Shown one piece after another: positions 1-64,000 of a DNA stretch of 64,000 bases (position 1 is the stretch's first letter; every line of letters begins with the position of its first letter). This DNA is from Thalassotalea sp. HSM 43 (lineage in GTDB: Bacteria; Pseudomonadota; Gammaproteobacteria; Enterobacterales; Alteromonadaceae): NCBI RefSeq assembly GCF_004752005.1, contig NZ_CP038493.1:2628302-2692301 (forward strand), read 5' to 3'. Under the pieces are notes generated by a model. That model was not told the DNA's origin, searched no databases, and saw nothing but the letters and a program-made list of their open reading frames with translations. The translations under genes were made by a program, and so were the position numbers.

Positions 1-170
1 ATAGTGAGTTAGCGCAAAAACTAAAACAACTTTTATTCACCAACTGCTTGTTCGGACTCGGCGTTTGTTGATGTTAATCAAAAGTTAATGCGAAATATTC
101 GCGTCGTAGATGCTGGTGATTTAGGCTTAAAGATATAGACCATAACTAAGCGACAATCAGGAGGTTAAAT
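1..170. other. left edge: upstream region, possible 3' end of a preceding gene
   Basis: A frame open from the left edge on the plus strand ends at a TGA at 69-71 and would give about 22 C-terminal residues. It could be the tail of a gene outside the window, but it is too short to support. The rest, 72-170, is AT-rich and presumably carries the promoter of the next gene, whose ribosome binding site (AGGAGG) lies at about 160-165. No other structure was seen. Confidence 0.25.
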
Positions 171-548
171 ATGACCATTAAGCGACATGGCTTAGCCATA
201 GGTATTGAACGTATTGATGATCAGTTTTTCGTTACGCTTACAGCGCAAGGCACTCTGACCCACGCCGATTATCAGGTGATAACACCAATGCTCGATAATG
301 CATTGGCGGCGGTGAAACAGCCGAAAGTAAAAATGCTTATCAATGCGACTGAGATGCAAGGCTGGGAGCTGCGCGCCGCATGGGATGATTTTAAGCTTGG
401 CCTCAAACACGGCAGCGAATTTGAAAAAGTCGCCATTCTTGGCAATAAAGACTGGCAACAGATGGTGGCCAAAATTGGTGGTTGGTTTATAAGTGGTGAG
501 GTCGCTTATTTTGAAGACGAAGATAAAGCCTTGGCCTGGCTAAGGTAG
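171..548 (+). CDS. SpoIIAA-like (STAS-superfamily) protein
   Basis: This 125-residue cytoplasmic protein resembles the SpoIIAA-like family (DUF3478), whose members have an alpha/beta fold related to STAS anti-sigma-factor antagonists and lipid-binding CRAL-TRIO-like proteins. Visible hallmarks are the start pattern GIERIDDQFFVTLTAQGTLT, a central segment with LINATEMQGWELRAAWDD, and a C-terminal stretch ending in FEDEDKALAWLR, typical of the family where this helix closes the domain. No signal peptide or membrane segment is seen. A strong AGGAGG ribosome binding site precedes the ATG. The next gene begins 9 bases after its stop, so the two are probably co-transcribed. The molecular role of these proteins is not established. 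Family assignment is fairly secure; function is unknown. Confidence 0.8.
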   Translation: MTIKRHGLAIGIERIDDQFFVTLTAQGTLTHADYQVITPMLDNALAAVKQPKVKMLINATEMQGWELRAAWDDFKLGLKHGSEFEKVAILGNKDWQQMVAKIGGWFISGEVAYFEDEDKALAWLR

Positions 549-557
549 GAGGTTGAT

Positions 558-800
558 ATGGACGTGCAACAATTGGCTGAATTTTTTGGTTGGTGTACCG
601 TCATCAATGCGATATTTTTAATTCTAGCTTGGCTTATTATGCAAGTATTTGCAGAACCGATTAAAGCATTGCACCGACGCATGTTTACGCTCGATGATGA
701 AACCTTACAATGCGTCTATTTTAAATTCTTTGGCTATTACAAACTTGCCATATATGTCTTTAATTTAGCACCGTATATTGCGCTGAAACTTATGGTTTAA
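558..800 (+). CDS. small two-helix membrane protein (DUF6868-like)
   Basis: The 80-residue product has two hydrophobic stretches, about residues 13-35 and 58-78, separated by a charged loop containing HRRMFTLDDETLQ. It is therefore probably an inner-membrane protein with both ends on one side. It resembles small proteins catalogued as DUF6868 (from memory), for which no function is known. The gene follows the SpoIIAA-like gene by 9 bases and has a GGAGG ribosome binding site inside that gap, so translational pairing is likely. A role as membrane anchor or partner of the STAS-like protein is only a guess from the arrangement. Confidence 0.7.
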   Translation: MDVQQLAEFFGWCTVINAIFLILAWLIMQVFAEPIKALHRRMFTLDDETLQCVYFKFFGYYKLAIYVFNLAPYIALKLMV

Positions 801-827
801 CAACACCTTAGCGGTAATGCGGTGGGT

Positions 828-3131
828 CTAAAGAATACGATCGCTCACTTGTTTTTGTAGATACACAGCAACCGCTTTTGAGGTCGGTGTAAATGACTTG
901 TCGCCCACACTATCCATCGGTACTAATGGGTTTGTTTCAGGGTAATAGCCAGCAACATTTCCCTCAGGGATATCATAAAGGTGTATTTTAAAATCACTTA
1001 CTTGTCGTTCAATGTTGTCTTGCCAAACCGAAGTGATGGTCACTAAATCACCATCTGATAATTGCTGTCTTTTCGCATCTTGAGCGTTGATAAATAGAAC
1101 CTTTCGGCCATTAACCACACCACGATATCTATCATTCATGCCGTAAACTGTGGTGTTGTACTGGTCGTGAGAGCGCATTGTTTGCATCGTCAGTAGGCGT
1201 TCTCGCTTACTGTCTTCTAATGCAATCTGGCTAATGGGCACCAGCTCATCCGGTAATGGGTTGCTGTTAAATAACGCTTTACCTGCGACGTTTAACCAGC
1301 GATGTTCGCTGGCGCTATTACCTAAATAGAAACCACCGACATGATCAAGGCGTTGCTCAAAATCGTTAAATTCAGGTAAGCAGGCGCTGATCAAGGCGCG
1401 AATATTGCTGTAATCAGCAGTGAGATTTGACCAATCGATTGCATCATTGCCTAGCGTTGCTTGGGCAATACCGGCAATAATTGCTACTTCTGATTTTAGC
1501 TGGCGTGATACCGGTTCGACATTACCCATCGAGGCATGCACCATTGAAAAAGTGTCTTCTACGGTGATGTATTGGTCACCGCTGGTTTGCCTGTCGATTT
1601 CGGTTCGCCCTAAGCAAGGTAAAATAAGTGCGTCTTTACCCATGTATAAATGACTGCGATTTAATTTAGTGGCGATTTGTACATTAAGCTCGGTGTTGGC
1701 GAGCGCTTGATATGTACGCTCACTATCCGGGGCTGCTTGGGCAATATTACCGCCTAAACAAACCAACACTTTACTGTCTTTAGACAACAGCGACTTCAAC
1801 GCATGATAGACATTGTGTCCAGGCGCTTTAGGTAAAGGTGTTTGCAAAACCTTACTTAGGCTATCAATGAACGCCTCTGGCGGTTTTTCGTTGATGCCAA
1901 CGGTACGATTGCCCTGAACATTGCTGTGACCTCGCACCGGGCACAAGCCAGCGCCAGGTTTGCCAATATGGCCCCCCAGCAGCTGCAGATTGGTGATTTC
2001 TTGTATGGTGGCAACCGAATGCTTGTGTTGCGTTAAACCCATGGCCCAACAACAGATCACTTTATCACTATTGGCCCAAACACTGGCAGCTTGTCTTAAA
2101 TCGTTTTGGGTTAAGCCACTTTGCTCAGATATTTTTGACCACGAGGTTTGTTCGACCAGCTCGATATAAGATTCTAACCCTTGGCTATGTTGCTCAATAA
2201 AGTTGCGATCTAGGCTTTGCGGATAGCGTTCAAGTAAAGCTTTGACGATGCCTCTTACCGCCGCCATATCACCACCTAATTTAGGGGTGAAATAGGCATG
2301 ACTGATTTGCGTTGCGCTCGGAGTCAGCAATTCCACCGCATCTTGCGGGCTGGCAAAGCGTTCTAAAGCCACTTCTTTGAGGTTGTTAAAGGTGACAATT
2401 TTACAGCCATTGCGTGCTGATTTACGCAATGCGTTCATCATCCGCGGGTGATTCGAACCGGGATTTTGACCGAATACAAAAATCGCATCGGCAAAGGAGA
2501 AGTCTTTAAGGGTTACCGTACCTTTACCGACACCAATCGCTTCTTTTAACGCGACACCACTGGCTTCGTGGCACATATTGGAGCAATCTGGAAAGTTATT
2601 GGTACCGTAAAGGCGACCAAATAACTGATAAATAAACGCTGCTTCGTTCGAGGCACGACCTGAGGTATAAAACTCTGCCTGATCAACATGTTCAAGTTGA
2701 TTTAGGTGACTGGCAATCAACGCAAATGCATCAGACCAAGATATCGCTTGGTATTTATCTAACTCAGCGTTGTAGCGCAAAGGTTCAGCCAATCGCCCTT
2801 GATATTCTAACCAATAATCGCTTTGTTTTTTCAGTTCGCTTACCGTATGCTCTGCAAAAAACGCGGCGTCAATGGTTTTACTGGTTGACTCCCACGCAAT
2901 GGCTTTCGCGCCATTTTCGCAAAATTGGATCAGGCCTTGCTTTTCATCTCCCCAAGCACAACCAGGGCAATCAAAACCTTTATCTTGATTCGCTTTTAAC
3001 AGGCTTTTGATGTTGGTACTTGGCTGCTGAGATTTAATGATACTCTTAAGCGTAGATTGCAGCGATTTTATCCCGCCTGCTTTGGCTGGTTTTTGCTGGA
3101 ATTGAACGGTATTGCGATTATTTGATGTCAT
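828..3131 (-). CDS. FdhF/YdeP-family molybdopterin oxidoreductase
   Basis: This is a 767-residue member of the DMSO-reductase superfamily, in the YdeP branch related to formate dehydrogenase H alpha subunits. It should bind a bis-molybdopterin guanine dinucleotide cofactor in the cytoplasm; no Tat signal is visible. An N-terminal CPGCAW motif (C55, C58), the segment SNMCHEASG, the FGQNPGSNHPRM motif and a C-terminal molydop-binding domain (about 640-760) fit the YdeP group. No in-frame TGA (selenocysteine) is seen. E. coli YdeP is linked to acid resistance, but the substrate of the family is unknown. The gene stands alone on the minus strand, convergent with the small membrane-protein gene. 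No accessory electron-transfer subunit or fdhD is adjacent. The start has only a weak ribosome binding site. Confidence 0.85.
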   Translation of the reverse strand: MTSNNRNTVQFQQKPAKAGGIKSLQSTLKSIIKSQQPSTNIKSLLKANQDKGFDCPGCAWGDEKQGLIQFCENGAKAIAWESTSKTIDAAFFAEHTVSELKKQSDYWLEYQGRLAEPLRYNAELDKYQAISWSDAFALIASHLNQLEHVDQAEFYTSGRASNEAAFIYQLFGRLYGTNNFPDCSNMCHEASGVALKEAIGVGKGTVTLKDFSFADAIFVFGQNPGSNHPRMMNALRKSARNGCKIVTFNNLKEVALERFASPQDAVELLTPSATQISHAYFTPKLGGDMAAVRGIVKALLERYPQSLDRNFIEQHSQGLESYIELVEQTSWSKISEQSGLTQNDLRQAASVWANSDKVICCWAMGLTQHKHSVATIQEITNLQLLGGHIGKPGAGLCPVRGHSNVQGNRTVGINEKPPEAFIDSLSKVLQTPLPKAPGHNVYHALKSLLSKDSKVLVCLGGNIAQAAPDSERTYQALANTELNVQIATKLNRSHLYMGKDALILPCLGRTEIDRQTSGDQYITVEDTFSMVHASMGNVEPVSRQLKSEVAIIAGIAQATLGNDAIDWSNLTADYSNIRALISACLPEFNDFEQRLDHVGGFYLGNSASEHRWLNVAGKALFNSNPLPDELVPISQIALEDSKRERLLTMQTMRSHDQYNTTVYGMNDRYRGVVNGRKVLFINAQDAKRQQLSDGDLVTITSVWQDNIERQVSDFKIHLYDIPEGNVAGYYPETNPLVPMDSVGDKSFTPTSKAVAVYLQKQVSDRIL

Positions 3132-3274
3132 AACGATAACTTTGCATCACTACCTTAATAATAGGATATCTACGTTGTTTTGCTGAAGTCCTTGTAAGCG
3201 TTCTAAACAAGCCTTCTAAAGAGCGGCAAAGCAAACTATCCGTGAGAGGTTGGCGCATTGCTGTTGAGAGATTG

Positions 3275-3298
3275 CGCGCCAGACATCAATCTGGCGCG
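3275..3298 (-). terminator. stem-loop just 3' of the dUTPase gene
   Basis: A perfect 9-bp stem, CGCGCCAGA paired with TCTGGCGCG around a 6-base loop, begins 7 bases after the dUTPase stop on the minus strand. There is no clear U run after it (AATCTCTC), so it may be a weak terminator or an mRNA 3'-end stabiliser. Confidence 0.4.
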
Positions 3299-3305
3299 AT
3301 AACGC

Positions 3306-3935
3306 TTAGGCTGGGTAGGCGTCTTTTAGACCTTGATAGACATTTTGTTGGAAGTCATCACTGCTGGTGTCTAAACCTGCGACCAAATCAGCAAGTACTT
3401 CATTGTCTTCTTTACCATGCCAAATTTTTATGTACGTACCGGTTTTATAGCCGTTATCTTGACGGAAGAAATTTAGCGTGTTTTTGCCTACGTATTGGCG
3501 GAATAACTCGTCAAGATCCATGTTCATCAAACGCATGCAGGCGGCAAAACTAAGGCCGTCAAAATCTTTGTTGCTTACCGCAGCTGACGCTAAGTCTTCT
3601 AATGCCAGTTTAAAGTCAATGTGCGATGTTTGGCGACTGATTTCATTGGCTAAGGTCTCAGCAATAACGTCAACGTTGTCTTCTTGCATCAAACGCAGTG
3701 ACAAGCCAAAGTGGAAGATATCAACTAACTCAAGTTGCACTTGCGGGATGTCACATTCTTGATGCTTCCACCATTTCCAACCATGGTGATCAAGCATTTC
3801 TGCACACTCAACCCAAATAGCACGATACCATTCAAAATTATTGGTGCGCCAGGTATCACTGACTCGGGTATTCATTGCATCTTGCATGGTAAGCATTTGC
3901 TTAATTTGCTTAATTGCTGTTGATAATTCAGACAT
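3306..3935 (-). CDS. dimeric dUTPase (all-alpha NTP pyrophosphatase)
   Basis: The 209-residue protein matches the dimeric dUTPase family (PF08761), which hydrolyses dUTP, and often dUDP, to dUMP to keep uracil out of DNA and supply thymidylate synthesis. It is unrelated to the trimeric Dut enzyme. The two metal-binding motifs of the all-alpha NTP pyrophosphatase fold are visible: E43-x-x-E46 in VECAEML and E69-x-x-D72 in LELVDIFHFG. The WKWWK segment between them is also typical of the family. The protein looks cytoplasmic. The gene is monocistronic, flanked by noncoding DNA on both sides. Many Alteromonadales carry this enzyme, some in addition to a trimeric Dut, which cannot be judged from this window. 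Confidence 0.85.
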   Translation of the reverse strand: MSELSTAIKQIKQMLTMQDAMNTRVSDTWRTNNFEWYRAIWVECAEMLDHHGWKWWKHQECDIPQVQLELVDIFHFGLSLRLMQEDNVDVIAETLANEISRQTSHIDFKLALEDLASAAVSNKDFDGLSFAACMRLMNMDLDELFRQYVGKNTLNFFRQDNGYKTGTYIKIWHGKEDNEVLADLVAGLDTSSDDFQQNVYQGLKDAYPA

Positions 3936-4079
3936 GAAAATTCCTACAAAAAACTAATTATTCTAATGGCTCATAGTTTGCCCGAAACAGAGGGTAAAAT
4001 ACAGAGTTAATAATCAGCAACTCGGTCATTTTTTTACTGCGTTAACCATTCTTTTTTGTCGTCATGTACTGCGGGGGCT

Positions 4080-4478
4080 TTATTTGCCTTGCTCGACCCA
4101 ATAGGCACTACCAGAGCACTGCACGTTAGGAGAACAACGGTTGGTATAGGTGTTGTGACATTGATGTGCAACCAAGCCATTGCCGCCAGCTAATTGCGTT
4201 TCCACTTGTAATTGTCGCAGTAAATGCCCCTGTGGGCTGTAGGGGGTTCGTGTTCTTTGTTCACGTCTTGCTTCCGCATCATCTATTTCCTGACAATATG
4301 ATGATTGCACATTAGCTAGGTATTCTGCATCGTAGCGGAGCACCTCATTCATACTATAAATCGCAACGCCTGAAGATGATATTTGGCCTTGGATAAATGG
4401 ACTTGCGTTGGAGTTGATTCTTAAATGGGCACAAGAGGTTAGGCTAATAAACGCCGCGATAATTAATATACTTCTCAT
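4080..4478 (-). CDS. RcsF-like outer-membrane lipoprotein
   Basis: This 132-residue protein has a lipoprotein signal peptide with lipobox LTSC (lipidated C16). Its remaining cysteines, C62, C107, C115 and C121, follow the spacing of the four disulfide-forming cysteines of E. coli RcsF (remembered as 74, 109, 118, 124). The surroundings also match: VAIYSMNEV resembles VRIYTNAEE, and the tail LVAHQC...VQCSGSA resembles LLHSC...AVCIGSA. RcsF senses envelope stress for the Rcs phosphorelay in enterobacteria. No rcsB, rcsC, rcsD or igaA gene is in the window, so the signalling partner here is unknown. The gene is monocistronic. The homology is my own by-eye alignment. Confidence 0.7.
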   Translation of the reverse strand: MRSILIIAAFISLTSCAHLRINSNASPFIQGQISSSGVAIYSMNEVLRYDAEYLANVQSSYCQEIDDAEARREQRTRTPYSPQGHLLRQLQVETQLAGGNGLVAHQCHNTYTNRCSPNVQCSGSAYWVEQGK

Positions 4479-4571
4479 TTTCGTTCCCTGAATATCATTT
4501 TATAACAGTTACTTAGTGGCTAGTTTAGCGTTAATCGCTGTGCTAATAAAGTGGCAAATATGTGCGGCTAT

Positions 4572-4790
4572 TTATCGAACAATGACATCCGGGTGTTCAA
4601 CGGTCGCCGACTCATGAAACATGTCCGCTAAAAAGCGGGTTAACTGCTCTTGATTAAGATCATCAGGAATATAAACATCATAAATACGGCGGCCAATGCC
4701 GGTTTGCGGATCGTCAAATAACTGCCATTGTTGAGCAACTCGCTTAACTTGCATGGCATTGCCAAAGACTAAAAAACGGATACTGTTCAT
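4572..4790 (-). CDS. conserved hypothetical small protein
   Basis: A 72-residue soluble protein with no signal peptide. The sequence reads as an alpha/beta mini-domain: a beta-like start NSIRFLVFG, a middle GIGRRIYDVYIPDDL, and a helix LTRFLADMFHESAT. I recall similar short proteins in marine gammaproteobacteria (DUF7661-like) but cannot assign a function. It follows sixA on the same strand after 36 bases and is probably the last gene of that operon. The upstream AAGGGGA-type sequence provides a ribosome binding site. Confidence 0.6.
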   Translation of the reverse strand: MNSIRFLVFGNAMQVKRVAQQWQLFDDPQTGIGRRIYDVYIPDDLNQEQLTRFLADMFHESATVEHPDVIVR

Positions 4791-4826
4791 TTGTATAAGG
4801 GGACTCTGTTGTTTATGTGCTGTTGG

Positions 4827-5339
4827 TTAACTGGCGGTAAGCATTTTTGGGGTGACAAAATACATTAATAGCGCCGGAGCATCAGCAATATGCTGCCAAC
4901 TCAGTGCGTTTACTTTTATTTGAGCATAACCGCAGGTGGGAATATTGTCGATATTGGCATTGGTTAATTGGTTACAAAATAATGTCAGCGCCGGGTTATG
5001 GCCAACCAGCATGACCTCATTGATGGCATCATCAAGGGATTCGACAAAGCGAGCTAGTTGTTCCGCATCAAAGGTATACAAGGCCGTGGCGGTTTGCCAG
5101 CTTAAATCTTCAATGGTTTGATCATTAGTCAAATGTTCGGCGATTAACTCGATGGTTTTTTGCGCCCGTTGTGCAGGGCTTGTGTAGACATGCTTAAAAT
5201 CATAACCTGCTTGGGCAATTTCTCGTGCCATGCTGGCGCAATTGCGCTTACCTCGATCGTTAAGCCCTCGATCCACATCAGCCAATTCTGGCTGCTGCCA
5301 ACTGGATTTTGCGTGACGCAGTAAGTGCAATATCTTCAT
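4827..5339 (-). CDS. sixA: phosphohistidine phosphatase SixA
   Basis: The 170-residue protein is a histidine-phosphatase (phosphoglycerate-mutase-like) family member of SixA type. The catalytic RHG-type motif appears as LLRHAKSSW with R8 and H9, and the second active-site histidine is in LVGHNPALT. The family's length, about 160 residues, fits. E. coli SixA removes phosphate from phosphohistidine proteins, including the NPr protein of the nitrogen-related phosphotransferase system. Here the gene lies 43 bases after the glucosylglycerate phosphorylase gene on the same strand, so co-transcription is plausible even though the functions are not obviously linked. The protein should be cytoplasmic. 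Confidence 0.85.
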   Translation of the reverse strand: MKILHLLRHAKSSWQQPELADVDRGLNDRGKRNCASMAREIAQAGYDFKHVYTSPAQRAQKTIELIAEHLTNDQTIEDLSWQTATALYTFDAEQLARFVESLDDAINEVMLVGHNPALTLFCNQLTNANIDNIPTCGYAQIKVNALSWQHIADAPALLMYFVTPKMLTAS

Positions 5340-5382
5340 ATTCTAATTATAGACACACATTGACCAATGTTTGCGCGTCAAA

Positions 5383-7173
5383 TTAGTGCCGTTTATTGGA
5401 TATCCATAGCGTTTGATATGGAGCCAAGGTAATGGTCTGGTATAAATCGTCGAATTGCGTGTCACTGATCAAATCGACCCAAGTATCCAGTTCTATCAAA
5501 TTAAGATCGCCTAGGCGCAATATTTGTTCTTGGTCGCTAATATTGTTGATGGCAAAAATACTTTGTTGTCGGTCTGGGCTTTGTCGCCAAAAAGCAAACA
5601 AGCTGGTACCAAGGTGCAAGGTATATTGCGTCGCATTGGGATGAAACGCCGATTGTGCTTTGCGTATAGCAATCATGTTTTGTAAAGCCGATAACACCTG
5701 ATGCTCTTTACTGGTGGAATCATCGAGCTGGGCGGTAAGGCTAGGGTAATGCCATTTATGGCGGTTAATAGCACGGTTTTGACCGGTGTGCTTTACTCGC
5801 TCATGGTCATTTAACGTGCCAACAAAGCTATGAATATATATCGCTGGGATGCCTTCAATGGCGAGCATGATCGCATGGGCACAAATAAACCGTTCTTTTT
5901 GCAAGTTATCTGGCCCTTTGCTGGTGCCTTGTAACGCTTCAAATAAGGCAATGTTTATTTCGTATGCCTGGTTTTGACCATTCTCTAGCGCTCGCCAACT
6001 GACTTTGCCGCCAAAATTGACCATGGTATTGATCAGTGAATCGATTTGCTGCTGGCTGAGAATACCTTCCACAGGGCGTAAACCAATACCGTCATGTGAG
6101 GCAATGAAATTAAAGTAAGTGGTACCATGTTGGGCAGGAGGCAGTGACATCAGCCATGTTTTTAGGTGACTGCAATCGCCACTAATAAGGGTATTCAATA
6201 ACAATGGTGGTAGCGAGAAGTTATAAATCGCATGGGCTTCATTGGCGTTACCAAAATACATTAAGTTTTGCCTGTTTGGCACATTGGTTTCGGTAATAAT
6301 CACCGAACCAGGGCAGTAATGTTCAGCCAACAATCGTAAACACTTAATGATTTCATGGGTTTGCATCAAATTGATACAGCTTGAATTCTCCTCCTTCCAA
6401 ATAAACGCCACAGCATCAAAGCGAAATATGCGAATACCTTGGTCTAGGTAAAACTTAATAACCGAAACAAACTCTAACAACACCTTGGGGTTGGTAAAAT
6501 CAAAATCGACTTGATCATGACTGAATGTACACCAAACGTAGCGTTCACCATCTTGGGTTTCAACCGGTCGCAACAGATCATGTGTGCGCGGACGAACCAC
6601 TTGACTGGTATCGGTATCTTTATCAACACAATAAAAGTAATCCTTGCCCGGATGTTTACCTTGTTTAAAGTTTTCAAACCAACCACTTCGTGCCGAGCAG
6701 TGGTTAATCACTACGTCAGCCATGACTCGATAGTCTTTTGTCAGCGCTTGAATGTCGGGCCAGTCGCCAACCGATTGATTGACTTGGTAATAATCAATAA
6801 CCGCAAAGCCATCATCCGAACTGTAAGGATAAAATGGCAAAATATGTACCGAGGAGACACTGTCACCTAAATAGTCACTTAAAAAGTGATGTAGGGTTTG
6901 CAGTGGTGGCTCTGGTTTGTTTTCAATAGAGTCCGCGTAGGTGATCACAAATACGTCATTTTGATCCCAGTGGTTGGTATACGCCGCAGGTGGCTGACAC
7001 TCATTGGTGATGCCCATTTGTGCAATCAAGTCTTGGCATAAAACCTCACCGACTTGTTCGCCGTACACGCTATAGATATGACTTTGCAGGCGACTGATAA
7101 GCTGTTGCATCGCCTCGCTATTCGTTGCCTCATAAACCTGCATAGTATTTTTATGATTCGCGTAATTTGTCAT
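5383..7173 (-). CDS. ggaP: GH13_18 glycoside phosphorylase, probably glucosylglycerate phosphorylase
   Basis: This 596-residue enzyme belongs to the sucrose-phosphorylase branch of GH13. With phosphate it would cleave an alpha-glucoside and release glucose 1-phosphate. The catalytic residues are recognisable: nucleophile D253 in FRFDAVAF, acid/base E295 in IITETNVP and transition-state stabiliser D361 in ASHDGIG. The HSFVGTLNDHE segment is family-like. The substrate assignment as glucosylglycerate is inferred from the two genes upstream on the same strand, which encode a glycosyl-3-phosphoglycerate synthase-like transferase and its phosphatase; sucrose or glucosylglycerol are alternatives. 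I place the start at the ATG at 7173, preceded by AGGG, rather than the in-frame TTG one codon upstream. No signal peptide is seen. Confidence 0.8.
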   Translation of the reverse strand: MTNYANHKNTMQVYEATNSEAMQQLISRLQSHIYSVYGEQVGEVLCQDLIAQMGITNECQPPAAYTNHWDQNDVFVITYADSIENKPEPPLQTLHHFLSDYLGDSVSSVHILPFYPYSSDDGFAVIDYYQVNQSVGDWPDIQALTKDYRVMADVVINHCSARSGWFENFKQGKHPGKDYFYCVDKDTDTSQVVRPRTHDLLRPVETQDGERYVWCTFSHDQVDFDFTNPKVLLEFVSVIKFYLDQGIRIFRFDAVAFIWKEENSSCINLMQTHEIIKCLRLLAEHYCPGSVIITETNVPNRQNLMYFGNANEAHAIYNFSLPPLLLNTLISGDCSHLKTWLMSLPPAQHGTTYFNFIASHDGIGLRPVEGILSQQQIDSLINTMVNFGGKVSWRALENGQNQAYEINIALFEALQGTSKGPDNLQKERFICAHAIMLAIEGIPAIYIHSFVGTLNDHERVKHTGQNRAINRHKWHYPSLTAQLDDSTSKEHQVLSALQNMIAIRKAQSAFHPNATQYTLHLGTSLFAFWRQSPDRQQSIFAINNISDQEQILRLGDLNLIELDTWVDLISDTQFDDLYQTITLAPYQTLWISNKRH

Positions 7174-7265
7174 CAATTCAACCCTGTGATGTATTAACCT
7201 TTGTTCTAATGAAAACGGTTTAGTGAAAACAGTTTAATGAAAAACGCTGGCTAAAGCGGTTGCCA

Positions 7266-8513
7266 TTAGGCTGTTTTGGCTAATTTTGCCGCTTCACCAA
7301 ATTCTAAGTTGTCTTGCTCAACAGCATCTTTTATGCGCTCAAATATATCTGGCACGGCATTCACGACACGGTTCCAACTAGGAATAAACGGTGTTTCCAT
7401 TGGATCATCAAGAAAGGTGTGACCGGCTTTAATGATATTCTCAGCAAACATTTCTACCGCTTGCTCTTCTTTGTGAATGTCCAGCTCGAGACCATTAATA
7501 ATGGCATCGTTTTTATAGGTTTCGATAAAGTCTAAGGCAATACGGTAGTAGGTTGCCTTAATCGTTCTGAAGGTACCAGCATCAAATACCGTGCCTTGAA
7601 TCGCGAGTTTTCGGAACAAGGCTTTGGCAATGTCTATCGACATTTTTGACAAACCACCTTGCTCATTATCGAGGCTTAACTCCTGATGCTTGTGGTCATA
7701 AACGTCAGCAATATCCACTTGGCACAATCGGTTGGTTGAATAGTTACGATACATCTCTGCTAACACGCCGATTTCTAAACCCCAATCGCTTGGTATACGC
7801 AGGTCATTTAATACATCGATTCGAAATGAAAACTCACCGGCCAATGCATAGCGAAAACTGTCGAGGTAATCGAGATAATCATCGTCTTTAACCAATTTTT
7901 TCAAGGCGCGAATTAATGGCGTTACTAATAATCGTGATACTCGACCATTGAGCGTACCATTGGCGATACGAGAGTAGAAACCTTTGCAAAACTCGTAGTT
8001 AAATTTGGGGTTGGCGACGGGGTAAATGAGTCGCGCCAACATTTTGCGATCGTAGGTAAGAATATCGCAATCGTGTAAGGCAATCGATTCGACTTGGTTG
8101 CAGGCTAAGGTATAACCGAAACAGTACCAAACATTACGACCTTTGCCTAAATGCTCTGGTGCTAAACCTAGTTCCTTTAATTCCGCATCAATGGCTTTCA
8201 GACGAGGGCCATCATTCCATAACACGCGGTGCGGCTGTGGTAGCTTTGAGAAAAACTTTAAAGCGTGTTGATACTCTTGTTGATCGGCTCTGTCTAAACC
8301 GATAACGATTTGCGACAGATACGGTACTTTGGCTAATTCATTAACGATGTTAGGTAATGCCTCGGTGTTTAATTCCGAGTACAGGCTTGGCAGGACTAAG
8401 CCCATAGGACGTTTACTGCTAAAGCTCGATAGTTCTTGCTCCAAATCTTCGATAGGACGTGAGGATAAGTTGTGTAGCGTCGTGATTATACCGTTTTGAT
8501 AAAAATCGCCCAT
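7266..8513 (-). CDS. gpgS: glucosyl-3-phosphoglycerate synthase-like glycosyltransferase
   Basis: The 415-residue protein is a GT-A glycosyltransferase of the glucosyl/mannosyl-3-phosphoglycerate synthase type, transferring a sugar from a nucleotide sugar to 3-phosphoglycerate. Visible features are the N-terminal nucleotide-binding region LVLPSLYSEL, the segment GKGRNVWYCFGYTLA, a DxD-like metal site DCD at 148-150, and the acceptor-side region with YALAGEFSF and DWGLEIGVLAEMYRN. An excellent AAGGAG ribosome binding site supports the start. It lies 54 bases downstream of a HAD phosphatase of the matching family and 92 bases upstream of a GH13_18 phosphorylase. Whether the donor is UDP/ADP-glucose or GDP-mannose cannot be read from sequence; the phosphorylase favours glucose. 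Confidence 0.8.
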   Translation of the reverse strand: MGDFYQNGIITTLHNLSSRPIEDLEQELSSFSSKRPMGLVLPSLYSELNTEALPNIVNELAKVPYLSQIVIGLDRADQQEYQHALKFFSKLPQPHRVLWNDGPRLKAIDAELKELGLAPEHLGKGRNVWYCFGYTLACNQVESIALHDCDILTYDRKMLARLIYPVANPKFNYEFCKGFYSRIANGTLNGRVSRLLVTPLIRALKKLVKDDDYLDYLDSFRYALAGEFSFRIDVLNDLRIPSDWGLEIGVLAEMYRNYSTNRLCQVDIADVYDHKHQELSLDNEQGGLSKMSIDIAKALFRKLAIQGTVFDAGTFRTIKATYYRIALDFIETYKNDAIINGLELDIHKEEQAVEMFAENIIKAGHTFLDDPMETPFIPSWNRVVNAVPDIFERIKDAVEQDNLEFGEAAKLAKTA

Positions 8514-8567
8514 TATATTGCTCCTTAAATTGCCTATTCTGTTGTGCGCTAGTTGTTGTCTTTGTGG

Positions 8568-9392
8568 TTATCGTTGCAGGATGTCGAGCACCGTTTCATT
8601 CCAGCCGATGGGCCCTTGAAAACGAGAGCGGATCAGATGCGGATGAATATCGATAACTGGATCTTGATGCGCCGGTGATTCAATCACCACGGCAATATCG
8701 GCGGTTTCTAGCATGGCTTTGTCGTTGGCGCTGTCGCCAAGGGCAATCAAGGTATGCTCAGAACCGCTGTTGAGTTCATACAAACGCTTTAGATACTCAA
8801 GCGGTTTGGCTTTGTCACTCTGCCCTAAGACATGCACAAAACGACCACCTTTGATCACGTTTAATCCCAGCAATTTTAAATGCTTGGCAAATGAGGCTTG
8901 GTTTTCACTGTTATCCAGCCATAACAAAGGCTCTGAAAATTGTCGCTCTTTGGCTTCTGCGGCTTTAGGTAGCGATAAGCCGGTACAACGGCAAAGCTCA
9001 CGAGTGGTCATGGTTGAGAAGCCTTGATATTGAAAACTTTGTGTTTTCGCAAATCGGGTTAATCGCGATAGGATTTCATTACGATTTAAACCAAACTTGT
9101 ATAACCAATATGCGCCGGCATCAAATCGTTCAATATCACTGTCTAATTCTTTTGCGAAGTAGTCTTTAGGAATGTACATCGCGGAGCCGTTTTCAATAAT
9201 AAACGGGTGATTATTGTCTAACACGCGGCACAGATGTTCTGTTTCTGCATACGTCTTACTGGTGTTGAAAATAATTGGGACATCTTGCTGTTGGCAATAT
9301 TCGAGTGCCGGTACCGCTTTGTGAAACTTATATGTACTGTGATCAAGCAGAGTACCGTCCAAATCGGTTGCTATGATGTAGTGTTTGTCCAC
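8568..9392 (-). CDS. gpgP: HAD-IIB phosphatase, glucosyl/mannosyl-3-phosphoglycerate phosphatase type
   Basis: A 274-residue HAD-superfamily subfamily IIB phosphatase of the MpgP/YedP type, which removes the phosphate from the product of the following glycosyltransferase. Motif I is ATDLDGTLLD (D10 nucleophile, D12), motif II contains NTSKTYAE, and motif IV is LGDSANDKAML. The C2-type cap lies between. I use the GTG start at 9392, which has AGGAG 8 bases upstream; an in-frame ATG at 9416 exists but would put that ribosome binding site inside the gene. The three-gene order phosphatase-transferase-phosphorylase suggests synthesis and recycling of glucosylglycerate, a compatible solute accumulated under salt stress or nitrogen limitation. 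Confidence 0.8.
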   Translation of the reverse strand: MDKHYIIATDLDGTLLDHSTYKFHKAVPALEYCQQQDVPIIFNTSKTYAETEHLCRVLDNNHPFIIENGSAMYIPKDYFAKELDSDIERFDAGAYWLYKFGLNRNEILSRLTRFAKTQSFQYQGFSTMTTRELCRCTGLSLPKAAEAKERQFSEPLLWLDNSENQASFAKHLKLLGLNVIKGGRFVHVLGQSDKAKPLEYLKRLYELNSGSEHTLIALGDSANDKAMLETADIAVVIESPAHQDPVIDIHPHLIRSRFQGPIGWNETVLDILQR

Positions 9393-9738
9393 GATGATGT
9401 CTCCTATATTTATCATTACAATAGAAAATGCAACATGTGTACCAGAATGAAAAATAAGCAGATATAAGGGCTATTAGCGCTAATTTAGCTGTTTATAAGC
9501 GATCCGAGGACAGTAACCGAAAATGCTTGCACCGTTTTGGTGCGCCACTTTGGTGCATTACATGAGCGGATAACATAACTGTGCTACTTGTGAGTCGGTC
9601 GTTTTTGCAAGTTAGTGCTTTTGCTGAATGACTACGTGGCGTTATGACTGAATGTAGATAGAGAGGCTGACAAAGGCGCGTTTGTTTAGACATAAAAAAG
9701 GCCAGACATTGCGCCTGGCCAATTCAAATTTTTCGATA
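9393..9738. other. noncoding stretch between gltD and the glucosylglycerate operon
   Basis: About 346 bases that should hold the promoter of the gpgP operon near the left side. At 9528-9557 an imperfect inverted repeat has outer arms TGCACC and GGTGCA and an inner GGTGC copy, so it can form alternative hairpins. Near the right edge is the gltBD terminator, listed separately. A 66-codon minus-strand frame at 9493-9693 has no ribosome binding site and no recognisable sequence and is not called. Confidence 0.5.
9694..9720 (-). terminator. intrinsic terminator of gltBD
   Basis: On the minus strand the hairpin GGCCAGGC...TCTGGCC is followed directly by six U residues (AAAAAA at 9694-9699 on the plus strand). 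It sits 18 bases after the gltD stop. Confidence 0.8.
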
Positions 9739-11193
<1,455 letters not shown>

Positions 11194-11198
11194 CTAGT

Positions 11199-14100
11199 TT
11201 ATTGCGCTTGCACTCTCAGCTCTGCCGCACTTCGACTGCGGTGTCCGAGCAAGGTTTTAACATCAGTTGCTTTGGGTTTAACCAATTTAAATTTGCTACT
11301 GAATTCGCCAAAGTTTTCTAGAATATAGGCGGCTCTTGGGCTACCTGTTTCTTCAAGATGATGATTGATGATGCCACGTAAATGTTCTTGATGAATGCGT
11401 AAATCAACCAACTCCAAGGCTTCAATGGACTCGCCATTCAAACGTTGTTGTAAATCATTTTGTTCATCTAAAACGTAGGCAAAACCACCGGTCATACCGG
11501 CACCAAAGTTTAGACCAACGTCGGCTAGGAAGGTGACAACACCACCGGTCATGTATTCACATGCGTGATCGCCTGCGCCTTCAATAACCGCGTGACAGCC
11601 TGAGTTACGAACGCCAAAGCGCTCTCCAGCACGACCCGCTGCGTATAGCTTACCGCCGGTTGCACCGTATAAACAGGTATTACCCATAATCGGCGTTAAA
11701 TGTGTTTGGTAGGTTACACCTTTAGGTGGCATAACCGTCACTTTACCGCCAGCCATACCTTTACCGACATAGTCGTTTGCATCGCCGGTTAAGGTAATGT
11801 TTAGTCCGCCAGCATTAAAGCAGGCAAACGATTGTCCAACCGTACCATTTAAGTTTAAGTGAATCGGTGTTGCTGCCATACCTTGGTCGCCGTGATGACG
11901 GGCAATCTCGCCAGAAATCAAAGCACCTACAGAACGGTCGGTATTACGAACATTAAAATAAAACTCACCAGGGGTTTTATTGACAATGTTGTCTGATACC
12001 TGATCAAGGATACTGTTATTCAGTACTGCTTTATCAAATGGTTCATTGCTTTCGGTTTGATATAAACCGGTATGTTCACTTGCTTTAACCGGCGCAATAA
12101 TCGCCGACAGATCCAGTTTTTGCTGTTTCGCGGTTTGACCCGGTAATTGTTCAAGTAAATCAGTACGACCAATCAAGTCTTGCAGTGACGCGACACCAAG
12201 CTTGGCTAGGATTTCACGTACTTCTTCGGCAACAAATTTAAAGTAATTCATCACCTGTTCTGGCAAGCCTTTAAAATACTCATCACGCAATAATTGGTCT
12301 TGCGTGGCAACGCCGGTGGCACAGTTATTAAGGTGACAAATACGTAAGAATTTACACCCTAAAGCGACCATTGGCGCGGTACCAAAACCAAAGCTTTCGG
12401 CGCCAAGAATCGCGCCTTTGATAATATCAACGCCGGTTTTCAAACCACCGTCTACTTGCAATCTCACTTTATGGCGTAAACCGTTGGCAACTAACGATTG
12501 ATGCGCTTCGGATAAACCAAGCTCCCATGGACAACCGGCGTATTTCACGCTGGTTAATGGACTGGCACCAGTACCGCCGTCATAACCTGAGATGGTGATA
12601 AAGTCAGCGTACGCTTTTGCCACACCTGATGCGATCGTGCCGACACCTGGTCCAGAGACCAGTTTTACCGAGACGATACACTTAGGGTTGACCTGTTTTA
12701 GGTCAAAGATAAGTTGCGCTAAATCTTCGATAGAATAAATATCGTGATGCGGAGGTGGTGAAATCAAGGTGACACCTGGTACCGAAAAACGCAATTTAGC
12801 GATGAGTGGCGTCACTTTATCACCCGGTAATTGACCACCTTCACCAGGCTTAGCACCTTGGGCAATTTTAATTTGCAATACATCGGCATTGACTAGGTAG
12901 TGTGGTGTAACACCAAATCGTCCCGAGGCAACTTGCTTGATGCGTGAATTACGCACCGTACCAAAACGATTGGCGTCTTCACCGCCTTCGCCTGAGTTTG
13001 AATAACCACCAAGACGGTTCATCGCGATTGCTAGTGCTTCGTGAGCTTCAGGGCTCAATGCACCGATACTCATTGCCGCACTATCAAAGCGTTTAAACAT
13101 TTCTTCAGCGGCTTCCACTTTATCCAGTTTAATCGCTTCTTGATCTTCTTTAAGAGCGAGCAAATCACGTAAGGTAGCTGGTGGTCGGGTATTCACGGCA
13201 TCGGCAAATACTTTATAAGCGCTGTAATCACCGCTTTGCACTGATCTTTGTAGGCTCGATACCACGTCTGGATTAAAGCAGTGGTACTCTTCACCATGTA
13301 CGTATTTTAATAGGCCACCGTGGGTGACTTTTTGATGCGGTAACCATGCACGACGAGCTAGGTTAATAGTATCTTGTTCTACGTCACTAAAATCAGTACC
13401 TTGAATGCGGCTTGGAATGCCGTCAAAACAAAGGTCCATGATTTCTTCATTGAGACCGACAATTTCAAATAAACCGGCGCAACGATAACTGGCAATGGTG
13501 GAAATACCCATTTTCGACAAGATTTTCAATAAACCTTTGTTAATGGCATTACGATAATTCTCTAGTGCCTTTTTCGGTGGCATGTCGAGTTGTTGCTGCT
13601 CAACCAAGGTTTCAATGGTTTCATAAGCTAAGAACGGGTAAATTGCGGTCGCACCTAAACCTAATAGCACGGCAAAGTGGTGTGGGTCGCGAGCCGATGC
13701 GGTTTCAACCACAATGTTCGAATCACAACGCAAGTTTTCCGCGACTAAGCGCTTTTGCACCGCACCAACAGCCATTGCCGCTGGAATAGGTAAACTGTCT
13801 TTGCTGATATGACGATCACTAAGAATAATGATAACCGCATTATTATCGCGTACTGCTTGTACCGCTTCGTCACATACTCGTTGAATGGCTGCTTGTAGAC
13901 CTTCATTGAGTTTATAGTTCAGTGCAATGGTATCGCAGCGATAATGTTTGTCATCGTATTCACGTAATTGTTTGATACCGGTATACATCATGATTGGCGT
14001 ATCAAATACCACGCGATCCGCAAGACCGGTTGTTTCATTAAATACGTTGTGCTCACGACCAATACAGGTTGCCAAACTCATTACATAACGTTCACGCAGT

Positions 14101-15659
14101 GGATCGATAGGCGGGTTGGTAACCTGGGCAAATTGCTGGCGAAAGTAATCGTACATAGTACGAGATTTACTCGATAACACAGCCATTGGTGTATCGTCAC
14201 CCATTGAACCGGTCGCTTCTTGAGCGTTCTCCGCCATGATCTTAATAACTTGATGAATTTCTTCATAAGAGTAATTAAACATCTTATGGTATTGGCTCAT
14301 CTGCTGATCATCGAAAGCGCGCTTACCAACAAGTTCCGCTTCGAGTTCTTCAAATGGAACTAGGCGGCGGATATTGTTATCTAACCACTTTCTATATGGA
14401 TGGCGCGATTGTAAGTTCTTATCTATCTCGTTGGACTTAGATACCGTACCTGTATAGGTATCGACACTGAGCATTTCACCAGGACCTACTCGGCCTTTCT
14501 CAACGACTTCATCTTCACCGTAGTCCCAAATGCCGACTTCAGACGCTAAGGTAATAAAACCATTGCGGGTGCGAACATAACGGGCAGGGCGCAAGCCATT
14601 GCGATCTAGGTTACATGCAACATGACGGCCATTGGTCATAACAATACCAGCCGGGCCATCCCAAGGTTCCATGTGCATCGAGTTAAACTCGTAAAATGCT
14701 CTAAGCTCATCGTCCATGGCATTGTTGTTTTGCCATGCTGGTGGCATAAGCAAACGCATACCACGATACAAATCCATACCACCGGCTAAAAACAATTCCA
14801 GCATATTATCTAATGAGGAAGAGTCTGAACCGCTTTCATTAACGAACGGCGCGGCATCTTTTAAATCTGGGATTAATGGCGTTTTGAACTTATAGGTTCT
14901 CGCTTTTGCCCACTCACGGTTTCCGCGAATGGTATTAATCTCACCATTATGAGCAAGATAACGAAATGGCTGTGCTAAATGCCATTGCGGTGATGTATTG
15001 GTTGAGAAACGCTGATGGAATACACAAATCGCCGACTGCAGGCGAATATCTGCCAAGTCTTTATAAAAGTTTGGTAAGTCTTTCGGCATCACCAAACCTT
15101 TGTAGATGGTGACCAAACAGGACAAACTAGCAATATAAAAACGATTATCTTTGATGCGTTTTTCAGCGCGACGACGCGCCATAAATAGGCGACGTTCGAA
15201 ATCTTGACTGCGCCAACCGGCAGGGCAGTTAACAAATACCTGTTCGATACCTGGCAAATTACCTTTGGCAATAGGACCAAGTACATTGATATCGGTTGGC
15301 ACAATACGCCAGCCAACAACTTCTAATGTTTCTTCGGTTAGCTCTTGTTCAAGAATCTGCTTACTAATACTTGCTTCGTCTGGGTTTGGATTTACAAAAA
15401 CCATACCGACGGCGTATTTAGCACTCAGGTTCCAATCATTTTCTTTGGCAATGTCTCTAAAAAAACTGTCTGGCTTTTGCATCAGCAAACCACAGCCGTC
15501 ACCGGTTTTACCATCGGCATTAATACCGCCACGGTGTTGCATACGATCCAGTGCCGATATCGCTGTTTTGATCAGCTTATGACTTGGCTCACCTTCTTGA
15601 TGGGCAATAAGGCCAAATCCGCAATTGTCTTTTTGAAAATTGGGATCAAATAATTGCAT
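11199..15659 (-). CDS. gltB: glutamate synthase large subunit GltB
   Basis: The 1486-residue alpha subunit converts glutamine and 2-oxoglutarate to two glutamates, the second half of the GS-GOGAT ammonia-assimilation cycle. The class II glutaminase domain starts at C13 in DNCGFGLIAH, which becomes the N-terminal nucleophile after removal of a short propeptide. The central domain, the FMN-binding synthase domain (with GEGGED and GYDGGTGASPL) and the 3Fe-4S cysteine loop in CKFLRICHLNNC follow in order. The glycine-rich GXGXG beta-helix domain closes the protein, with the repeated G-G pattern of MAGGKVTVMPP and TGGKLYAAGRAGERFG. Length is typical of the family. A GAGAGAG-type ribosome binding site precedes the ATG. 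Confidence 0.97.
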   Translation of the reverse strand: MQLFDPNFQKDNCGFGLIAHQEGEPSHKLIKTAISALDRMQHRGGINADGKTGDGCGLLMQKPDSFFRDIAKENDWNLSAKYAVGMVFVNPNPDEASISKQILEQELTEETLEVVGWRIVPTDINVLGPIAKGNLPGIEQVFVNCPAGWRSQDFERRLFMARRRAEKRIKDNRFYIASLSCLVTIYKGLVMPKDLPNFYKDLADIRLQSAICVFHQRFSTNTSPQWHLAQPFRYLAHNGEINTIRGNREWAKARTYKFKTPLIPDLKDAAPFVNESGSDSSSLDNMLELFLAGGMDLYRGMRLLMPPAWQNNNAMDDELRAFYEFNSMHMEPWDGPAGIVMTNGRHVACNLDRNGLRPARYVRTRNGFITLASEVGIWDYGEDEVVEKGRVGPGEMLSVDTYTGTVSKSNEIDKNLQSRHPYRKWLDNNIRRLVPFEELEAELVGKRAFDDQQMSQYHKMFNYSYEEIHQVIKIMAENAQEATGSMGDDTPMAVLSSKSRTMYDYFRQQFAQVTNPPIDPLRERYVMSLATCIGREHNVFNETTGLADRVVFDTPIMMYTGIKQLREYDDKHYRCDTIALNYKLNEGLQAAIQRVCDEAVQAVRDNNAVIIILSDRHISKDSLPIPAAMAVGAVQKRLVAENLRCDSNIVVETASARDPHHFAVLLGLGATAIYPFLAYETIETLVEQQQLDMPPKKALENYRNAINKGLLKILSKMGISTIASYRCAGLFEIVGLNEEIMDLCFDGIPSRIQGTDFSDVEQDTINLARRAWLPHQKVTHGGLLKYVHGEEYHCFNPDVVSSLQRSVQSGDYSAYKVFADAVNTRPPATLRDLLALKEDQEAIKLDKVEAAEEMFKRFDSAAMSIGALSPEAHEALAIAMNRLGGYSNSGEGGEDANRFGTVRNSRIKQVASGRFGVTPHYLVNADVLQIKIAQGAKPGEGGQLPGDKVTPLIAKLRFSVPGVTLISPPPHHDIYSIEDLAQLIFDLKQVNPKCIVSVKLVSGPGVGTIASGVAKAYADFITISGYDGGTGASPLTSVKYAGCPWELGLSEAHQSLVANGLRHKVRLQVDGGLKTGVDIIKGAILGAESFGFGTAPMVALGCKFLRICHLNNCATGVATQDQLLRDEYFKGLPEQVMNYFKFVAEEVREILAKLGVASLQDLIGRTDLLEQLPGQTAKQQKLDLSAIIAPVKASEHTGLYQTESNEPFDKAVLNNSILDQVSDNIVNKTPGEFYFNVRNTDRSVGALISGEIARHHGDQGMAATPIHLNLNGTVGQSFACFNAGGLNITLTGDANDYVGKGMAGGKVTVMPPKGVTYQTHLTPIMGNTCLYGATGGKLYAAGRAGERFGVRNSGCHAVIEGAGDHACEYMTGGVVTFLADVGLNFGAGMTGGFAYVLDEQNDLQQRLNGESIEALELVDLRIHQEHLRGIINHHLEETGSPRAAYILENFGEFSSKFKLVKPKATDVKTLLGHRSRSAAELRVQAQ

Positions 15660-16022
15660 GCAGTCTCTCTCCTGTATTCATATCTATCGGTTAAAACGCC
15701 CTGAAATAGAATAAATAAAGCTGAAAAATGAATAAATATAGCGTTTTCCCAATAGGGGAACTTTTTAAGATATAAGGATGTTGAGCAAAGGTCAATGAAA
15801 AATAGAGCTATTACTCTTAACTTTTCAACCAATAAAAAGCACAGGAAAAATAAAAGAATTTTGCCAGTATTTGTAAATCACTAATAAATATAAGGGGCTA
15901 GAGACTTTGTTGTGACAACTGAAAACTTTCATTTTTGTTTTTATTTGTCGGTTTAGAGAGTTGATATTTATGCAAAAAAGATATTTTTGCAGGGTAAATC
16001 GTAGCGAGAAAGTTATGCTAAT
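15660..16022. other. noncoding stretch upstream of gltB
   Basis: About 360 AT-rich bases between gltB and the folE2 terminator. It must contain the gltB promoter and any nitrogen or leucine-responsive control sites, but I see no convincing sigma-54 promoter, Lrp site or riboswitch. A minus-strand frame at 15572-15832 overlaps the gltB start and is not called. Confidence 0.5.
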
Positions 16023-16052
16023 AAAAAAAAGCCGGCTTCACCGGCTTTTTTT
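16023..16052. terminator. bidirectional intrinsic terminator 3' of folE2
   Basis: The stem AAAAAAAAGCCGG/CCGGCTTTTTTT with loop CTTCA is a symmetric GC hairpin flanked by A and T runs. It serves folE2 on the minus strand, 20 bases after its stop. Confidence 0.85.
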
Positions 16053-16072
16053 GGAATATTTAATGGTATCAA

Positions 16073-16999
16073 TTAAGGCTGATAACCATTTTCGATGCCT
16101 TTAGTGGTAACCGCAACCGCATCGTGCGCGTGTAATGATTCTAAATGGTTTATTTTTACCCAAAAATCATCATAACCTTCAATTAGGTTTAACGCGTGTT
16201 GAACACGGCGAGCGGCATCTTCACAAAACATTAAATTTTGACCATTAAGACGGGCAAATTCTTGCTCATCTTCACGTTTTACTGCCGCTTGAACTGGTGT
16301 TTGCAATGCAGCTTCTACGGTATCAACGATGTCTGTGATCGGAAATGAGTTAACTAAAGAGTTAAGCTTAACTTTAATTTCTGCAATCGAGCGTTGGCTG
16401 TGCGGGGTAGCAACGATGCCTTCAGTGGTGCCCAACCAAGTGTGAATTTCTTCACTGCTAACCTGGTCTTGCTCAGCGAATTTCTCAGCAAATGATTTTT
16501 GAATTAACTGGCGAGCCAACGCGGCAGAGCAAGGGCAAGTGGATGAGTAAGCAATATCAACGCTCAGTTCAATATCAAACTCACCTTTTTCCAATTTACC
16601 AACGATAGACGCTGGATATACGCGCCAGCCTTTCTTACCGCTGATTAACGCTTCGCGGCGCATCGGGTAGTCAAAACTGAATTTAACGTATGCGGTATCA
16701 CTTAGATCTTCGTGCGAGGCAATGAATTCTTTCAATAACGTAACCAACGTCTGATAGGTCAGCACGTTATTGCTGGCCAAATCATCTAATGCTAAATACA
16801 AGCGAGACATATGAATGCCTTTCGCTTTTGGTTGCATTAAATTTACAAATGCATCGATATGAGCCGAGACGACACGTTCAGCTTCATCTTTTGCCGCAAC
16901 CATAATTGGCATTTCGATATTTCCCATACCGACTCTATCGAGCGTACCCTCAGTTTGGGCCGCGGTCTGGTTTGCGATATCTGGCATTGATGTTGGCAT
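16073..16999 (-). CDS. folE2: GTP cyclohydrolase FolE2
   Basis: This 308-residue protein is the type IB GTP cyclohydrolase, which makes 7,8-dihydroneopterin triphosphate for folate and queuosine-type pathways. FolE2 can use metals other than zinc, unlike FolE. Family motifs include GIHMSRLY, the active-site cysteine region [14 protein letters not shown], and [12 protein letters not shown]. The frame stays open to an ATG at 17077, but I choose the ATG at 16999 (MPTSMPDIA) because it has AGGAAA 10 bases upstream and gives the usual family length. In many bacteria folE2 belongs to the Zur zinc-starvation regulon. I looked for a Zur-like box in front of it and did not find a clear one. A sigma-70-like promoter (TTGATG, 17 bases, CATTAT on the minus strand) is possible near 17040-17075. 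Confidence 0.93.
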
Positions 17000-17399
17000 T
17001 ATTAATTGGTTTCCTGTTACAACTGTTTGCAATTCATTTCCTATAATGAATAGCATCATGAAATTCATCAAAGGCAATTAAGGGCGCATATTCTAGCGAA
17101 AAACCGCGCAGGTTTTTACTTTTTTTTCGCCGTTTTCGGCAAAAAGTGACGGCAAACCCTGTTTTACGCCGATAAAGTCCGAGTAAAATGGTCGGCTATT
17201 CTGCAGTAAATGGGGACGAAAAGCAATTAAACAAGCGTTTCGCCCGAATATATTCGCGGTTTTATTGATCCATTTCTGTTGCTTGCGTAAGTATCATGTG
17301 TGACTCATGTAGTTTGTTTGTTAATTTGCCTGTTTTTTGTTTTTTTTTGCAAAAAACATGATAGTTTTTGCAACATATACTCAATAGCACGTAGCCGTT
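17000..17399. other. divergent promoter region folE2 / HPt gene
   Basis: About 400 bases between two divergent genes. The right half is T-rich with a long T run at about 17334-17348. It ends in a 9-bp perfect inverted repeat, listed separately. No gene was found. Confidence 0.5.
17347..17373. promoter_or_regulatory. inverted repeat upstream of the HPt gene
   Basis: A perfect inverted repeat TTGCAAAAA / TTTTTGCAA with a 9-base spacer ends 26 bases before the HPt start codon. It could be an operator overlapping the promoter or an mRNA 5' hairpin. No known regulator is matched. Confidence 0.4.
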
Positions 17400-17732
17400 A
17401 TGGAACATTTGAATACACAAATCATCAGCGAATACACCAAAGCCTTAGGTAAGGATGTGTTTTTGCAGACCATCGATTTATATGAACAGCAGGCGGCAAC
17501 GTATTTCACGCATTTAGCAGAGGCTGTTGCAAAAGCCGATTACCATGCATGGCAACAACATTGTCACATAATGAAGTCAGCGGCAGGCAATGTTGGATTA
17601 AACAGCTTACATCAATTGTTGGGCTCGGTAGAGTACAGCAAAGATGATTTTAGTCAGCTCAATAATGAGTTGCTGAAAATGCGCGAACTGCATCAGCTAT
17701 CATTAGTCGAATTAAAAAAATGGCTAGCATAA
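17400..17732 (+). CDS. free-standing HPt phosphotransfer protein, HptA-like
   Basis: The 110-residue protein is a single histidine-phosphotransfer domain. The phospho-acceptor is H56 in the classic motif HIMKSAAGNVG, within the expected four-helix bundle. There is no signal peptide or other domain. It is convergent with arcA, with only 34 bases between the stops. In Shewanella the Arc system is split: sensor ArcS lacks a functional HPt and uses a separate HptA protein to phosphorylate ArcA. The same logic here would make this the relay protein for ArcA; that is inference from domain and location, as no sensor kinase is in the window. The ATG at 17400 has a weak ribosome binding site. Confidence 0.85.
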   Translation: MEHLNTQIISEYTKALGKDVFLQTIDLYEQQAATYFTHLAEAVAKADYHAWQQHCHIMKSAAGNVGLNSLHQLLGSVEYSKDDFSQLNNELLKMRELHQLSLVELKKWLA

Positions 17733-17741
17733 TGCTAGCCA
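17714..17741 (-). terminator. arcA terminator overlapping the 3' end of the HPt gene
   Basis: The 9-bp stem TGGCTAGCA/TGCTAGCCA has TAA as its loop, and this TAA is the stop codon of the HPt gene. On the minus strand it is followed by a seven-U run (plus-strand A7 at 17714-17720), a good intrinsic terminator for arcA. The same bases encode the last residues KKWLA of the HPt protein. Confidence 0.8.
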
Positions 17742-17766
17742 TTGTCTTGTTCTAAAAGCCGTACGC

Positions 17767-18489
17767 TTATAATTCAATATTACCGATAAAACGGTAACCT
17801 TCACCGTGAATGGTATTAATGAATTCAGGGCTAGCGTCGTCTGATTCAAAATGCTTACGCAAACGACGGATGGTTACATCAACAGTACGGTCATTTTCAC
17901 GTAGGTCACGACCGGTCATTTCTTGAATTAACGCCTGACGGGTAACAATCTTACCGCGATTCGCCATTAATAGACGTAGGGCACGATACTCACCACGAGG
18001 AATTGGGAAGGTAATGCCATTTGGTGATGTCATTTGACGAGAGTTAGGGTCTAACTGCCAGTTGTCGAAATGAATCAACTCAGTTGCTGCCATTGGTGCC
18101 GCTTTTTCTACTTGGCTAATACGCTTAAGTAGATTGCGTACACGAATAGTTAACTCGCGTGGGTTAAAAGGTTTAGTGATATAATCATCCGCACCGATCT
18201 CTAAGCCCAATACTTTGTCCACATCGCTGTCACGACCACTGATGAAGATCAAACCTTTGTCGTCTTTCTCGATGATTTCACGAGCTAATAACAGACCGTT
18301 TTTACCTGGTAAGTTAATGTCCATCAAAACAAGGTCAATATTACGATCTTGTAGTTGACGCTCCATTTCTTCACCATTTGCCGCTACGTAGGTTAAGTAA
18401 CCTTCAGCTTCAAACAGATTTTTCAGATTTAAACGTGTTACTTCTTCATCTTCAACGATGAGAACTTTGGCTTGCGGTTGGTTGATCAT
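17767..18489 (-). CDS. arcA: aerobic respiration response regulator ArcA
   Basis: A 240-residue OmpR-family response regulator. The receiver domain has the acidic pocket in LIVEDEEVTR, phospho-acceptor D57 in LMDINLPGKNG and the conserved lysine in YITKPFNPREL. The C-terminal winged helix contains NDRTVDVTIRRLRKHFE and HGEGYRFIG, nearly identical to E. coli ArcA as I remember it. ArcA represses aerobic respiration genes and controls redox-linked operons at low oxygen. The frame extends to an ATG at 18528, but the ATG at 18489 (MINQPQAKVLIVEDE) has GAGG upstream and matches the family. The convergent HPt gene suggests a phosphorelay. Confidence 0.96.
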   Translation of the reverse strand: MINQPQAKVLIVEDEEVTRLNLKNLFEAEGYLTYVAANGEEMERQLQDRNIDLVLMDINLPGKNGLLLAREIIEKDDKGLIFISGRDSDVDKVLGLEIGADDYITKPFNPRELTIRVRNLLKRISQVEKAAPMAATELIHFDNWQLDPNSRQMTSPNGITFPIPRGEYRALRLLMANRGKIVTRQALIQEMTGRDLRENDRTVDVTIRRLRKHFESDDASPEFINTIHGEGYRFIGNIEL

Positions 18490-18892
18490 ATATACCTCAA
18501 CAGTTAATACCCAAATGTCAGCGAGCATGAAAACATAAGGGCGTATAGAGTCGCTGCATTTTTGGCTGCAAACTCAAGATTAAAATTTATGTTGCATATG
18601 ATAGTGAATGTCAGAAAGTAAACAATGGTGAAATTGTTGTAAAAATGTAAGTGACAAAATGTAAACAAAACACCTGTGTCTCTTTGTAAGTTATTGATTA
18701 TTATATAGATAGGTGTTGGTGGTTATGTGGGAGAGGAAAAGCCGGCTTTGCAACAAATTGTAATCCTTGGCCATTTGTTAGGTTAGTAACAAATGAAAAT
18801 TGACAAAAAAGCATTACTGGTAGGTTAATTTGTTGTCAATATTAACCTTGTATTTACCCTGTGTTTTGCTGCGTTTAACATTTACCTCTGTG
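18490..18892. other. noncoding stretch between arcA and rsmC
   Basis: About 400 AT-rich bases. It holds the arcA promoter and the 3' flank of rsmC, both on the minus strand. A pair of GTTAA/TTAAC segments near 18820-18850 could bind ArcA-like or other regulators, but the spacing does not fit a clear direct-repeat ArcA box. No gene and no strong hairpin were seen. Confidence 0.45.
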
Positions 18893-19930
18893 TTAACGCT
18901 TTTGCGCTTGATGAATCGCAAAACCTTTGTGATTAGCGAGCAAGTTTGAATGCCCAAATTGCTTTTCAATAATCGGTGCATACTTTAAAAAGCTGTTAGC
19001 AACTATGGTCAATTTACCATTTTTGTTGATTTTGTTTTTAACGCTTTGCAAAAACACTTCGGTGGTTTGGTAGTGGGTTTTTAAGCCTTGATGAAATGGC
19101 GGATTAGATACCACGAGTTGATAACCTTGGCCGACATTAGATAAACCGTCTGAGGCATAGACGTTACCGCTAAGCTTGTTAACAGCCAGTGTTTTTTCAG
19201 CGCTGGCAATCGCTAAGGCGTTGACATCAATCATTTCGATATCGGCATCGCGATTGGCCATCTTAATATAACAACCAATAACGCCCGCGCCGCAACCAAA
19301 ATCAAGCACCTTACCGGTCACTTTGTCTGGTATATGCTGCAATAATAACTGGGTACCGATATCAAGCTCTGCATGAGAGAACACGCCCGGCAAAGCGCAA
19401 ATGGTCAATGCCGTATCACCTTGCTGTATCTGATATTGGCGATACCAATCATCAAGCACAAATGCTGAACGGTTATTGTTAAACACCATCTCATACAAAA
19501 GGCAATGTCTTGCTGAATCAACTTTATCGCATCGCAAGGCATAGTCTGCTGCCAGTTTCGCCGCCGATTTAACCCCACCTTTATTTTCTCCAACGAACAA
19601 TACAATGGCGTTGTCGCTTAGGCTGTTCGAGAGCATGGCCATTTGCATGGTAAATTCAGGTTTAGATTTCGGGAAGTAAAAGATAACCAGATCATGTTGC
19701 TGCTTGCTTTGGTATTGTTCGCCAAATTCACAGTGCACATTTTGACAGGCTTTGCTTATCGCTTGATGTTGCGCATAATTTATCTGGTAACTGGTAACCT
19801 TGGCATCAGGATACAGTTGAGTCAGTTCTTTGATCAGTTCTACATCAGGGCAACCGACAACTAAGGGGTGTTTACTGTCCAATAAGTCAGTATTTCTGAG
19901 TAATAGTTGTGATGGATTACTAACAGCCAT
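18893..19930 (-). CDS. rsmC: 16S rRNA (guanine1207-N2)-methyltransferase RsmC
   Basis: This 345-residue protein has the two-domain layout of RsmC: a degenerate N-terminal methyltransferase-like domain that helps bind rRNA (residues 1-170) and an active C-terminal SAM-dependent domain. The SAM motif is VLDFGCGAGVIG and the catalytic motif is VVSNPPFHQG, typical of N2-guanine methyltransferases. It would methylate G1207 of 16S rRNA. Length matches the family (about 340). The gene is divergent from the lysine-riboswitch operon. A GGTAACTT-type sequence precedes the ATG, so the ribosome binding site is only moderate. Confidence 0.93.
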   Translation of the reverse strand: MAVSNPSQLLLRNTDLLDSKHPLVVGCPDVELIKELTQLYPDAKVTSYQINYAQHQAISKACQNVHCEFGEQYQSKQQHDLVIFYFPKSKPEFTMQMAMLSNSLSDNAIVLFVGENKGGVKSAAKLAADYALRCDKVDSARHCLLYEMVFNNNRSAFVLDDWYRQYQIQQGDTALTICALPGVFSHAELDIGTQLLLQHIPDKVTGKVLDFGCGAGVIGCYIKMANRDADIEMIDVNALAIASAEKTLAVNKLSGNVYASDGLSNVGQGYQLVVSNPPFHQGLKTHYQTTEVFLQSVKNKINKNGKLTIVANSFLKYAPIIEKQFGHSNLLANHKGFAIHQAQKR

Positions 19931-20135
19931 AAGTTACCGTGATGTCGTAAAAACGCTATTTTCGCATGTTATGACTATGGAAAAAAGCATAAATTTAGCC
20001 GAGCTAACACAATACCTTATTGCCAATGCAGCTATCATTTTAGGCAAGCCAGATGCGAGAACTTAGGCTGACTATATAAATGCGGTTTTGTGGTTTGCAT
20101 TGCGTTTGCTAAAGTGGTTAAATACGCGACATTCC

Positions 20136-20170
20136 GACACATTAAATATGTGTCTCATCCTTCCGAGGAT
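20136..20170 (+). promoter_or_regulatory. two leader stem-loops abutting the lysine riboswitch
   Basis: Two short perfect hairpins lie directly 5' of the aptamer. One is GACACAT/ATGTGTC with a 5-base loop (20136-20154). The other is ATCCT-TCCG-AGGAT (20157-20170). They may shield or stack on the aptamer, or one may mark the transcript's 5' end. No role is known to me. Confidence 0.4.
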
Positions 20171-20339
20171 CAGAAGAGGAGCGTTAACCAGGCAGTTATC
20201 CTTAGGGCCTTACCCGTATAAAGGATAATCAGGGGGATTATCGCCGAGGCAGATACCAAAAAAGGTAGGTATACTGTCGGCTGTATGGGTTGAATCCCTG
20301 CAGCTGTCGCTTAACATGAGTTTAAGTGGAGAGCTTCTG
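20171..20339 (+). promoter_or_regulatory. lysine riboswitch (L box)
   Basis: The conserved core of the lysine aptamer is visible in order: AGAGGAGCG after the P1 5' strand CAGAAG, a P2/P3 region with the pairing ATCCTTA/TAAGGAT, then GGGGGATTATCGCCGAGGC, a P4 hairpin, GTCGGCTGTATGGGTTGAA, CCCTGCAGCTGTCGC, and GTGGAGAG. It closes with the P1 3' strand CTTCTG at 20334-20339. P1 pairs perfectly over six bases. Lysine binding to this class represses lysine synthesis or uptake genes. Here it precedes dapA, the first committed step toward diaminopimelate and lysine. Confidence 0.93.
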
Positions 20340-20372
20340 GCCCCAGCATCATATTGCTGGCTCCAGTCTTTC
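20337..20372 (+). promoter_or_regulatory. riboswitch expression platform hairpin
   Basis: Immediately after P1, inner arms CCAGCA (20343-20348) and TGCTGG (20355-20360) plus outer arms CTGG (20337-20340) and CCAG (20363-20366) form a hairpin followed by TCTTTCTATTTA. The outer arm overlaps the P1 3' strand, so P1 and the full hairpin compete. Whether this acts as a weak terminator or an accessory fold is uncertain, since the U run is imperfect. Confidence 0.5.
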
Positions 20373-20439
20373 TATTTACGCTCGAATAATAAATATCGCG
20401 ATTAAGATAAACACATCGCACGCAGTAACGAGACGTAAC

Positions 20440-21342
20440 ATGACAACTTTTCAACTTGATGATTTTCCTCTATGGACAGCCTTAGTCACGCCGTTCAACG
20501 ACGCTGGCGAGATAGATTATGACAGCCTAGCTAAAATCGTAGAGGATCAAGTACAAGCTGGTAATGGTATTTTGATTTGCGGTAGCACCGGTGAAGGCTT
20601 GGCTATCGAACAACAAGAGCAATACCAAATTGTTAAATTTATTTGTGATTTACAGCCGCAGGTGCCGCTTATGGTTGCCGTTGGTGGTGCTAACCTAGCA
20701 GCACAATCGGCTTGGATTGAACAATGCAATTCGTTGCCAATACACAGTTACTTGCTCACCGCGCCGCTCTACACTAAACCTGGCATCATCGGTCAAACCA
20801 ATTGGTTTAAAGCACTGATGGATATCGCCACAAAACCGTGCATGATTTACAACGTGCCTTCGCGAACTGGCGTGAGTATCCCCGTTGAAACCGTACAAAA
20901 TCTTGCCGAGCATCCAAACTTGTGGGCAATGAAGGAAGCCAGTGGCGACATCAATGAGTTTTTAGGTTTTGTCGAAGCAGCGCCGAACATGAAAATGTAC
21001 TCAGGTGAAGACGCTCTGATCCCATACCTTGCCTCGGCTGGTGCTGTCGGTTTGGTGTCGGTTTGCGCCAACGCTTGGCCTGAGGCGACTCATTTGTATG
21101 TGCGTCAAGCATTGACTGGCCAAGGTGCTAGCTTATTTCCTGTTTGGTATAACGCCATCAGCCCGTTGTTTGAGGTTGCCAACCCAATTCCAGTCAAAGT
21201 GTTAATGCACAAGCAAGGGGTTATCTCATCGCCTGTATTGCGTGCACCACTAACCCATCTGGAACTGGCTTCTGATAGCAAAGTTTTGGCGGCGGATACA
21301 GCAATCACTGAGTGGTTGTGCAATAGCCGCAATAACCTTTAA
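20440..21342 (+). CDS. dapA: 4-hydroxy-tetrahydrodipicolinate synthase DapA
   Basis: A 300-residue class I aldolase-fold enzyme that condenses pyruvate with aspartate semialdehyde. Signature elements are LVTPFNDAGEID near the start, GSTGEG at 48-53, catalytic tyrosine Y137 in YNVPSRT and Schiff-base lysine K165 in AMKEASGD (E. coli Y133 and K161). The frame is open further upstream to 20326, but that start would lie inside the riboswitch; the ATG at 20440 gives the family N-terminus. The leader lysine riboswitch makes expression fall when lysine is plentiful. A metallohydrolase gene follows after 8 bases and must be co-transcribed. A second dapA elsewhere in the genome is possible, since this one is paired unusually. 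Confidence 0.93.
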   Translation: MTTFQLDDFPLWTALVTPFNDAGEIDYDSLAKIVEDQVQAGNGILICGSTGEGLAIEQQEQYQIVKFICDLQPQVPLMVAVGGANLAAQSAWIEQCNSLPIHSYLLTAPLYTKPGIIGQTNWFKALMDIATKPCMIYNVPSRTGVSIPVETVQNLAEHPNLWAMKEASGDINEFLGFVEAAPNMKMYSGEDALIPYLASAGAVGLVSVCANAWPEATHLYVRQALTGQGASLFPVWYNAISPLFEVANPIPVKVLMHKQGVISSPVLRAPLTHLELASDSKVLAADTAITEWLCNSRNNL

Positions 21343-21350
21343 TAGCAATT

Positions 21351-22466
21351 ATGACAGAGTTGTTTACCAAGCAAGTATTAACCGTCGGTGAGATGGCCAG
21401 TGGCGTGTCATTGACCATTCCTGTTTATCGCTTAAAAGGCAATGGACAAGGACCGTCAGTCTATATTCAAGCCAATATTCACGGCGCTGAAGTGCAGGGC
21501 AATGCGGTAATCTATCAATTACTAGAGCTATTGCAAAAGCAATCTCTGCTTGGTGATATCACGTTGGTGCCTTACGCCAACCCTGTCGGCTGTAATCATA
21601 AAAATGGTGAGTACACCTTAGGTCGATTTGACCCGATTACCGGTGTGAACTGGAATCGCATGTTCCATCATAATGAACAGCTGATTGAACACGTCATGCA
21701 AGAGCACAGCAACAGTGATGTTGATACCATCAAACAATATTTTCAGCAATTGATGTTAGATGATATTGAGCAAAAGCTGGATCACAACAATTACGGGTTA
21801 AGTACTGGCCGACGTATTGCTTATCGATTACAACAATTAGCGCACCAGCACGATATTGTTTTGGACTTACATACCGGGCCAATATCATCAAAACATATTT
21901 ATTGTCCGGAATACGCACGCAATAGTGCCAGCTTTTTCAATATTCCACATACCATATTGATCCCCAATGATTTTGCTGGGGCAATGGACGAAGCGACGTT
22001 TTGTCCATGGTGGACGCTAGCCGAGAAGTTTGCCGAAAATGGCCGCGAACTCGATTTTGGTAAGGAAAGTTTTACCGTAGAACTTGGCTCACAAGAGCTA
22101 ATCGATCTGGATGAAGCCTTATACGATGCCAAGTCAATCTTGTCTTACTTACAATATAAGCAGGTCATTGCCAGTGACGAATTTGTACCGCAAAACATCA
22201 CTCGTTACGCCTGTTACTTAAAAGATTACAAGATATTTTATTCGCCGATGGGCGGTATGGTCGACTATCTTGCGCAATTTGGTGAAGAACTAAAAGCTGG
22301 CTCACCGTTGGCGCGCATCTTACGTATGGACAACTACGGAGATGGTGATGCGTTGCATTATATCCAGTTAGAAGAAGATGCTATTCCTATTTTGCATTTT
22401 GCCTCGGCAAGCGTCAATTTAGGCACCGAACTGTATAAAGTCTTCACCAATTATTTCGAGTTGTAA
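21351..22466 (+). CDS. M14-type succinylglutamate desuccinylase/aspartoacylase-family metallohydrolase
   Basis: The 371-residue protein belongs to the AstE/AspA branch of the M14 zinc carboxypeptidase superfamily. Zinc ligands are H44 and E47 in NIHGAEVQG and H174 in VLDLHTGP, and the catalytic glutamate is probably E244 in FTVELGSQ. The C-terminal beta domain (about 285-371), with GGMVDYLAQFGEELKAGSPL, resembles the lid of this family. Family enzymes remove an acyl group from amino acids such as N-succinylglutamate or N-acetylaspartate. It starts 8 bases after dapA and is controlled by the same lysine riboswitch. That context suggests a substrate in lysine or diaminopimelate metabolism, for example an acylated intermediate, but this is inference. 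There is no signal peptide. Confidence 0.85.
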   Translation: MTELFTKQVLTVGEMASGVSLTIPVYRLKGNGQGPSVYIQANIHGAEVQGNAVIYQLLELLQKQSLLGDITLVPYANPVGCNHKNGEYTLGRFDPITGVNWNRMFHHNEQLIEHVMQEHSNSDVDTIKQYFQQLMLDDIEQKLDHNNYGLSTGRRIAYRLQQLAHQHDIVLDLHTGPISSKHIYCPEYARNSASFFNIPHTILIPNDFAGAMDEATFCPWWTLAEKFAENGRELDFGKESFTVELGSQELIDLDEALYDAKSILSYLQYKQVIASDEFVPQNITRYACYLKDYKIFYSPMGGMVDYLAQFGEELKAGSPLARILRMDNYGDGDALHYIQLEEDAIPILHFASASVNLGTELYKVFTNYFEL

Positions 22467-22495
22467 GCTCGCGCTCTACCGCGAATAAATATAAT

Positions 22496-22518
22496 AAGGG
22501 CTTGTTTAACAAGCCCTT
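22496..22518. terminator. bidirectional terminator between the dapA operon and the crotonase gene
   Basis: The stem AAGGGCTTGTT/AACAAGCCCTT has an essentially closed loop and is flanked by T residues on the right and an A-rich stretch on the left. It lies 30 bases after the plus-strand stop and 32 bases after the minus-strand stop. Confidence 0.75.
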
Positions 22519-22549
22519 TATGTTTGTAGCGGATATCTAATTTGAGTCA

Positions 22550-23356
22550 TTACCAACGCTGACGAGGGACAAAGTCTCGGCTTGCTTGTTCACCTTTGTC
22601 GATAGATTGCTGACGCTTAACCGCAATACGCTGATTCTTGGCAAGCAAGATTTTAATTTGGTACCAAGATTCGCGCATCAACCAGCGCCACGGTTTGTCA
22701 GTCCATGATTTATGATAGAGCTTTTTGCTGGCGGCCAATGTATCTGGTGAGCGCTGGCACAAGGATTGCGCAAATTCGATGGCACGTTGCAGTGGCTTGT
22801 CATCTAGCTCGGTAAGCAGACCATACTGCAGAGCTTGCTTAGCATCAAAGGTTTCTGCGCTCATCACCAACTTCAATGCTTGGTCTTTTGGCATCAGCTG
22901 CGCTAAGCCCATATTGCCACTCATGTCGGGGATGATGCCCCACTTTCCTTCCATGACGGAAAACTGGGCATTGTGATTGGCGATACGAAAATCCGCCCCT
23001 AAAATCAATTGCACACCGCCACCCAAGCAATGGCCTTCAATAGCGGCAATTACTGGGACCGGAATTGTACGCCAGTTGTGACTGACTCTTTGCGCTAGAT
23101 TCGCCTGCCCAGGCCACCATTTAAACAGCAGTTTTATCGCCGCGGTTTTGCTACCAAGCGCCGACTTAATATCGATGCCGGCGCAAAAGTTGTTACCAGA
23201 ACCGGTCAGGATGATGGCTCGTATTTGACGGTTTTTACGCAGCTGTTTTGACACCTTATCGATAGCTTCAAATAACTCGATATTTAAAGCATTCATCTTG
23301 TCGGGTCGGTTAAGGGTGACAATAGCGATATTGTCTTGGTAGCGAACATCGATCAT
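22550..23356 (-). CDS. crotonase/enoyl-CoA hydratase family protein
   Basis: A 268-residue crotonase-fold protein. The CoA-binding and oxyanion-hole segments are visible: NRPDKMNALN, the first oxyanion region FCAGIDIKSAL, and the second IEGHCLGGGVQLILGADFRIA. Such enzymes hydrate, isomerise or hydrolyse acyl-CoA esters; the exact reaction is not determined by the sequence I can read. The catalytic glutamate position seems to fall in SVMEGKWGIIPDMSG, a pattern common to enoyl-CoA hydratase-like proteins. I choose the ATG at 23356, with GGAGAT upstream, over an ATG at 23422. This start overlaps the stop of the preceding MAPEG gene as ATGA, so the two are translationally coupled. Confidence 0.85.
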   Translation of the reverse strand: MIDVRYQDNIAIVTLNRPDKMNALNIELFEAIDKVSKQLRKNRQIRAIILTGSGNNFCAGIDIKSALGSKTAAIKLLFKWWPGQANLAQRVSHNWRTIPVPVIAAIEGHCLGGGVQLILGADFRIANHNAQFSVMEGKWGIIPDMSGNMGLAQLMPKDQALKLVMSAETFDAKQALQYGLLTELDDKPLQRAIEFAQSLCQRSPDTLAASKKLYHKSWTDKPWRWLMRESWYQIKILLAKNQRIAVKRQQSIDKGEQASRDFVPRQRW

Positions 23357-23775
23357 GTCAGTATCTCCAACGCGAACAGGACAAATTGGCCAATCAAACA
23401 CAAACTGGCCAGAAAATAGCAAGCGAAACGGTGCATGACTCGGTTATAGCTGCAATGAATCAAAGAATGTATGGCTCGGCAACCGACAAAACCCCATGCC
23501 AAGGCGATGAATATTGGTTTATCAAATTGCTGTTGCATTGCCAGTAGCATCAACACATAAAATAACACTGGCATTTCAAATAAGTTCGCCAAGTTATTAG
23601 CCGGTCGATTAACGGTCTCGGGAATAATCGCTTTTAGCTGCTCAGGGCTCACTAAGTCTTGCGCGTCTATGTTGTGTTTAAAGAGGTAAGAAAGTCGTTT
23701 GTAGTACATGTACAGCCAAACGATTATGGTCAGTAATAACAGTGCTAAAACAGGAAGAATAATGTTGCTTGTCAT
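23353..23775 (-). CDS. MAPEG-family membrane protein
   Basis: The 140-residue protein has four predicted membrane helices (about 5-27, 68-87, 90-110 and 115-138) and the MAPEG pattern: a conserved RPANNLANLFEMPVLFY motif, equivalent to the ER-x-x-AN-x-x-E-x-P signature of bacterial MAPEG proteins, and a C-terminal RAIHSLIH segment. Eukaryotic relatives are glutathione transferases or leukotriene synthases; bacterial ones are mostly uncharacterised. The stop overlaps the start of the crotonase gene by four bases. The purpose of this coupling is unknown; a shared role in lipid or acyl metabolism is a guess. Confidence 0.85.
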   Translation of the reverse strand: MTSNIILPVLALLLLTIIVWLYMYYKRLSYLFKHNIDAQDLVSPEQLKAIIPETVNRPANNLANLFEMPVLFYVLMLLAMQQQFDKPIFIALAWGFVGCRAIHSLIHCSYNRVMHRFACYFLASLCLIGQFVLFALEILT

Positions 23776-23836
23776 AGGGTTAACCCCTTTTATTAGGTTA
23801 ACCCATTGTATGTTGGTAGGCTAAAAAGCGCAAATG

Positions 23837-24745
23837 CTAGCGTTTTTTAGGTTTGCTTTTGTGGTTACTTTTCGCTGCTGTTGTAGGGCGTTTTTTAGCG
23901 CTTTGAGGTTTGCTTTTCTCTAACAATATCTTGTCACCATCAATGCGAATTTTACCGTGCTTTAATAAGTTACCAACGGTGCTTTTGAAGGTCTTTTTAC
24001 TGACATTAAACGCGTCTTTGATTTGCTCAGGAGAGCTTTTGTCATTGATGGTACAAACGCCATCGTGCTCTTGTAAATAGCTTAAAAAATGTGGCGCAAA
24101 ATCATTGATTTTACCCATGCCGCTACGTGTTAGGGTTAGATTGACGCGGCCATCTTCACGTACTTGCTTAATATAACCTTGAGTTTTCAACCCTGATCTT
24201 AGTGGTTGGAAAATATCGGTGTGGAAAATCAGACCCCAATGCTTTTCATTGATGATTGCTTTAAAACCTAAATCGGTTTTATTGGCGATGATCAAATCGA
24301 CCCGATCACCAATCTCATAGTTTGCTGGCCAGATATCCAAAAATCGATCGATTTTACTGGTTGCGGCGATACGATCACTGTATTGGTCTTTATAGACCTT
24401 AACTAAGTAATATTTACCGACTTCCATTTTATGGTGTTGCTGGTTAAATGGAACCAATAAATCTTTCGGTAAGCCCCAGTCGAGGAAAGCACCAATCTTA
24501 TTAACCGCCAAGCACTTCAAACTGGCAAATTCATCCATTTGTGCTTTTGGCGTTTCGGTGGTGGCGATTAACCGATCGTTTGAATCAAAGTAAATGAATA
24601 CCTCGATTGCATCACCTTCGGCTAATTGTTCAGGCATATAACGATTAGGTAATAAAACTTCACCTAGATCATTGGCGTCAAGATACGCGCCTTGTTCGGT
24701 TAGTTTTGCAACCGTTAATGTGTTTATTTTGCCAATATCAGCCAT
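23837..24745 (-). CDS. CvfB-like S1 RNA-binding protein
   Basis: A 302-residue protein of the CvfB/YitL type: several S1-like OB-fold domains followed by a winged-helix domain. The first S1 region contains TEQGAYLDANDLGEVLLPNRY, the second KIGAFLDWGLPKDLLVP, and the third IIANKTDLGFKAIINEKHWG. The winged helix falls in about residues 205-275, with SPEQIKDAFNVSKKTFKS. The tail from about 275 is very basic (KKRPTTAAKSNHKSKPKKR), a likely nucleic-acid contact. Homologues bind RNA and affect virulence gene expression in Staphylococcus; the role in gammaproteobacteria is unknown. The gene is on the minus strand, 54 bases after the TerB-like gene, possibly co-transcribed. Confidence 0.85.
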   Translation of the reverse strand: MADIGKINTLTVAKLTEQGAYLDANDLGEVLLPNRYMPEQLAEGDAIEVFIYFDSNDRLIATTETPKAQMDEFASLKCLAVNKIGAFLDWGLPKDLLVPFNQQHHKMEVGKYYLVKVYKDQYSDRIAATSKIDRFLDIWPANYEIGDRVDLIIANKTDLGFKAIINEKHWGLIFHTDIFQPLRSGLKTQGYIKQVREDGRVNLTLTRSGMGKINDFAPHFLSYLQEHDGVCTINDKSSPEQIKDAFNVSKKTFKSTVGNLLKHGKIRIDGDKILLEKSKPQSAKKRPTTAAKSNHKSKPKKR

Positions 24746-24799
24746 GCCGAATCCTGCTATTCAACTGAGGGAAAAAAGAGCGTGGTATTCTACATCATT

Positions 24800-25258
24800 T
24801 TAACTTTCAATGCCGTGTTGATTTTGTACTTTTAACTTGCACTGAATATATTCACCGTGTCGTAGATGCAATAAGTCGGCTATTCGACGAATGACATGTT
24901 CTTCAATAACATCAAGGTGACCATCACTGTACGCAACTTGCCACAGCAATTCGACGATTTTGATTCTATCACCGAGCTCAAATTGCTGATTTATTAATGA
25001 CGTGTACTTGTATAAATCATGGGCATGCGCGGATTCATCTTCAGCCAGTGAAAGCACATCCATGACTTCGGTTTTTGATAAATCAAAATGCTGTTGCAAG
25101 GCATCGACGACAAGCTGTTTTTCTTGCTCTTCAATTTGTTGGTCAGCGCGCATAACTTCAAATAATAACACTGCCGTGGCAATTTCCAGTGAGATGGTGT
25201 TAGCAACAACAGTGTCTACTTGCAGGGTCTTAATAAATACTCGAATTCGATTGATCAT
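24800..25258 (-). CDS. TerB-like (DjlA N-domain-like) protein
   Basis: The 152-residue all-helical protein resembles the TerB tellurite-resistance superfamily. Typical features are the acidic metal-binding-like helix RADQQIEEQEKQLVVDAL and the later repeat YSDGHLDVIEEHVIRRIADLLH, both matching the D-G-x-x-x-x-E-E pattern of TerB domains. It is cytoplasmic with no signal peptide. No other ter genes are nearby, so a tellurite function is not implied; stand-alone TerB-like proteins of this type are common in marine gammaproteobacteria with unknown roles. It is divergent from the NagX-like gene. Confidence 0.75.
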   Translation of the reverse strand: MINRIRVFIKTLQVDTVVANTISLEIATAVLLFEVMRADQQIEEQEKQLVVDALQQHFDLSKTEVMDVLSLAEDESAHAHDLYKYTSLINQQFELGDRIKIVELLWQVAYSDGHLDVIEEHVIRRIADLLHLRHGEYIQCKLKVQNQHGIES

Positions 25259-25392
25259 AGCGTTTAGGATTTATAATTCTGATTTGCTAATAATAGCCGT
25301 AATTGGCAGATAATGCATTTTTCTGGTCAACGTCACAAGCTCGTGTTTACGCTTTGTTGCGCATCGTTACCTTAAGCTACAGATAGCTTGTA

Positions 25393-25406
25393 TGACAGCG
25401 CTGTCA
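25393..25406. promoter_or_regulatory. 14-bp perfect palindrome, possible NagR-type (LacI family) operator
   Basis: TGACAGCGCTGTCA is a perfect palindrome with a central CG, the usual style of LacI-family operators. It lies 74 bases upstream of the NagX-like start. From memory it resembles the NagR motif of Alteromonadales, which controls N-acetylglucosamine genes including nagX. The match to NagR is recalled, not searched. Confidence 0.6.
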
Positions 25407-25480
25407 AAAACTGCTTATCGTCACTTTATCGTTGTGCTAGAGTGGGGTAATAAACTTTTTCTTACAATAATTAGTTGGTT

Positions 25481-26614
25481 ATGACGACAGAAATAAAACA
25501 ACCACAGGCTAAGCAACGATTGCTGTCAATTGATGCGCTGCGTGGCTTCGATATGTTTTGGATATTAGGTGCCGAAGGCTTGTTTGCTGCTCTATTTACC
25601 CTGACCGGTATTGGCTTTTTCAAACTGGCCGCGGCTGAAATGCTGCATAGTCAATGGCATGGCTTTACCTTTTATGATCTGATCTTTCCGCTGTTTATCT
25701 TTTTATCGGGCGTCAGTTTAGGTCTTGCGGCAAAGCCAATTGCAAGTCTTACCGCGCAACAGCGCAAGGGTAAATATCAGCATGCGCTAAAGCGGCTCGG
25801 ATTGTTGTTTCTATTAGGCATTGTCTATAACCATGGCTGGGGTGGTGGCATCCCAATGGACAGTGAAGGTGTACGTTATGTCAGTGTCTTAGGTCGTATT
25901 GGCTTGGCGTGGTTCGTCGCTGCCATGTTGGTTTGGCATTGCAATTTAAAAACCCAACTTGCGGTTGCTGCACTGCTATTTTTTGCTTATTGGTTGTTAT
26001 TAGCGGTGCCGACCATTGGCGATTATGGCGGTAATTACTCGGTTAACTATTCTCTCAATGCTTGGGTTGATCAAACGCTGCTACCGGGCATTCGCTACCA
26101 GAATCTAGCGGTCGACCCGGAAGGTTTATTGTCTAATTTAGGCTCTATATTAAATGCCATTGCCGGTGTGTTTGTTGGTCGTTTAATTGTTCAGTTTAAG
26201 CACCAACCCTATACACTGTTGAAATACTTGCTGCTTGCTGGCCTAGTGACTTTGCTGATTGGTTGGGGGTTAGACAATCTTGTCCCGGTGAATAAAACCT
26301 TATGGACGCCAAGTTTTGTTTTGGTTACCAGTGGTTGGAGCTTACTATTTCTGGCCTTGTTTTATTTCTTAATTGATATCTGTGACTACCAAAAAATGGC
26401 GAAACCATTTGCTATCATTGGCATGAATTCAATCATCATCTATTTGGCAACGGCGTTGGTCAATTGGCAGTATTTGGTGAACAGCTTATTTGGTGGCATT
26501 TTGGCTGCATTGCCTGAGGCATGGCAGGCATTGATATTTATTGTATTTCTATTGGCTGTGCAGTGGCTGTTGTTGGCTTGGATGTACCGCCACAAAATTT
26601 TCATAAAAGTGTAG
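25481..26614 (+). CDS. NagX-like membrane protein (DUF5009/COG4299)
   Basis: This 377-residue integral membrane protein has about ten hydrophobic segments and the family signature LLSIDALRGFDMFWI near the N-terminus, plus DLIFPLFIFLSGVSLGL. It is related to human heparan-alpha-glucosaminide N-acetyltransferase and to bacterial NagX, implicated in N-acetylglucosamine use in Shewanella and Xanthomonas. No nag catabolic genes are adjacent, so it is an orphan here, but the palindrome upstream may tie it to the NagR regulon. The start is taken as the ATG at 25481; a TTG two codons upstream is in frame. The ribosome binding site is weak. A bidirectional terminator follows. Confidence 0.8.
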   Translation: MTTEIKQPQAKQRLLSIDALRGFDMFWILGAEGLFAALFTLTGIGFFKLAAAEMLHSQWHGFTFYDLIFPLFIFLSGVSLGLAAKPIASLTAQQRKGKYQHALKRLGLLFLLGIVYNHGWGGGIPMDSEGVRYVSVLGRIGLAWFVAAMLVWHCNLKTQLAVAALLFFAYWLLLAVPTIGDYGGNYSVNYSLNAWVDQTLLPGIRYQNLAVDPEGLLSNLGSILNAIAGVFVGRLIVQFKHQPYTLLKYLLLAGLVTLLIGWGLDNLVPVNKTLWTPSFVLVTSGWSLLFLALFYFLIDICDYQKMAKPFAIIGMNSIIIYLATALVNWQYLVNSLFGGILAALPEAWQALIFIVFLLAVQWLLLAWMYRHKIFIKV

Positions 26615-26666
26615 TGCTAACAGCGTTTTTCGCTGATTAAGAACGACTACCGTTTTATACAAAACT

Positions 26667-26695
26667 AAAAAGCCCGCTATTGATGCGGGCTTTTT
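26667..26695. terminator. bidirectional terminator between nagX-like gene and the TonB receptor gene
   Basis: AAAAAGCCCGC/GCGGGCTTTTT with a 7-base loop, symmetric and flanked by A and T runs. It serves both convergent genes. Confidence 0.88.
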
Positions 26696-26713
26696 AATTG
26701 GAGGACGCTGAGC

Positions 26714-29200
26714 TTAAAAGCTACCGCGTATACCGACAGAAAAATTGCGGCCTGGCAGTGGGGCGATATCTTTTAAGAAAGAACCGTGCACTCGACCTTC
26801 TTCGTCCGTTAAGTTTTGACCTTTAAAGAAGATTACAAAATCGTCACCGATGTTATCTAAATAGACGTTTACATTGGCATCGACCATGGTATAGCTGTCG
26901 GTCGATGTTTCCATCTCTGCAACATCGTCTTGTTCAAAGTAGTGAGTTACACCGGTTGAAATTACGTAGCTGTCTTGCTCGTAGGCAAGTTCAGAGCCGA
27001 TACGCATCGGTGGAATACGTGGTAGGTTTCCACCATCAGATAATTCGGCACGAATGTAATCGGCAATCACCGATAATTGTAACGGTTGAGATATTTGATA
27101 TACAAACTCAGCTTCCACACCATACATATCAACATCAGCTTGACGGTAAGCGTAAATCGGTAAACCTTCTTCATCGCCGTGCTCGTCTTCTTCCATCATG
27201 TCGACTTCGTCTTCATGCTCGTGGCCGTCTTCGGCAAAAAAACCTGTGTTTTGTTGGTAATAGTAATCTTCAACTTGGTTGTAAAAGGCACTTAGTACGA
27301 AACCAAAGTCACCTTCGAATTTACGCCAGGTCAAATCTAAGTTATACGATGTTTCCAGGTCGACATTTTGTGAGCCGACCTCAACATCGACGTGATCGTC
27401 ATGTTGTTCGACATCATAAATGGCGCCAACTTCAAAAGTGTTGGTACCGATATGTGGGCCATTAGAGAATAACTCCGCCGCAGATGGAGCACGTTGTGAA
27501 TACGATACTGAAAAACCTAGGTTGTAACCTGGTTGGTAATCCCATACCGCCCCAACGGACAAGCTAACCGGGGTGAAATCTTGATCATCGATACTGGCGT
27601 GTTCTTCGCCTTCATGTTCATCGAATTCTTCCTCGTGTTCTTCGTGCTCTTCATCATGCGCGAAAAAGTCACCATCTGCAGATAACTCAACGTACTCAAT
27701 ACGCGCGCCAATTTGCCAAAGTACATCGCCAAAGTGTTTCTCTTCTAACCAACCAAACGCGACCGATGTTGTCTCTGATGGTGGGCTAAATGCTTCATCA
27801 CCAATGGCTTCAAAATCACGGTCTTTGTAATGTAATGTCCATGCGCCTTTCCAGCCATTCACTTCGTGATGGTATAAATCGGTTCTTGCTTCAAACATTT
27901 CATTGTTAAATTGTGTACCTACTTCACCACCTTCAATTTCACGGTGTTCGTAGTCTGTATAGGCAAGCTTGGTGGCAACACGGTTTATAAAACTGTCATC
28001 GAATGTTAAGTCACTGAGCATTTGGTAGCGATCTTGCTCTAATTCACCACTGACCATTTCTTCGTGCTCTTCATGCTCATCGTGTTCATCAAGGCCTTCG
28101 AGCTCATCGTGCTCTTCATGCTCCTCACCATGTGCGTGACCTGGAATACCGTATTCACGATCTAAACGGCCATAGGATATACCGATGTAACCATTATCGA
28201 GTAAATAACTTGTGCCGATATTAAAGCCACTTGATTTGGCTGCGGTATTTTCGATAGTGCCTTTGGCTTCGCCTTCGTGCTCATCATGCTCTTCGTGTTC
28301 GTCATTACCTTCATCGTGACCTTCGTCGTGATCTTCATCATGGTCATCATGTAATTCGGCATAATCGGGAATATCAACGTCATTTGATTCGCGCCAAAAG
28401 CCATCTACATGCAAGGCAAAGCTGTCTGAGCCGGTGTTAATGGCGAGTGATGCCGCATCTTGGTCATTAACCGAATCGTGCGAGGCCATGTAATCAACTC
28501 GGTTGTCACTGTTGGTAGGTACACGATTATCGACAACGTTGACCACACCACCGATAGCACCGCTACCGTAAAATAAGGTTGATGGACCTCTTAACACTTC
28601 AATTTGTTGTGCGGTGCTCGCCTCTGCCGCGACAATGTGGTCCGGACCAACCCGTGATGCATCGGCAACATCTAGGCCGTTTTGCGTGATCAGCACACGA
28701 GGACCATCTTGGCCACGAATCACTGGGCTACTAGAGACACTGCCGTAAGAGGTTGAGTGAACGCCAACTTCACCTTTTAGGGTATCACCCAAAGTAGCTG
28801 CTTGTTTGCGGCGCAACTCGTCTGCAGCCAACACATTAACCGGCAATGCCGATTCTATGTTTGAGGTATGTAAAGGTGTCGCGTAAACGTCAACAACTTC
28901 AATTGATGAAGGAGATAATGTAACGTTTATTTCAGCGTTGTTGGCCGCGAGTACTTGTTTACTGATATGACCATAACCGGTGGCACTGATATGGATTTCA
29001 TGATCTTTCGCATCAAGATCGGTAAATGAAAATCGACCTTGCTCATCCGTGTATATGGTTTGGCTTTTTAATTTTACTTTGGCGTTCTTCACTGCATTGC
29101 CATCTTTATCGACAACGATGCCGGTAATATCTTGCGCTGCGAGTGAAGCAGAGACAAGCATAGGTATCAGTGCTAGCCCCCAAGTTTTAGCGGTAGCCAT
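26714..29200 (-). CDS. histidine-rich TonB-dependent receptor, probably zinc uptake (ZnuD-like)
   Basis: This 828-residue outer-membrane protein has a signal peptide ending near residue 22 (SASLAAQ), a carboxypeptidase-regulatory-like beta domain (about 23-105, GIVVDKDGNAVKNAKV), a plug domain (about 115-230, with SSPVIRGQDGPRVLI and GSGAIGGVVNVVDNR) and a beta barrel ending in NFSVGIRGSF. Four long His/Asp/Glu-rich stretches lie in extracellular-loop positions near residues 278-314, 354-384, 510-537 and 655-680, as in zinc receptors of the ZnuD type. Two Zur-like palindromes lie immediately upstream, supporting a zinc role. Transport needs TonB-ExbBD elsewhere. No periplasmic zinc transporter is adjacent. 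Confidence 0.9.
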   Translation of the reverse strand: MATAKTWGLALIPMLVSASLAAQDITGIVVDKDGNAVKNAKVKLKSQTIYTDEQGRFSFTDLDAKDHEIHISATGYGHISKQVLAANNAEINVTLSPSSIEVVDVYATPLHTSNIESALPVNVLAADELRRKQAATLGDTLKGEVGVHSTSYGSVSSSPVIRGQDGPRVLITQNGLDVADASRVGPDHIVAAEASTAQQIEVLRGPSTLFYGSGAIGGVVNVVDNRVPTNSDNRVDYMASHDSVNDQDAASLAINTGSDSFALHVDGFWRESNDVDIPDYAELHDDHDEDHDEGHDEGNDEHEEHDEHEGEAKGTIENTAAKSSGFNIGTSYLLDNGYIGISYGRLDREYGIPGHAHGEEHEEHDELEGLDEHDEHEEHEEMVSGELEQDRYQMLSDLTFDDSFINRVATKLAYTDYEHREIEGGEVGTQFNNEMFEARTDLYHHEVNGWKGAWTLHYKDRDFEAIGDEAFSPPSETTSVAFGWLEEKHFGDVLWQIGARIEYVELSADGDFFAHDEEHEEHEEEFDEHEGEEHASIDDQDFTPVSLSVGAVWDYQPGYNLGFSVSYSQRAPSAAELFSNGPHIGTNTFEVGAIYDVEQHDDHVDVEVGSQNVDLETSYNLDLTWRKFEGDFGFVLSAFYNQVEDYYYQQNTGFFAEDGHEHEDEVDMMEEDEHGDEEGLPIYAYRQADVDMYGVEAEFVYQISQPLQLSVIADYIRAELSDGGNLPRIPPMRIGSELAYEQDSYVISTGVTHYFEQDDVAEMETSTDSYTMVDANVNVYLDNIGDDFVIFFKGQNLTDEEGRVHGSFLKDIAPLPGRNFSVGIRGSF

Positions 29201-29662
29201 AGTAAGTCCTCAAGTAAGTATTGTTATAATGTAACATAATGTCATGTATTGTTACTTTATAACACTTAGAATGCAAGTGATTTACGCTAGATTTTGTCGA
29301 TTTCAGCGATGCAGCGGCATAAATGAGCGGTAAAGTCGAAAATAACTGTTAAAAACTGTAAAAATCGCCCTAAAAATAGCCATTAATCTGTGCTATGGTG
29401 TCGCGCATTTATTATCGTAATAGACGGTTGTGAATATGTTGTTACATTTTATGCGGCGCAAAATGGCTTTTGTTTTAAGTGATTGAATATAAAGATTGTT
29501 TTGTTTGTTTTTGCAGGCTGGTAGTAATTTTTTTGGCCCTGTGAAAGGCGTAAATTGGCACCTATATTCCAATTGTAATAACTCGTAACATATTGACACA
29601 CCAAGATTGTAATCGCTTTGTTAATCTATTACGTAGAAAAGAATTTCCGGGGGGAAACTAAA
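29201..29662. other. divergent promoter region, TonB receptor / RND operon
   Basis: About 460 AT-rich bases. The left end holds the two Zur-like sites, listed separately. The right end has a GGGGGG run at 29649-29654, the ribosome binding site of the RND operon. In between I see no gene; a minus-strand frame at 29393-29599 has no protein-like character. Confidence 0.5.
29222..29264 (-). promoter_or_regulatory. tandem Zur-like palindromes
   Basis: Two 15-base imperfect palindromes, TGTTATAATGTAACA (29222-29236) and TGTTACTTTATAACA (29250-29264), have centres 28 bases apart. Both match the GTTATA-N-TATAAC style of gammaproteobacterial Zur sites. They lie 22-64 bases upstream of the receptor start and would overlap its promoter, so zinc-loaded Zur would repress. 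The assignment is by motif memory plus gene context. Confidence 0.75.
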
Positions 29663-30856
29663 GTGGCAAGTAAAAAGCAAATTTTCATACCTATTCTCGT
29701 ATTAGTCGCAGGCATTGGCGGTTTTCAAGCACTAAGTGCAATGAAAAAGCCACCCGAAGAGAAAAAAGAAATCGATACAACTCCATTTGTATCGGTACAA
29801 ACAGTTGACTTACAACCGTTAACGTTAGATGTCAGCTCGTATGGACTGGTTGAACCTAAGTATCAAACAGAATTAGTCGCGCAAATCTCAGGACAAATTG
29901 TTACCTTGTCTGATACGTTTGTGCGCGGTGGTTTTGTTAGTAAAGGTCAGCTTTTGGCTGAAATCGATCCAAACGATTATGAAGCGGCATTAATTGAAGC
30001 ACATGCAAATCTAGCATCTGCAAAAGCCTCTCTTGAACAAGAAAAGGCACAAGGTAAAGTTGCTGAACGTGAATGGCAACGTATCCAAAATTCTACACCA
30101 ACCGAGTTGAGCTTACGTAAGCCGCAATTAGCGCAAGAGATGGCGCGAGTTGATGCGGCTGAAGCGGCAGTAAAACGTGCAAAACGTAACCTGGAACGTA
30201 CCAAAATTGTTGCCCCATATGATGCCATGGTTGACGCCCGTGACATTGGTTTGGGTTCATTTGTGAACGTGGGTAATAGAATTGGTCATCTATTGAGTAC
30301 CGATATTGCCGAAGTTCGTTTACCGGTTGCTGATAACCAATTGCAGTTCCTACTCGACAGTGGTGTCAATGCTGAGGTGCTATTAAGCAGCAAGTTTTCG
30401 GGTCAAGAAAGTCAATGGAAAGCCAATATCTCTCGCTCTGAAGGGGTGATCGATAAAGTATCTCGCATGAACTACTTAGTTGCTGAAATCGAAGATCCGT
30501 ATGGCCGTGAAACCGACAAGCCTATTATTCGTTTTGGTACGTATGTGAATGCTACTATTTCCGGTCTTGAGGTAAATAGTGCGGTACTTGTGCCACGCCA
30601 TCTAATTGATAATCGTCAAGTAGCCGTTATTGGTGATGATGATAAATTACGTTACCGCAACGTTGAAATCTTACGTCAACAAGGTAACCGCGTCGTGGTC
30701 ACCAATGGATTAGAGCAAGGTGACATGATCATTACCTCAGCACTAGACTTCCCAGTCGATGGCATGGCAGTTTCAGTACTAGGTGCTGACGCTGATATTC
30801 CTGCGACAGAAGAGGACGACACCGACACCCAAATCGCTCTCAAGGAAGGTGAGTAA
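29663..30856 (+). CDS. RND efflux periplasmic adaptor (membrane fusion protein)
   Basis: A 397-residue HlyD/AcrA-type adaptor. It has an N-terminal membrane anchor (about 7-25, IFIPILVLVAGIGG), a biotinyl-lipoyl-like half-motif LVAQISGQIVTLSDTFVRGG, an alpha-helical hairpin (about 105-180), the second lipoyl half TKIVAPYDAMVDARDIGLGS and a beta-barrel domain. It would link the inner-membrane pump to an outer-membrane channel. I choose the GTG at 29663, eight bases after a G6 run, over an ATG at 29618. The stop overlaps the start of the permease gene by one base. No outer-membrane factor gene follows, so a shared TolC-like channel is likely. Confidence 0.9.
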   Translation: MASKKQIFIPILVLVAGIGGFQALSAMKKPPEEKKEIDTTPFVSVQTVDLQPLTLDVSSYGLVEPKYQTELVAQISGQIVTLSDTFVRGGFVSKGQLLAEIDPNDYEAALIEAHANLASAKASLEQEKAQGKVAEREWQRIQNSTPTELSLRKPQLAQEMARVDAAEAAVKRAKRNLERTKIVAPYDAMVDARDIGLGSFVNVGNRIGHLLSTDIAEVRLPVADNQLQFLLDSGVNAEVLLSSKFSGQESQWKANISRSEGVIDKVSRMNYLVAEIEDPYGRETDKPIIRFGTYVNATISGLEVNSAVLVPRHLIDNRQVAVIGDDDKLRYRNVEILRQQGNRVVVTNGLEQGDMIITSALDFPVDGMAVSVLGADADIPATEEDDTDTQIALKEGE

Positions 30857-33800
30857 TGATTGATACCAACAAGGGCCTCATTGCCTGGTTTGCTCGAAAT
30901 CCAGTAGCAGCAAACCTGTTGATGGCGGTGATCATCATCGGCGGTTTGTTGACTATGGGCACCATCCGCAAACAGTTTTTCCCGCAAGTGGAAATTAACT
31001 GGCTTGAATATCGCACTATCTATCCTGGTGCCGCGCCACAAGAAGTGGAAGAAGGCATTACCATCAAAGTCGAAGAGGCCCTAGAGTCTGTACAAGGCTT
31101 AGAGCGAGTAATTACTTACTCGGGTCGAAACGCTTCTTACGGTTGGTTTCGCGTTGATGAAGCTTACGACCCACAAGTCGTTCTTGAAGAAGTAAAATCG
31201 CAAATTGATTCAATATCCTCATTTCCTGCCGGCATGGAAAGGCCGACGGTGGAGCGCATTAAAATGCGACAGGAGGTTATGTATATCAGCCTCTACGGGG
31301 ATATGGAACAAAAGCAACTGAAAGAATTCGGTCGCAAAATACATGATGAGATACAGCAGTTACCACTGATCAATATTTCTGAATATTACAGTGGCCTGAA
31401 TTACGAGATTGCCATTGAAGTCAGCAAGGACAAGCTGCGTGAATACAAATTGTCATTTGTTGATGTCGCCAATGCGGTACGTAACTGGTCCCGTAATATG
31501 TCAGCGGGGCAAATCCGTGCAGAAAATGGCTATATAAATTTACGCGTTGAAAACCAAGCCTACATTGGTCACGAATTTGAAAACCTGCCACTGATCACCC
31601 GTGAAGACGGCAGTAAAATTATGCTTGGTGAGGTGGCAACCATAACCGATGAATTTGAAGAAGGTATTCAATATTCTAAGTTTAATGGTCAAAACTCGGT
31701 GACATTCTTCATTGGTGCTGCCAATGATCAGTCCATTACCGATGTTGCCAAAGTCCTCAAAGCCTATGTTGCCGATAAGCAAAACACCTTACCTGAAGGC
31801 ATGCATTTAGAAACCTGGGTTGATTTAACCCAGTATCTAGAGCAGCGTTTGGATATGATGATGTCTAACCTGGTGACAGGTGCGGTGTTAGTTTTCTTAA
31901 TGCTGGCGATATTCCTGCGTGTACGTTTAGCGTTTTGGGTAATGATGGGTCTACCGGTATGTTTCCTTGGTACATTATTACTGATGCCAATGAGCATGAT
32001 TGATGTAACCATCAACATTACCTCGTTATTTGCCTTTATATTGGTGCTCGGTATCGTCGTTGATGATGCCATCGTTATGGGCGAGAGCGCTTATACCGAA
32101 ATCGAAAATAAAGGGCACAGTGTTGATAACGTTATTCGTGGTGTAAAACGCGTCGCTATGCCGGCAACCTTCGGTGTTCTAACGACCATCGCTGCGTTTA
32201 TGCCATTGGTTATCAGCGATGGACCAGCGTCAGCGTGGAACCACGCCATTGGTTTTGTGGTTATCTTGTGTCTGTTTTTCTCATTGGTAGAGTCAAAACT
32301 GATATTACCAGCGCATTTAGCGCGTATGAAAGTGACCGAGCCAAACCCAAAAAATCCGATGTCACGTTTTCGAGCGAAGATTGATTCGGGATTAAAGTAC
32401 TTTGTTGAAAACAAATACCGCCCAACCCTACAAAAAGCAGTTAAATATCGTTACGGCGTGACCTGTTTGTTTATCGCCATGGTGATGATTTGTGTTGGCT
32501 TATTTGAAAGTGGTTTAGTGCGCTTTGTTGGCCAGCCTAAAATCCCACATGACTTTCCACGTATTAACTTGGAAATGAACTTGGATTCTTCGGAACAGGC
32601 AACATTAGATGCGGCTCGCGCCATCGAAAAATCGCTTTATGCGGTTGATGACAAAATTGAGCAAGAGCATGGTGTACGCATGATTTCTGATATGCAAGTT
32701 GACTTGCGTGAACGAACTCAAGCGCAAATTATGGTCAAGTTGATTGAGCCAGAATTGCGCCCAATGAATACCTTTGAATTAGCGGAAATGTGGCGCGCCA
32801 ATATGCCATTGATCCCAGGGGTTAAACGCCTTGATACGCAGGATAATTTATTTGGTAACGATCGTGATGATGGGGATATCAGTTTCCGTCTAGAAGCCAA
32901 TGATGACCAACAGTTATTGTTAGCGTCGCGCGACTTAAAAGAGAAATTAAACTCCTTGGTTGGTGTCAGTGATGTCACTGATTCGCGTATGAACAGTGCC
33001 CGCGAAGTCCAGTTTGAGCTTAAACCTTTGGCTTACAGCATGGGCTTAACCTTAGCGGATGTTGCCTCTCAAGTAGGTTACAGCTTTTATGGTTTGGAAG
33101 CACAGCGCATATTGCGAAACGGTGAAGAAATCAAAGTTATGGTGCGTTACCCATTGAAAGACCGTAGCTCAATTGGTCACGTTGATGATGTTATGGTGCA
33201 ATTGCCAAATGGCGGTGAAGTGCCACTATCAGAAATTGCCGAGATAAAGGTCACCAATGGTGTGAATCAAATCCGTCGTGAAAACGGTAACCGCACCATT
33301 AATGTCTGGGCCAAAGTCGATGCGATGCAAGCCGAACCATTTAAAATTGCAGCGGATATTCGCGATAACTATATCCCGCAACTGTTGAAAAAGTATCCTT
33401 TGGTGAAGAGTCAATTATCGGGTCGAATCCAAGAAGAGATGCAAAGTGCGAACACGCAAATACGTGACTTTATTATCTCGATGATGATCATCTTTAGCTT
33501 GTTAGCGATTCCATTAAAGTCGTACTCACAGCCATTGATTATTATGTCGGTGATTCCATTTGGTATTATCGGTGCCGTTGGTGGACATATGATACTCGGC
33601 ATGGACTTGTCGGTACTGTCATTGTTTGGTCTGATAGCGGCAGCGGGTGTTGTGGTCAATGACTCTTTGGTTATGATTGATTACATCAACAAAGCTCGTG
33701 ATGCGGGTGTACGCGCCAAAGATGCGGTGGTTGATGCCGGTTGTTATCGCTTCCGTGCTATCTTGCTGACCTCGTTAACGACGTTTATCGGCTTAGCGCC

Positions 33801-34029
33801 AATAATGTTCTTTGAGACCAGCATGCAAGCTAAATTGGTTGTGCCAATGGCGGTATCACTTGGTTTTGGTGTGTTGTTCGCAACCGTCGTAACCTTGATG
33901 TTGATTCCATGTCTGTACGTGTTGTTTGAAGATATTAAAGCGGTATTTCGTCGCTGGTTTAATATCGCCTCTGGCGACCCGCAACAGCGCAGTGAATCAA
34001 CGCCTGTGGCAGCAGAAAACCATAATTAA
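30856..34029 (+). CDS. RND efflux pump permease (AcrB family)
   Basis: The 1057-residue inner-membrane pump has the RND layout of 12 helices with two large periplasmic loops. Helix 1 follows the start, VAANLLMAVIIIGG. The proton-relay region appears as LVLGIVVDDAIVMGE with the two conserved aspartates, and the second half repeats it with FGLIAAAGVVVNDSLVMID. It resembles the group of AcrB-like pumps common in marine Alteromonadales whose substrates are not defined. It overlaps the adaptor gene by one base (TAATG). A long palindrome follows and doubles as terminator. No TetR-type regulator gene is adjacent. Confidence 0.93.
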   Translation: MIDTNKGLIAWFARNPVAANLLMAVIIIGGLLTMGTIRKQFFPQVEINWLEYRTIYPGAAPQEVEEGITIKVEEALESVQGLERVITYSGRNASYGWFRVDEAYDPQVVLEEVKSQIDSISSFPAGMERPTVERIKMRQEVMYISLYGDMEQKQLKEFGRKIHDEIQQLPLINISEYYSGLNYEIAIEVSKDKLREYKLSFVDVANAVRNWSRNMSAGQIRAENGYINLRVENQAYIGHEFENLPLITREDGSKIMLGEVATITDEFEEGIQYSKFNGQNSVTFFIGAANDQSITDVAKVLKAYVADKQNTLPEGMHLETWVDLTQYLEQRLDMMMSNLVTGAVLVFLMLAIFLRVRLAFWVMMGLPVCFLGTLLLMPMSMIDVTINITSLFAFILVLGIVVDDAIVMGESAYTEIENKGHSVDNVIRGVKRVAMPATFGVLTTIAAFMPLVISDGPASAWNHAIGFVVILCLFFSLVESKLILPAHLARMKVTEPNPKNPMSRFRAKIDSGLKYFVENKYRPTLQKAVKYRYGVTCLFIAMVMICVGLFESGLVRFVGQPKIPHDFPRINLEMNLDSSEQATLDAARAIEKSLYAVDDKIEQEHGVRMISDMQVDLRERTQAQIMVKLIEPELRPMNTFELAEMWRANMPLIPGVKRLDTQDNLFGNDRDDGDISFRLEANDDQQLLLASRDLKEKLNSLVGVSDVTDSRMNSAREVQFELKPLAYSMGLTLADVASQVGYSFYGLEAQRILRNGEEIKVMVRYPLKDRSSIGHVDDVMVQLPNGGEVPLSEIAEIKVTNGVNQIRRENGNRTINVWAKVDAMQAEPFKIAADIRDNYIPQLLKKYPLVKSQLSGRIQEEMQSANTQIRDFIISMMIIFSLLAIPLKSYSQPLIIMSVIPFGIIGAVGGHMILGMDLSVLSLFGLIAAAGVVVNDSLVMIDYINKARDAGVRAKDAVVDAGCYRFRAILLTSLTTFIGLAPIMFFETSMQAKLVVPMAVSLGFGVLFATVVTLMLIPCLYVLFEDIKAVFRRWFNIASGDPQQRSESTPVAAENHN

Positions 34030-34040
34030 GTTACAACGGA

Positions 34041-34109
34041 AAAAAACAAGGGTCAAAAAACAAGGGGTCAGAACTTTAGTTCTGACCCCTTGTTTTTTGT
34101 TCTGACCCT
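34041..34109. repeat. long nested palindrome, terminator and REP-like repeat
   Basis: A perfect 21-bp stem, arms 34055-34075 and 34078-34098 with TT between, reads AAAAAACAAGGGGTCAGAAC from the left. A second AAAAAACAAGGGTC copy precedes it (34041-34054), and an extra GTTCTGACCCT follows (34099-34109). The A/T-flanked GC stem is a strong bidirectional terminator for the RND operon and folA. The GGGGTCAGAAC core resembles the short repeats tied to REP-associated transposases in marine bacteria; that link is from memory. Confidence 0.8.
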
Positions 34110-34114
34110 ACTTA

Positions 34115-34606
34115 TTACTTGCGCTCGTAAACCTTAAAATTATACGGGTGGGCGTTGTTTTCATCCGCAGGCTGCGCATCTTCGCTAACGCACTGCCACT
34201 GGTTATCGGCATTATAGTCTGGGAAGAAGGTATCGCCGTCTGTGGTAAGATCGATTTCGGTAATATACAGTCGGTCTGCCGCCGGTAAGCAATGTTGGTA
34301 AATACTGCCGCCACCAATCACCATGATCTCTTCTACATCGGTCACTAACGCCAATGCGGCATCGACACTATCGACAGTTTCAATGCCATCAGCTTGGTAA
34401 TTGGCATCTCGAGTAATGACAATATTACGGCGACCCGGCAGCGGAAAACCGATTGATTCAAACGTTTTGCGGCCCATGATCACTGGCTTTTTCAAGGTGG
34501 TTTTTTTGAAGTATTTTAGATCTGCTGGCATATGCCAAGGCATATCATTGTCTTTACCGATAACACGATTGTTGGCGTGAGCAACAATCATCGAAAGAAT
34601 AGTCAT
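34115..34606 (-). CDS. folA: dihydrofolate reductase
   Basis: A 163-residue type I DHFR that reduces dihydrofolate to tetrahydrofolate with NADPH, the target of trimethoprim. The family pattern is plain: AHANNRVIGKDNDMPWHMPADL at the substrate site (the key acid is the Asp in MPADLKYFKK), GRKTFESIGFPLPGR at the cofactor site, and EIMVIGGGSIYQHCLP. The frame continues upstream to 34711, but the ATG at 34606 gives the standard N-terminus MTILSMIVA and has AAAGAGAC before it. The gene is convergent with the RND operon and separated from obgE by about 300 bases, so it probably has its own promoter. Confidence 0.95.
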   Translation of the reverse strand: MTILSMIVAHANNRVIGKDNDMPWHMPADLKYFKKTTLKKPVIMGRKTFESIGFPLPGRRNIVITRDANYQADGIETVDSVDAALALVTDVEEIMVIGGGSIYQHCLPAADRLYITEIDLTTDGDTFFPDYNADNQWQCVSEDAQPADENNAHPYNFKVYERK

Positions 34607-34906
34607 GTGAGTCTCTTTATCTCTTCGCTCTATATCGTATGAGCACGGGTTTATCTGCATAGCCGTACGTGCCTTGCTAGCTGGCGATGATAGCAGCCAA
34701 AGGCATCGCACTATTGCGCACTGAATTAGGCAATTCTAAAGGGCTTTTAAGGCTTTGGCTAGCATCATCGTTGACCTATATAAGAGAAAGTAAGAGAAAA
34801 TTGCAAGATTTTCGCAACCGTGCTGACAGCGTTGAAAAATAGTCAGATACAAAAACGCCAGAGACGTTGCTCTGGCGTTTTATTTTATTAGCTTACAGAT
34901 TGCAGC
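34607..34906. other. noncoding stretch folA / obgE
   Basis: 300 bases holding the folA promoter and the obgE terminator (listed separately). No further gene or repeat was seen. Confidence 0.45.
34852..34881 (-). terminator. intrinsic terminator of obgE
   Basis: AAAACGCCAGAG/CTCTGGCGTTTT with a 6-base loop. On the minus strand the stem is followed by a U run. It lies 25 bases after the obgE stop. Confidence 0.85.
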
Positions 34907-36082
<1,176 letters not shown>

Positions 36083-36220
36083 TCAAGCTCCAATCTGGGG
36101 AACAATGTTTTGGCAATAAGAACCTAATTATAAACGCAATCCCGCTTAAGTCATAAAACTTCAGCGTAGATATTTTATCAGCACAGTATTTCACTGGCTG
36201 CTAGGCCCTTACTCTTATGC

Positions 36221-36246
36221 AAAAAAAAACCTCGCTTGAAGCGAGG
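36221..36246 (-). terminator. intrinsic terminator of rplU-rpmA
   Basis: The hairpin CCTCGC/GCGAGG with loop TTGAA (36230-36246) is followed on the minus strand by a nine-U run. It is 27 bases after the rpmA stop. Confidence 0.88.
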
Positions 36247-36273
36247 CTTTTCAATCTGTGTCGTTAATCGCTA

Positions 36274-36531
36274 TTATTCAGCGACGATAGATACAAACTT
36301 ACGGTTTTGAGGACCTTTTACTTCAAACTGAACTTTACCGTCAGTTAGAGCAAATAGAGTGTGGTCTTTACCAATACCCATGTTTGTACCAGCGTGGAAC
36401 TTAGTACCACGTTGACGAACGATGATGTTACCCGCTAATACTGTCTCGCCACCAAAGCGTTTAACGCCTAAACGTTTAGCTTCTGAATCGCGACCGTTAC
36501 GAGTACTACCTGCTGCCTTCTTATGTGCCAT
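36274..36531 (-). CDS. rpmA: 50S ribosomal protein L27
   Basis: 85-residue L27, whose N-terminus reaches toward the peptidyl-transferase centre. The start [20 protein letters not shown] is the standard gammaproteobacterial form, with no Firmicutes-type cleaved extension. The rest ([20 protein letters not shown]) is conserved. It lies 15 bases after rplU and has an AGGAGT ribosome binding site. The codons are those of a highly expressed gene. Confidence 0.98.
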
Positions 36532-36546
36532 CGTTAACTACTCCTA

Positions 36547-36858
36547 TTAACCGTTGATGCCAGTAATTTTCACTTCAGTGTACCACTGACGGTGGCCTTG
36601 CTGCTTACGTGAATGCTTACGACGTTTAAACTTAACGATTTTAACTTTGTCACCACGGCCTTGAGCTACAATCTCAGCTGTAACCTTGCCACCATCAACG
36701 TAAGGAGCACCTACTTTGATGTCGTCGCCATCAGCAACCATTAAAACATTATCAAATTCAATTGAAGAGCCGATTTCTTGCTCTAATTTTTCTAAGCGAA
36801 CAACTTGACCTTCGCTTACACGATGTTGTTTACCACCGCTTTGGAATACCGCGTACAT
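36547..36858 (-). CDS. rplU: 50S ribosomal protein L21
   Basis: The 103-residue L21 starts [14 protein letters not shown], with the basic segment [16 protein letters not shown] and the end KITGING typical of gammaproteobacteria. It binds 23S rRNA domain I/VI and L20. It is first in the rplU-rpmA operon, which is divergent from ispB as in E. coli. Confidence 0.98.
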
Positions 36859-37224
36859 TTGCTACTCCGATACACGCCATCTTCATGTGACGCACAAATT
36901 AAAATAATAGGTCGCGGATTCTACGCTAAGATTATTGGATTCGCAAGCCTTAAGATGAATTTTTCCTGTAATTTTTTAAGAAATACAGATTACATAAAAT
37001 CACACATAGAGATTTCACAGCAAATCCAGACTTACAAGGCGTTGCGACATTATTCTGCGCTAGATCAAAAGTGTTGATAAAGCGATGATATTTTACCCAA
37101 ATTTTCATTAAGTGTCTTTGCTCTTGCGTAAAATAGTGTAAAATCAGCAACAACAATTATAGCAATAGATTTTTAGCCAACTTCGGCTTTAAATAAAGGA
37201 TCCTCTGGGATCAAACCGATATAT
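36859..37224. other. divergent promoter region rplU / ispB
   Basis: 366 AT-rich bases with promoters for both directions. A possible minus-10 (TAAAAT at 37139-37144) serves ispB, though the minus-35 is unclear. A GGATCC...GGGATC stretch lies just before ispB. No small gene or riboswitch recognised. Confidence 0.45.
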
Positions 37225-38196
37225 ATGAATATTACTGAGATTCAATCCTTGGCCGAAAAGGATATGGCCGACGTCAACAGCCTTATATATAAGCAGCTCG
37301 AATCTGACGTGGTGCTTATTAACCAGTTAGGTATGTATATAGTTAACGCTGGTGGTAAGCGAATTCGTCCTTTGTTGACGGTATTGGCTGCTAGAGCGCT
37401 CGGCTATCAAGGCGACAAGCACATTTGTTTAGCAGCGATCATCGAGTTTATCCATACGGCTACCTTGTTACATGATGACGTTGTTGATGAATCGGAATTA
37501 CGACGTGGTCGAGAAACCGCCAATGCGATGTTCGGCAACAGTGCCAGTGTTTTAGTCGGCGACTTCCTATATACCCGTTCGTTCCAGATGATGGTGACGC
37601 TTGACGACATGACGGTTATGCAAGTGTTGTCTAATGCGACCAATGTCATTGCCGAAGGCGAGGTTTTGCAGCTTATGAACTGCAACGACCCAGATACCAC
37701 TGTCGAAAGTTATATGCAGGTCATTTACTCAAAGACAGCTAAGTTGTTTGAAGCGGCGACTCGATTAGCTGCCGTGGTGACAGGGCAAAAGGATGATGTT
37801 ATTGCGGCAATGAAAGCCTATGGTATGCATTTAGGTACAGCCTTTCAGCTTATCGATGATTTGATGGATTACACCGCTGACGCCAAAAAAATGGGCAAAA
37901 ATGTCGGTGACGATTTAGCCGAAGGTAAACCAACCTTACCGCTACTTTATGCTATGCACCATGGTAATGAGCAACAAGCCACGATGATCCGCTCCGCTAT
38001 CGAAAATGGCGATGGTATGGCTCACCTTGATGATATTCTTGTGGCGATGCAACAAACCGGCGCATTAACCTATACCCAACAAATGGCTGAGCAGGAAGCG
38101 CAAAAAGCCATAGAAGCATTAGCGACTCTAGATGACAGTGTATATAAGCAAGCATTGATTGCTCTGGCAAATATCGCCGCCAATCGCAGTGTTTAA
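37225..38196 (+). CDS. ispB: octaprenyl diphosphate synthase
   Basis: The 323-residue trans-prenyltransferase extends farnesyl diphosphate to the C40 (or similar) side chain of ubiquinone and menaquinone. The first aspartate-rich motif is LLHDDVVDE (D84, D85, D88) and the second is LIDDLMDYTAD near residue 212, followed by GKNVGDDLAEGKPTLPL. GGKRIRPLL marks the substrate-binding start. Divergence from rplU-rpmA-obgE is the usual gammaproteobacterial arrangement. Chain length cannot be read exactly from sequence. A bidirectional terminator follows. Confidence 0.95.
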   Translation: MNITEIQSLAEKDMADVNSLIYKQLESDVVLINQLGMYIVNAGGKRIRPLLTVLAARALGYQGDKHICLAAIIEFIHTATLLHDDVVDESELRRGRETANAMFGNSASVLVGDFLYTRSFQMMVTLDDMTVMQVLSNATNVIAEGEVLQLMNCNDPDTTVESYMQVIYSKTAKLFEAATRLAAVVTGQKDDVIAAMKAYGMHLGTAFQLIDDLMDYTADAKKMGKNVGDDLAEGKPTLPLLYAMHHGNEQQATMIRSAIENGDGMAHLDDILVAMQQTGALTYTQQMAEQEAQKAIEALATLDDSVYKQALIALANIAANRSV

Positions 38197-38262
38197 TTTC
38201 TGGTGCTAATGTCTTGTGCTAATGTTTTGTTCTAATGTCAGCTAACATGCTAGCGAATATGT

Positions 38263-38300
38263 CATAAAAAACGGGGTCGATATCGGTCCCGTTTTTTATG
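38263..38300. terminator. bidirectional terminator ispB / DUF4136 lipoprotein
   Basis: CATAAAAAACGGG/CCCGTTTTTTATG, a 13-bp stem with a 12-base loop that itself contains GTCGATATCGGT. It serves both convergent genes. Confidence 0.82.
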
Positions 38301-38336
38301 GTCACTAATTTGTCACGGCTGTGGCCGCGATAGCGA

Positions 38337-38888
38337 TTAAAATTGTTGTAAAATTGCAGCCACCACTTCTTCGACCACGGCATCCACATTGTCGTCTTGG
38401 GTGACTATGGTTTTAGCATAGCCGTGCCAAACCGGTTTCTTTTGCTTACCGTCAAAAATATCAATGGCTAATTCACCTTCTTTGTAGGCGCGACCAGCGT
38501 TTGAGTCACTCGGTGCCCAGGCGTAGCCTAGTGGCCCCACCAACCAGTCTTCTTTGTTGTAACCACTCGGGTAGGCATTAGCGGGCATTTTATCTCTAGC
38601 CCCCAGGGTAAAGCCGACAGTAAAATCTGCATCAAATACCGATAGAGCAGGGGTATAGCCCATGGCAATTAAAGTCGATGTGATTTGTTTAGCAACTTTT
38701 TTGACGATTTGTGGTTCGACATTGCTGCTGTGATTTAAGGCGTAATGATCATTTATCCAGCTAAAGGTCTTGTAATCAGCACGATTAACCTCACCATCGG
38801 CATTAACCTCAATGTCGAGTGTTTCGGGCGGACTCGCACAGCCAAATAACGTTAACAGCAACAGTAATGTTGTGAGTAAGGTTCTCAT
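38337..38888 (-). CDS. DUF4136 lipoprotein
   Basis: A 183-residue lipoprotein of the DUF4136 family. The signal peptide ends with lipobox LFGC, so the mature protein begins at a lipidated cysteine about residue 18; the next residues ASPP give no Asp+2 retention signal, so outer-membrane sorting is likely. The typical family core is present: YKTFSWIND near the start, DFTVGFTLGARDK, GELAIDIFDGKQKKPVWHGYA and a final VEEVVAAILQQF. The function of these proteins is unknown. I use the ATG at 38888 (GAGG six bases upstream); two GTG codons precede it in frame. The gene is convergent with ispB. Confidence 0.88.
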   Translation of the reverse strand: MRTLLTTLLLLLTLFGCASPPETLDIEVNADGEVNRADYKTFSWINDHYALNHSSNVEPQIVKKVAKQITSTLIAMGYTPALSVFDADFTVGFTLGARDKMPANAYPSGYNKEDWLVGPLGYAWAPSDSNAGRAYKEGELAIDIFDGKQKKPVWHGYAKTIVTQDDNVDAVVEEVVAAILQQF

Positions 38889-39028
38889 CACCACCTCTTA
38901 TTAAGATTGAAGATGTTGTTATTGCATCGCTTGCATCACATTGTTATCCAAGCAACAATTTAACTAACTTAACTATAAGAGATTTATAGGTATTTGCTAA
39001 AAATTGGCGGTACAAAAATGGTTTGCTA

Positions 39029-39253
39029 CTAATTGCTGCGCCAGTCGTTTAATTGCAAATATAGGTTTTGCAAAAACAACACAAAGCTGACGACGCTAAC
39101 GATAGCGCATGGTATCGCCAACAGGGCGATATCTGCGAGGTATCCCTGATAACTGAATACCGCGCATATAATACTCGCAGCCAATTCCAGTACGGTTTGT
39201 TCAAGACGGGTTTTAATGCCGATTTTAACCGGGCGTATATATTTTTTAAACAT
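39029..39253 (-). CDS. small two-helix membrane protein, unknown
   Basis: A 74-residue protein with a basic N-terminus (MFKKYIRPVKIGIKTR) followed by two hydrophobic stretches (about 22-40 and 42-66). The positive-inside rule would place the N-terminus in the cytoplasm. AAGGAA nine bases before the ATG supports translation. I do not recognise the family (possibly a DUF2061-like small protein: the pattern KTRLEQTVLELAASI is similar). Overlapping plus-strand frames do not look protein-like. Confidence 0.55.
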   Translation of the reverse strand: MFKKYIRPVKIGIKTRLEQTVLELAASIICAVFSYQGYLADIALLAIPCAIVSVVSFVLFLQNLYLQLNDWRSN

Positions 39254-39411
39254 TAATGGGCGTTCCTTGCATTACGCTGTTATTTTTATCGTGCGTGTTA
39301 GGCAAGCTAACAGCAATTGAATCACCGCTCCAGTGATTTTTTCTGCTATCAAGTATGTTTCTCACGGCGATATTCGGTATCATATGGCAATAATTTATAG
39401 CGAGAGAATTT

Positions 39412-40071
39412 ATGTCTTATCTTGATTGTGTGGTGATTGAGCCACAAGAGCAGGCCAATGCCAGTGTTATTTGGTTGCATGGATTAGGTGCCGACGGCCA
39501 CGATTTTGAGCCAGTTGTTCCTATGATGAAGTTTCCAGAGAACATGCACATTCGCTTCATCTTTCCCCATTCACCAAAAATTCCAGTCACCATTAACGGC
39601 GGCATGGTGATGCCTGCTTGGTATGACATTTTAGATATGAGCGTGGATCGCAAAGTTGATGCGGCGCAACTTAAACAGTCAGCAGACGCTATCGATGCAT
39701 TAATTCAACGGGAAATTGAGCAAGGCATTCCTGCGCAACGAATCATTATTGCAGGTTTCTCTCAAGGTGGTGCGGTGGCCTATGAAACCGCGCTTCGATT
39801 TGCCCAGCCTTTGGCAGGTTTGTTGGCGATGTCGACCTACTTTGCGACTAAAGATTGTATTAACTTATCGGCGGCGAATCGCAATATCGATATTATGGTG
39901 ATGCATGGTAGTCAAGATCCTGTGGTGTTGCCGGTACTCGGTGAACAAGCGAAGCAGAATTTGCGCCAATTAGATTACAAGGTAGAGTCGAAAACCTACG
40001 CCATGCCGCATGCGGTTTGTGCAGAGCAAATTAGTGATATCGCTGACTGGATCAGCGCACGATTGGCCTAA
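39412..40071 (+). CDS. carboxylesterase/phospholipase-family alpha/beta hydrolase
   Basis: This 219-residue cytoplasmic serine hydrolase belongs to the small carboxylesterase/acyl-protein-thioesterase family. The fold and triad are readable: oxyanion region VIWLHGLGADGHDF near residue 22, nucleophile S117 in AGFSQGGAVAY, acid D169 in GSQDPVV and H200 in MPHAVC. Related enzymes hydrolyse short acyl esters or lysophospholipids. AGCGAGAGAATTT before the ATG contains the ribosome binding site. A small gene follows after 14 bases. Confidence 0.9.
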   Translation: MSYLDCVVIEPQEQANASVIWLHGLGADGHDFEPVVPMMKFPENMHIRFIFPHSPKIPVTINGGMVMPAWYDILDMSVDRKVDAAQLKQSADAIDALIQREIEQGIPAQRIIIAGFSQGGAVAYETALRFAQPLAGLLAMSTYFATKDCINLSAANRNIDIMVMHGSQDPVVLPVLGEQAKQNLRQLDYKVESKTYAMPHAVCAEQISDIADWISARLA

Positions 40072-40085
40072 CCTAGGAGTCATAC

Positions 40086-40328
40086 ATGGCAAGATTTGTA
40101 GAGTACATCTATCGAGGTAAAACCAAGAAAATTGCCTTTTCTTATTCTCAACATCGCGATATGTACGAAGCGGTAGCGGCGGCGGAAGGTATCGATATCC
40201 AGTCCATTCTTGCTATGGAGCAGCAACTGGAAATGGTTAGCCGTGGCCAAGGCATTATGAAAAATTTTAGGCAAAAGGAGTTTGCGCGAATCGGCTTTAC
40301 TAAAGTCTGGATGATTAAAGACCAATAA
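40086..40328 (+). CDS. conserved hypothetical small protein
   Basis: An 80-residue, charged, soluble protein (MARFVEYIYRGKTKKIAFSY at the start, TKVWMIKDQ at the end). A strong TAGGAG ribosome binding site and its position 14 bases after the esterase gene make it a real operon member. I do not recognise a named family. The middle, MYEAVAAAEGIDIQSILAME, looks like one or two helices; the whole could be a small alpha/beta domain. Confidence 0.65.
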   Translation: MARFVEYIYRGKTKKIAFSYSQHRDMYEAVAAAEGIDIQSILAMEQQLEMVSRGQGIMKNFRQKEFARIGFTKVWMIKDQ

Positions 40329-40362
40329 TTATTGGTCTTTTTTATTGTCACATCCTCTAGCG

Positions 40363-40914
40363 CTATGGCTTATCTGTGGTTACCTTAAGTTGATAAAACA
40401 CCACTTGTTCACCTGCAACGTCCGGGTGCTGGTCAGTCTTTTGATAATCTAATCCGAGCTTTTTCATTACCCCGATTGATGCCAGATTTTTAGCATCGGC
40501 AATGGCACTAAAATAATCGACTTCACCTTCTGCGATTAACGCATTCATCACCTGTTTAGCAGCCTCACTGGCAAAGCCTTTACCCCATGCACTTTGCTTA
40601 AATCGCCAGCCAATTTCTAAATCACGCCAATGCGGTTGTTCGCTGAAAAAATACATCGGCCTGATTAATACCCAACCGAGAAATTGACCGCTTTGTTTTT
40701 CATCAACTTGCCACAGACCCCAGCCTTTATCGGCATTTCGATATTTTGCTAAACGAGGGATAAAGACACTTTCTATGGTGTGCATACTATTGGCCTTGCC
40801 ACCATTAATGTATTTCATGACCTGTGGATCGCTGTCGAGTTCTTGCAACACCTTGGTGTCATTCAAGCCGATAAAGCGGTAGCTAAGGCGGGCGGAGTCC
40901 TTGATTGTTAACAT
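40363..40914 (-). CDS. GNAT-family N-acetyltransferase
   Basis: A 183-residue GNAT protein of the RimJ/RimL-like type (acetyltransferase_3). Features are the N-terminal LSYRFIGLNDTKVLQELDSD, the beta-4/beta-5 region with LEIGWRFKQSAWGKGFASEA, which is the acetyl-CoA pyrophosphate loop (Q/R-x-x-G-x-G/A), and the later NLASIGVMKKLGLDY. The substrate is unknown; members acetylate ribosomal protein N-termini, antibiotics or small metabolites. It is convergent with the small gene before it and 99 bases downstream of gltS on the same strand. Confidence 0.88.
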   Translation of the reverse strand: MLTIKDSARLSYRFIGLNDTKVLQELDSDPQVMKYINGGKANSMHTIESVFIPRLAKYRNADKGWGLWQVDEKQSGQFLGWVLIRPMYFFSEQPHWRDLEIGWRFKQSAWGKGFASEAAKQVMNALIAEGEVDYFSAIADAKNLASIGVMKKLGLDYQKTDQHPDVAGEQVVFYQLKVTTDKP

Positions 40915-41013
40915 GCTGCATCCTTGTATGAGTTAAAGGAAATAAAAAAGTCGGTCTGTATGATAACAGGCCGACTGAATTAAGGTTAACTGTTGCGGTA
41001 CATTAGCTTGCTA

Positions 41014-42237
41014 TTAGCCGATAAAGGCTAGGTACATTTGCAAGATAATCAAGTTGGTAATATCGATAAAGAACGCACCGACAATTGGCACCACCATAAA
41101 CGCTTTTGGTGACGGACCATTGCGCGATACTAAAGTACCCATGTTCATTACCGCTGTTGGCGTTGCCCCCATACCAAAACCACAATGACCACCGGCCATA
41201 ACCGCAGCATCATAGTCTCTGCCCATTAGACGGAAGGTAATAAAGTAGGCAAACAGAGCCAACGTTATGGTCTGACAAACCAAAATCACCAATAAAGGAA
41301 TGGCAAGATCAAATATTTCCCACAGTTTCAAACTCATTAATGCCATCGATAGAAACAGCGCCAACGACACGGTACCTAAGATATCGACGGTTTCACTATT
41401 GATTTTGTATTTGTTGGAGATTTCGCAAATGTTGGTGATGATCACACCAATAAATAAAGCGTAAACAAAATCCGGTATTTTCAGATAACTGATGTCGAAG
41501 GAGTCGACAAACTCTTTAAAATATTTTGCCCCAGCGACACAAATAAGCATGATAAACAGCGTCTCTGACACTTTTTTAGCGGTTACTTTGTCTTCTTCCA
41601 ACTGGTTATAAGTTACCAAATCTGGATGGGTATCGTGATGATGAGCACCACGGCCGTATTCTGATTCAAAGCCGTTCTTATCAATAATGCGCTGTGCAAC
41701 TGGGCCACCAATAATACCACCCATGACCAAACCAAAGGTTGCCGCCGCCATGGCCAGCTCTAAGGTGTTAATGCCATACATTTCCTGAAACGTGGCCGAC
41801 CAAGCAGCCCCAGTACCGTGCCCACCACTTAGGGTAATAGAGCCGGCAATCAATCCCATGATAGGTTCAAGGCCGAGCAAACTGGCGAGCGTTACCCCTA
41901 AACCATTTTGCACAATAATATAAAGCGTCGCGACACCGAGAAAGATAAACACCTTAGCACCACCTTGTGCCAGCAATTTAAAATTCGCCGACAAACCTAC
42001 GGTAGAGAAGAACAACAACATAAAGGTGCTTTGCAAGGGCAGGTTAAACTCGATGCTTACGCCTTCAGCGTGTAACCAAGTTATTACGATGGCAATTGCC
42101 AGACCGCCAAGGATGGGCTCTGGAAAGTTAAACTTTTGAATAGGTTTGACAATATGATTGATAAAGCGACCTATAAACAATACGAGTATTGCGATGACAA
42201 GTGATTCAATCGCACCAACTTCAATTGTTTCATTCAT
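41014..42237 (-). CDS. gltS: sodium/glutamate symporter GltS
   Basis: The 407-residue inner-membrane transporter has about ten to eleven hydrophobic helices and the two inverted GltS repeats. The first pore-type motif is LSGGHGTGAAWSATF, the second is MAGGHCGFGMGATPTAVMNM, both glycine-rich re-entrant loops of the ESS family. It would import glutamate with sodium, suiting a marine organism. It is divergent from another glutamate/dicarboxylate-type symporter gene. Length is as in E. coli GltS (401). Confidence 0.95.
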   Translation of the reverse strand: MNETIEVGAIESLVIAILVLFIGRFINHIVKPIQKFNFPEPILGGLAIAIVITWLHAEGVSIEFNLPLQSTFMLLFFSTVGLSANFKLLAQGGAKVFIFLGVATLYIIVQNGLGVTLASLLGLEPIMGLIAGSITLSGGHGTGAAWSATFQEMYGINTLELAMAAATFGLVMGGIIGGPVAQRIIDKNGFESEYGRGAHHHDTHPDLVTYNQLEEDKVTAKKVSETLFIMLICVAGAKYFKEFVDSFDISYLKIPDFVYALFIGVIITNICEISNKYKINSETVDILGTVSLALFLSMALMSLKLWEIFDLAIPLLVILVCQTITLALFAYFITFRLMGRDYDAAVMAGGHCGFGMGATPTAVMNMGTLVSRNGPSPKAFMVVPIVGAFFIDITNLIILQMYLAFIG

Positions 42238-42672
42238 TTTTCACGCGCGTCCTCATTAGTCGTTGCTACCAATGTTATTAACTATAGAACAAAGATTGCC
42301 CCTTGGATGAGCAAAGCGCTGCATTTATATACAAAGCGGTTAATTTTTAGAAAAAACAGCATAAAAGCCGTGTGTTGATTTTTTAATCGACTGTTTCCTT
42401 GGTGCCTGCTTAGCATCTCTATTTTGTCACTATTTGCGGTAAGTTTGTGATGACTTAGCACATCTTTGATCTAGGCTGTTGCCTCTTGGTAAGCAAGTGT
42501 GAATACGCGGTTTTGATTTGTAAAATCGACGGGTTTTTCCTAGTGATCCAAGGCGATTTCATTATGATTGCTGCTCAATCCGGTTAACTGACCAAGATAT
42601 CGCTAGCTTGGTGAGTTAACTCGATTGGTAAATTACAGCAAGAGAAGTAAATCGAGAAGTAAGAGTTAAATA
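42238..42672. other. divergent region between the two symporter genes
   Basis: 435 bases between gltS and the DAACS symporter, both presumably driven from here. I see AT-rich promoter-like sequence but no palindrome, riboswitch or small gene that stands out. Confidence 0.45.
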
Positions 42673-43941
42673 ATGAATGCAATTAAAAATTCACTATCAG
42701 CCAAGGTTTTTCTTGGTCTAGTTTTGGGTTTCATTATTGGTACTATGATCCAATATGTTATCCCACCATCATGGGCTGCTGCCGGTTTTGCAACTGAGGC
42801 ATCGACAGGCCTAGGTGGTATGTTCGTTTCGATGATCAAACTTATCGTCGTACCATTAGTCTTTATTTCCATTACCTGCGGTATTTGTGAATTAAAAGAT
42901 TTATCAAGTTTTGGTCGCTTAGGTACTAAAACATTCAGTTTCTATATTATTAATACCATTGCTGCTATCGCCTTAACGATGGCAATTGTTATGTGGCTTC
43001 AGCCTGGCGTCGGTGTAAACCTTGGTGCGATGGCCGAAAACGTCACACTTGCCGCAACTGAAACGCCGAATATGTGGCAAATGGTGATCAACATTATCCC
43101 GTCAAACCCTTTCCAAGCGTTTGCTGAAGGTAATATGTTGCAAATCATCTTTATGGCGATCATGACAGGTATTGCGATTCAAGCGTTAGATAAGCGCGGT
43201 GGTCCAGCGATCCGTTCGTTCAAAATGGCGAACGAAATCATGATGAAGCTTATTACCTTGGTAATGTCTTTAGCGCCTTACGGTGTGTTCTTCCTGATGA
43301 TTTCATTAGGTGCAACATTAGACTCATCTAAGATGTTAGCGGTTGCGGGTTATATCGCGTTAGTGGTTTCCATGTTCATCTTTATGTTCTTGGTGGTTTA
43401 CCCGATGCTGGTGTTTATCACCACAGGTATTAAACCGGTAACCTTTATAAAGCACATTCGTGAGCAAATCATGTTTTCTCTGTCGAGTGCGTCTTCGAAT
43501 GCGACCATCCCAGTGACCATGCGTACGGTTACAGAAAAGCTTGGTGTTAGTCGTTCGGTTGCCGGATTTGGTGTTCCGCTTGGGGCAACTATGAACATGT
43601 CAGGCGCGGCGATTTATACCACGATTGCGACAATTTTTGTTGCCAATGCCTATGGTATGCCAATGACGGTGGAGCAAATGTTGCCGTTAGGATTTACGGT
43701 ATTGTTGTTATCAATAGGTGCCGGTGGTGTGCCAGGTGGTGGTATCGTATCAATCGGTATCTGTTTGCATACATTCGGTTTGCCAGTAGAAGCATTGGCT
43801 ATCGTTGCTGCCGTTGATCGTATTTGTGATATGTTCTGTACCACAGCCAACGTGGTTGGTGACACGGCTATCAATACCATCGTTGCGAAATCTGAAGGTG
43901 AAATCGATATCCCTATGCAAGGCCAAGCGGTTACTGCATAA
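42673..43941 (+). CDS. dicarboxylate/amino acid:cation symporter (DAACS family)
   Basis: A 422-residue transporter of the glutamate/aspartate/dicarboxylate family (GltP/DctA/SstT fold). Conserved pieces are KLIVVPLVFISITCGI, the serine-rich re-entrant loop HP1 with SLSSASSNATIPVTMR, the helix-7 motif GATMNMSGAAIYTTIATIF (NMDGTA-like) and HP2 GAGGVPGGGIVSIG. The SSASSNATIP loop and the last helix DRICDMFCTTANVVGD are consistent with amino-acid transport with sodium. Exact substrate (glutamate, aspartate, serine or C4 acids) is not fixed by these motifs. A terminator follows. Confidence 0.92.
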   Translation: MNAIKNSLSAKVFLGLVLGFIIGTMIQYVIPPSWAAAGFATEASTGLGGMFVSMIKLIVVPLVFISITCGICELKDLSSFGRLGTKTFSFYIINTIAAIALTMAIVMWLQPGVGVNLGAMAENVTLAATETPNMWQMVINIIPSNPFQAFAEGNMLQIIFMAIMTGIAIQALDKRGGPAIRSFKMANEIMMKLITLVMSLAPYGVFFLMISLGATLDSSKMLAVAGYIALVVSMFIFMFLVVYPMLVFITTGIKPVTFIKHIREQIMFSLSSASSNATIPVTMRTVTEKLGVSRSVAGFGVPLGATMNMSGAAIYTTIATIFVANAYGMPMTVEQMLPLGFTVLLLSIGAGGVPGGGIVSIGICLHTFGLPVEALAIVAAVDRICDMFCTTANVVGDTAINTIVAKSEGEIDIPMQGQAVTA

Positions 43942-44331
43942 ACCTAGTTATCAACGACAAAACGCCGGGCTTATGGCCGGCTTTTTTTTGCCAATTTTTT
44001 AGTCACAATAGATACCACCAATAACCACTAACATGTCGCTCTAATGCGTTACTCAAACATCCTCTTTTATAGCAAGCAATGACCCTTTTATAAGCTTGAT
44101 TTTAGCCATGTTTTTGGCTGTTTTTTAAGTCTTACCAGCTGCCTATATTGTCCACTTTTACGTTTGCCTTATGGCGCATTAAGTTAACTCTGACAACACA
44201 TCATCAGTACCTACTATTAACACTTTTTAACGCTTGAGTTGCATTCTCGTGTGCTATAAAAACTCGCCCCTTTCTGCGCTATTTCATTTACTGGGGCGAC
44301 AGACATACTAATAACAAGTGGTAATCAAGAG
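43942..44331. other. noncoding stretch upstream of the TonB receptor/protease pair
   Basis: 390 bases. The first part is the symporter terminator (43964-43989). The rest must hold the promoter of the receptor-subtilase pair. It is AT-rich with several TTTTTAA motifs; no clear operator was recognised. Confidence 0.45.
43964..43989 (+). terminator. intrinsic terminator of the symporter gene
   Basis: GCCGG (43964-43968) and CCGGC (43977-43981) form a short GC stem followed by eight T residues. Confidence 0.72.
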
Positions 44332-47300
44332 ATGAAAGTATCTGTTAATTTACTGGCACAAAGCATTCGCTATTCGCTGTTAGCATCCGTGCTGAGCGTG
44401 CCTGTATCTCAATATGCCTTTGCTGAACAAGAAACCGAAACGACGGTTGAACAAGAAGCAGAGCAGCAACAAACTGACGAAGACATTGAAGTATTTCAAG
44501 TCACTGGCTCGCGTATCAGTCAAACCTCATTTGAGGGGCCTAATCCGGTTACCGTAATTACCGGTGAAGACATGGCAAGACAAGGGCACATAACCTTGTT
44601 CGATGCATTACAAGACCTGTCGCAAAATACCGGTTTGGTTGACACCAACGAAGTGGGCGCGAGCGGTTTTACGCCGAATGCCAATGTCGTTAATTTGCGT
44701 GGCTTTGGTCCGCAATACACCTTAACTCTGATTAACGGTCGCCGTTTAGCTAATTATCCTGCCGCCTATCAGTCAAATAGCTCGGTGGTTAATATCGGTA
44801 CCATTCCAACCGCCGCCATTGAACGTGTGGAAGTGCTAACAACGGGCGCGTCGGCCATTTATGGTAGTGATGCGGTATCTGGCGTTATTAACGTTATTCT
44901 CAAAAAAGACGTTGAAGGCACCAATGTTGCTTTAACCTACGGTACTGGTGAAGAGCACGGCCAGGATAACTATCGTTTGCAGTTGACCCATGGTATTGAC
45001 CTTGATCAGGGCAATATCACTTTAATTGGTGAATACGCCTCTAGCGATTACGTTAAAGGCGGTGATTTAGACGATATAGACTCTGCTTTTGATTACCCAT
45101 ACGGCGATCCTGTCATGGCGCGTGGTGCGGTTCAAATCGACAATTGGGCAGCCTATGATTACCTACTTAATCCAACTGGTGAGCCAAGCTACATAGATCC
45201 AGGCGAAAACGGTTGTGCCGATTTACCTTGGACCAGTTACCAGTATCGCAGTCAGTTGCCAGAGGCAGAAGCACTCGGCCAAACCGGCGGTTCTTGGGGA
45301 CATTATTGCGGATTTGATAGCGCTAAATATCGCACCCTAAGACCTGAAACTGAAAAGTTCGCATTTATGATTTCAGCCAATCATGACATGGGTGGAGACG
45401 TTAGTGGTTTTATTGATTTGCTTTATACGCAAAATACCGCGGAAACCGACCATGGTCACATCGCTGTTAACGGTGGGACGGTAGAATTAGAAACCGGTGC
45501 CAACCAACTTAAAGTAAAAGATGGCAATGGCCAATATTTGGTAATGCCAGACTGGCACACTTTAGGTCGTATTTTACCGACTCAAGAGATCGGTGATACC
45601 GCATACCATTTTGATGAAGAGTCGTTGAGCATTACCCTAGGTATTGAGGGGGAGCTTGGCGATCATAGTTGGGAAGTGTACTTTACTGATTCGCGTTATG
45701 AGCTTGATACCGAACAGCAGGCGCTGAGATATCAAGAAACGGAAGAAATGTTTTTTGGCAACTATGTCAAAGAACAGCTCGGTATCAAAGTCTACGACGG
45801 AACCGGCACACACACGGTTTATGATCGCCTAAGCCCTGAAGACATTCGTCGTTTAGTGGGCACCACCACCACCAATAATAAAACCGAAGCGCAAATGGCC
45901 AGTGCCGTTATCACCGGTGACTTATTCGATATGCCAGCTGGTGCTGCTCAATATGCGGCAGTATTGGAATACGTAAACGAAGAGTTTGAATATCAACCAG
46001 ACGAGTTGATGACTCGACCAGAAGGTGAAGGTTGGTGGGGATTAGCAGGTTTTGGCGGCTTTGGTGAGCGTTCTCGTTCATCCGCAGGCTTGGAAACCAA
46101 ACTGCCGATTTCAGATTATCTTAACTTTGGCTTTGCCATTCGCTATGACCAATATGACAGTGCATCAAGTTCAAACGACGGTCAGTACACACCGGCCTAC
46201 AACGTAGAGTTTCGTCCTAATGATGAATGGCTGTTCAGAGCCAGTTACTCGCGCTCCTTTAAAGCGCCGGATATGCAGGCTATTTTCACTCGCTCTAGAG
46301 CCTTTAGTTTTGGTACCGATTACGTATCGTGTTACGAGCAATTCTTTGCTGGCAGTGTTAGCCCAAGTGAGTTTGTAAAAGATTCACTATATTACAGTCA
46401 ATGTTTAGGCAGCACATTTAATGCTGAGCAGTTACCTAACACCGAATTGGAAAACGAAGAAGGCACCTCGATCGGTTTAGGCTTTGTCTATTCACCTATG
46501 CCTGAGTTGACCATTAAGTTTGATTATTACGATGTAGAAATCCGTAATCAGGTGCAGCGTGGCGATATTTCGTCAATCCTTATCGAAGACTTCCATTGTC
46601 GTTATGGCACCGGCGAATCAGCGCCTATTTTTGGTTGTGACATCGTCACAGGTACCGAGGACCGCCAAGGCTTGGTTATCCGTAATGAAAACAACAACAG
46701 CGATGACCCCCTTGCTGGTGGCAGTTTAGAAACGGTAAATACCACCGCCTTTAACTTGGCCTCCTATCGTCAAACCGGTATCGATTCGTCCATTGAATAT
46801 TTATTGGATGTTGGCAGCTGGGGCGATCTGCGTTTTGCCGCCAGTCACACCGGTATATTAACCACAGAATACGATGCTTTAGCGGATGATGATCAAGCGC
46901 CTTATAGCTTTAGCGACAACATTGCTAACCGCGAGCCGCAAGACATTGTTACCGCATCGGTGAGCTATTTCTACGAGAATTTTGCCGCAACCTTGTCGGC
47001 GCGTTACATGAGTGAATTGGCTCCGCACCGCATACTGCCGAAAAAAGATGAAAACGGTGACGTGCTTTTCTTTGATCAATACGGCGATACCCTGAACTAC
47101 CAAATCAATGATGACGGTGAATACATAATCGAAGACGGTTATTTCGAAGGCCAGGATGCGCGTTTAGTGGGGGAGACCAAGCGTTCGCAAAAGCGCCTTG
47201 ACCCATTTATTACCGCCAATTTAGTACTCGCATATTCGTTCAATGAAGGTGATACCAATGTGTCGCTTACCGTACAGAACGTTTTTGATGAACAAGCACC

Positions 47301-47409
47301 TAAAGATGACACCTTTATGGCAACCGAGTGGCCTTGGTACGACATCTATAGCTATTCAGGGTCAGCACTGGGACGCGAATATTTTATTCAGCTAAGTCAT
47401 CAGTTTTAA
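44332..47409 (+). CDS. TonB-dependent receptor paired with a subtilase
   Basis: The 1025-residue outer-membrane receptor has a signal peptide ending about residue 32 (SQYAFAEQE), a short acidic-Gln linker, a plug domain (about 55-195) starting VFQVTGSRIS, with VNLRGFGPQYTLTLINGR and YGSDAVSGVINVIL, and a beta-barrel of about 800 residues ending in EYFIQLSHQF with the terminal aromatic needed for Bam-mediated insertion. This architecture, with VTGSRI in front of the plug, is common in marine Alteromonadales receptors for peptides or sugars. A secreted subtilase gene follows after 57 bases, so a peptide ligand is plausible but not shown. Confidence 0.92.
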   Translation: MKVSVNLLAQSIRYSLLASVLSVPVSQYAFAEQETETTVEQEAEQQQTDEDIEVFQVTGSRISQTSFEGPNPVTVITGEDMARQGHITLFDALQDLSQNTGLVDTNEVGASGFTPNANVVNLRGFGPQYTLTLINGRRLANYPAAYQSNSSVVNIGTIPTAAIERVEVLTTGASAIYGSDAVSGVINVILKKDVEGTNVALTYGTGEEHGQDNYRLQLTHGIDLDQGNITLIGEYASSDYVKGGDLDDIDSAFDYPYGDPVMARGAVQIDNWAAYDYLLNPTGEPSYIDPGENGCADLPWTSYQYRSQLPEAEALGQTGGSWGHYCGFDSAKYRTLRPETEKFAFMISANHDMGGDVSGFIDLLYTQNTAETDHGHIAVNGGTVELETGANQLKVKDGNGQYLVMPDWHTLGRILPTQEIGDTAYHFDEESLSITLGIEGELGDHSWEVYFTDSRYELDTEQQALRYQETEEMFFGNYVKEQLGIKVYDGTGTHTVYDRLSPEDIRRLVGTTTTNNKTEAQMASAVITGDLFDMPAGAAQYAAVLEYVNEEFEYQPDELMTRPEGEGWWGLAGFGGFGERSRSSAGLETKLPISDYLNFGFAIRYDQYDSASSSNDGQYTPAYNVEFRPNDEWLFRASYSRSFKAPDMQAIFTRSRAFSFGTDYVSCYEQFFAGSVSPSEFVKDSLYYSQCLGSTFNAEQLPNTELENEEGTSIGLGFVYSPMPELTIKFDYYDVEIRNQVQRGDISSILIEDFHCRYGTGESAPIFGCDIVTGTEDRQGLVIRNENNNSDDPLAGGSLETVNTTAFNLASYRQTGIDSSIEYLLDVGSWGDLRFAASHTGILTTEYDALADDDQAPYSFSDNIANREPQDIVTASVSYFYENFAATLSARYMSELAPHRILPKKDENGDVLFFDQYGDTLNYQINDDGEYIIEDGYFEGQDARLVGETKRSQKRLDPFITANLVLAYSFNEGDTNVSLTVQNVFDEQAPKDDTFMATEWPWYDIYSYSGSALGREYFIQLSHQF

Positions 47410-47466
47410 GCATTAATACATTAACTCGCATGGACGCGGTTTAATAAAAGAATAAAGGGTTAAAAC

Positions 47467-50400
47467 ATGAATACCAAAAAATTCATTTTCGCCGCCGGTG
47501 GTGCACTATATGTTAGTAGTGCAATGGCCGCCGCGCAGATTTGGGATCTTGAGAAAACCGAGCTACCGGCTCATTTACTCGACTCTAATGTGCGCCAACA
47601 AATTGATATTCCGGCAACCGCGGTATCGACGACCAATAGCGTCAAAGCAAAAGTTAATCGCTTTAATGGCATGCCAAGTGTCAACAATGTCGTTAACCAA
47701 CAAATAACGCGCACAGAGAAGTTCAGCTACGACCCCGAGATAAGCGGCAAGCATGAATTTGTCGTGATCTTGGCGCAAGAGCCTGTCGCTACCTACAAAG
47801 GTGGTGTCGCTGGCCTTGAGGCAACGCATTTAAAGACCTTTGCCCAGCAACAAACTGGCAGTCACTTGCAAGCCGATGGTCATTCCGCACCGATGGAACG
47901 CAGTACATTACGCGCGTTGAAAACATCAAGCCAATACCAATCACGTATTGATGCTTACCAAGATTATTTAGTCGCTAGCCAACAGCAATTTGTGCAATCG
48001 GCAGCGTCTATTGGCGTAAACATTAAGCTCAATTATCAATACACCAATGCCATTAATGGTTTTTCGACGGTGATGACCCAGGAGCAAGCACAGCAATTGG
48101 CCTCGTTTGCTAATGTGCTGTCGATTTCGCCGGTAAGAACGTTCCAATTACAAGAATTGGTAAACAGTGAGCTGCTTGGCTCGAGTGACGTGATTGCGGT
48201 TGAACCGGTCTGGAATGCTTGGGGCTACAAAGGTGAGGGGGTGATTGTTGGTGTTGCCGACACCGGTATCAATGCCAGCAGTGCCTCATTTAGTGACGTT
48301 GGTGGTGACGGTTACGTGCATACCAACCCTTTAGGTGATGGCAATTATCTTGGTGATTGTGCAAACCAAGAATGGCGCCACTTATGTAATAACAAACTTA
48401 TTGGTGTTTACTCTTATGAAGAAATCACCAGCTATTACCGTTCTCAACTGGCTCACAAAGTCACAGAAGATCGAGGCGAAGAGGTCGATCTATCTAACGA
48501 TGGCATGATACGACCTGCCAACGGCATAGATTATGTTGGTCATGGTAGCCACACCAGTGGTATTGCTGCCGGTAATTACGTTAAAGATGTCGATTTTCTC
48601 TATCGCCAATTATTAAAAGGCCCTGGTGTTGCAGCCATGGAAGAGCCAATTGGTGATTTATCGGGTATTGCCCCGCACGCGAATGTTATTTCTTATCAGG
48701 TGTGTTTACCCGGTGGTGGCAGCGATGCCCTAGCAGGTTGTTTAGAAACCGCCATGATTGCCGCATTAGAGCAGTCCGTTGAAGATGGCATTGATGTCCT
48801 TAACTGGTCAATTGGTGGTGGTTCCCGCGACCCTTGGGGTGACCCAATTTTGCGAGGCTTTTTGACCTTAAAAGAACATGGTGTTCATGTCACTGCCGCA
48901 GCGGGCAACACCGGTGGTTATGAAGACGTGTCAAACGTTACACCGTGGTCATTGACGGTTGGCGCTACCTCTCTTGGTCGTGACAATGAAAATGTTGGTT
49001 CTGCCACCTTACTATACAGTGTCGATGGTAACGATTTTGATGCTATCGAGCTGGGCGGAGAGCGCGCTTACAGTATTTCGGGTCATGCATCGGGGTTGGC
49101 GGCGTTGGGCGCTAACATGGGGGAATGTATCAACAGTGATTGTTCGCCAGCACCAGTATGTGAGCAGGGCTCCGAATTAATTGACGGCTATTGCTATCTA
49201 CAATGTACTGAAGAGCAACGTCGTAATGCAGAAACTTTAGAATGTGAATTTATTGCCGGTTCAGGCAGTGGCTCACAAGATGATGGTTGTCTTATTGGCG
49301 AACAAAATGTCTTGGGTATGTGTCTGCCTGATCACGTCCATGGACCATCTAGTTGGGAAAGTATTTGTGAAGGTGGTGAAATTGCTCTTTACCCAGAATT
49401 GGACGGCACCATCATTGATGGCGAACTGATCAAAGGTGAACATCAAGGTTATATCTGCCCAACCATTAAGTACGACGATTGTCCTACAGACCACAGAGGT
49501 TTCAGCGGAGCTTCTGACGGTATGTGTTGTTCATACGGTGTGATTGATAACCCAGATGTGGCTAATCAGAAAATCTGGCCGGGTCACCCATTCTTTATCG
49601 AAGACAGTTTTCACGGCGCGTGTCATTCGCCGCAAGGTCAACATTTTGCCAATAATGGTCCGTTAAGTGCTAACAACACCAGCTTGCAATCGGATTTTAC
49701 CCAGTCGATTGAAACCGCCGGTAATGTTGCCAGCAAATTGACCGCGTACCAAGGTAAACATGACGGTGCAAATGCAGCAGATATCTCTGCCACGCCAGTG
49801 CCTGTTCTGCCACAAATGAAAATATTTGCTGGCGACCCATATTGTCTTGATTTAGACAGCTGGAAAGATCCGAACCAGCCAAACGTTGATTTTGATTTTA
49901 CTGATAAAATTTTAGTGTGTGGTCGTGGTGATGATTCAGTTATTGGCAATGTCTCACGTATTAATAAAGCCCAAGACGCGTTTTATCGTGATGCCGCTGG
50001 TATGGTGTTATATAACACCACCAAAGAGTATCCATACAATTATCGTTATGCGACCGCATTAAACTTCCCGGTTTATGCTGATGAAGAGCAAACCGAAATC
50101 ATCGAATATAAAAACTTCCCATACATTCATGTCGGTAATGGTTCTTGGAAGCGTGGTGTTGGTCGAACAACGTTACGTCAGATGTTTATTGAAAACAGTG
50201 AGTTGCATCTACAGATTAACTCGGTGCAAAAATCGATATCTTATGATCCAAAGCGTATTCGCGACTTGGCTGGTTTTTCTTCGAAAGGTCCAAACAAATA
50301 TTATCCAAGCCTTATGGGGCCATCATTGGTGGCACCAGGTGAAAATATCCTAGCGCCTTTCACCAATGACAGTGCCTTTACCACCCGTGCAAATTCAGCG

Positions 50401-53400
50401 GATTATGCTTTTGATACCGGTACCTCTATGGCCGCACCGCATATGGCGGGTGTTATGGCACTATTGGCACAAGTGCGTGGCGATGAGTGGACCGCAACTG
50501 AACGTGAATCGGCAGTGATGCTGACCGCAGGTACGGTCACCGGTGGTTCATGGTTACGTATTGACTGTTCTGGTTTGGACATCGTCAATAACCAAGATTT
50601 CACTGATTACAATCAAGATGCGGATGTGGTTTGTCCGGAATACGATGAAGACAATATTTTCCATCAAGAATTTGTTTATGAGGCACCGTATATTGATGTT
50701 GAAACCGGTGACTATGCCGTTGATGAAAACGATGAGATCTTGCAAAAAGTATTTAAAAGCTACTTTGAACGTCAGCAAACTCGTTCGTGGGAAGCCGGTT
50801 CTGGCTTGGTTAATGTCGAAGCAGCGCTGCATTCTGGTCTTATCATGGATGAGAGCTACGACAATTATATGGCCGCCGATCCAAACAAAGGGGGTGACAT
50901 TACTCAGTTAAATTTACCGTATTTATTTAACGGTGAGTGCAGCGGCGAGTGTTACTTTACCCGTACTTTTACATCAACTGTTGCCGGCACTAATACCTGG
51001 GTAATTGATGTTGAAACCAGTGAAGAGTCGATTACCTTAGAAGCCTCAAAAGACAGCTTTACGCTCAATAAAGGTGAATCTGCGACAGTATTCTTTACGG
51101 CAAGAATAAAGCGTTCAACCAGTGCCAGCTCAGATGGTTCAGGTATGGTCGATGGTGTGGTTAATTTGATCGCGCAAACACCGGGTGTGGTGTCGGCGCA
51201 TCTACCTGTCGGCATCGCCTTAACGCCGTCACGACTACCCCTTATGGGACAAGGTAAGGCGTCTGAAGATGTTGGCCAATTCCCATTAAAAGGCATAGCG
51301 CCGTGGGGGTCGACTGACGACTTACAAGCGAATATTTATCATCAAGGCGGCGTGTCATATATCGCTACCGATAGTGACGGACAACTTGTTAGCCAAGGCG
51401 CAGGACAATTTTTCTTCGACAGCAGCGAGTTTAGCCATAACTCAACACTTATTGGCCAAACAGAGCTGGTCGTTGACCAAAGCCCTAACCATGGTGACCT
51501 TACTCAGCAAGCCGCAGAGTTCTCTATCGCTGAAGACTCGTTGCACTTGTTATGGGTTGATGTGCCTGCCAATACTAAGTTACTGGCCATAGATGTATTA
51601 GAGCATGTCGCAAGCTCAACTGAAGCCAGCGGTCTGCCTGATGATATCTGGAAACGCGGCGATTTACTGGTGGTTGTTGGACGAGACAATGACAACAACC
51701 AAGAGCTGGACTACAAACAAGAAGGCATGTGTGTGTCGTCGACCGAGTTGAGCTTAAACCATTGTTTGATTCATTATCCTGAGCCAGGCAAATACTGGAT
51801 TCATCTGCAAAATGTTGGCACCAGCCGCTTTACCGAAGTCAAAGACACCTTTAAGTACGCACTGTCGGTTATCAGCGATGAGGCGTCAAATGAGATGACC
51901 GTTATCGCCCCTGAGTCTTACCAAGGAACGCAATCGTTTACCTTGGATGTGGCGTACGATATCGCCCTTAATCAAGGTGATGCGGTATATGGCTTTGTCG
52001 AGTTGGGCAGCTCTGAAAACAACCTAAATAATTTAGGTGCGATGCCTGTCAAACTTGAGCGTGGTGAAGATTCATTTACCGTTGAAGTGTCCGATACAGA
52101 GGTTAAAGCCGGAAATTATGTTCGTGTCGATGTCGCTTATGCGCCTAACCATACCGGCTATCAGCGTACCTTTGAATTAGATGTCGAACTACCAGAGGGG
52201 TTAACCTACATCCCTTATAGTGTTGGTGGTGATCCACGTTTTGTTACCGGTTATCAGGAACAAGCAAACAAATTGACCATCAGTGGTTATCAGCCTAACA
52301 GTTATCGTATGCTGCCGTTTTACCAAATCAGCAGCAACGTCAACCCTGATAAAGAAGGTTTTGAAGATCACCCATTAGCCGCGGCCTATAGTGCGCAATG
52401 TTCAACACCAAATGTTGGCTCATACATTGATGGCTCACATCCAAATGGTGGCTATATTGATTTAGCGCGCTTGAATTGGCGCTTGGCGAACCCGCCTTAT
52501 GGTTCTGAGCAGCCAAATCGAATGGACTCATGGCGCGATATGATCCGTCTAAATACCCAGCAATTATTTGGCTTTGGTACCGATGCTGATTTCAATATGT
52601 TCAATGCACCAAACGCATACCATGAATTGCGTATTAGCCCTATGGGTTATATTGACTCGGGTGCTGATTACCCTATGTTTGGCGTGCCTTATGGCGACCC
52701 GTTTACCAGCATGCACTTTTTACCGGACATTCGTTTAGCAGCACTGACGGTTGGTAGCGCCGATACGCAATTAACCACAGGTAAGAAAGCACCTGCCGAT
52801 GCGTTATTGGCCGATGATGCACAAGGCATTACCTTGGCGGCATTTAGAAGTGAGAGCAACAAGAACGTCATCATCGAGTGGGACAATGCCTACACTGTCA
52901 AAGGTGATCGATACAACTTTGGTAGCGAAGGCACACCGCAAGGCGATAGTTTCGACTTTATGGCGATGATTGATCTTGAATACAGCTATGAAGTGGGCAG
53001 CTATGAATTGATTTTTGCTTATGACAACATTCAAACAACCCACAGCTTAGGTTCGATAGGCTTCCATGGAATGGCTGGCTTGCGTACCACTTTTGGTCCG
53101 GTAGGCGGCTATCGCAACCGCTCAATTGGTTACAATAACATCGACCAATTATTGCATGATGATCTGGTTATTTGTTTTGACTTTGTCGGTGATGATTACA
53201 GTAAATCAAACTTTAGTTTTTGGCTAAAAGTCGATGAGGCCGCTGCAGGTGAAGAGATTGAGTTTACGGTTAAAACCAAGCTCGATCGAATCACCAAGTC
53301 AGTGACTAATACGATGACAGTGGCTGGCAATATCAGCATCAGTGATATCGATGATGTGGTTATTAATCAAGGTGAGCGTGTCGAGATACCTGTTATTTAT

Positions 53401-53790
53401 AATGACATTGCCAATAGCAACAACCAAATTAGTGTGGTTGCCGATTCATTAGTGACCGAACTATCTGGTCATAGCCCTGGTTCGATATTAACTATTGACG
53501 CCCGTTGTGACTTTGCTGGCACGACACAAGTCGAGGTGACAGTAACCGACATGGATAACGCCGATGATAAAGCCAGTACCTCGTTCTTGGTTAATGTACA
53601 GCCGGTAAATGGTTTTACAGCGAATGCTGATTGTAACAGCGAAAGCGAGTCTGAAAACGAATCAGAGTCAGGTTCTGGTTCACTCGAAGTTGAAAAAGAC
53701 TCCGACAGTTCAGGTGGTTCTTTGGCCTTTATGTTATTGGCATTATTACTACTAAGCACGCTAGTTCGTGCTAACAAAGCGGTGAAATAA
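47467..53790 (+). CDS. giant secreted S8 subtilase with GlyGly-CTERM sorting tail
   Basis: A 2107-residue exported serine protease. It has a signal peptide (cleaved near AMAAA, residue 22), an I9-type propeptide (about 80-230) and a subtilisin domain with D265 in GVADTGIN, H359 in GHGSHTSG, oxyanion N481 in AAAGNTGG and S987 in GTSMAAPH. Between N481 and S987 lie a 14-cysteine insertion (C554-C719) and a PA-like domain (about 780-900). Long beta-sandwich-like regions follow (about 1140-2060). The tail is a Ser/Glu-rich linker, SGGS, a hydrophobic helix and basic residues: a GlyGly-CTERM signal cut by rhombosortase and linked to type II secretion. It probably digests external protein for the receptor upstream. 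Confidence 0.92.
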   Translation: MNTKKFIFAAGGALYVSSAMAAAQIWDLEKTELPAHLLDSNVRQQIDIPATAVSTTNSVKAKVNRFNGMPSVNNVVNQQITRTEKFSYDPEISGKHEFVVILAQEPVATYKGGVAGLEATHLKTFAQQQTGSHLQADGHSAPMERSTLRALKTSSQYQSRIDAYQDYLVASQQQFVQSAASIGVNIKLNYQYTNAINGFSTVMTQEQAQQLASFANVLSISPVRTFQLQELVNSELLGSSDVIAVEPVWNAWGYKGEGVIVGVADTGINASSASFSDVGGDGYVHTNPLGDGNYLGDCANQEWRHLCNNKLIGVYSYEEITSYYRSQLAHKVTEDRGEEVDLSNDGMIRPANGIDYVGHGSHTSGIAAGNYVKDVDFLYRQLLKGPGVAAMEEPIGDLSGIAPHANVISYQVCLPGGGSDALAGCLETAMIAALEQSVEDGIDVLNWSIGGGSRDPWGDPILRGFLTLKEHGVHVTAAAGNTGGYEDVSNVTPWSLTVGATSLGRDNENVGSATLLYSVDGNDFDAIELGGERAYSISGHASGLAALGANMGECINSDCSPAPVCEQGSELIDGYCYLQCTEEQRRNAETLECEFIAGSGSGSQDDGCLIGEQNVLGMCLPDHVHGPSSWESICEGGEIALYPELDGTIIDGELIKGEHQGYICPTIKYDDCPTDHRGFSGASDGMCCSYGVIDNPDVANQKIWPGHPFFIEDSFHGACHSPQGQHFANNGPLSANNTSLQSDFTQSIETAGNVASKLTAYQGKHDGANAADISATPVPVLPQMKIFAGDPYCLDLDSWKDPNQPNVDFDFTDKILVCGRGDDSVIGNVSRINKAQDAFYRDAAGMVLYNTTKEYPYNYRYATALNFPVYADEEQTEIIEYKNFPYIHVGNGSWKRGVGRTTLRQMFIENSELHLQINSVQKSISYDPKRIRDLAGFSSKGPNKYYPSLMGPSLVAPGENILAPFTNDSAFTTRANSADYAFDTGTSMAAPHMAGVMALLAQVRGDEWTATERESAVMLTAGTVTGGSWLRIDCSGLDIVNNQDFTDYNQDADVVCPEYDEDNIFHQEFVYEAPYIDVETGDYAVDENDEILQKVFKSYFERQQTRSWEAGSGLVNVEAALHSGLIMDESYDNYMAADPNKGGDITQLNLPYLFNGECSGECYFTRTFTSTVAGTNTWVIDVETSEESITLEASKDSFTLNKGESATVFFTARIKRSTSASSDGSGMVDGVVNLIAQTPGVVSAHLPVGIALTPSRLPLMGQGKASEDVGQFPLKGIAPWGSTDDLQANIYHQGGVSYIATDSDGQLVSQGAGQFFFDSSEFSHNSTLIGQTELVVDQSPNHGDLTQQAAEFSIAEDSLHLLWVDVPANTKLLAIDVLEHVASSTEASGLPDDIWKRGDLLVVVGRDNDNNQELDYKQEGMCVSSTELSLNHCLIHYPEPGKYWIHLQNVGTSRFTEVKDTFKYALSVISDEASNEMTVIAPESYQGTQSFTLDVAYDIALNQGDAVYGFVELGSSENNLNNLGAMPVKLERGEDSFTVEVSDTEVKAGNYVRVDVAYAPNHTGYQRTFELDVELPEGLTYIPYSVGGDPRFVTGYQEQANKLTISGYQPNSYRMLPFYQISSNVNPDKEGFEDHPLAAAYSAQCSTPNVGSYIDGSHPNGGYIDLARLNWRLANPPYGSEQPNRMDSWRDMIRLNTQQLFGFGTDADFNMFNAPNAYHELRISPMGYIDSGADYPMFGVPYGDPFTSMHFLPDIRLAALTVGSADTQLTTGKKAPADALLADDAQGITLAAFRSESNKNVIIEWDNAYTVKGDRYNFGSEGTPQGDSFDFMAMIDLEYSYEVGSYELIFAYDNIQTTHSLGSIGFHGMAGLRTTFGPVGGYRNRSIGYNNIDQLLHDDLVICFDFVGDDYSKSNFSFWLKVDEAAAGEEIEFTVKTKLDRITKSVTNTMTVAGNISISDIDDVVINQGERVEIPVIYNDIANSNNQISVVADSLVTELSGHSPGSILTIDARCDFAGTTQVEVTVTDMDNADDKASTSFLVNVQPVNGFTANADCNSESESENESESGSGSLEVEKDSDSSGGSLAFMLLALLLLSTLVRANKAVK

Positions 53791-53819
53791 ACCATAAACA
53801 CCTAGACCTATGTGTTATT

Positions 53820-53851
53820 AAAAAGCCCGAAGAATTTACTTCGGGCTTTTT
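53820..53851. terminator. bidirectional terminator after the subtilase gene
   Basis: AAAAAGCCCGAAG/CTTCGGGCTTTTT with a 6-base loop, symmetric with A and T runs. It ends the receptor-subtilase transcript and the small minus-strand gene. Confidence 0.88.
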
Positions 53852-53886
53852 TATTGGCTTGCTATTTTATCGATGACTTAAATAAC

Positions 53887-54330
53887 TCAGACAGACGTAA
53901 CCGGTTTATCGGCGCACAAATACCATTGCTTAAGTTTAACTGAGTGATAACTGCCGGTTTCTAATACTAAGTTGTCGAGCAACGGTGGTTTCTTTAAATA
54001 CGGTTGCCATTGGCGCAGAGTTTCGTCATGGGCATACCAACTTAAAATACGGATTCGAATGGTATCATCGCCGATGATACTGACGACTTTTACATGCACC
54101 TGAACCTGTCCTTGATACCAATGTAAGTAACCGTTTTCATCGGCAAGTTGATACTTTGCGGTGGCTTCACGACACAGGGTCTTGTCCAGTAATTCTTTAC
54201 TGCTTGCCTTGCCATCATCAGCGCTGGCTGGCGATAAGCGAAACAACAAACAGCACGTCAGCAGCAGTAATAATGCAGCTAGCAACGCACTGGGGAGTTC
54301 GCTTTTTATCTTAAAACTTGGTTTAGTCAT
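53887..54330 (-). CDS. small exported or membrane-anchored protein, unknown
   Basis: A 147-residue protein with one hydrophobic N-terminal segment (about 14-32, LLAALLLLLTCCLLF) followed by SPASADDG, a possible signal peptidase site. The rest is a periplasmic-type domain with two cysteines (TLCRE and WYLCAD) that could form a disulfide, and a central WYQGQVQVHVKVVSIIGDDT. I do not recognise the family. It is divergent from ndk and convergent with the subtilase gene. Its expression appears independent. Confidence 0.65.
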   Translation of the reverse strand: MTKPSFKIKSELPSALLAALLLLLTCCLLFRLSPASADDGKASSKELLDKTLCREATAKYQLADENGYLHWYQGQVQVHVKVVSIIGDDTIRIRILSWYAHDETLRQWQPYLKKPPLLDNLVLETGSYHSVKLKQWYLCADKPVTSV

Positions 54331-54495
54331 TCTTTATAAACAACAAAATTGCAACATCGATATATCCAAACTAGCATTAATTGTCTCTTGGATCAGGTAA
54401 AAGCCGACACAGGGGAAATTTTAGCGTGTGTTTTTCCATTATTTCCTCTATAATCGCGCCAAAATTTTTATATAACAATTTATTGAGGGCTTATC

Positions 54496-54927
54496 ATGGC
54501 TATCGAACGTACTTTTTCTATCGTAAAACCAGATGCAGTTGCTAAAAACGTTGTCGGTGCAATCTACAACCGTTTCGAATCTGCTGGTCTTAAAATCATC
54601 GCTTCTAAAATGGTTCACTTGAGCCGTGAAAAAGCTGAAGGTTTCTACGCTGAGCACAGCGAGCGTCCATTCTTTGGTGCTCTAGTTGACTTCATGACGT
54701 CTGGTCCAGTTATGGTTCAAGTTCTAGAAGGCGAAAACGCTGTTCTTAAGAACCGTGAAATCATGGGTGCTACTAACCCAGCTGAAGCTCTAGCCGGTAC
54801 TCTTCGTAGCGACTACGCTGAATCAATCGACGAAAATGCTGTTCACGGTTCAGATGCGCTTGAGTCAGCTGCTCGTGAAATCGCATACTTCTTCTCTGAC
54901 GAAGAAATCTGCCCACGTACTCGCTAA
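54496..54927 (+). CDS. ndk: nucleoside diphosphate kinase
   Basis: The 143-residue enzyme transfers the gamma phosphate between nucleoside triphosphates and diphosphates. The catalytic H117 is in the signature [13 protein letters not shown], and the fold start [16 protein letters not shown] is canonical. TATAAT at 54449-54454 is a likely minus-10 box, and TTGAGGG precedes the ATG. Codon use is strongly biased to GCT, GGT, CGT and GTT, more than in its neighbours, as expected for high expression. It precedes the rlmN block but ends with its own terminator. Confidence 0.97.
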
Positions 54928-54945
54928 TTTAGCGAATGACGTATA

Positions 54946-55007
54946 ACAGGTCGCATTGCGACCTGTAAACAAGAAGGATTTTGCTGCTATCAGTGAAATC
55001 CTTTTTT
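54946..55007 (+). terminator. double hairpin terminator of ndk
   Basis: First a perfect stem ACAGGTCGC/GCGACCTGT (54946-54966). Then AAGGATTT/AAATCCTT (54974-55003), followed by a T run. The second is the terminator; the first may protect the mRNA 3' end. Confidence 0.72.
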
Positions 55008-55157
55008 GTCTTAATGTGACCGACTAAGTGAGCGGTTGTGAATTTGTTAGTCGACTGACAATACAGTCCATTAACAAATTCATAACAATGTAAAATTGTT
55101 TGCTTTGTTTAAAAATTGTACAATCTGTCCCCGTGTAAATGAAAGTGAGCCAATTTA

Positions 55158-56288
55158 ATGACTGACACTGCTGTAAAAAAGGTAAACCTGCTGGATTTTG
55201 ATCATCAGATGATGCGCGAATATTTTGCCTCGATAGGCGAAAAACCATTCCGTGCCGATCAAGTGATGAAGTGGATTTATCATTTTGGTTACGATGACTT
55301 TGAAAAAATGACCAATTTAAATAAGGCATTGCGTCAAAAGTTAGCTCGCTTGACTGAAATTAAAGCACCAGAAATTTCAGAAAAACAAGTGTCGAATGAT
55401 GGCACCATTAAATACGCCATTAAGCTTGAAGGTGGTCAAGAAGTTGAAACGGTGTGGATCCCAGAAAACGGTCGCGCGACGCTGTGTGTTTCATCACAAG
55501 TTGGTTGTGCATTAGAATGCACGTTCTGCTCAACCGCACAACAAGGCTTTAATCGTAACTTATCGGTGTCTGAAATCATCGGTCAGGTATGGCGTGTTGC
55601 CAATGATATTGGTGCGACTCGTATTGCCGGTACTCGTCCTATCACCAACATCGTTATGATGGGTATGGGTGAGCCATTATTGAACATGAAAAATCTGATC
55701 CCGGCATTGAAAACCTTTTTAGATGATTTGGGCTATGGTTTATCAAAACGTCGTGTAACGGTATCGACCTCTGGTGTGGTTCCTGCGTTAGATATGCTTA
55801 AGAAAGAGGTAGATTGTGCCTTGGCTATTTCAGTGCATGCCCCGGATAACACCTTGCGTGACGAATTAGTGCCAATCAATAAAAAGTACCCATTGGAAGA
55901 ATTCTTAGCTGCGAGTCGTCGTTATATCGATGGTTCAAAAGCCAACAAACAGGTGACTATTGAGTATGTCATGCTCGATCATGTTAACGATTCAACCGAT
56001 CAAGCGCACGATTTAGCCAAAGCATTAGAAGGCACGCCAAGTAAAATCAATTTAATTCCGTTCAATCCATATCCGGGATCACCATACGGTCGTTCAAGCA
56101 ATTCGCGTATCGATCGTTTTGATAAAGTCCTGCAAAGTTATGGTCTTACTGTTATTACTCGTCGTACCCGTGGTGACGATATCGATGCCGCTTGTGGACA
56201 ACTGGCTGGCGATATCAAGGACAGAACCAAGCGTGCCCTGAAGAAACAACTTAAAGACAACGAAGAAATTTCAGTTAAAGTGGTGTAA
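55158..56288 (+). CDS. rlmN: dual-specificity 23S rRNA/tRNA adenine C2-methyltransferase RlmN
   Basis: A 376-residue radical-SAM enzyme that methylates A2503 of 23S rRNA and A37 of some tRNAs. The 4Fe-4S cysteines are C117, C121 and C124 in CALECTFC, and a partner cysteine lies in the C-terminal ACGQLAG. The N-terminal accessory helices contain [14 protein letters not shown]. Length is typical (E. coli 384). It heads the conserved block also found in E. coli (rlmN, rodZ, ispG, hisS, yfgM, bamB, der), here with pilW inserted after it. Confidence 0.96.
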
Positions 56289-56300
56289 TTTGTCGTCAGG

Positions 56301-56330
56301 CAAGGTAATCTAGGCAGTTAGATTACCTTG
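56301..56330 (+). terminator. stem-loop between rlmN and pilW
   Basis: CAAGGTAATCTA/TAGATTACCTTG with a 6-base loop, a perfect 12-bp stem. It lacks a U run (TTGGCAATAA), so it is more likely a processing or attenuating structure than a full terminator. Confidence 0.45.
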
Positions 56331-56362
56331 TTGGCAATAATAACAATCATAGAGCTGAAGAT

Positions 56363-57775
56363 ATGAGCAAACGTCTACACTCGGCAGGGCAAGTAGCCCT
56401 CACCTTGTTATCACTTTCTGTATTTACCGGTCTTGGCGGCTGTGTTACCCAAAATTTCGCCGACGATACCCCTGTAGTTGAAAAAGATTATAGTGATAAT
56501 CAACTGGCAAAAACCCGTATCTCACTAGCGCTTGGCTATTTGGATATGGGCAATACCGCCCAGGCAAAATACAATCTAGAAAAAGCCCGTCAGTTTTCAC
56601 CTGATCTCGTCGATGTTTATACTGCGTTTGCACATTACTATGAAACCGTAGGTGAGTACGAGCAAACCGAAGAGTCGTATTTGGCGGCGTTGGAACTCGC
56701 TGAAGATGACGCAAATACGCTTAATAACTTTGGTGTATTTTTATGTCGACGCGGTCGTGTTGAAGAAGCGGAAGTCTACTTTAAACAAGCCATTCGCGTG
56801 CCTACCTATATTCGTGTCTCGGAAACCTACGAAAATATCGCGTTATGCTATTTGAAAGAGCCTGAGTTTGATAAGGCTGAAGATGCATTGCGTCGTAGTA
56901 TTTTGCACAGTCCGAATAGTGCATCGAGTTTGATGCAAATGGCGCAGTTGCAATACGCGAAAAAAGATTATGAACAAGCAGCAAATTTCTTAAGTCGCTT
57001 TGAGTTGGCTACCCGCCGATTCACGCCTCAGGCGATAGCGTTAAGCTTTAAGGTGCAAAAGAATCTTGGTAATGACGAAATTGCCAATAACTATGCCACC
57101 ATGTTGCTTAATATGTTTCCAGAGTCGGTGGAATCAAAACAATATTTAGATAACGAATTGAGTCATATTAGTGCTGATGATATGGCCAAGGACTATAAAA
57201 AATATAAATTGCTTAAATCCGGCGCCAAAGTAAACAAAAAGCCGATTGTGGTCGTCAATAAAAACAAACAGCAGCAATTGCCATCTGATGGCTTGAGGAC
57301 CGAAAAGCCGAAAGTCGATTTTAGCAATAACAAACTGGTTGATGATGCAACAATTGCCAAACAGACGGGTCAAAGCATTGATCAAAACAGTTTGGTCGCT
57401 AACCAGGCGAGTCAAGCACAAACCACAGCGCCGGTAACCGCAGCCAAACCAAAAGCGAATAATAACGCACAGTTAGCGCAAAATAGCGGGGCAACGGCAG
57501 CGGTGACAAAACCACAACCTGTAAGCAAACCGGTTACGCAAGCAGCAACGCCGGCGGTAACGCCGCCAACATCTGCTGCCACAGTGCCGGCAAAACCTGT
57601 TAAAATACGGGTTGCGGACATGGCAAGCCCGGTCCACGTGGTGCAAAAAGGTGATAACCTTTACCAAATTTCGATAAAATACAACATTACCATCTCCACC
57701 CTGCGTCGTTGGAACAATTTGACCAACGAAGAGATCCAGCTAGGGCAGGTGCTTAGATTAACGAAACCAGAATAG
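56363..57775 (+). CDS. pilW: PilW-like TPR lipoprotein with C-terminal LysM domain
   Basis: The 470-residue protein has a lipoprotein signal peptide (lipobox LGGC, about residue 27), then TPR repeats (about 45-260) with ALGYLDMGNTAQAKYNLEKA, as in PilF/PilW proteins needed for type IV pilus secretin assembly or stability. A long low-complexity Gln/Ala/Lys/Pro/Thr linker (about 285-415) leads to a LysM peptidoglycan-binding domain (about 422-468: HVVQKGDNLYQISIKYNITI, LRRWNNL). The LysM addition is not in the short Pseudomonas PilF. rodZ starts 4 bases after the stop, so translation may be coupled. Confidence 0.88.
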   Translation: MSKRLHSAGQVALTLLSLSVFTGLGGCVTQNFADDTPVVEKDYSDNQLAKTRISLALGYLDMGNTAQAKYNLEKARQFSPDLVDVYTAFAHYYETVGEYEQTEESYLAALELAEDDANTLNNFGVFLCRRGRVEEAEVYFKQAIRVPTYIRVSETYENIALCYLKEPEFDKAEDALRRSILHSPNSASSLMQMAQLQYAKKDYEQAANFLSRFELATRRFTPQAIALSFKVQKNLGNDEIANNYATMLLNMFPESVESKQYLDNELSHISADDMAKDYKKYKLLKSGAKVNKKPIVVVNKNKQQQLPSDGLRTEKPKVDFSNNKLVDDATIAKQTGQSIDQNSLVANQASQAQTTAPVTAAKPKANNNAQLAQNSGATAAVTKPQPVSKPVTQAATPAVTPPTSAATVPAKPVKIRVADMASPVHVVQKGDNLYQISIKYNITISTLRRWNNLTNEEIQLGQVLRLTKPE

Positions 57776-57779
57776 AATT

Positions 57780-58760
57780 ATGAGTGAACAAGCGGACAAC
57801 ATCGAACAACAGGGTGTTGACAAAATAGGTCCTGGCGCCATGCTGCGTCAGGCACGAGAGCTAATGCAGTTATCTCAGGAAGAAATCGGTGACCAACTGA
57901 ACCTGAGAGTGAGTCTGTTGCAAGAAATAGAATCAGATCAATATTCAGGTAAGACGCCGAAAACCTTTATTCGCGGTTACATCCGGAACTACGCGAAATT
58001 AGTCAATCTTGATGATAATGACATAGTCGCTCGTTTTGACCGTGTTGATCATGGTTTGCAAGGTACTGGCGACATGAAAAGCTTCTCGCAAAGTACTCGT
58101 AAAAAGGCCGAGAATAATCGCTTGATGTTGGTGATCTATTTATTGATCTTCAGTATGTTTGTATTGACCATCGTTTGGTGGTGGCAGCAAACTTCAAGCA
58201 CCACTGCATTGTCATTGGCGCCAGAGTTAAATACGGTAACCGTCGCTACACAAAACGACGATGCGCAGCGAACAAGCGAGCCAGCAATAAAGCAAACCAT
58301 TGTTGAAAGCAACGAAAGCGCCGATGCAGAGCCTGTCAGCCAAGAGGTTGCCGCAAAGCCAGACGAGATCGAAACCCAAGATCAAGTATTCGAAAGGCAT
58401 ATGCAACAAACGGCACCGCAACAGCCGCAAGCAGAGCCTGAAGCGCCTGTAGAAACCGTTGCTAGCCAACAACCAGAGGCTGCCCAACCGGTTGCTAATG
58501 ATGCACCTGAATCAAATTTACAATTCACCTTTAAAGGCGATTGTTGGGTCAATATATTTGACGCTAATGGTAAGCGACTGGCTTGGGGTGTAAAGAAAGC
58601 CGGCTATGTGATGAACTTAAACGGTCAGGCGCCGTTTAAAATCACCTTAGGCAAGCCAGAATTGGTTGAGCTAAGCTACAACCAAGAGTCGGTTGATTTA
58701 AGTGGCTACCAAATAGGTCAAATTGCTAAATTTAATTTGCCTACAGCACAAATGCCATAG
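57780..58760 (+). CDS. rodZ: cytoskeletal adaptor RodZ
   Basis: A 326-residue membrane protein that links MreB to the cell-elongation machinery. The cytoplasmic N-terminus is a helix-turn-helix of the RodZ/XRE type (about 20-85: MLRQARELMQLSQEEIGDQL). A single membrane helix follows (about 114-134: MLVIYLLIFSMFVLTIVWW). A Gln/Glu/Pro-rich linker and a C-terminal DUF4115 domain (about 245-326, with CWVNIFDANGKRLAWGVKKA) lie in the periplasm. Position between pilW and ispG fits the gammaproteobacterial order. Confidence 0.95.
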   Translation: MSEQADNIEQQGVDKIGPGAMLRQARELMQLSQEEIGDQLNLRVSLLQEIESDQYSGKTPKTFIRGYIRNYAKLVNLDDNDIVARFDRVDHGLQGTGDMKSFSQSTRKKAENNRLMLVIYLLIFSMFVLTIVWWWQQTSSTTALSLAPELNTVTVATQNDDAQRTSEPAIKQTIVESNESADAEPVSQEVAAKPDEIETQDQVFERHMQQTAPQQPQAEPEAPVETVASQQPEAAQPVANDAPESNLQFTFKGDCWVNIFDANGKRLAWGVKKAGYVMNLNGQAPFKITLGKPELVELSYNQESVDLSGYQIGQIAKFNLPTAQMP

Positions 58761-58803
58761 CCAACAAATGGGCCGATAATCAATCGATATCAAGATAATC
58801 AAT

Positions 58804-58834
58804 GGCCGCCGTGTTAAACTATGGCGGCCTTTTT
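58804..58834 (+). terminator. intrinsic terminator after rodZ
   Basis: GGCCGCC/GGCGGCC with a 12-base loop, followed by TTTTT. It separates rlmN-pilW-rodZ from ispG, so ispG probably has its own promoter or relies on read-through. Confidence 0.8.
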
Positions 58835-58865
58835 AAATTAATGCCGAAGTGACAAGTAAGTAATT

Positions 58866-59981
58866 ATGTTTAGTGAATCTCCTATTAAACGCCGTAAGTC
58901 AAAACAAATTATGGTTGGTGATGTCGCCGTCGGTGGTGATGCGCCTATTTCTGTGCAATCGATGACCAACACCAAGACTACCGATGTTGATGCGACGGTG
59001 GCACAAATTCGTGCTCTGGAAAATGTCGGTGCCGATATTGTCCGAGTCAGTGTGCCGACTATGGATGCCGCAGAAGCGTTTAAACTGATTAAACAACAGG
59101 TCAAAGTGCCTTTAGTCGCCGATATACACTTTGATTATCGTATCGCCCTTAAAGTGGCAGAGTACGGTGTTGATTGTTTGCGCATTAACCCAGGTAACAT
59201 TGGTAAAGAAGACCGAATTCGCCAAGTGGTTGATGCCGCTCGTGATAAAAATATTCCCATTCGTATCGGTGTTAATGGTGGTTCGTTAGAACGTGACTTA
59301 CAAGAAAAGTACGGTGAACCGACGCCAGAAGCTCTGGTTGAATCGGCCATGCGCCACGTTGATATCCTAGATCGACTTAACTTCGATCAATTTAAGGTCA
59401 GTGTGAAAGCCTCGGATGCCTTTTTAGCGGTCGGCGCCTATCGTTTGTTGGCGAAACAAATCGACAATCCATTGCATTTGGGGATCACCGAAGCCGGTGG
59501 GTTTCGCTCCGGTGCGGTAAAATCGGCGGTTGGCATGGGCATGCTGTTAGCGGAAGGTATTGGTGATACGTTGCGCGTCTCGTTAGCGGCAAATCCGGTT
59601 GAAGAGATTAAAGTTGGTTTTGATATTCTAAAATCGTTGCGTTTGAGAAGCCGCGGTATCAATTTTATCGCCTGTCCAAGCTGCTCACGTCAGGAATTCG
59701 ATGTCATCTCTACCGTCAATGCGCTAGAGGAACGTTTGGAAGATATTATCACGCCTATGGATGTGTCTATTATCGGCTGTGTTGTTAATGGTCCTGGGGA
59801 AGCTACAATTTCTGATTTAGGCTTAACCGGTAGTGCGAAAAAGTCGGGTTTTTACGTCGATGGCGAACGCCAAAGAGAGCGAATTGACAACCTTGATATT
59901 GTTGATCAGCTTGAACGTAAAATTCGTGCTAAAGCACAAATGATGGATAGCAATAATCGAATCGACATAAAACAATCCTGA
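58866..59981 (+). CDS. ispG: 4-hydroxy-3-methylbut-2-en-1-yl diphosphate synthase IspG
   Basis: A 371-residue 4Fe-4S enzyme of the MEP isoprenoid pathway, converting MEcPP to HMBPP with flavodoxin or ferredoxin electrons. The N-terminal TIM barrel contains [15 protein letters not shown] and NPGNIG. The cluster cysteines are in [12 protein letters not shown] and [10 protein letters not shown]. Length equals the E. coli enzyme (372). It supplies precursors used by IspB elsewhere in this window. Confidence 0.97.
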
Positions 59982-59995
59982 TCACGCTGTTTTTA

Positions 59996-60036
59996 GGGGA
60001 TTTTGTTGTAAGATTGAGCAAAAATCCCCTATAATG
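59996..60036 (+). promoter_or_regulatory. probable hisS promoter inside an inverted repeat
   Basis: TTGTAA (60007-60012), 18 bases and TATAAT (60031-60036) read as a sigma-70 promoter. It overlaps a 10-bp inverted repeat, AGGGGATTTT (59996-60005) and AAAATCCCCT (60022-60031), whose right arm touches the minus-10 box. The repeat could be an operator or the 3' hairpin of ispG without a U run. Confidence 0.5.
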
Positions 60037-60074
60037 CCAGCCTTTATTTTAAACACTTTGAAGAGACAATTTTT

Positions 60075-61349
60075 GTGAGCAAAGCGATTCAGGCAATTCG
60101 CGGCATGAACGACTGTTTGCCAGGTGAAACCAATAAGTGGCAAATGGTAGAAGACGTGTTGCGTCGAGTAGCCAGCAATTATGGATATGCAGAAATACGC
60201 ATGCCGATTGTTGAGTCTACCAATCTTTTTAAACGCAGTATTGGTGAAGTGACCGATATCGTTGAAAAAGAAATGTATACCTTTGACGACAGAAACGGTG
60301 ATAGCTTAACCTTGCGTCCAGAAGGAACGGCAAGTTGTGTGCGTGCCGGTAATCAGCATGGTTTGTTATACAACCAAGAACAACGTCTATGGTATATGGG
60401 ACCAATGTTCCGCCATGAGCGCCCACAAAAAGGTCGTTATCGTCAATTCCATCAATTTGGTATTGAAAGCTTTGGTATCAGCACCGCTGATATCGACGCC
60501 GAAGTTATTTTACTTAGTGCTCGTTTATGGCGGGAACTTGGTATCAGTGAGTTTGTCACACTAGAGTTGAATTCATTAGGCTCTAATGAGGCGCGTGCTC
60601 AATATCGAGATGCATTGATTGCATTTTTAGAGCAACATCAAGATATTCTTGATGAAGACAGCAAACGTCGTATGTATTCTAACCCGCTACGGGTGTTGGA
60701 TTCTAAGAACCCTGACGTGCAAGCATTGTTAAAAGATGCACCAAGTTTATCAGAGCACCTTGATCCTGAATCAAAGCAGCATTTTGATGAATTGTGTAAA
60801 CGTTTAGATGCAGCTGGGGTGAGTTATCGTATCAACGAGCGTTTGGTTCGTGGCTTAGATTATTATAATCGCACTGTGTTTGAGTGGGTCACTGACAGTC
60901 TGGGCGCACAAGGCACGGTATGTGCTGGTGGTCGCTATGACGGTTTGGTGGAACAACTCGGTGGTAAAGGTACACCAGGTGTTGGTTTTGCTTTAGGCAT
61001 CGAACGTTTGGTTCTTATGTTGACTGAACTGGAAAAGCTCGGCAATATTCGTTCATCGGTAGATGCTTACATCGTTATGGCTGGTGAGCAGGCAGAAATT
61101 ACAGGTGTCGCACTTGCAGAGCAATGGCGAGATCAAGTAAAAGATATACGTATTCAATGTCACTGTGGTGGTGGCAAATTTAATAAACAATTAAAACGCG
61201 CGGATAAGTCTGGTGCTCAAGTTGCAATCATCTTAGGTGACAGTGAAATTGAGCAGCAACAGGCAACAATCAAATATTTGCGTGAGAAAAAAGAGCAACA
61301 AACGGTACCGTTCGATGGTGTCGCTAAATTGCTTGAAGAATTAATTTAA
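60075..61349 (+). CDS. hisS: histidyl-tRNA synthetase
   Basis: The 424-residue class II synthetase. Motif 1 is in the N-terminal segment, motif 2 is [20 protein letters not shown], and the histidine-specific region includes [16 protein letters not shown]. Motif 3 is [15 protein letters not shown], and the anticodon-binding domain fills about 330-424. The gene begins with GTG at 60075 and gives the canonical N-terminus [17 protein letters not shown]. yfgM starts 11 bases after it, also with GTG. Confidence 0.97.
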
Positions 61350-61360
61350 AGGGTAGTGTT

Positions 61361-61993
61361 GTGGAAGCATTTCAAACTGAAGAACAACAAGTTGAAGCGA
61401 TAAAGTCGTTTTGGCAAGAAAATGGTAACTCGTTAATTGCTGGTCTAGTACTAGGTTTAGGCGGGTTTATTGGCTGGAACTATTATCAGGACAGCCAGCT
61501 GGAGTCGCAGTATGTAGCCTCCTATGAGTATCAGCAAACTATGGAGTCGTTTGCGAGCAAAGAGCAAGACTTTCGTAGTAATACTCAAGCCTTTATCGAT
61601 GCCAACTCTGATAAAGTCTATGCCACGTTTGCTGCATTTGCGTTAGCGCAAGATGCTGTGCAATCAGAAGATTATGCAGAAGCAGAAAAGCAATTAAATG
61701 CTGCTTTGGCGTTAACCGTAAGCGATGACTTAACAGCGATCGCCAACTTACGATTAGCTCGTGTACAAATTCAGCAACAGCAGTTTGATGCGGCGTTACA
61801 AACGTTAGCAACGAGCTTCCCTGAGTCTTTTAAGGCAAATGTTGAAGAAACCAAAGGCGATGCGTACTTATTGCAAGACGATAAAGAGCAAGCGCGCGCA
61901 GCGTACCAAGCCGCTGCCGATGCAGGTGGCTTGCAAGGCAACCCGACATTGCAAATGAAACTGGATGATCTGGCTGTTACTTTAGCCCAATAA
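61361..61993 (+). CDS. yfgM: YfgM-type ancillary SecYEG translocon subunit
   Basis: A 210-residue inner-membrane protein with one helix near the N-terminus (about 23-41: LIAGLVLGLGGFIGWNYY) and a periplasmic TPR-like domain (about 75-205). E. coli YfgM pairs with PpiD at the SecYEG exit. The N-terminal pattern EEQQVEAIKSFWQENGNSLI is characteristic. The start is GTG with AAAGGG before it. It sits between hisS and bamB, as in E. coli. Confidence 0.93.
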   Translation: MEAFQTEEQQVEAIKSFWQENGNSLIAGLVLGLGGFIGWNYYQDSQLESQYVASYEYQQTMESFASKEQDFRSNTQAFIDANSDKVYATFAAFALAQDAVQSEDYAEAEKQLNAALALTVSDDLTAIANLRLARVQIQQQQFDAALQTLATSFPESFKANVEETKGDAYLLQDDKEQARAAYQAAADAGGLQGNPTLQMKLDDLAVTLAQ

Positions 61994-62005
61994 TTGGAGA
62001 TCTCC

Positions 62006-63217
62006 GTGAGATTTTTTAATAAACGCCTAATAAGTGTTGTTCTGTTATCAAGCGCGTTATTCGCTTGTTCATCAGACGACGAAGAAGAAGAAGATAAGGT
62101 GGCAGAGCTTACCGAAATTGATGCATTGTTTGAGCCAGAAGTGGTTTGGGACGAAAGCATTGGTGACGGTGTGGCACATTACTTTTCTCGTCTAAAACCT
62201 GCCATTGGTTACGATAAAGTATTCGCAGCGAGCCGTTTTGGTGAAGCCTACGCGCTTGACCAAAAAACCGGTGATGAAATTTGGTCTGTTGACCTTTTCG
62301 ACATTAACGATGAACTAGGCTTTTTTGATGATCCTATTTCTGCTCGTATCGCAGGCGGCGCGACGCTAGGGTATGACAAGGTGGTATGGGGCAGTGAAAA
62401 CGGTGACGTTTTTGCCTTAGACGCTAATACTGGTGAGCTTGTTTGGCACGCTAAAGTGTCAGGTGAAGTCATTTCAAAGCCAATTTTTGAAAGCAACTTG
62501 CTGATTGCCAACACCGGCTCTGGTGCCTTGATTGCACTTGACGCAAATACCGGTGAACAAGTTTGGAAAGCCGAGCAATCGGTGCCGCCATTAACGTTAC
62601 GCGGTGTTAGTGGTGTTGTTGCCAGTTCTGGTGGTATTTTCCTTGGTCTAGCATCTGGTGAAGTTGGTGTTTATATCATTGAAAGTGGTCAGCAAGGTTG
62701 GGCAACCGAAATCGGTGAGCCAAGCGGTGCGACTGAATTACAACGTATTGTTGATGTTGACGTCACCCCGATCGTGGTGGGTGATAAAATTTACGCTATT
62801 TCTACGAATGGTAATTTAGCGGCAATTGACTTACGCAGTGGTCGTGAACTTTGGAAACGTAAATACTCGTCTTATCGTCAATTGACCATCAGTGGCAACC
62901 AAATTTTCGCAACCGATGTGCAAGGCCACGTTTATGCTATCGACCGCAATAGTGGTATGGAGCAATGGAGTAACCTGCTGTTGACCAATCGTCGTACAAC
63001 CGGTGCGGTAAGCGTTGGTAAATACGTTGTGGTTGGCGACTTTGAAGGTTATTTGCATTGGTTTGATAAAACCGATGGCAGCATAGTTGCACGCCACGAA
63101 GTTGATTCGAGCGGTATCTATGTCACACCAACGGTTGTTGACGGCTTGCTTTATGTAATGAGTCGCGATGGTGACTTAGAGGTGGTTAAAACACCTGAAC
63201 CAGCTGCAGCTGAATAA
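62006..63217 (+). CDS. bamB: outer-membrane assembly lipoprotein BamB
   Basis: A 403-residue lipoprotein of the BAM complex that inserts beta-barrel proteins. The signal peptide ends at lipobox LFAC (C21). The mature protein is an eight-bladed PQQ-type propeller with repeated motifs such as AYALDQKTGDEIW, VFALDANTGELVWHAKV, LIALDANTGEQVWKAE and VYAIDRNSGMEQWSNL. I use the GTG at 62006, which has GGAG six bases upstream; a TTG at 61994 would include that ribosome binding site. Abundant TonB receptors in this organism would depend on BAM. Confidence 0.95.
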   Translation: MRFFNKRLISVVLLSSALFACSSDDEEEEDKVAELTEIDALFEPEVVWDESIGDGVAHYFSRLKPAIGYDKVFAASRFGEAYALDQKTGDEIWSVDLFDINDELGFFDDPISARIAGGATLGYDKVVWGSENGDVFALDANTGELVWHAKVSGEVISKPIFESNLLIANTGSGALIALDANTGEQVWKAEQSVPPLTLRGVSGVVASSGGIFLGLASGEVGVYIIESGQQGWATEIGEPSGATELQRIVDVDVTPIVVGDKIYAISTNGNLAAIDLRSGRELWKRKYSSYRQLTISGNQIFATDVQGHVYAIDRNSGMEQWSNLLLTNRRTTGAVSVGKYVVVGDFEGYLHWFDKTDGSIVARHEVDSSGIYVTPTVVDGLLYVMSRDGDLEVVKTPEPAAAE

Positions 63218-63279
63218 AACAATGTAAGGGCAATACGCCCTAAACTCGGCAAAAAATCGTCCGAGTTGCTAAAGTTATT

Positions 63280-63316
63280 AACGGTCCCATTATATAATGG
63301 GGCCGTTATTTGTTTC
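63280..63316 (+). terminator. hairpin between bamB and der
   Basis: AACGG(T)CCCATTA pairs with TAATGGGGCCGTT, with one bulged mismatch, followed by ATTTGTTTCATTTT. It is a plausible terminator. A smaller stem ACTCGG/CCGAGT lies just before it (63244-63266). Confidence 0.55.
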
Positions 63317-63356
63317 ATTTTCCTCGTTTTTTTAACGAAGTACTATTGAGGTGGCC

Positions 63357-64000
63357 ATGCTTCCTGTTGTTGCCCTAGTTGGGCGCCCTAATGTGGGTAA
63401 ATCAACTTTGTTTAATCGTCTAACCCGCACTCGAGATGCGTTGGTTGCTGACTTTCCTGGACTGACACGTGATAGACAATACGGTCAAGCCGAAGTGGAC
63501 GGTGAGCATTTTATTGTTATCGATACCGGTGGTATTGAGGGCAATGAGCAAGGTATTGATGCAAAAATGGCGGAGCAATCTCTGCTGGCGATAGAAGAAG
63601 CCGATGCGGTGCTGTTTATGGTGGACGCTCGTGCTGGCCTAACATCAGCCGATGAAGCGATTGCCAACCATTTACGCAAGCAAAGCAAAAAGGTGTTTTT
63701 GGTTGCCAATAAAATCGACGGTATCGATGCAGATTCTGCTATTGCTGAGTTTTACTCTCTTGGCCTTGGCGAGACGGTACATCAGATTGCCGCGGCACAT
63801 AACCGTGGTGTTACCCAACTTATGTATGTTGCACTCGCACCGCATGTTGAAGCGTTTGCTCGCAGTGTAAATGAGATTGATGAAGACGATAGCCTTTACG
63901 AAGGCGACGATGATGTTGTCGAGTTGGCTGAAGGTGAAGAATTTGATGACAGCGATGAAATCGCTGCCGATGATAATATCAAACTCGCCATCATTGGTAA
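63357..64000 (+). CDS. der: ribosome-assembly GTPase Der (EngA), 3' end outside the window
   Basis: The first 214 residues are present and the frame is open at the right edge. The N-terminal G domain has G1 [15 protein letters not shown]3 DTGGIE and the NKID motif in [10 protein letters not shown] strongly acidic linker (about 170-208) joins it to the second G domain, whose start KLAIIG is the last readable part. Der has two tandem G domains and a KH-like domain and acts in 50S assembly. GAGG precedes the ATG at 63357. The order bamB-der matches E. coli. Confidence 0.95.

Follow-up and report, generated by a model that had tools for sequence, protein, structure and literature searches.

A zinc hydrolase gene behind a lysine riboswitch in Thalassotalea recurs with lysine biosynthesis genes and may encode a desuccinylase

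The window analyzed here, a stretch of 64,000 nucleotides from Thalassotalea sp. HSM 43, carries a lysine riboswitch (L-box), dapA, and a gene for an AstE/AspA-type zinc hydrolase, which we designate hyd. Homologs of hyd were found behind lysine genes, with an L-box ahead of them, in named relatives, across the order, and in a distant family. From comparison of the sequences, we think it rather probable that Hyd performs the desuccinylation in a lysine-repressible, lysine-dedicated branch of the succinylase pathway, with N-succinyl-LL-diaminopimelate (N-succinyl-LL-DAP) and/or N2-succinyl-lysine as substrate. The Hyd of the window itself would most likely serve as a second, lysine-controlled N-succinyl-LL-DAP desuccinylase alongside the housekeeping M20-type DapE.

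Lysine and the meso-DAP of the cell wall are normally made by one common route, and therefore lysine control also touches the supply of a wall precursor. If a succinyltransferase, a decarboxylase, and a desuccinylase did form a separate tail of this route under the lysine switch, this would be a new pathway wiring, in which the riboswitch could lower lysine synthesis while largely sparing the later meso-DAP steps for the cell wall. Such a branch would account for genes listed as hypothetical and would call into question, in many marine bacteria, automatic annotations such as diaminopimelate decarboxylase or succinylglutamate desuccinylase. On a more modest reading, Hyd would add a second enzyme family at the step catalyzed by DapE, a step that has attracted interest as a target for antibiotics.

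The riboswitch, dapA, and hyd in the window

The lysine riboswitch aptamer lies on the forward strand at positions 20166..20344, where cmscan matched RF00168 over the full length of the model (positions 1-182) with 75 bits (E 9e-18) against a gathering score of 30. This was the sole Rfam match above the gathering score across the window, and it bears out the L-box of the original prediction, although the aptamer begins 30 bases downstream of position 20136, the start assigned there. The window L-box was aligned with 16 further L-boxes from related operons and from the same genome.

The next gene on the same strand is dapA (20440..21342), which starts with the ATG at 20440 and whose stop codon ends at 21342; the mechanically called open reading frame begins earlier, at 20326. 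Its product matched PF00701 with 177.7 bits and TIGR00674 with 248.2 bits, above the equivalog cut-off of 206.15, confirming the predicted 4-hydroxy-tetrahydrodipicolinate synthase. It was the only PF00701 match in the genome, and thus the sole dapA detected. Eight bases separate the dapA stop from the start of hyd (21351..22466, forward strand), whose 371 aa product matched PF24827 (AstE_AspA_cat) with 108.6 bits, the gathering cut-off being 25; by this match Hyd is a member of the succinylglutamate desuccinylase superfamily. Residues H44, E47, H174, and E244 were invariant across 18 aligned homologs and in all ten groups shown of a wider set (49/59 rows). By analogy with the family, the first three are taken to be zinc ligands and E244 to be the probable catalytic residue. 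The PF24827 match and the alignments agree with the earlier description of an AstE/AspA-type hydrolase, directly behind dapA, in which these four residues are intact.

Past hyd lies an intrinsic-terminator-like hairpin with a 10-pair stem and a T-rich tail (22496..22518, forward strand), called by a consensus scan alone of positions 19900-22600 that gave 6 sites against a shuffle mean of 2.3. We infer that the genes are co-transcribed as an operon and that this operon is controlled by lysine.

Linkage of hyd to lysine genes in relatives

Named relatives were surveyed through the best 80 of 401 hyd loci. The gene followed lysine genes in 76 of these 80, in the orders dapA-dapD*-lysA*-hyd (48 loci), dapD*-lysA*-hyd (21), and dapA-hyd (7), while hyd stood alone in 4; dapD* and lysA* denote the divergent second copies of dapD and lysA found in these operons. 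An L-box preceded the first operon gene in 75 of the same best 80 loci, as detected with an HMM built from 17 training sequences, 7 of them out of the 80 loci themselves, and Rfam confirmed the L-box in each of the 9 loci tested. A downstream ORF of at least 150 aa lay on the same strand within 250 bases of hyd in 18 of these 80 best loci, and hyd is thus not the final gene everywhere.

At the level of the order, 20 of 119 genomes were positive for hyd, and in 14 of the 20 the gene directly upstream was lysA* (7), lysC (6), or dapA (1). The L-box sits 5' of lysC or dapA; it was seen in 0 of 19 loci taken with 1.5 kb flanks, became visible with longer flanks, and was present in 7 of the 11 extended loci. 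The order lysC-dapB-dapA-dapD*-lysA*-hyd was found in all 7 extended loci of a distant family, f76, with an L-box in 6 of them. Six of the 20 order-level homologs and 4 of the 80 close ones (best 80 of 401) had no lysine neighbor. In view of the recurrence of the linkage in named, order-level, and f76 loci, we reject the reading of hyd as a chance neighbor of lysine genes. The recurrence also upholds the earlier view of a hydrolase placed behind a lysine riboswitch, and so wide an occurrence of the arrangement suggests that Hyd acts in the diaminopimelate/lysine route. Nothing observed spoke for the earlier suggestion that Hyd might hydrolyze an exported lysine derivative.

The window hyd nests in a Colwelliaceae clade of 15 tree rows, of which 6 retain dapD*-lysA*. 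Read by eye, the tree suggests that the window holds a reduced form of the operon, left after loss of dapD*-lysA*. Should Hyd depend on LysA* for its substrate, the Hyd of the window, having no LysA* beside it, would lack one.

An L-box operon of Pseudoalteromonas haloplanktis reported in 2017, dapA-dapD-lysA-hypothetical1-hypothetical2 (PMC5584792), appears to be of the same type, with hyd corresponding to hypothetical1 by its position in Pseudoalteromonas loci. The accessible portion of that report labels both genes hypothetical and places the operon in Pseudoalteromonas only, whereas the present survey found it far beyond that genus. A literature search, with most subscription papers outside its reach, found no assignment of function to Hyd, nor is its role assigned in the accessible portions of PMC5584792, PMC3766115, PMC3223726, PMC8503589, and PMC7857480.

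Relation of hyd to DapE

It had been proposed that Hyd might substitute for DapE. The window genome was found to carry dapE as a separate M20 gene (G000:C1:211544-212650; 556 bits), which rules out Hyd as its sole DapE. Canonical dapD and lysA occur there as well, so completing the pathway does not require Hyd. A dapE scoring above the TIGR01246 cut-off was also detected in 28 of the 29 panel genomes, and the substitution proposal thus did not hold for the window. Hyd gave no M20 match in Pfam and NCBIfam scans and is thus not a DapE by homology; the M14-like Hyd and the M20 DapE represent different peptidase families, although the reaction we propose for Hyd is the same desuccinylation of the succinylase branch or a neighboring one. 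The broader suggestion of a deacylation in the diaminopimelate/lysine route survives insofar as the linkage points there, but not as plain replacement of DapE in the window.

A homolog of Hyd may nonetheless replace DapE in a few relatives in which canonical dapE was not detected, namely G029 and nine f76 genomes with a dapF-linked homolog. G029 has dapD*-lysA*-hyd and lacks canonical dapD and dapE; its operon has no L-box, and the assembly is a draft, 92% complete with 5% contamination, in which the absence of dapE may be an assembly gap. G003, a congener of G029, has dapE and no hyd (E<=1e-30). Within f76, canonical dapE above the cut-off was found in 0 of 30 genomes (completeness of 90% or more in 28), and 9 of the 30 carried a second homolog, hydB, each time with dapF directly upstream (9/9). 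The window Hyd and HydB share 29-32% identity, and their grouping in the tree was unsupported (84/33). The acidic site D213/E214 of Hyd is N/Q in the dapF-linked HydB. Seven of the 30 f76 genomes lacked both canonical dapE and a match to the hydB query (E<=1e-10), and absence of dapE alone therefore proves nothing. M20 proteins adjoining argH in G498 and G505 passed no equivalog cut-off and are possibly divergent DapE proteins.

DapD*, LysA*, and the proposed reaction of Hyd

The three DapD* proteins scanned all matched the tetrahydrodipicolinate N-succinyltransferase model NF008808 (293.2, 286.3, and 293.9 bits; cut-off 204). As DapD* is an N-succinyltransferase, a desuccinylation must follow. 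In favor of Hyd for this step, neither dapE nor dapF had a match in the 80 loci (best 80 of 401), in the L136/L137 loci, or in the f76 lysA* operons. LysA* fell short of the TIGR01048 cut-off of 297.9, with 192.1-209.5 bits in the four proteins scanned and 165-211 at the panel operon sites. Canonical LysA, sampled for motifs and for adjacency to dapF as 12 loci out of the 29 panel genomes, carried CE[ST]GD and RPx[LI]Y in 12/12 cases each, and LysA* in 0/81. Conversely, RPx[IVL]T and FLxH were present in 81/81 LysA* sequences and in 0/12 canonical ones.

In the ancestral operon, which we take to be L-box-[lysC]-[dapB]-dapA-dapD*-lysA*-hyd, DapD* would succinylate tetrahydrodipicolinate and a shared aminotransferase would then yield N-succinyl-LL-DAP. 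Hyd would strip the succinyl group off the alpha-amino nitrogen of this compound in the manner of DapE. In the alternative order, LysA* would act first and Hyd would then desuccinylate N2-succinyl-L-lysine. We infer all of these substrates and reactions of Hyd and LysA*.

A more far-reaching version, which we hold only tentatively and rate somewhat short of an even chance, is a lysine branch that avoids meso-DAP. A BtrK/SbnH-like LysA* would act on N-succinyl-LL-DAP (or LL-DAP) and Hyd would desuccinylate, so that L-lysine would form with no need of DapF or LysA and, in the sharper form, of DapE either; the window would then hold a decayed or repurposed remnant. When one LysA* protein (L098) was ranked against the PDB, the top matches were BtrK (135 bits) and 6knh (116 bits), followed at 114 bits by the first named DAP decarboxylase of other origin. 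The 6knh entry has the same molecule name and length in the PDB listing as 6knk, which is SbnH, an N-citryl-L-2,3-diaminopropionate decarboxylase; BtrK acts on carrier-bound glutamate, and the Cys loop and 3-10 helix differ according to substrate, as given in the accessible portion of PMC7857480. LysA* shares the CT and FLxH elements with BtrK and SbnH, its best PDB matches, but differs from them in retaining a LysA-like RP element and in residing in lysine operons.

The sharper form, with decarboxylation first, seems to us possible but doubtful; it is contained in our preferred explanation, and the two probabilities overlap. LysA* would decarboxylate the free L-center of N-succinyl-LL-DAP to N2-succinyl-L-lysine and Hyd would be an N2-succinyl-lysine desuccinylase, with no need of DapE, DapF, LysA, or meso-DAP. 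The ranking of BtrK and 6knh is consistent with this order, as are the differences between LysA* and canonical LysA in the substrate-dependent regions described in the accessible portion of PMC7857480, an argument that is alignment-based, the Cys-loop and 3-10 helix residues having been placed by alignment and not in a solved LysA* structure. The pairing of dapD* and lysA*, which were jointly present or jointly absent in 80/80 loci (best 80 of 401), speaks for it as well. So does the setting of the canonical gene, as lysA adjoined dapF in 12/12 loci examined, while canonical lysA and dapF had no match in the 80 loci (best 80 of 401) or in the f76 lysA* operons. Seven f76 genomes divide their two homologs in the same sense, one behind lysA* and the other behind dapF. 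Against decarboxylation first, the window genome and the loci of the dapA-hyd and lysC-hyd types keep hyd in the absence of LysA*, canonical lysA is retained in 29/29 panel genomes, and both G029 and the dapF-hydB pairs suit a DapE-like role.

Were LysA* an LL-DAP decarboxylase, Hyd would act first, converting N-succinyl-LL-DAP to LL-DAP, LysA* would form lysine, and only DapF would be bypassed. This would explain why Hyd could work with or without LysA*, the operons without a dapF match, and the resemblance of LysA* to L-amino acid decarboxylases. We consider it improbable, as the SbnH-like motifs of LysA* (R, a small hydroxyl residue, and FLxH) suit an acylated substrate better. Slightly less probable again is the reading of Hyd as a lysine-controlled repair enzyme, which would deacylate lysine or DAP derivatives arising from side reactions or salvage, such as N-acetyl- or N-succinyl-lysine or acyl-DAP from turnover. 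The sole NCBIfam match of Hyd leans that way, being to DoeB, an N2-acetyl-2,4-diaminobutanoate deacetylase, at 32.9 bits, far below the cut-off of 402.7, as does retention of hyd where dapD*-lysA* is missing, but the operon partners recognized in the different families belong to biosynthesis.

It is very improbable that Hyd has its place in arginine catabolism (AstE) or in the turnover of N-acetylaspartate and lies behind the riboswitch only by chance, since superfamily membership is all that speaks for it, the NCBIfam models for AstE and AspA gave no match at E<=0.001, and the lysine linkage recurs across several families with varied partners. Hyd shares with AstE and AspA the PF24827 catalytic domain, the zinc ligands, and the catalytic Glu, but we reject Hyd as AstE proper, as there was no AstE equivalog match and the DoeB match was the only one. 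The identified partners of hyd were lysine genes, and residence in an ast operon was not seen among them, ast genes not having been the object of a dedicated search; the 10 scanned neighbors of hyd homologs without lysine partners likewise held no arginine-catabolism Pfam families (0/10).

By far the best PDB matches of Hyd were the structural genomics entries 3fmc (467.5 bits) and 3lwu (438.9 bits), aligned over nearly the whole length, whose molecule names read only putative succinylglutamate desuccinylase/aspartoacylase. The desuccinylase role favored here would, if correct, give a function to this group of solved enzymes, which bear putative names only.

The lysine-controlled gene pair and its genome

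The arrangement originally predicted for this locus, a lysine riboswitch (L-box) followed by dapA and an AstE/AspA-type hydrolase gene, was confirmed by profile matches and residue conservation. A full-length lysine riboswitch (RF00168) occupies 20166-20344 (Rfam 75 bits, above the gathering score) and is the sole Rfam match above gathering score in the window; the leader at 20150-20460 folds more stably than its own shuffles (z -3.66). Downstream is dapA at 20440-21342 (TIGR00674, above cut-off), followed after 8 bases by the gene at 21351-22466 for a zinc hydrolase of 371 residues (PF24827, 108.6 bits), here termed hyd along with its homologues, and by a terminator-like hairpin at 22496-22518. 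Residues H44, E47, H174 and E244 of hyd were unchanged across 18 homologues and invariant in the ten groups displayed from a larger set (49 of its 59 rows).

The genome, assembled as one contig of 4.0 Mb, carries three L-boxes by genome search: that of the window, one preceding a gene for a Na+/H+-antiporter-family transporter (L025), and one preceding the gene for a lysine-sensitive aspartokinase (L026). The window dapA is its only PF00701 match. Canonical dapE (556 bits), dapD (477 bits) and lysA (540 bits) are present elsewhere, and the lysA and dapD searches revealed no divergent extra copy of either gene. Since canonical dapE is present, hyd is not there merely as a stand-in for a missing DapE. 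The earlier interpretation is supported in part: the suggested DapE substitution does not apply to this genome; the suggested link to lysine is real and widespread, with lysine partners and L-boxes found across relatives.

Gene neighbors and partner enzymes

Within the order, hyd was found in 20 of 119 genomes (E ≤ 1e-30). The gene directly upstream encoded a LysA-like decarboxylase (7 genomes) or was lysC (6) or dapA (the window), and the other six genomes had no lysine neighbor. We then scanned named genomes of Thalassotalea, Colwellia, Pseudoalteromonas and kin, examining the best 80 of 401 relatives. The gene orders were dapA-dapD*-lysA*-hyd (48), dapD*-lysA*-hyd (21), dapA-hyd (7) and hyd alone (4), where dapD* and lysA* are divergent second copies of the genes for tetrahydrodipicolinate N-succinyltransferase and a LysA-like decarboxylase. 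These two genes co-occurred or were jointly absent at all 80 loci, with both kept at 69, and an L-box lay 5' of the unit at 75, the exceptions being the four hyd-alone loci and L101. Rfam agreed on the L-box at all nine of these loci tested. Among 11 extended loci taken from other genomes, it found an L-box at seven, in arrangements including L-box-lysC-hyd and L-box-lysC-dapA-dapD*-lysA*-hyd, and none at L130, L131, L142 and L143. None of the 80 loci had a match for dapE, dapF, dapB-like or canonical lysA genes. Past hyd, the nearest ORF of 150 aa or more lay on the opposite strand at 45 of the 80 loci; at 18 it shared the strand of hyd and was no more than 250 bases away, and therefore hyd is often, not always, the last gene.

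Ten scanned neighbors of hyd homologues without lysine partners belonged to the M16 peptidase, serine acetyltransferase, DUF3360, alpha/beta hydrolase, ThiF (two), zinc-binding dehydrogenase, DsbA-like, EamA transporter and AhpC/TSA families. At a hyd-alone locus, an EamA-family transporter gene lies downstream of hyd on the same strand (L064:8188-9069). In two genomes of the window's own family (L145 and L149), a ThiF-family adenylyltransferase gene lies upstream of a hyd homologue without lysine partners; these homologues make up a separate branch.

This operon type is partly known already. PMC5584792 gives the L-box operon of Pseudoalteromonas haloplanktis as dapA-dapD-lysA-hypothetical1-hypothetical2, regards it as confined to Pseudoalteromonas, and notes that in Colwellia psychrerythraea dapD is preceded by an L-box. 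The literature searched, with few subscription papers among it, gave no account of the operon's breadth, the divergence of DapD* and LysA*, a role for hyd, or the six-gene form and dapF pairing described below.

DapD* scored above the N-succinyltransferase equivalog NF008808 in all three proteins scanned (286-294 bits, cut-off 204) and far lower against the usual proteobacterial dapD model, and is therefore a second, different DapD. LysA* fell under the diaminopimelate decarboxylase cut-off of 297.9 (192.1-209.5 for four proteins; 165-211 for the operon copies of the panel below) and shared a mean identity of 24% with 12 canonical LysA proteins. When one LysA* was ranked against PDB entries, BtrK (135 bits) preceded 6knh (116) and a named LysA (114); 6knh is listed under the name of 6knk, SbnH, and is of equal length. 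According to PMC7857480, SbnH decarboxylates N-citryl-L-2,3-diaminopropionate, BtrK acts on carrier-bound glutamate, and the cysteine loop and 3-10 helix differ according to substrate. In our alignment, CE[ST]GD and RPx[LI]Y occurred in 12/12 canonical LysA and 0/81 LysA* proteins, and RPx[IVL]T and FLxH in 0/12 and 81/81. Judged by sequence, both the cysteine-loop and 3-10 helix regions of LysA* are altered relative to canonical LysA. Canonical lysA adjoined dapF at all 12 loci examined, from 12 of the 29 panel genomes.

Genomes without canonical dapE

In a panel of 29 genomes, canonical lysA was above cut-off in 29, dapD in 27 and dapE in 28. The lone genome without dapE above cut-off, G029, also lacked canonical dapD above cut-off; its hyd lies in the order dapB-dapD*-lysA*-hyd (L130), with dapB under cut-off. 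Its congener G003 has dapE (519.8 bits) and no hyd at E ≤ 1e-30, a contrast that is only suggestive because G029 is a draft, 92% complete with 5% contamination. Another panel genome, G001, which has no hyd, had canonical dapD under cut-off (best 19.6 bits), with dapE and two lysA genes above it.

A class-wide search (369 genomes, 8 matching at E ≤ 1e-40) pointed to a distant family, f76, in which none of 30 genomes, 28 of them at least 90% complete, had canonical dapE above cut-off. A divergent homologue, hydB, was present in nine, each time with dapF immediately upstream (TIGR00652, 204 bits, above cut-off in the one tested); dapF-hydB pairs are found at L132 and L150-L158. Nine f76 genomes had another homologue immediately after lysA*, and seven had both, one with lysA* and the other with dapF. 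The order lysC-dapB-dapA-dapD*-lysA*-hyd held at all seven loci with sufficient flank, with an L-box upstream at six; at the seventh (L192) the contig stops at lysC. A short DapB-like protein scored under the dapB cut-off (92 and 106.7 versus 122). Seven of the 30 genomes had neither a hydB-query match (E ≤ 1e-10) nor canonical dapE, which counts against a simple replacement of DapE. Four nearly complete ones (G508, G510, G512 and G515) gave no dapE-model match and no hydB-query match at that threshold. M20 proteins adjoining argH were above the acetylornithine deacetylase cut-off in G497 and G520 and under every equivalog cut-off in G498 and G505, where the protein may be a divergent DapE, a further point against simple replacement. 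D213/E214 is acidic in the homologue groups displayed except dapF-linked hydB, which has N/Q, a difference offering a possible lead.

Candidate substrates and origin of the window arrangement

We infer the enzymatic activities of hyd and LysA* throughout. The recurrent DapD* and LysA* partners, mostly behind an L-box, in operons where neither dapE nor dapF was matched, indicate that hyd is likely a desuccinylase of the succinylase branch of the lysine route. Two substrates would fit. Retention of hyd without LysA*, in the window and at other dapA-hyd and lysC-hyd loci, and the case of G029 favor N-succinyl-LL-diaminopimelate, in which case hyd would be another type of DapE. The LysA* motifs, the fact that lysA* and dapF lie apart, and the division of f76 homologues between lysA* and dapF operons favor N2-succinyl-L-lysine, with LysA* decarboxylating first. 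A variant in which LysA* takes LL-diaminopimelate would reconcile much of both readings. For the window hyd, N-succinyl-LL-diaminopimelate is the most likely substrate because no LysA* is there. Of greater interest is the possibility that this lysine branch would avoid meso-diaminopimelate.

In a 59-row hyd tree, the window protein grouped with those of three Thalassotalea dapA-hyd loci in a starred four-row set, nested among the 15 rows of a supported clade of Colwelliaceae. Six of these kept dapD*-lysA*, five were dapA-hyd (including the window), three were hyd alone, and the remaining row, L006, had no lysine gene adjoining. Since dapD*-lysA* also occurs in Pseudoalteromonas, families f16 and f76, and G029, the window form is best read, by eye from the tree, as a secondary loss of dapD*-lysA*.

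Elsewhere in the window, a TonB-dependent receptor gene (26714-29200, minus strand; PF00593, PF07715) encodes long His/Asp/Glu-rich stretches, which suggest a metal-related role. A gene for a 2107-residue subtilase-family protein (47467-53790, plus strand; PF00082) lies immediately 3' of another TonB-dependent receptor gene (44332-47409, plus strand).
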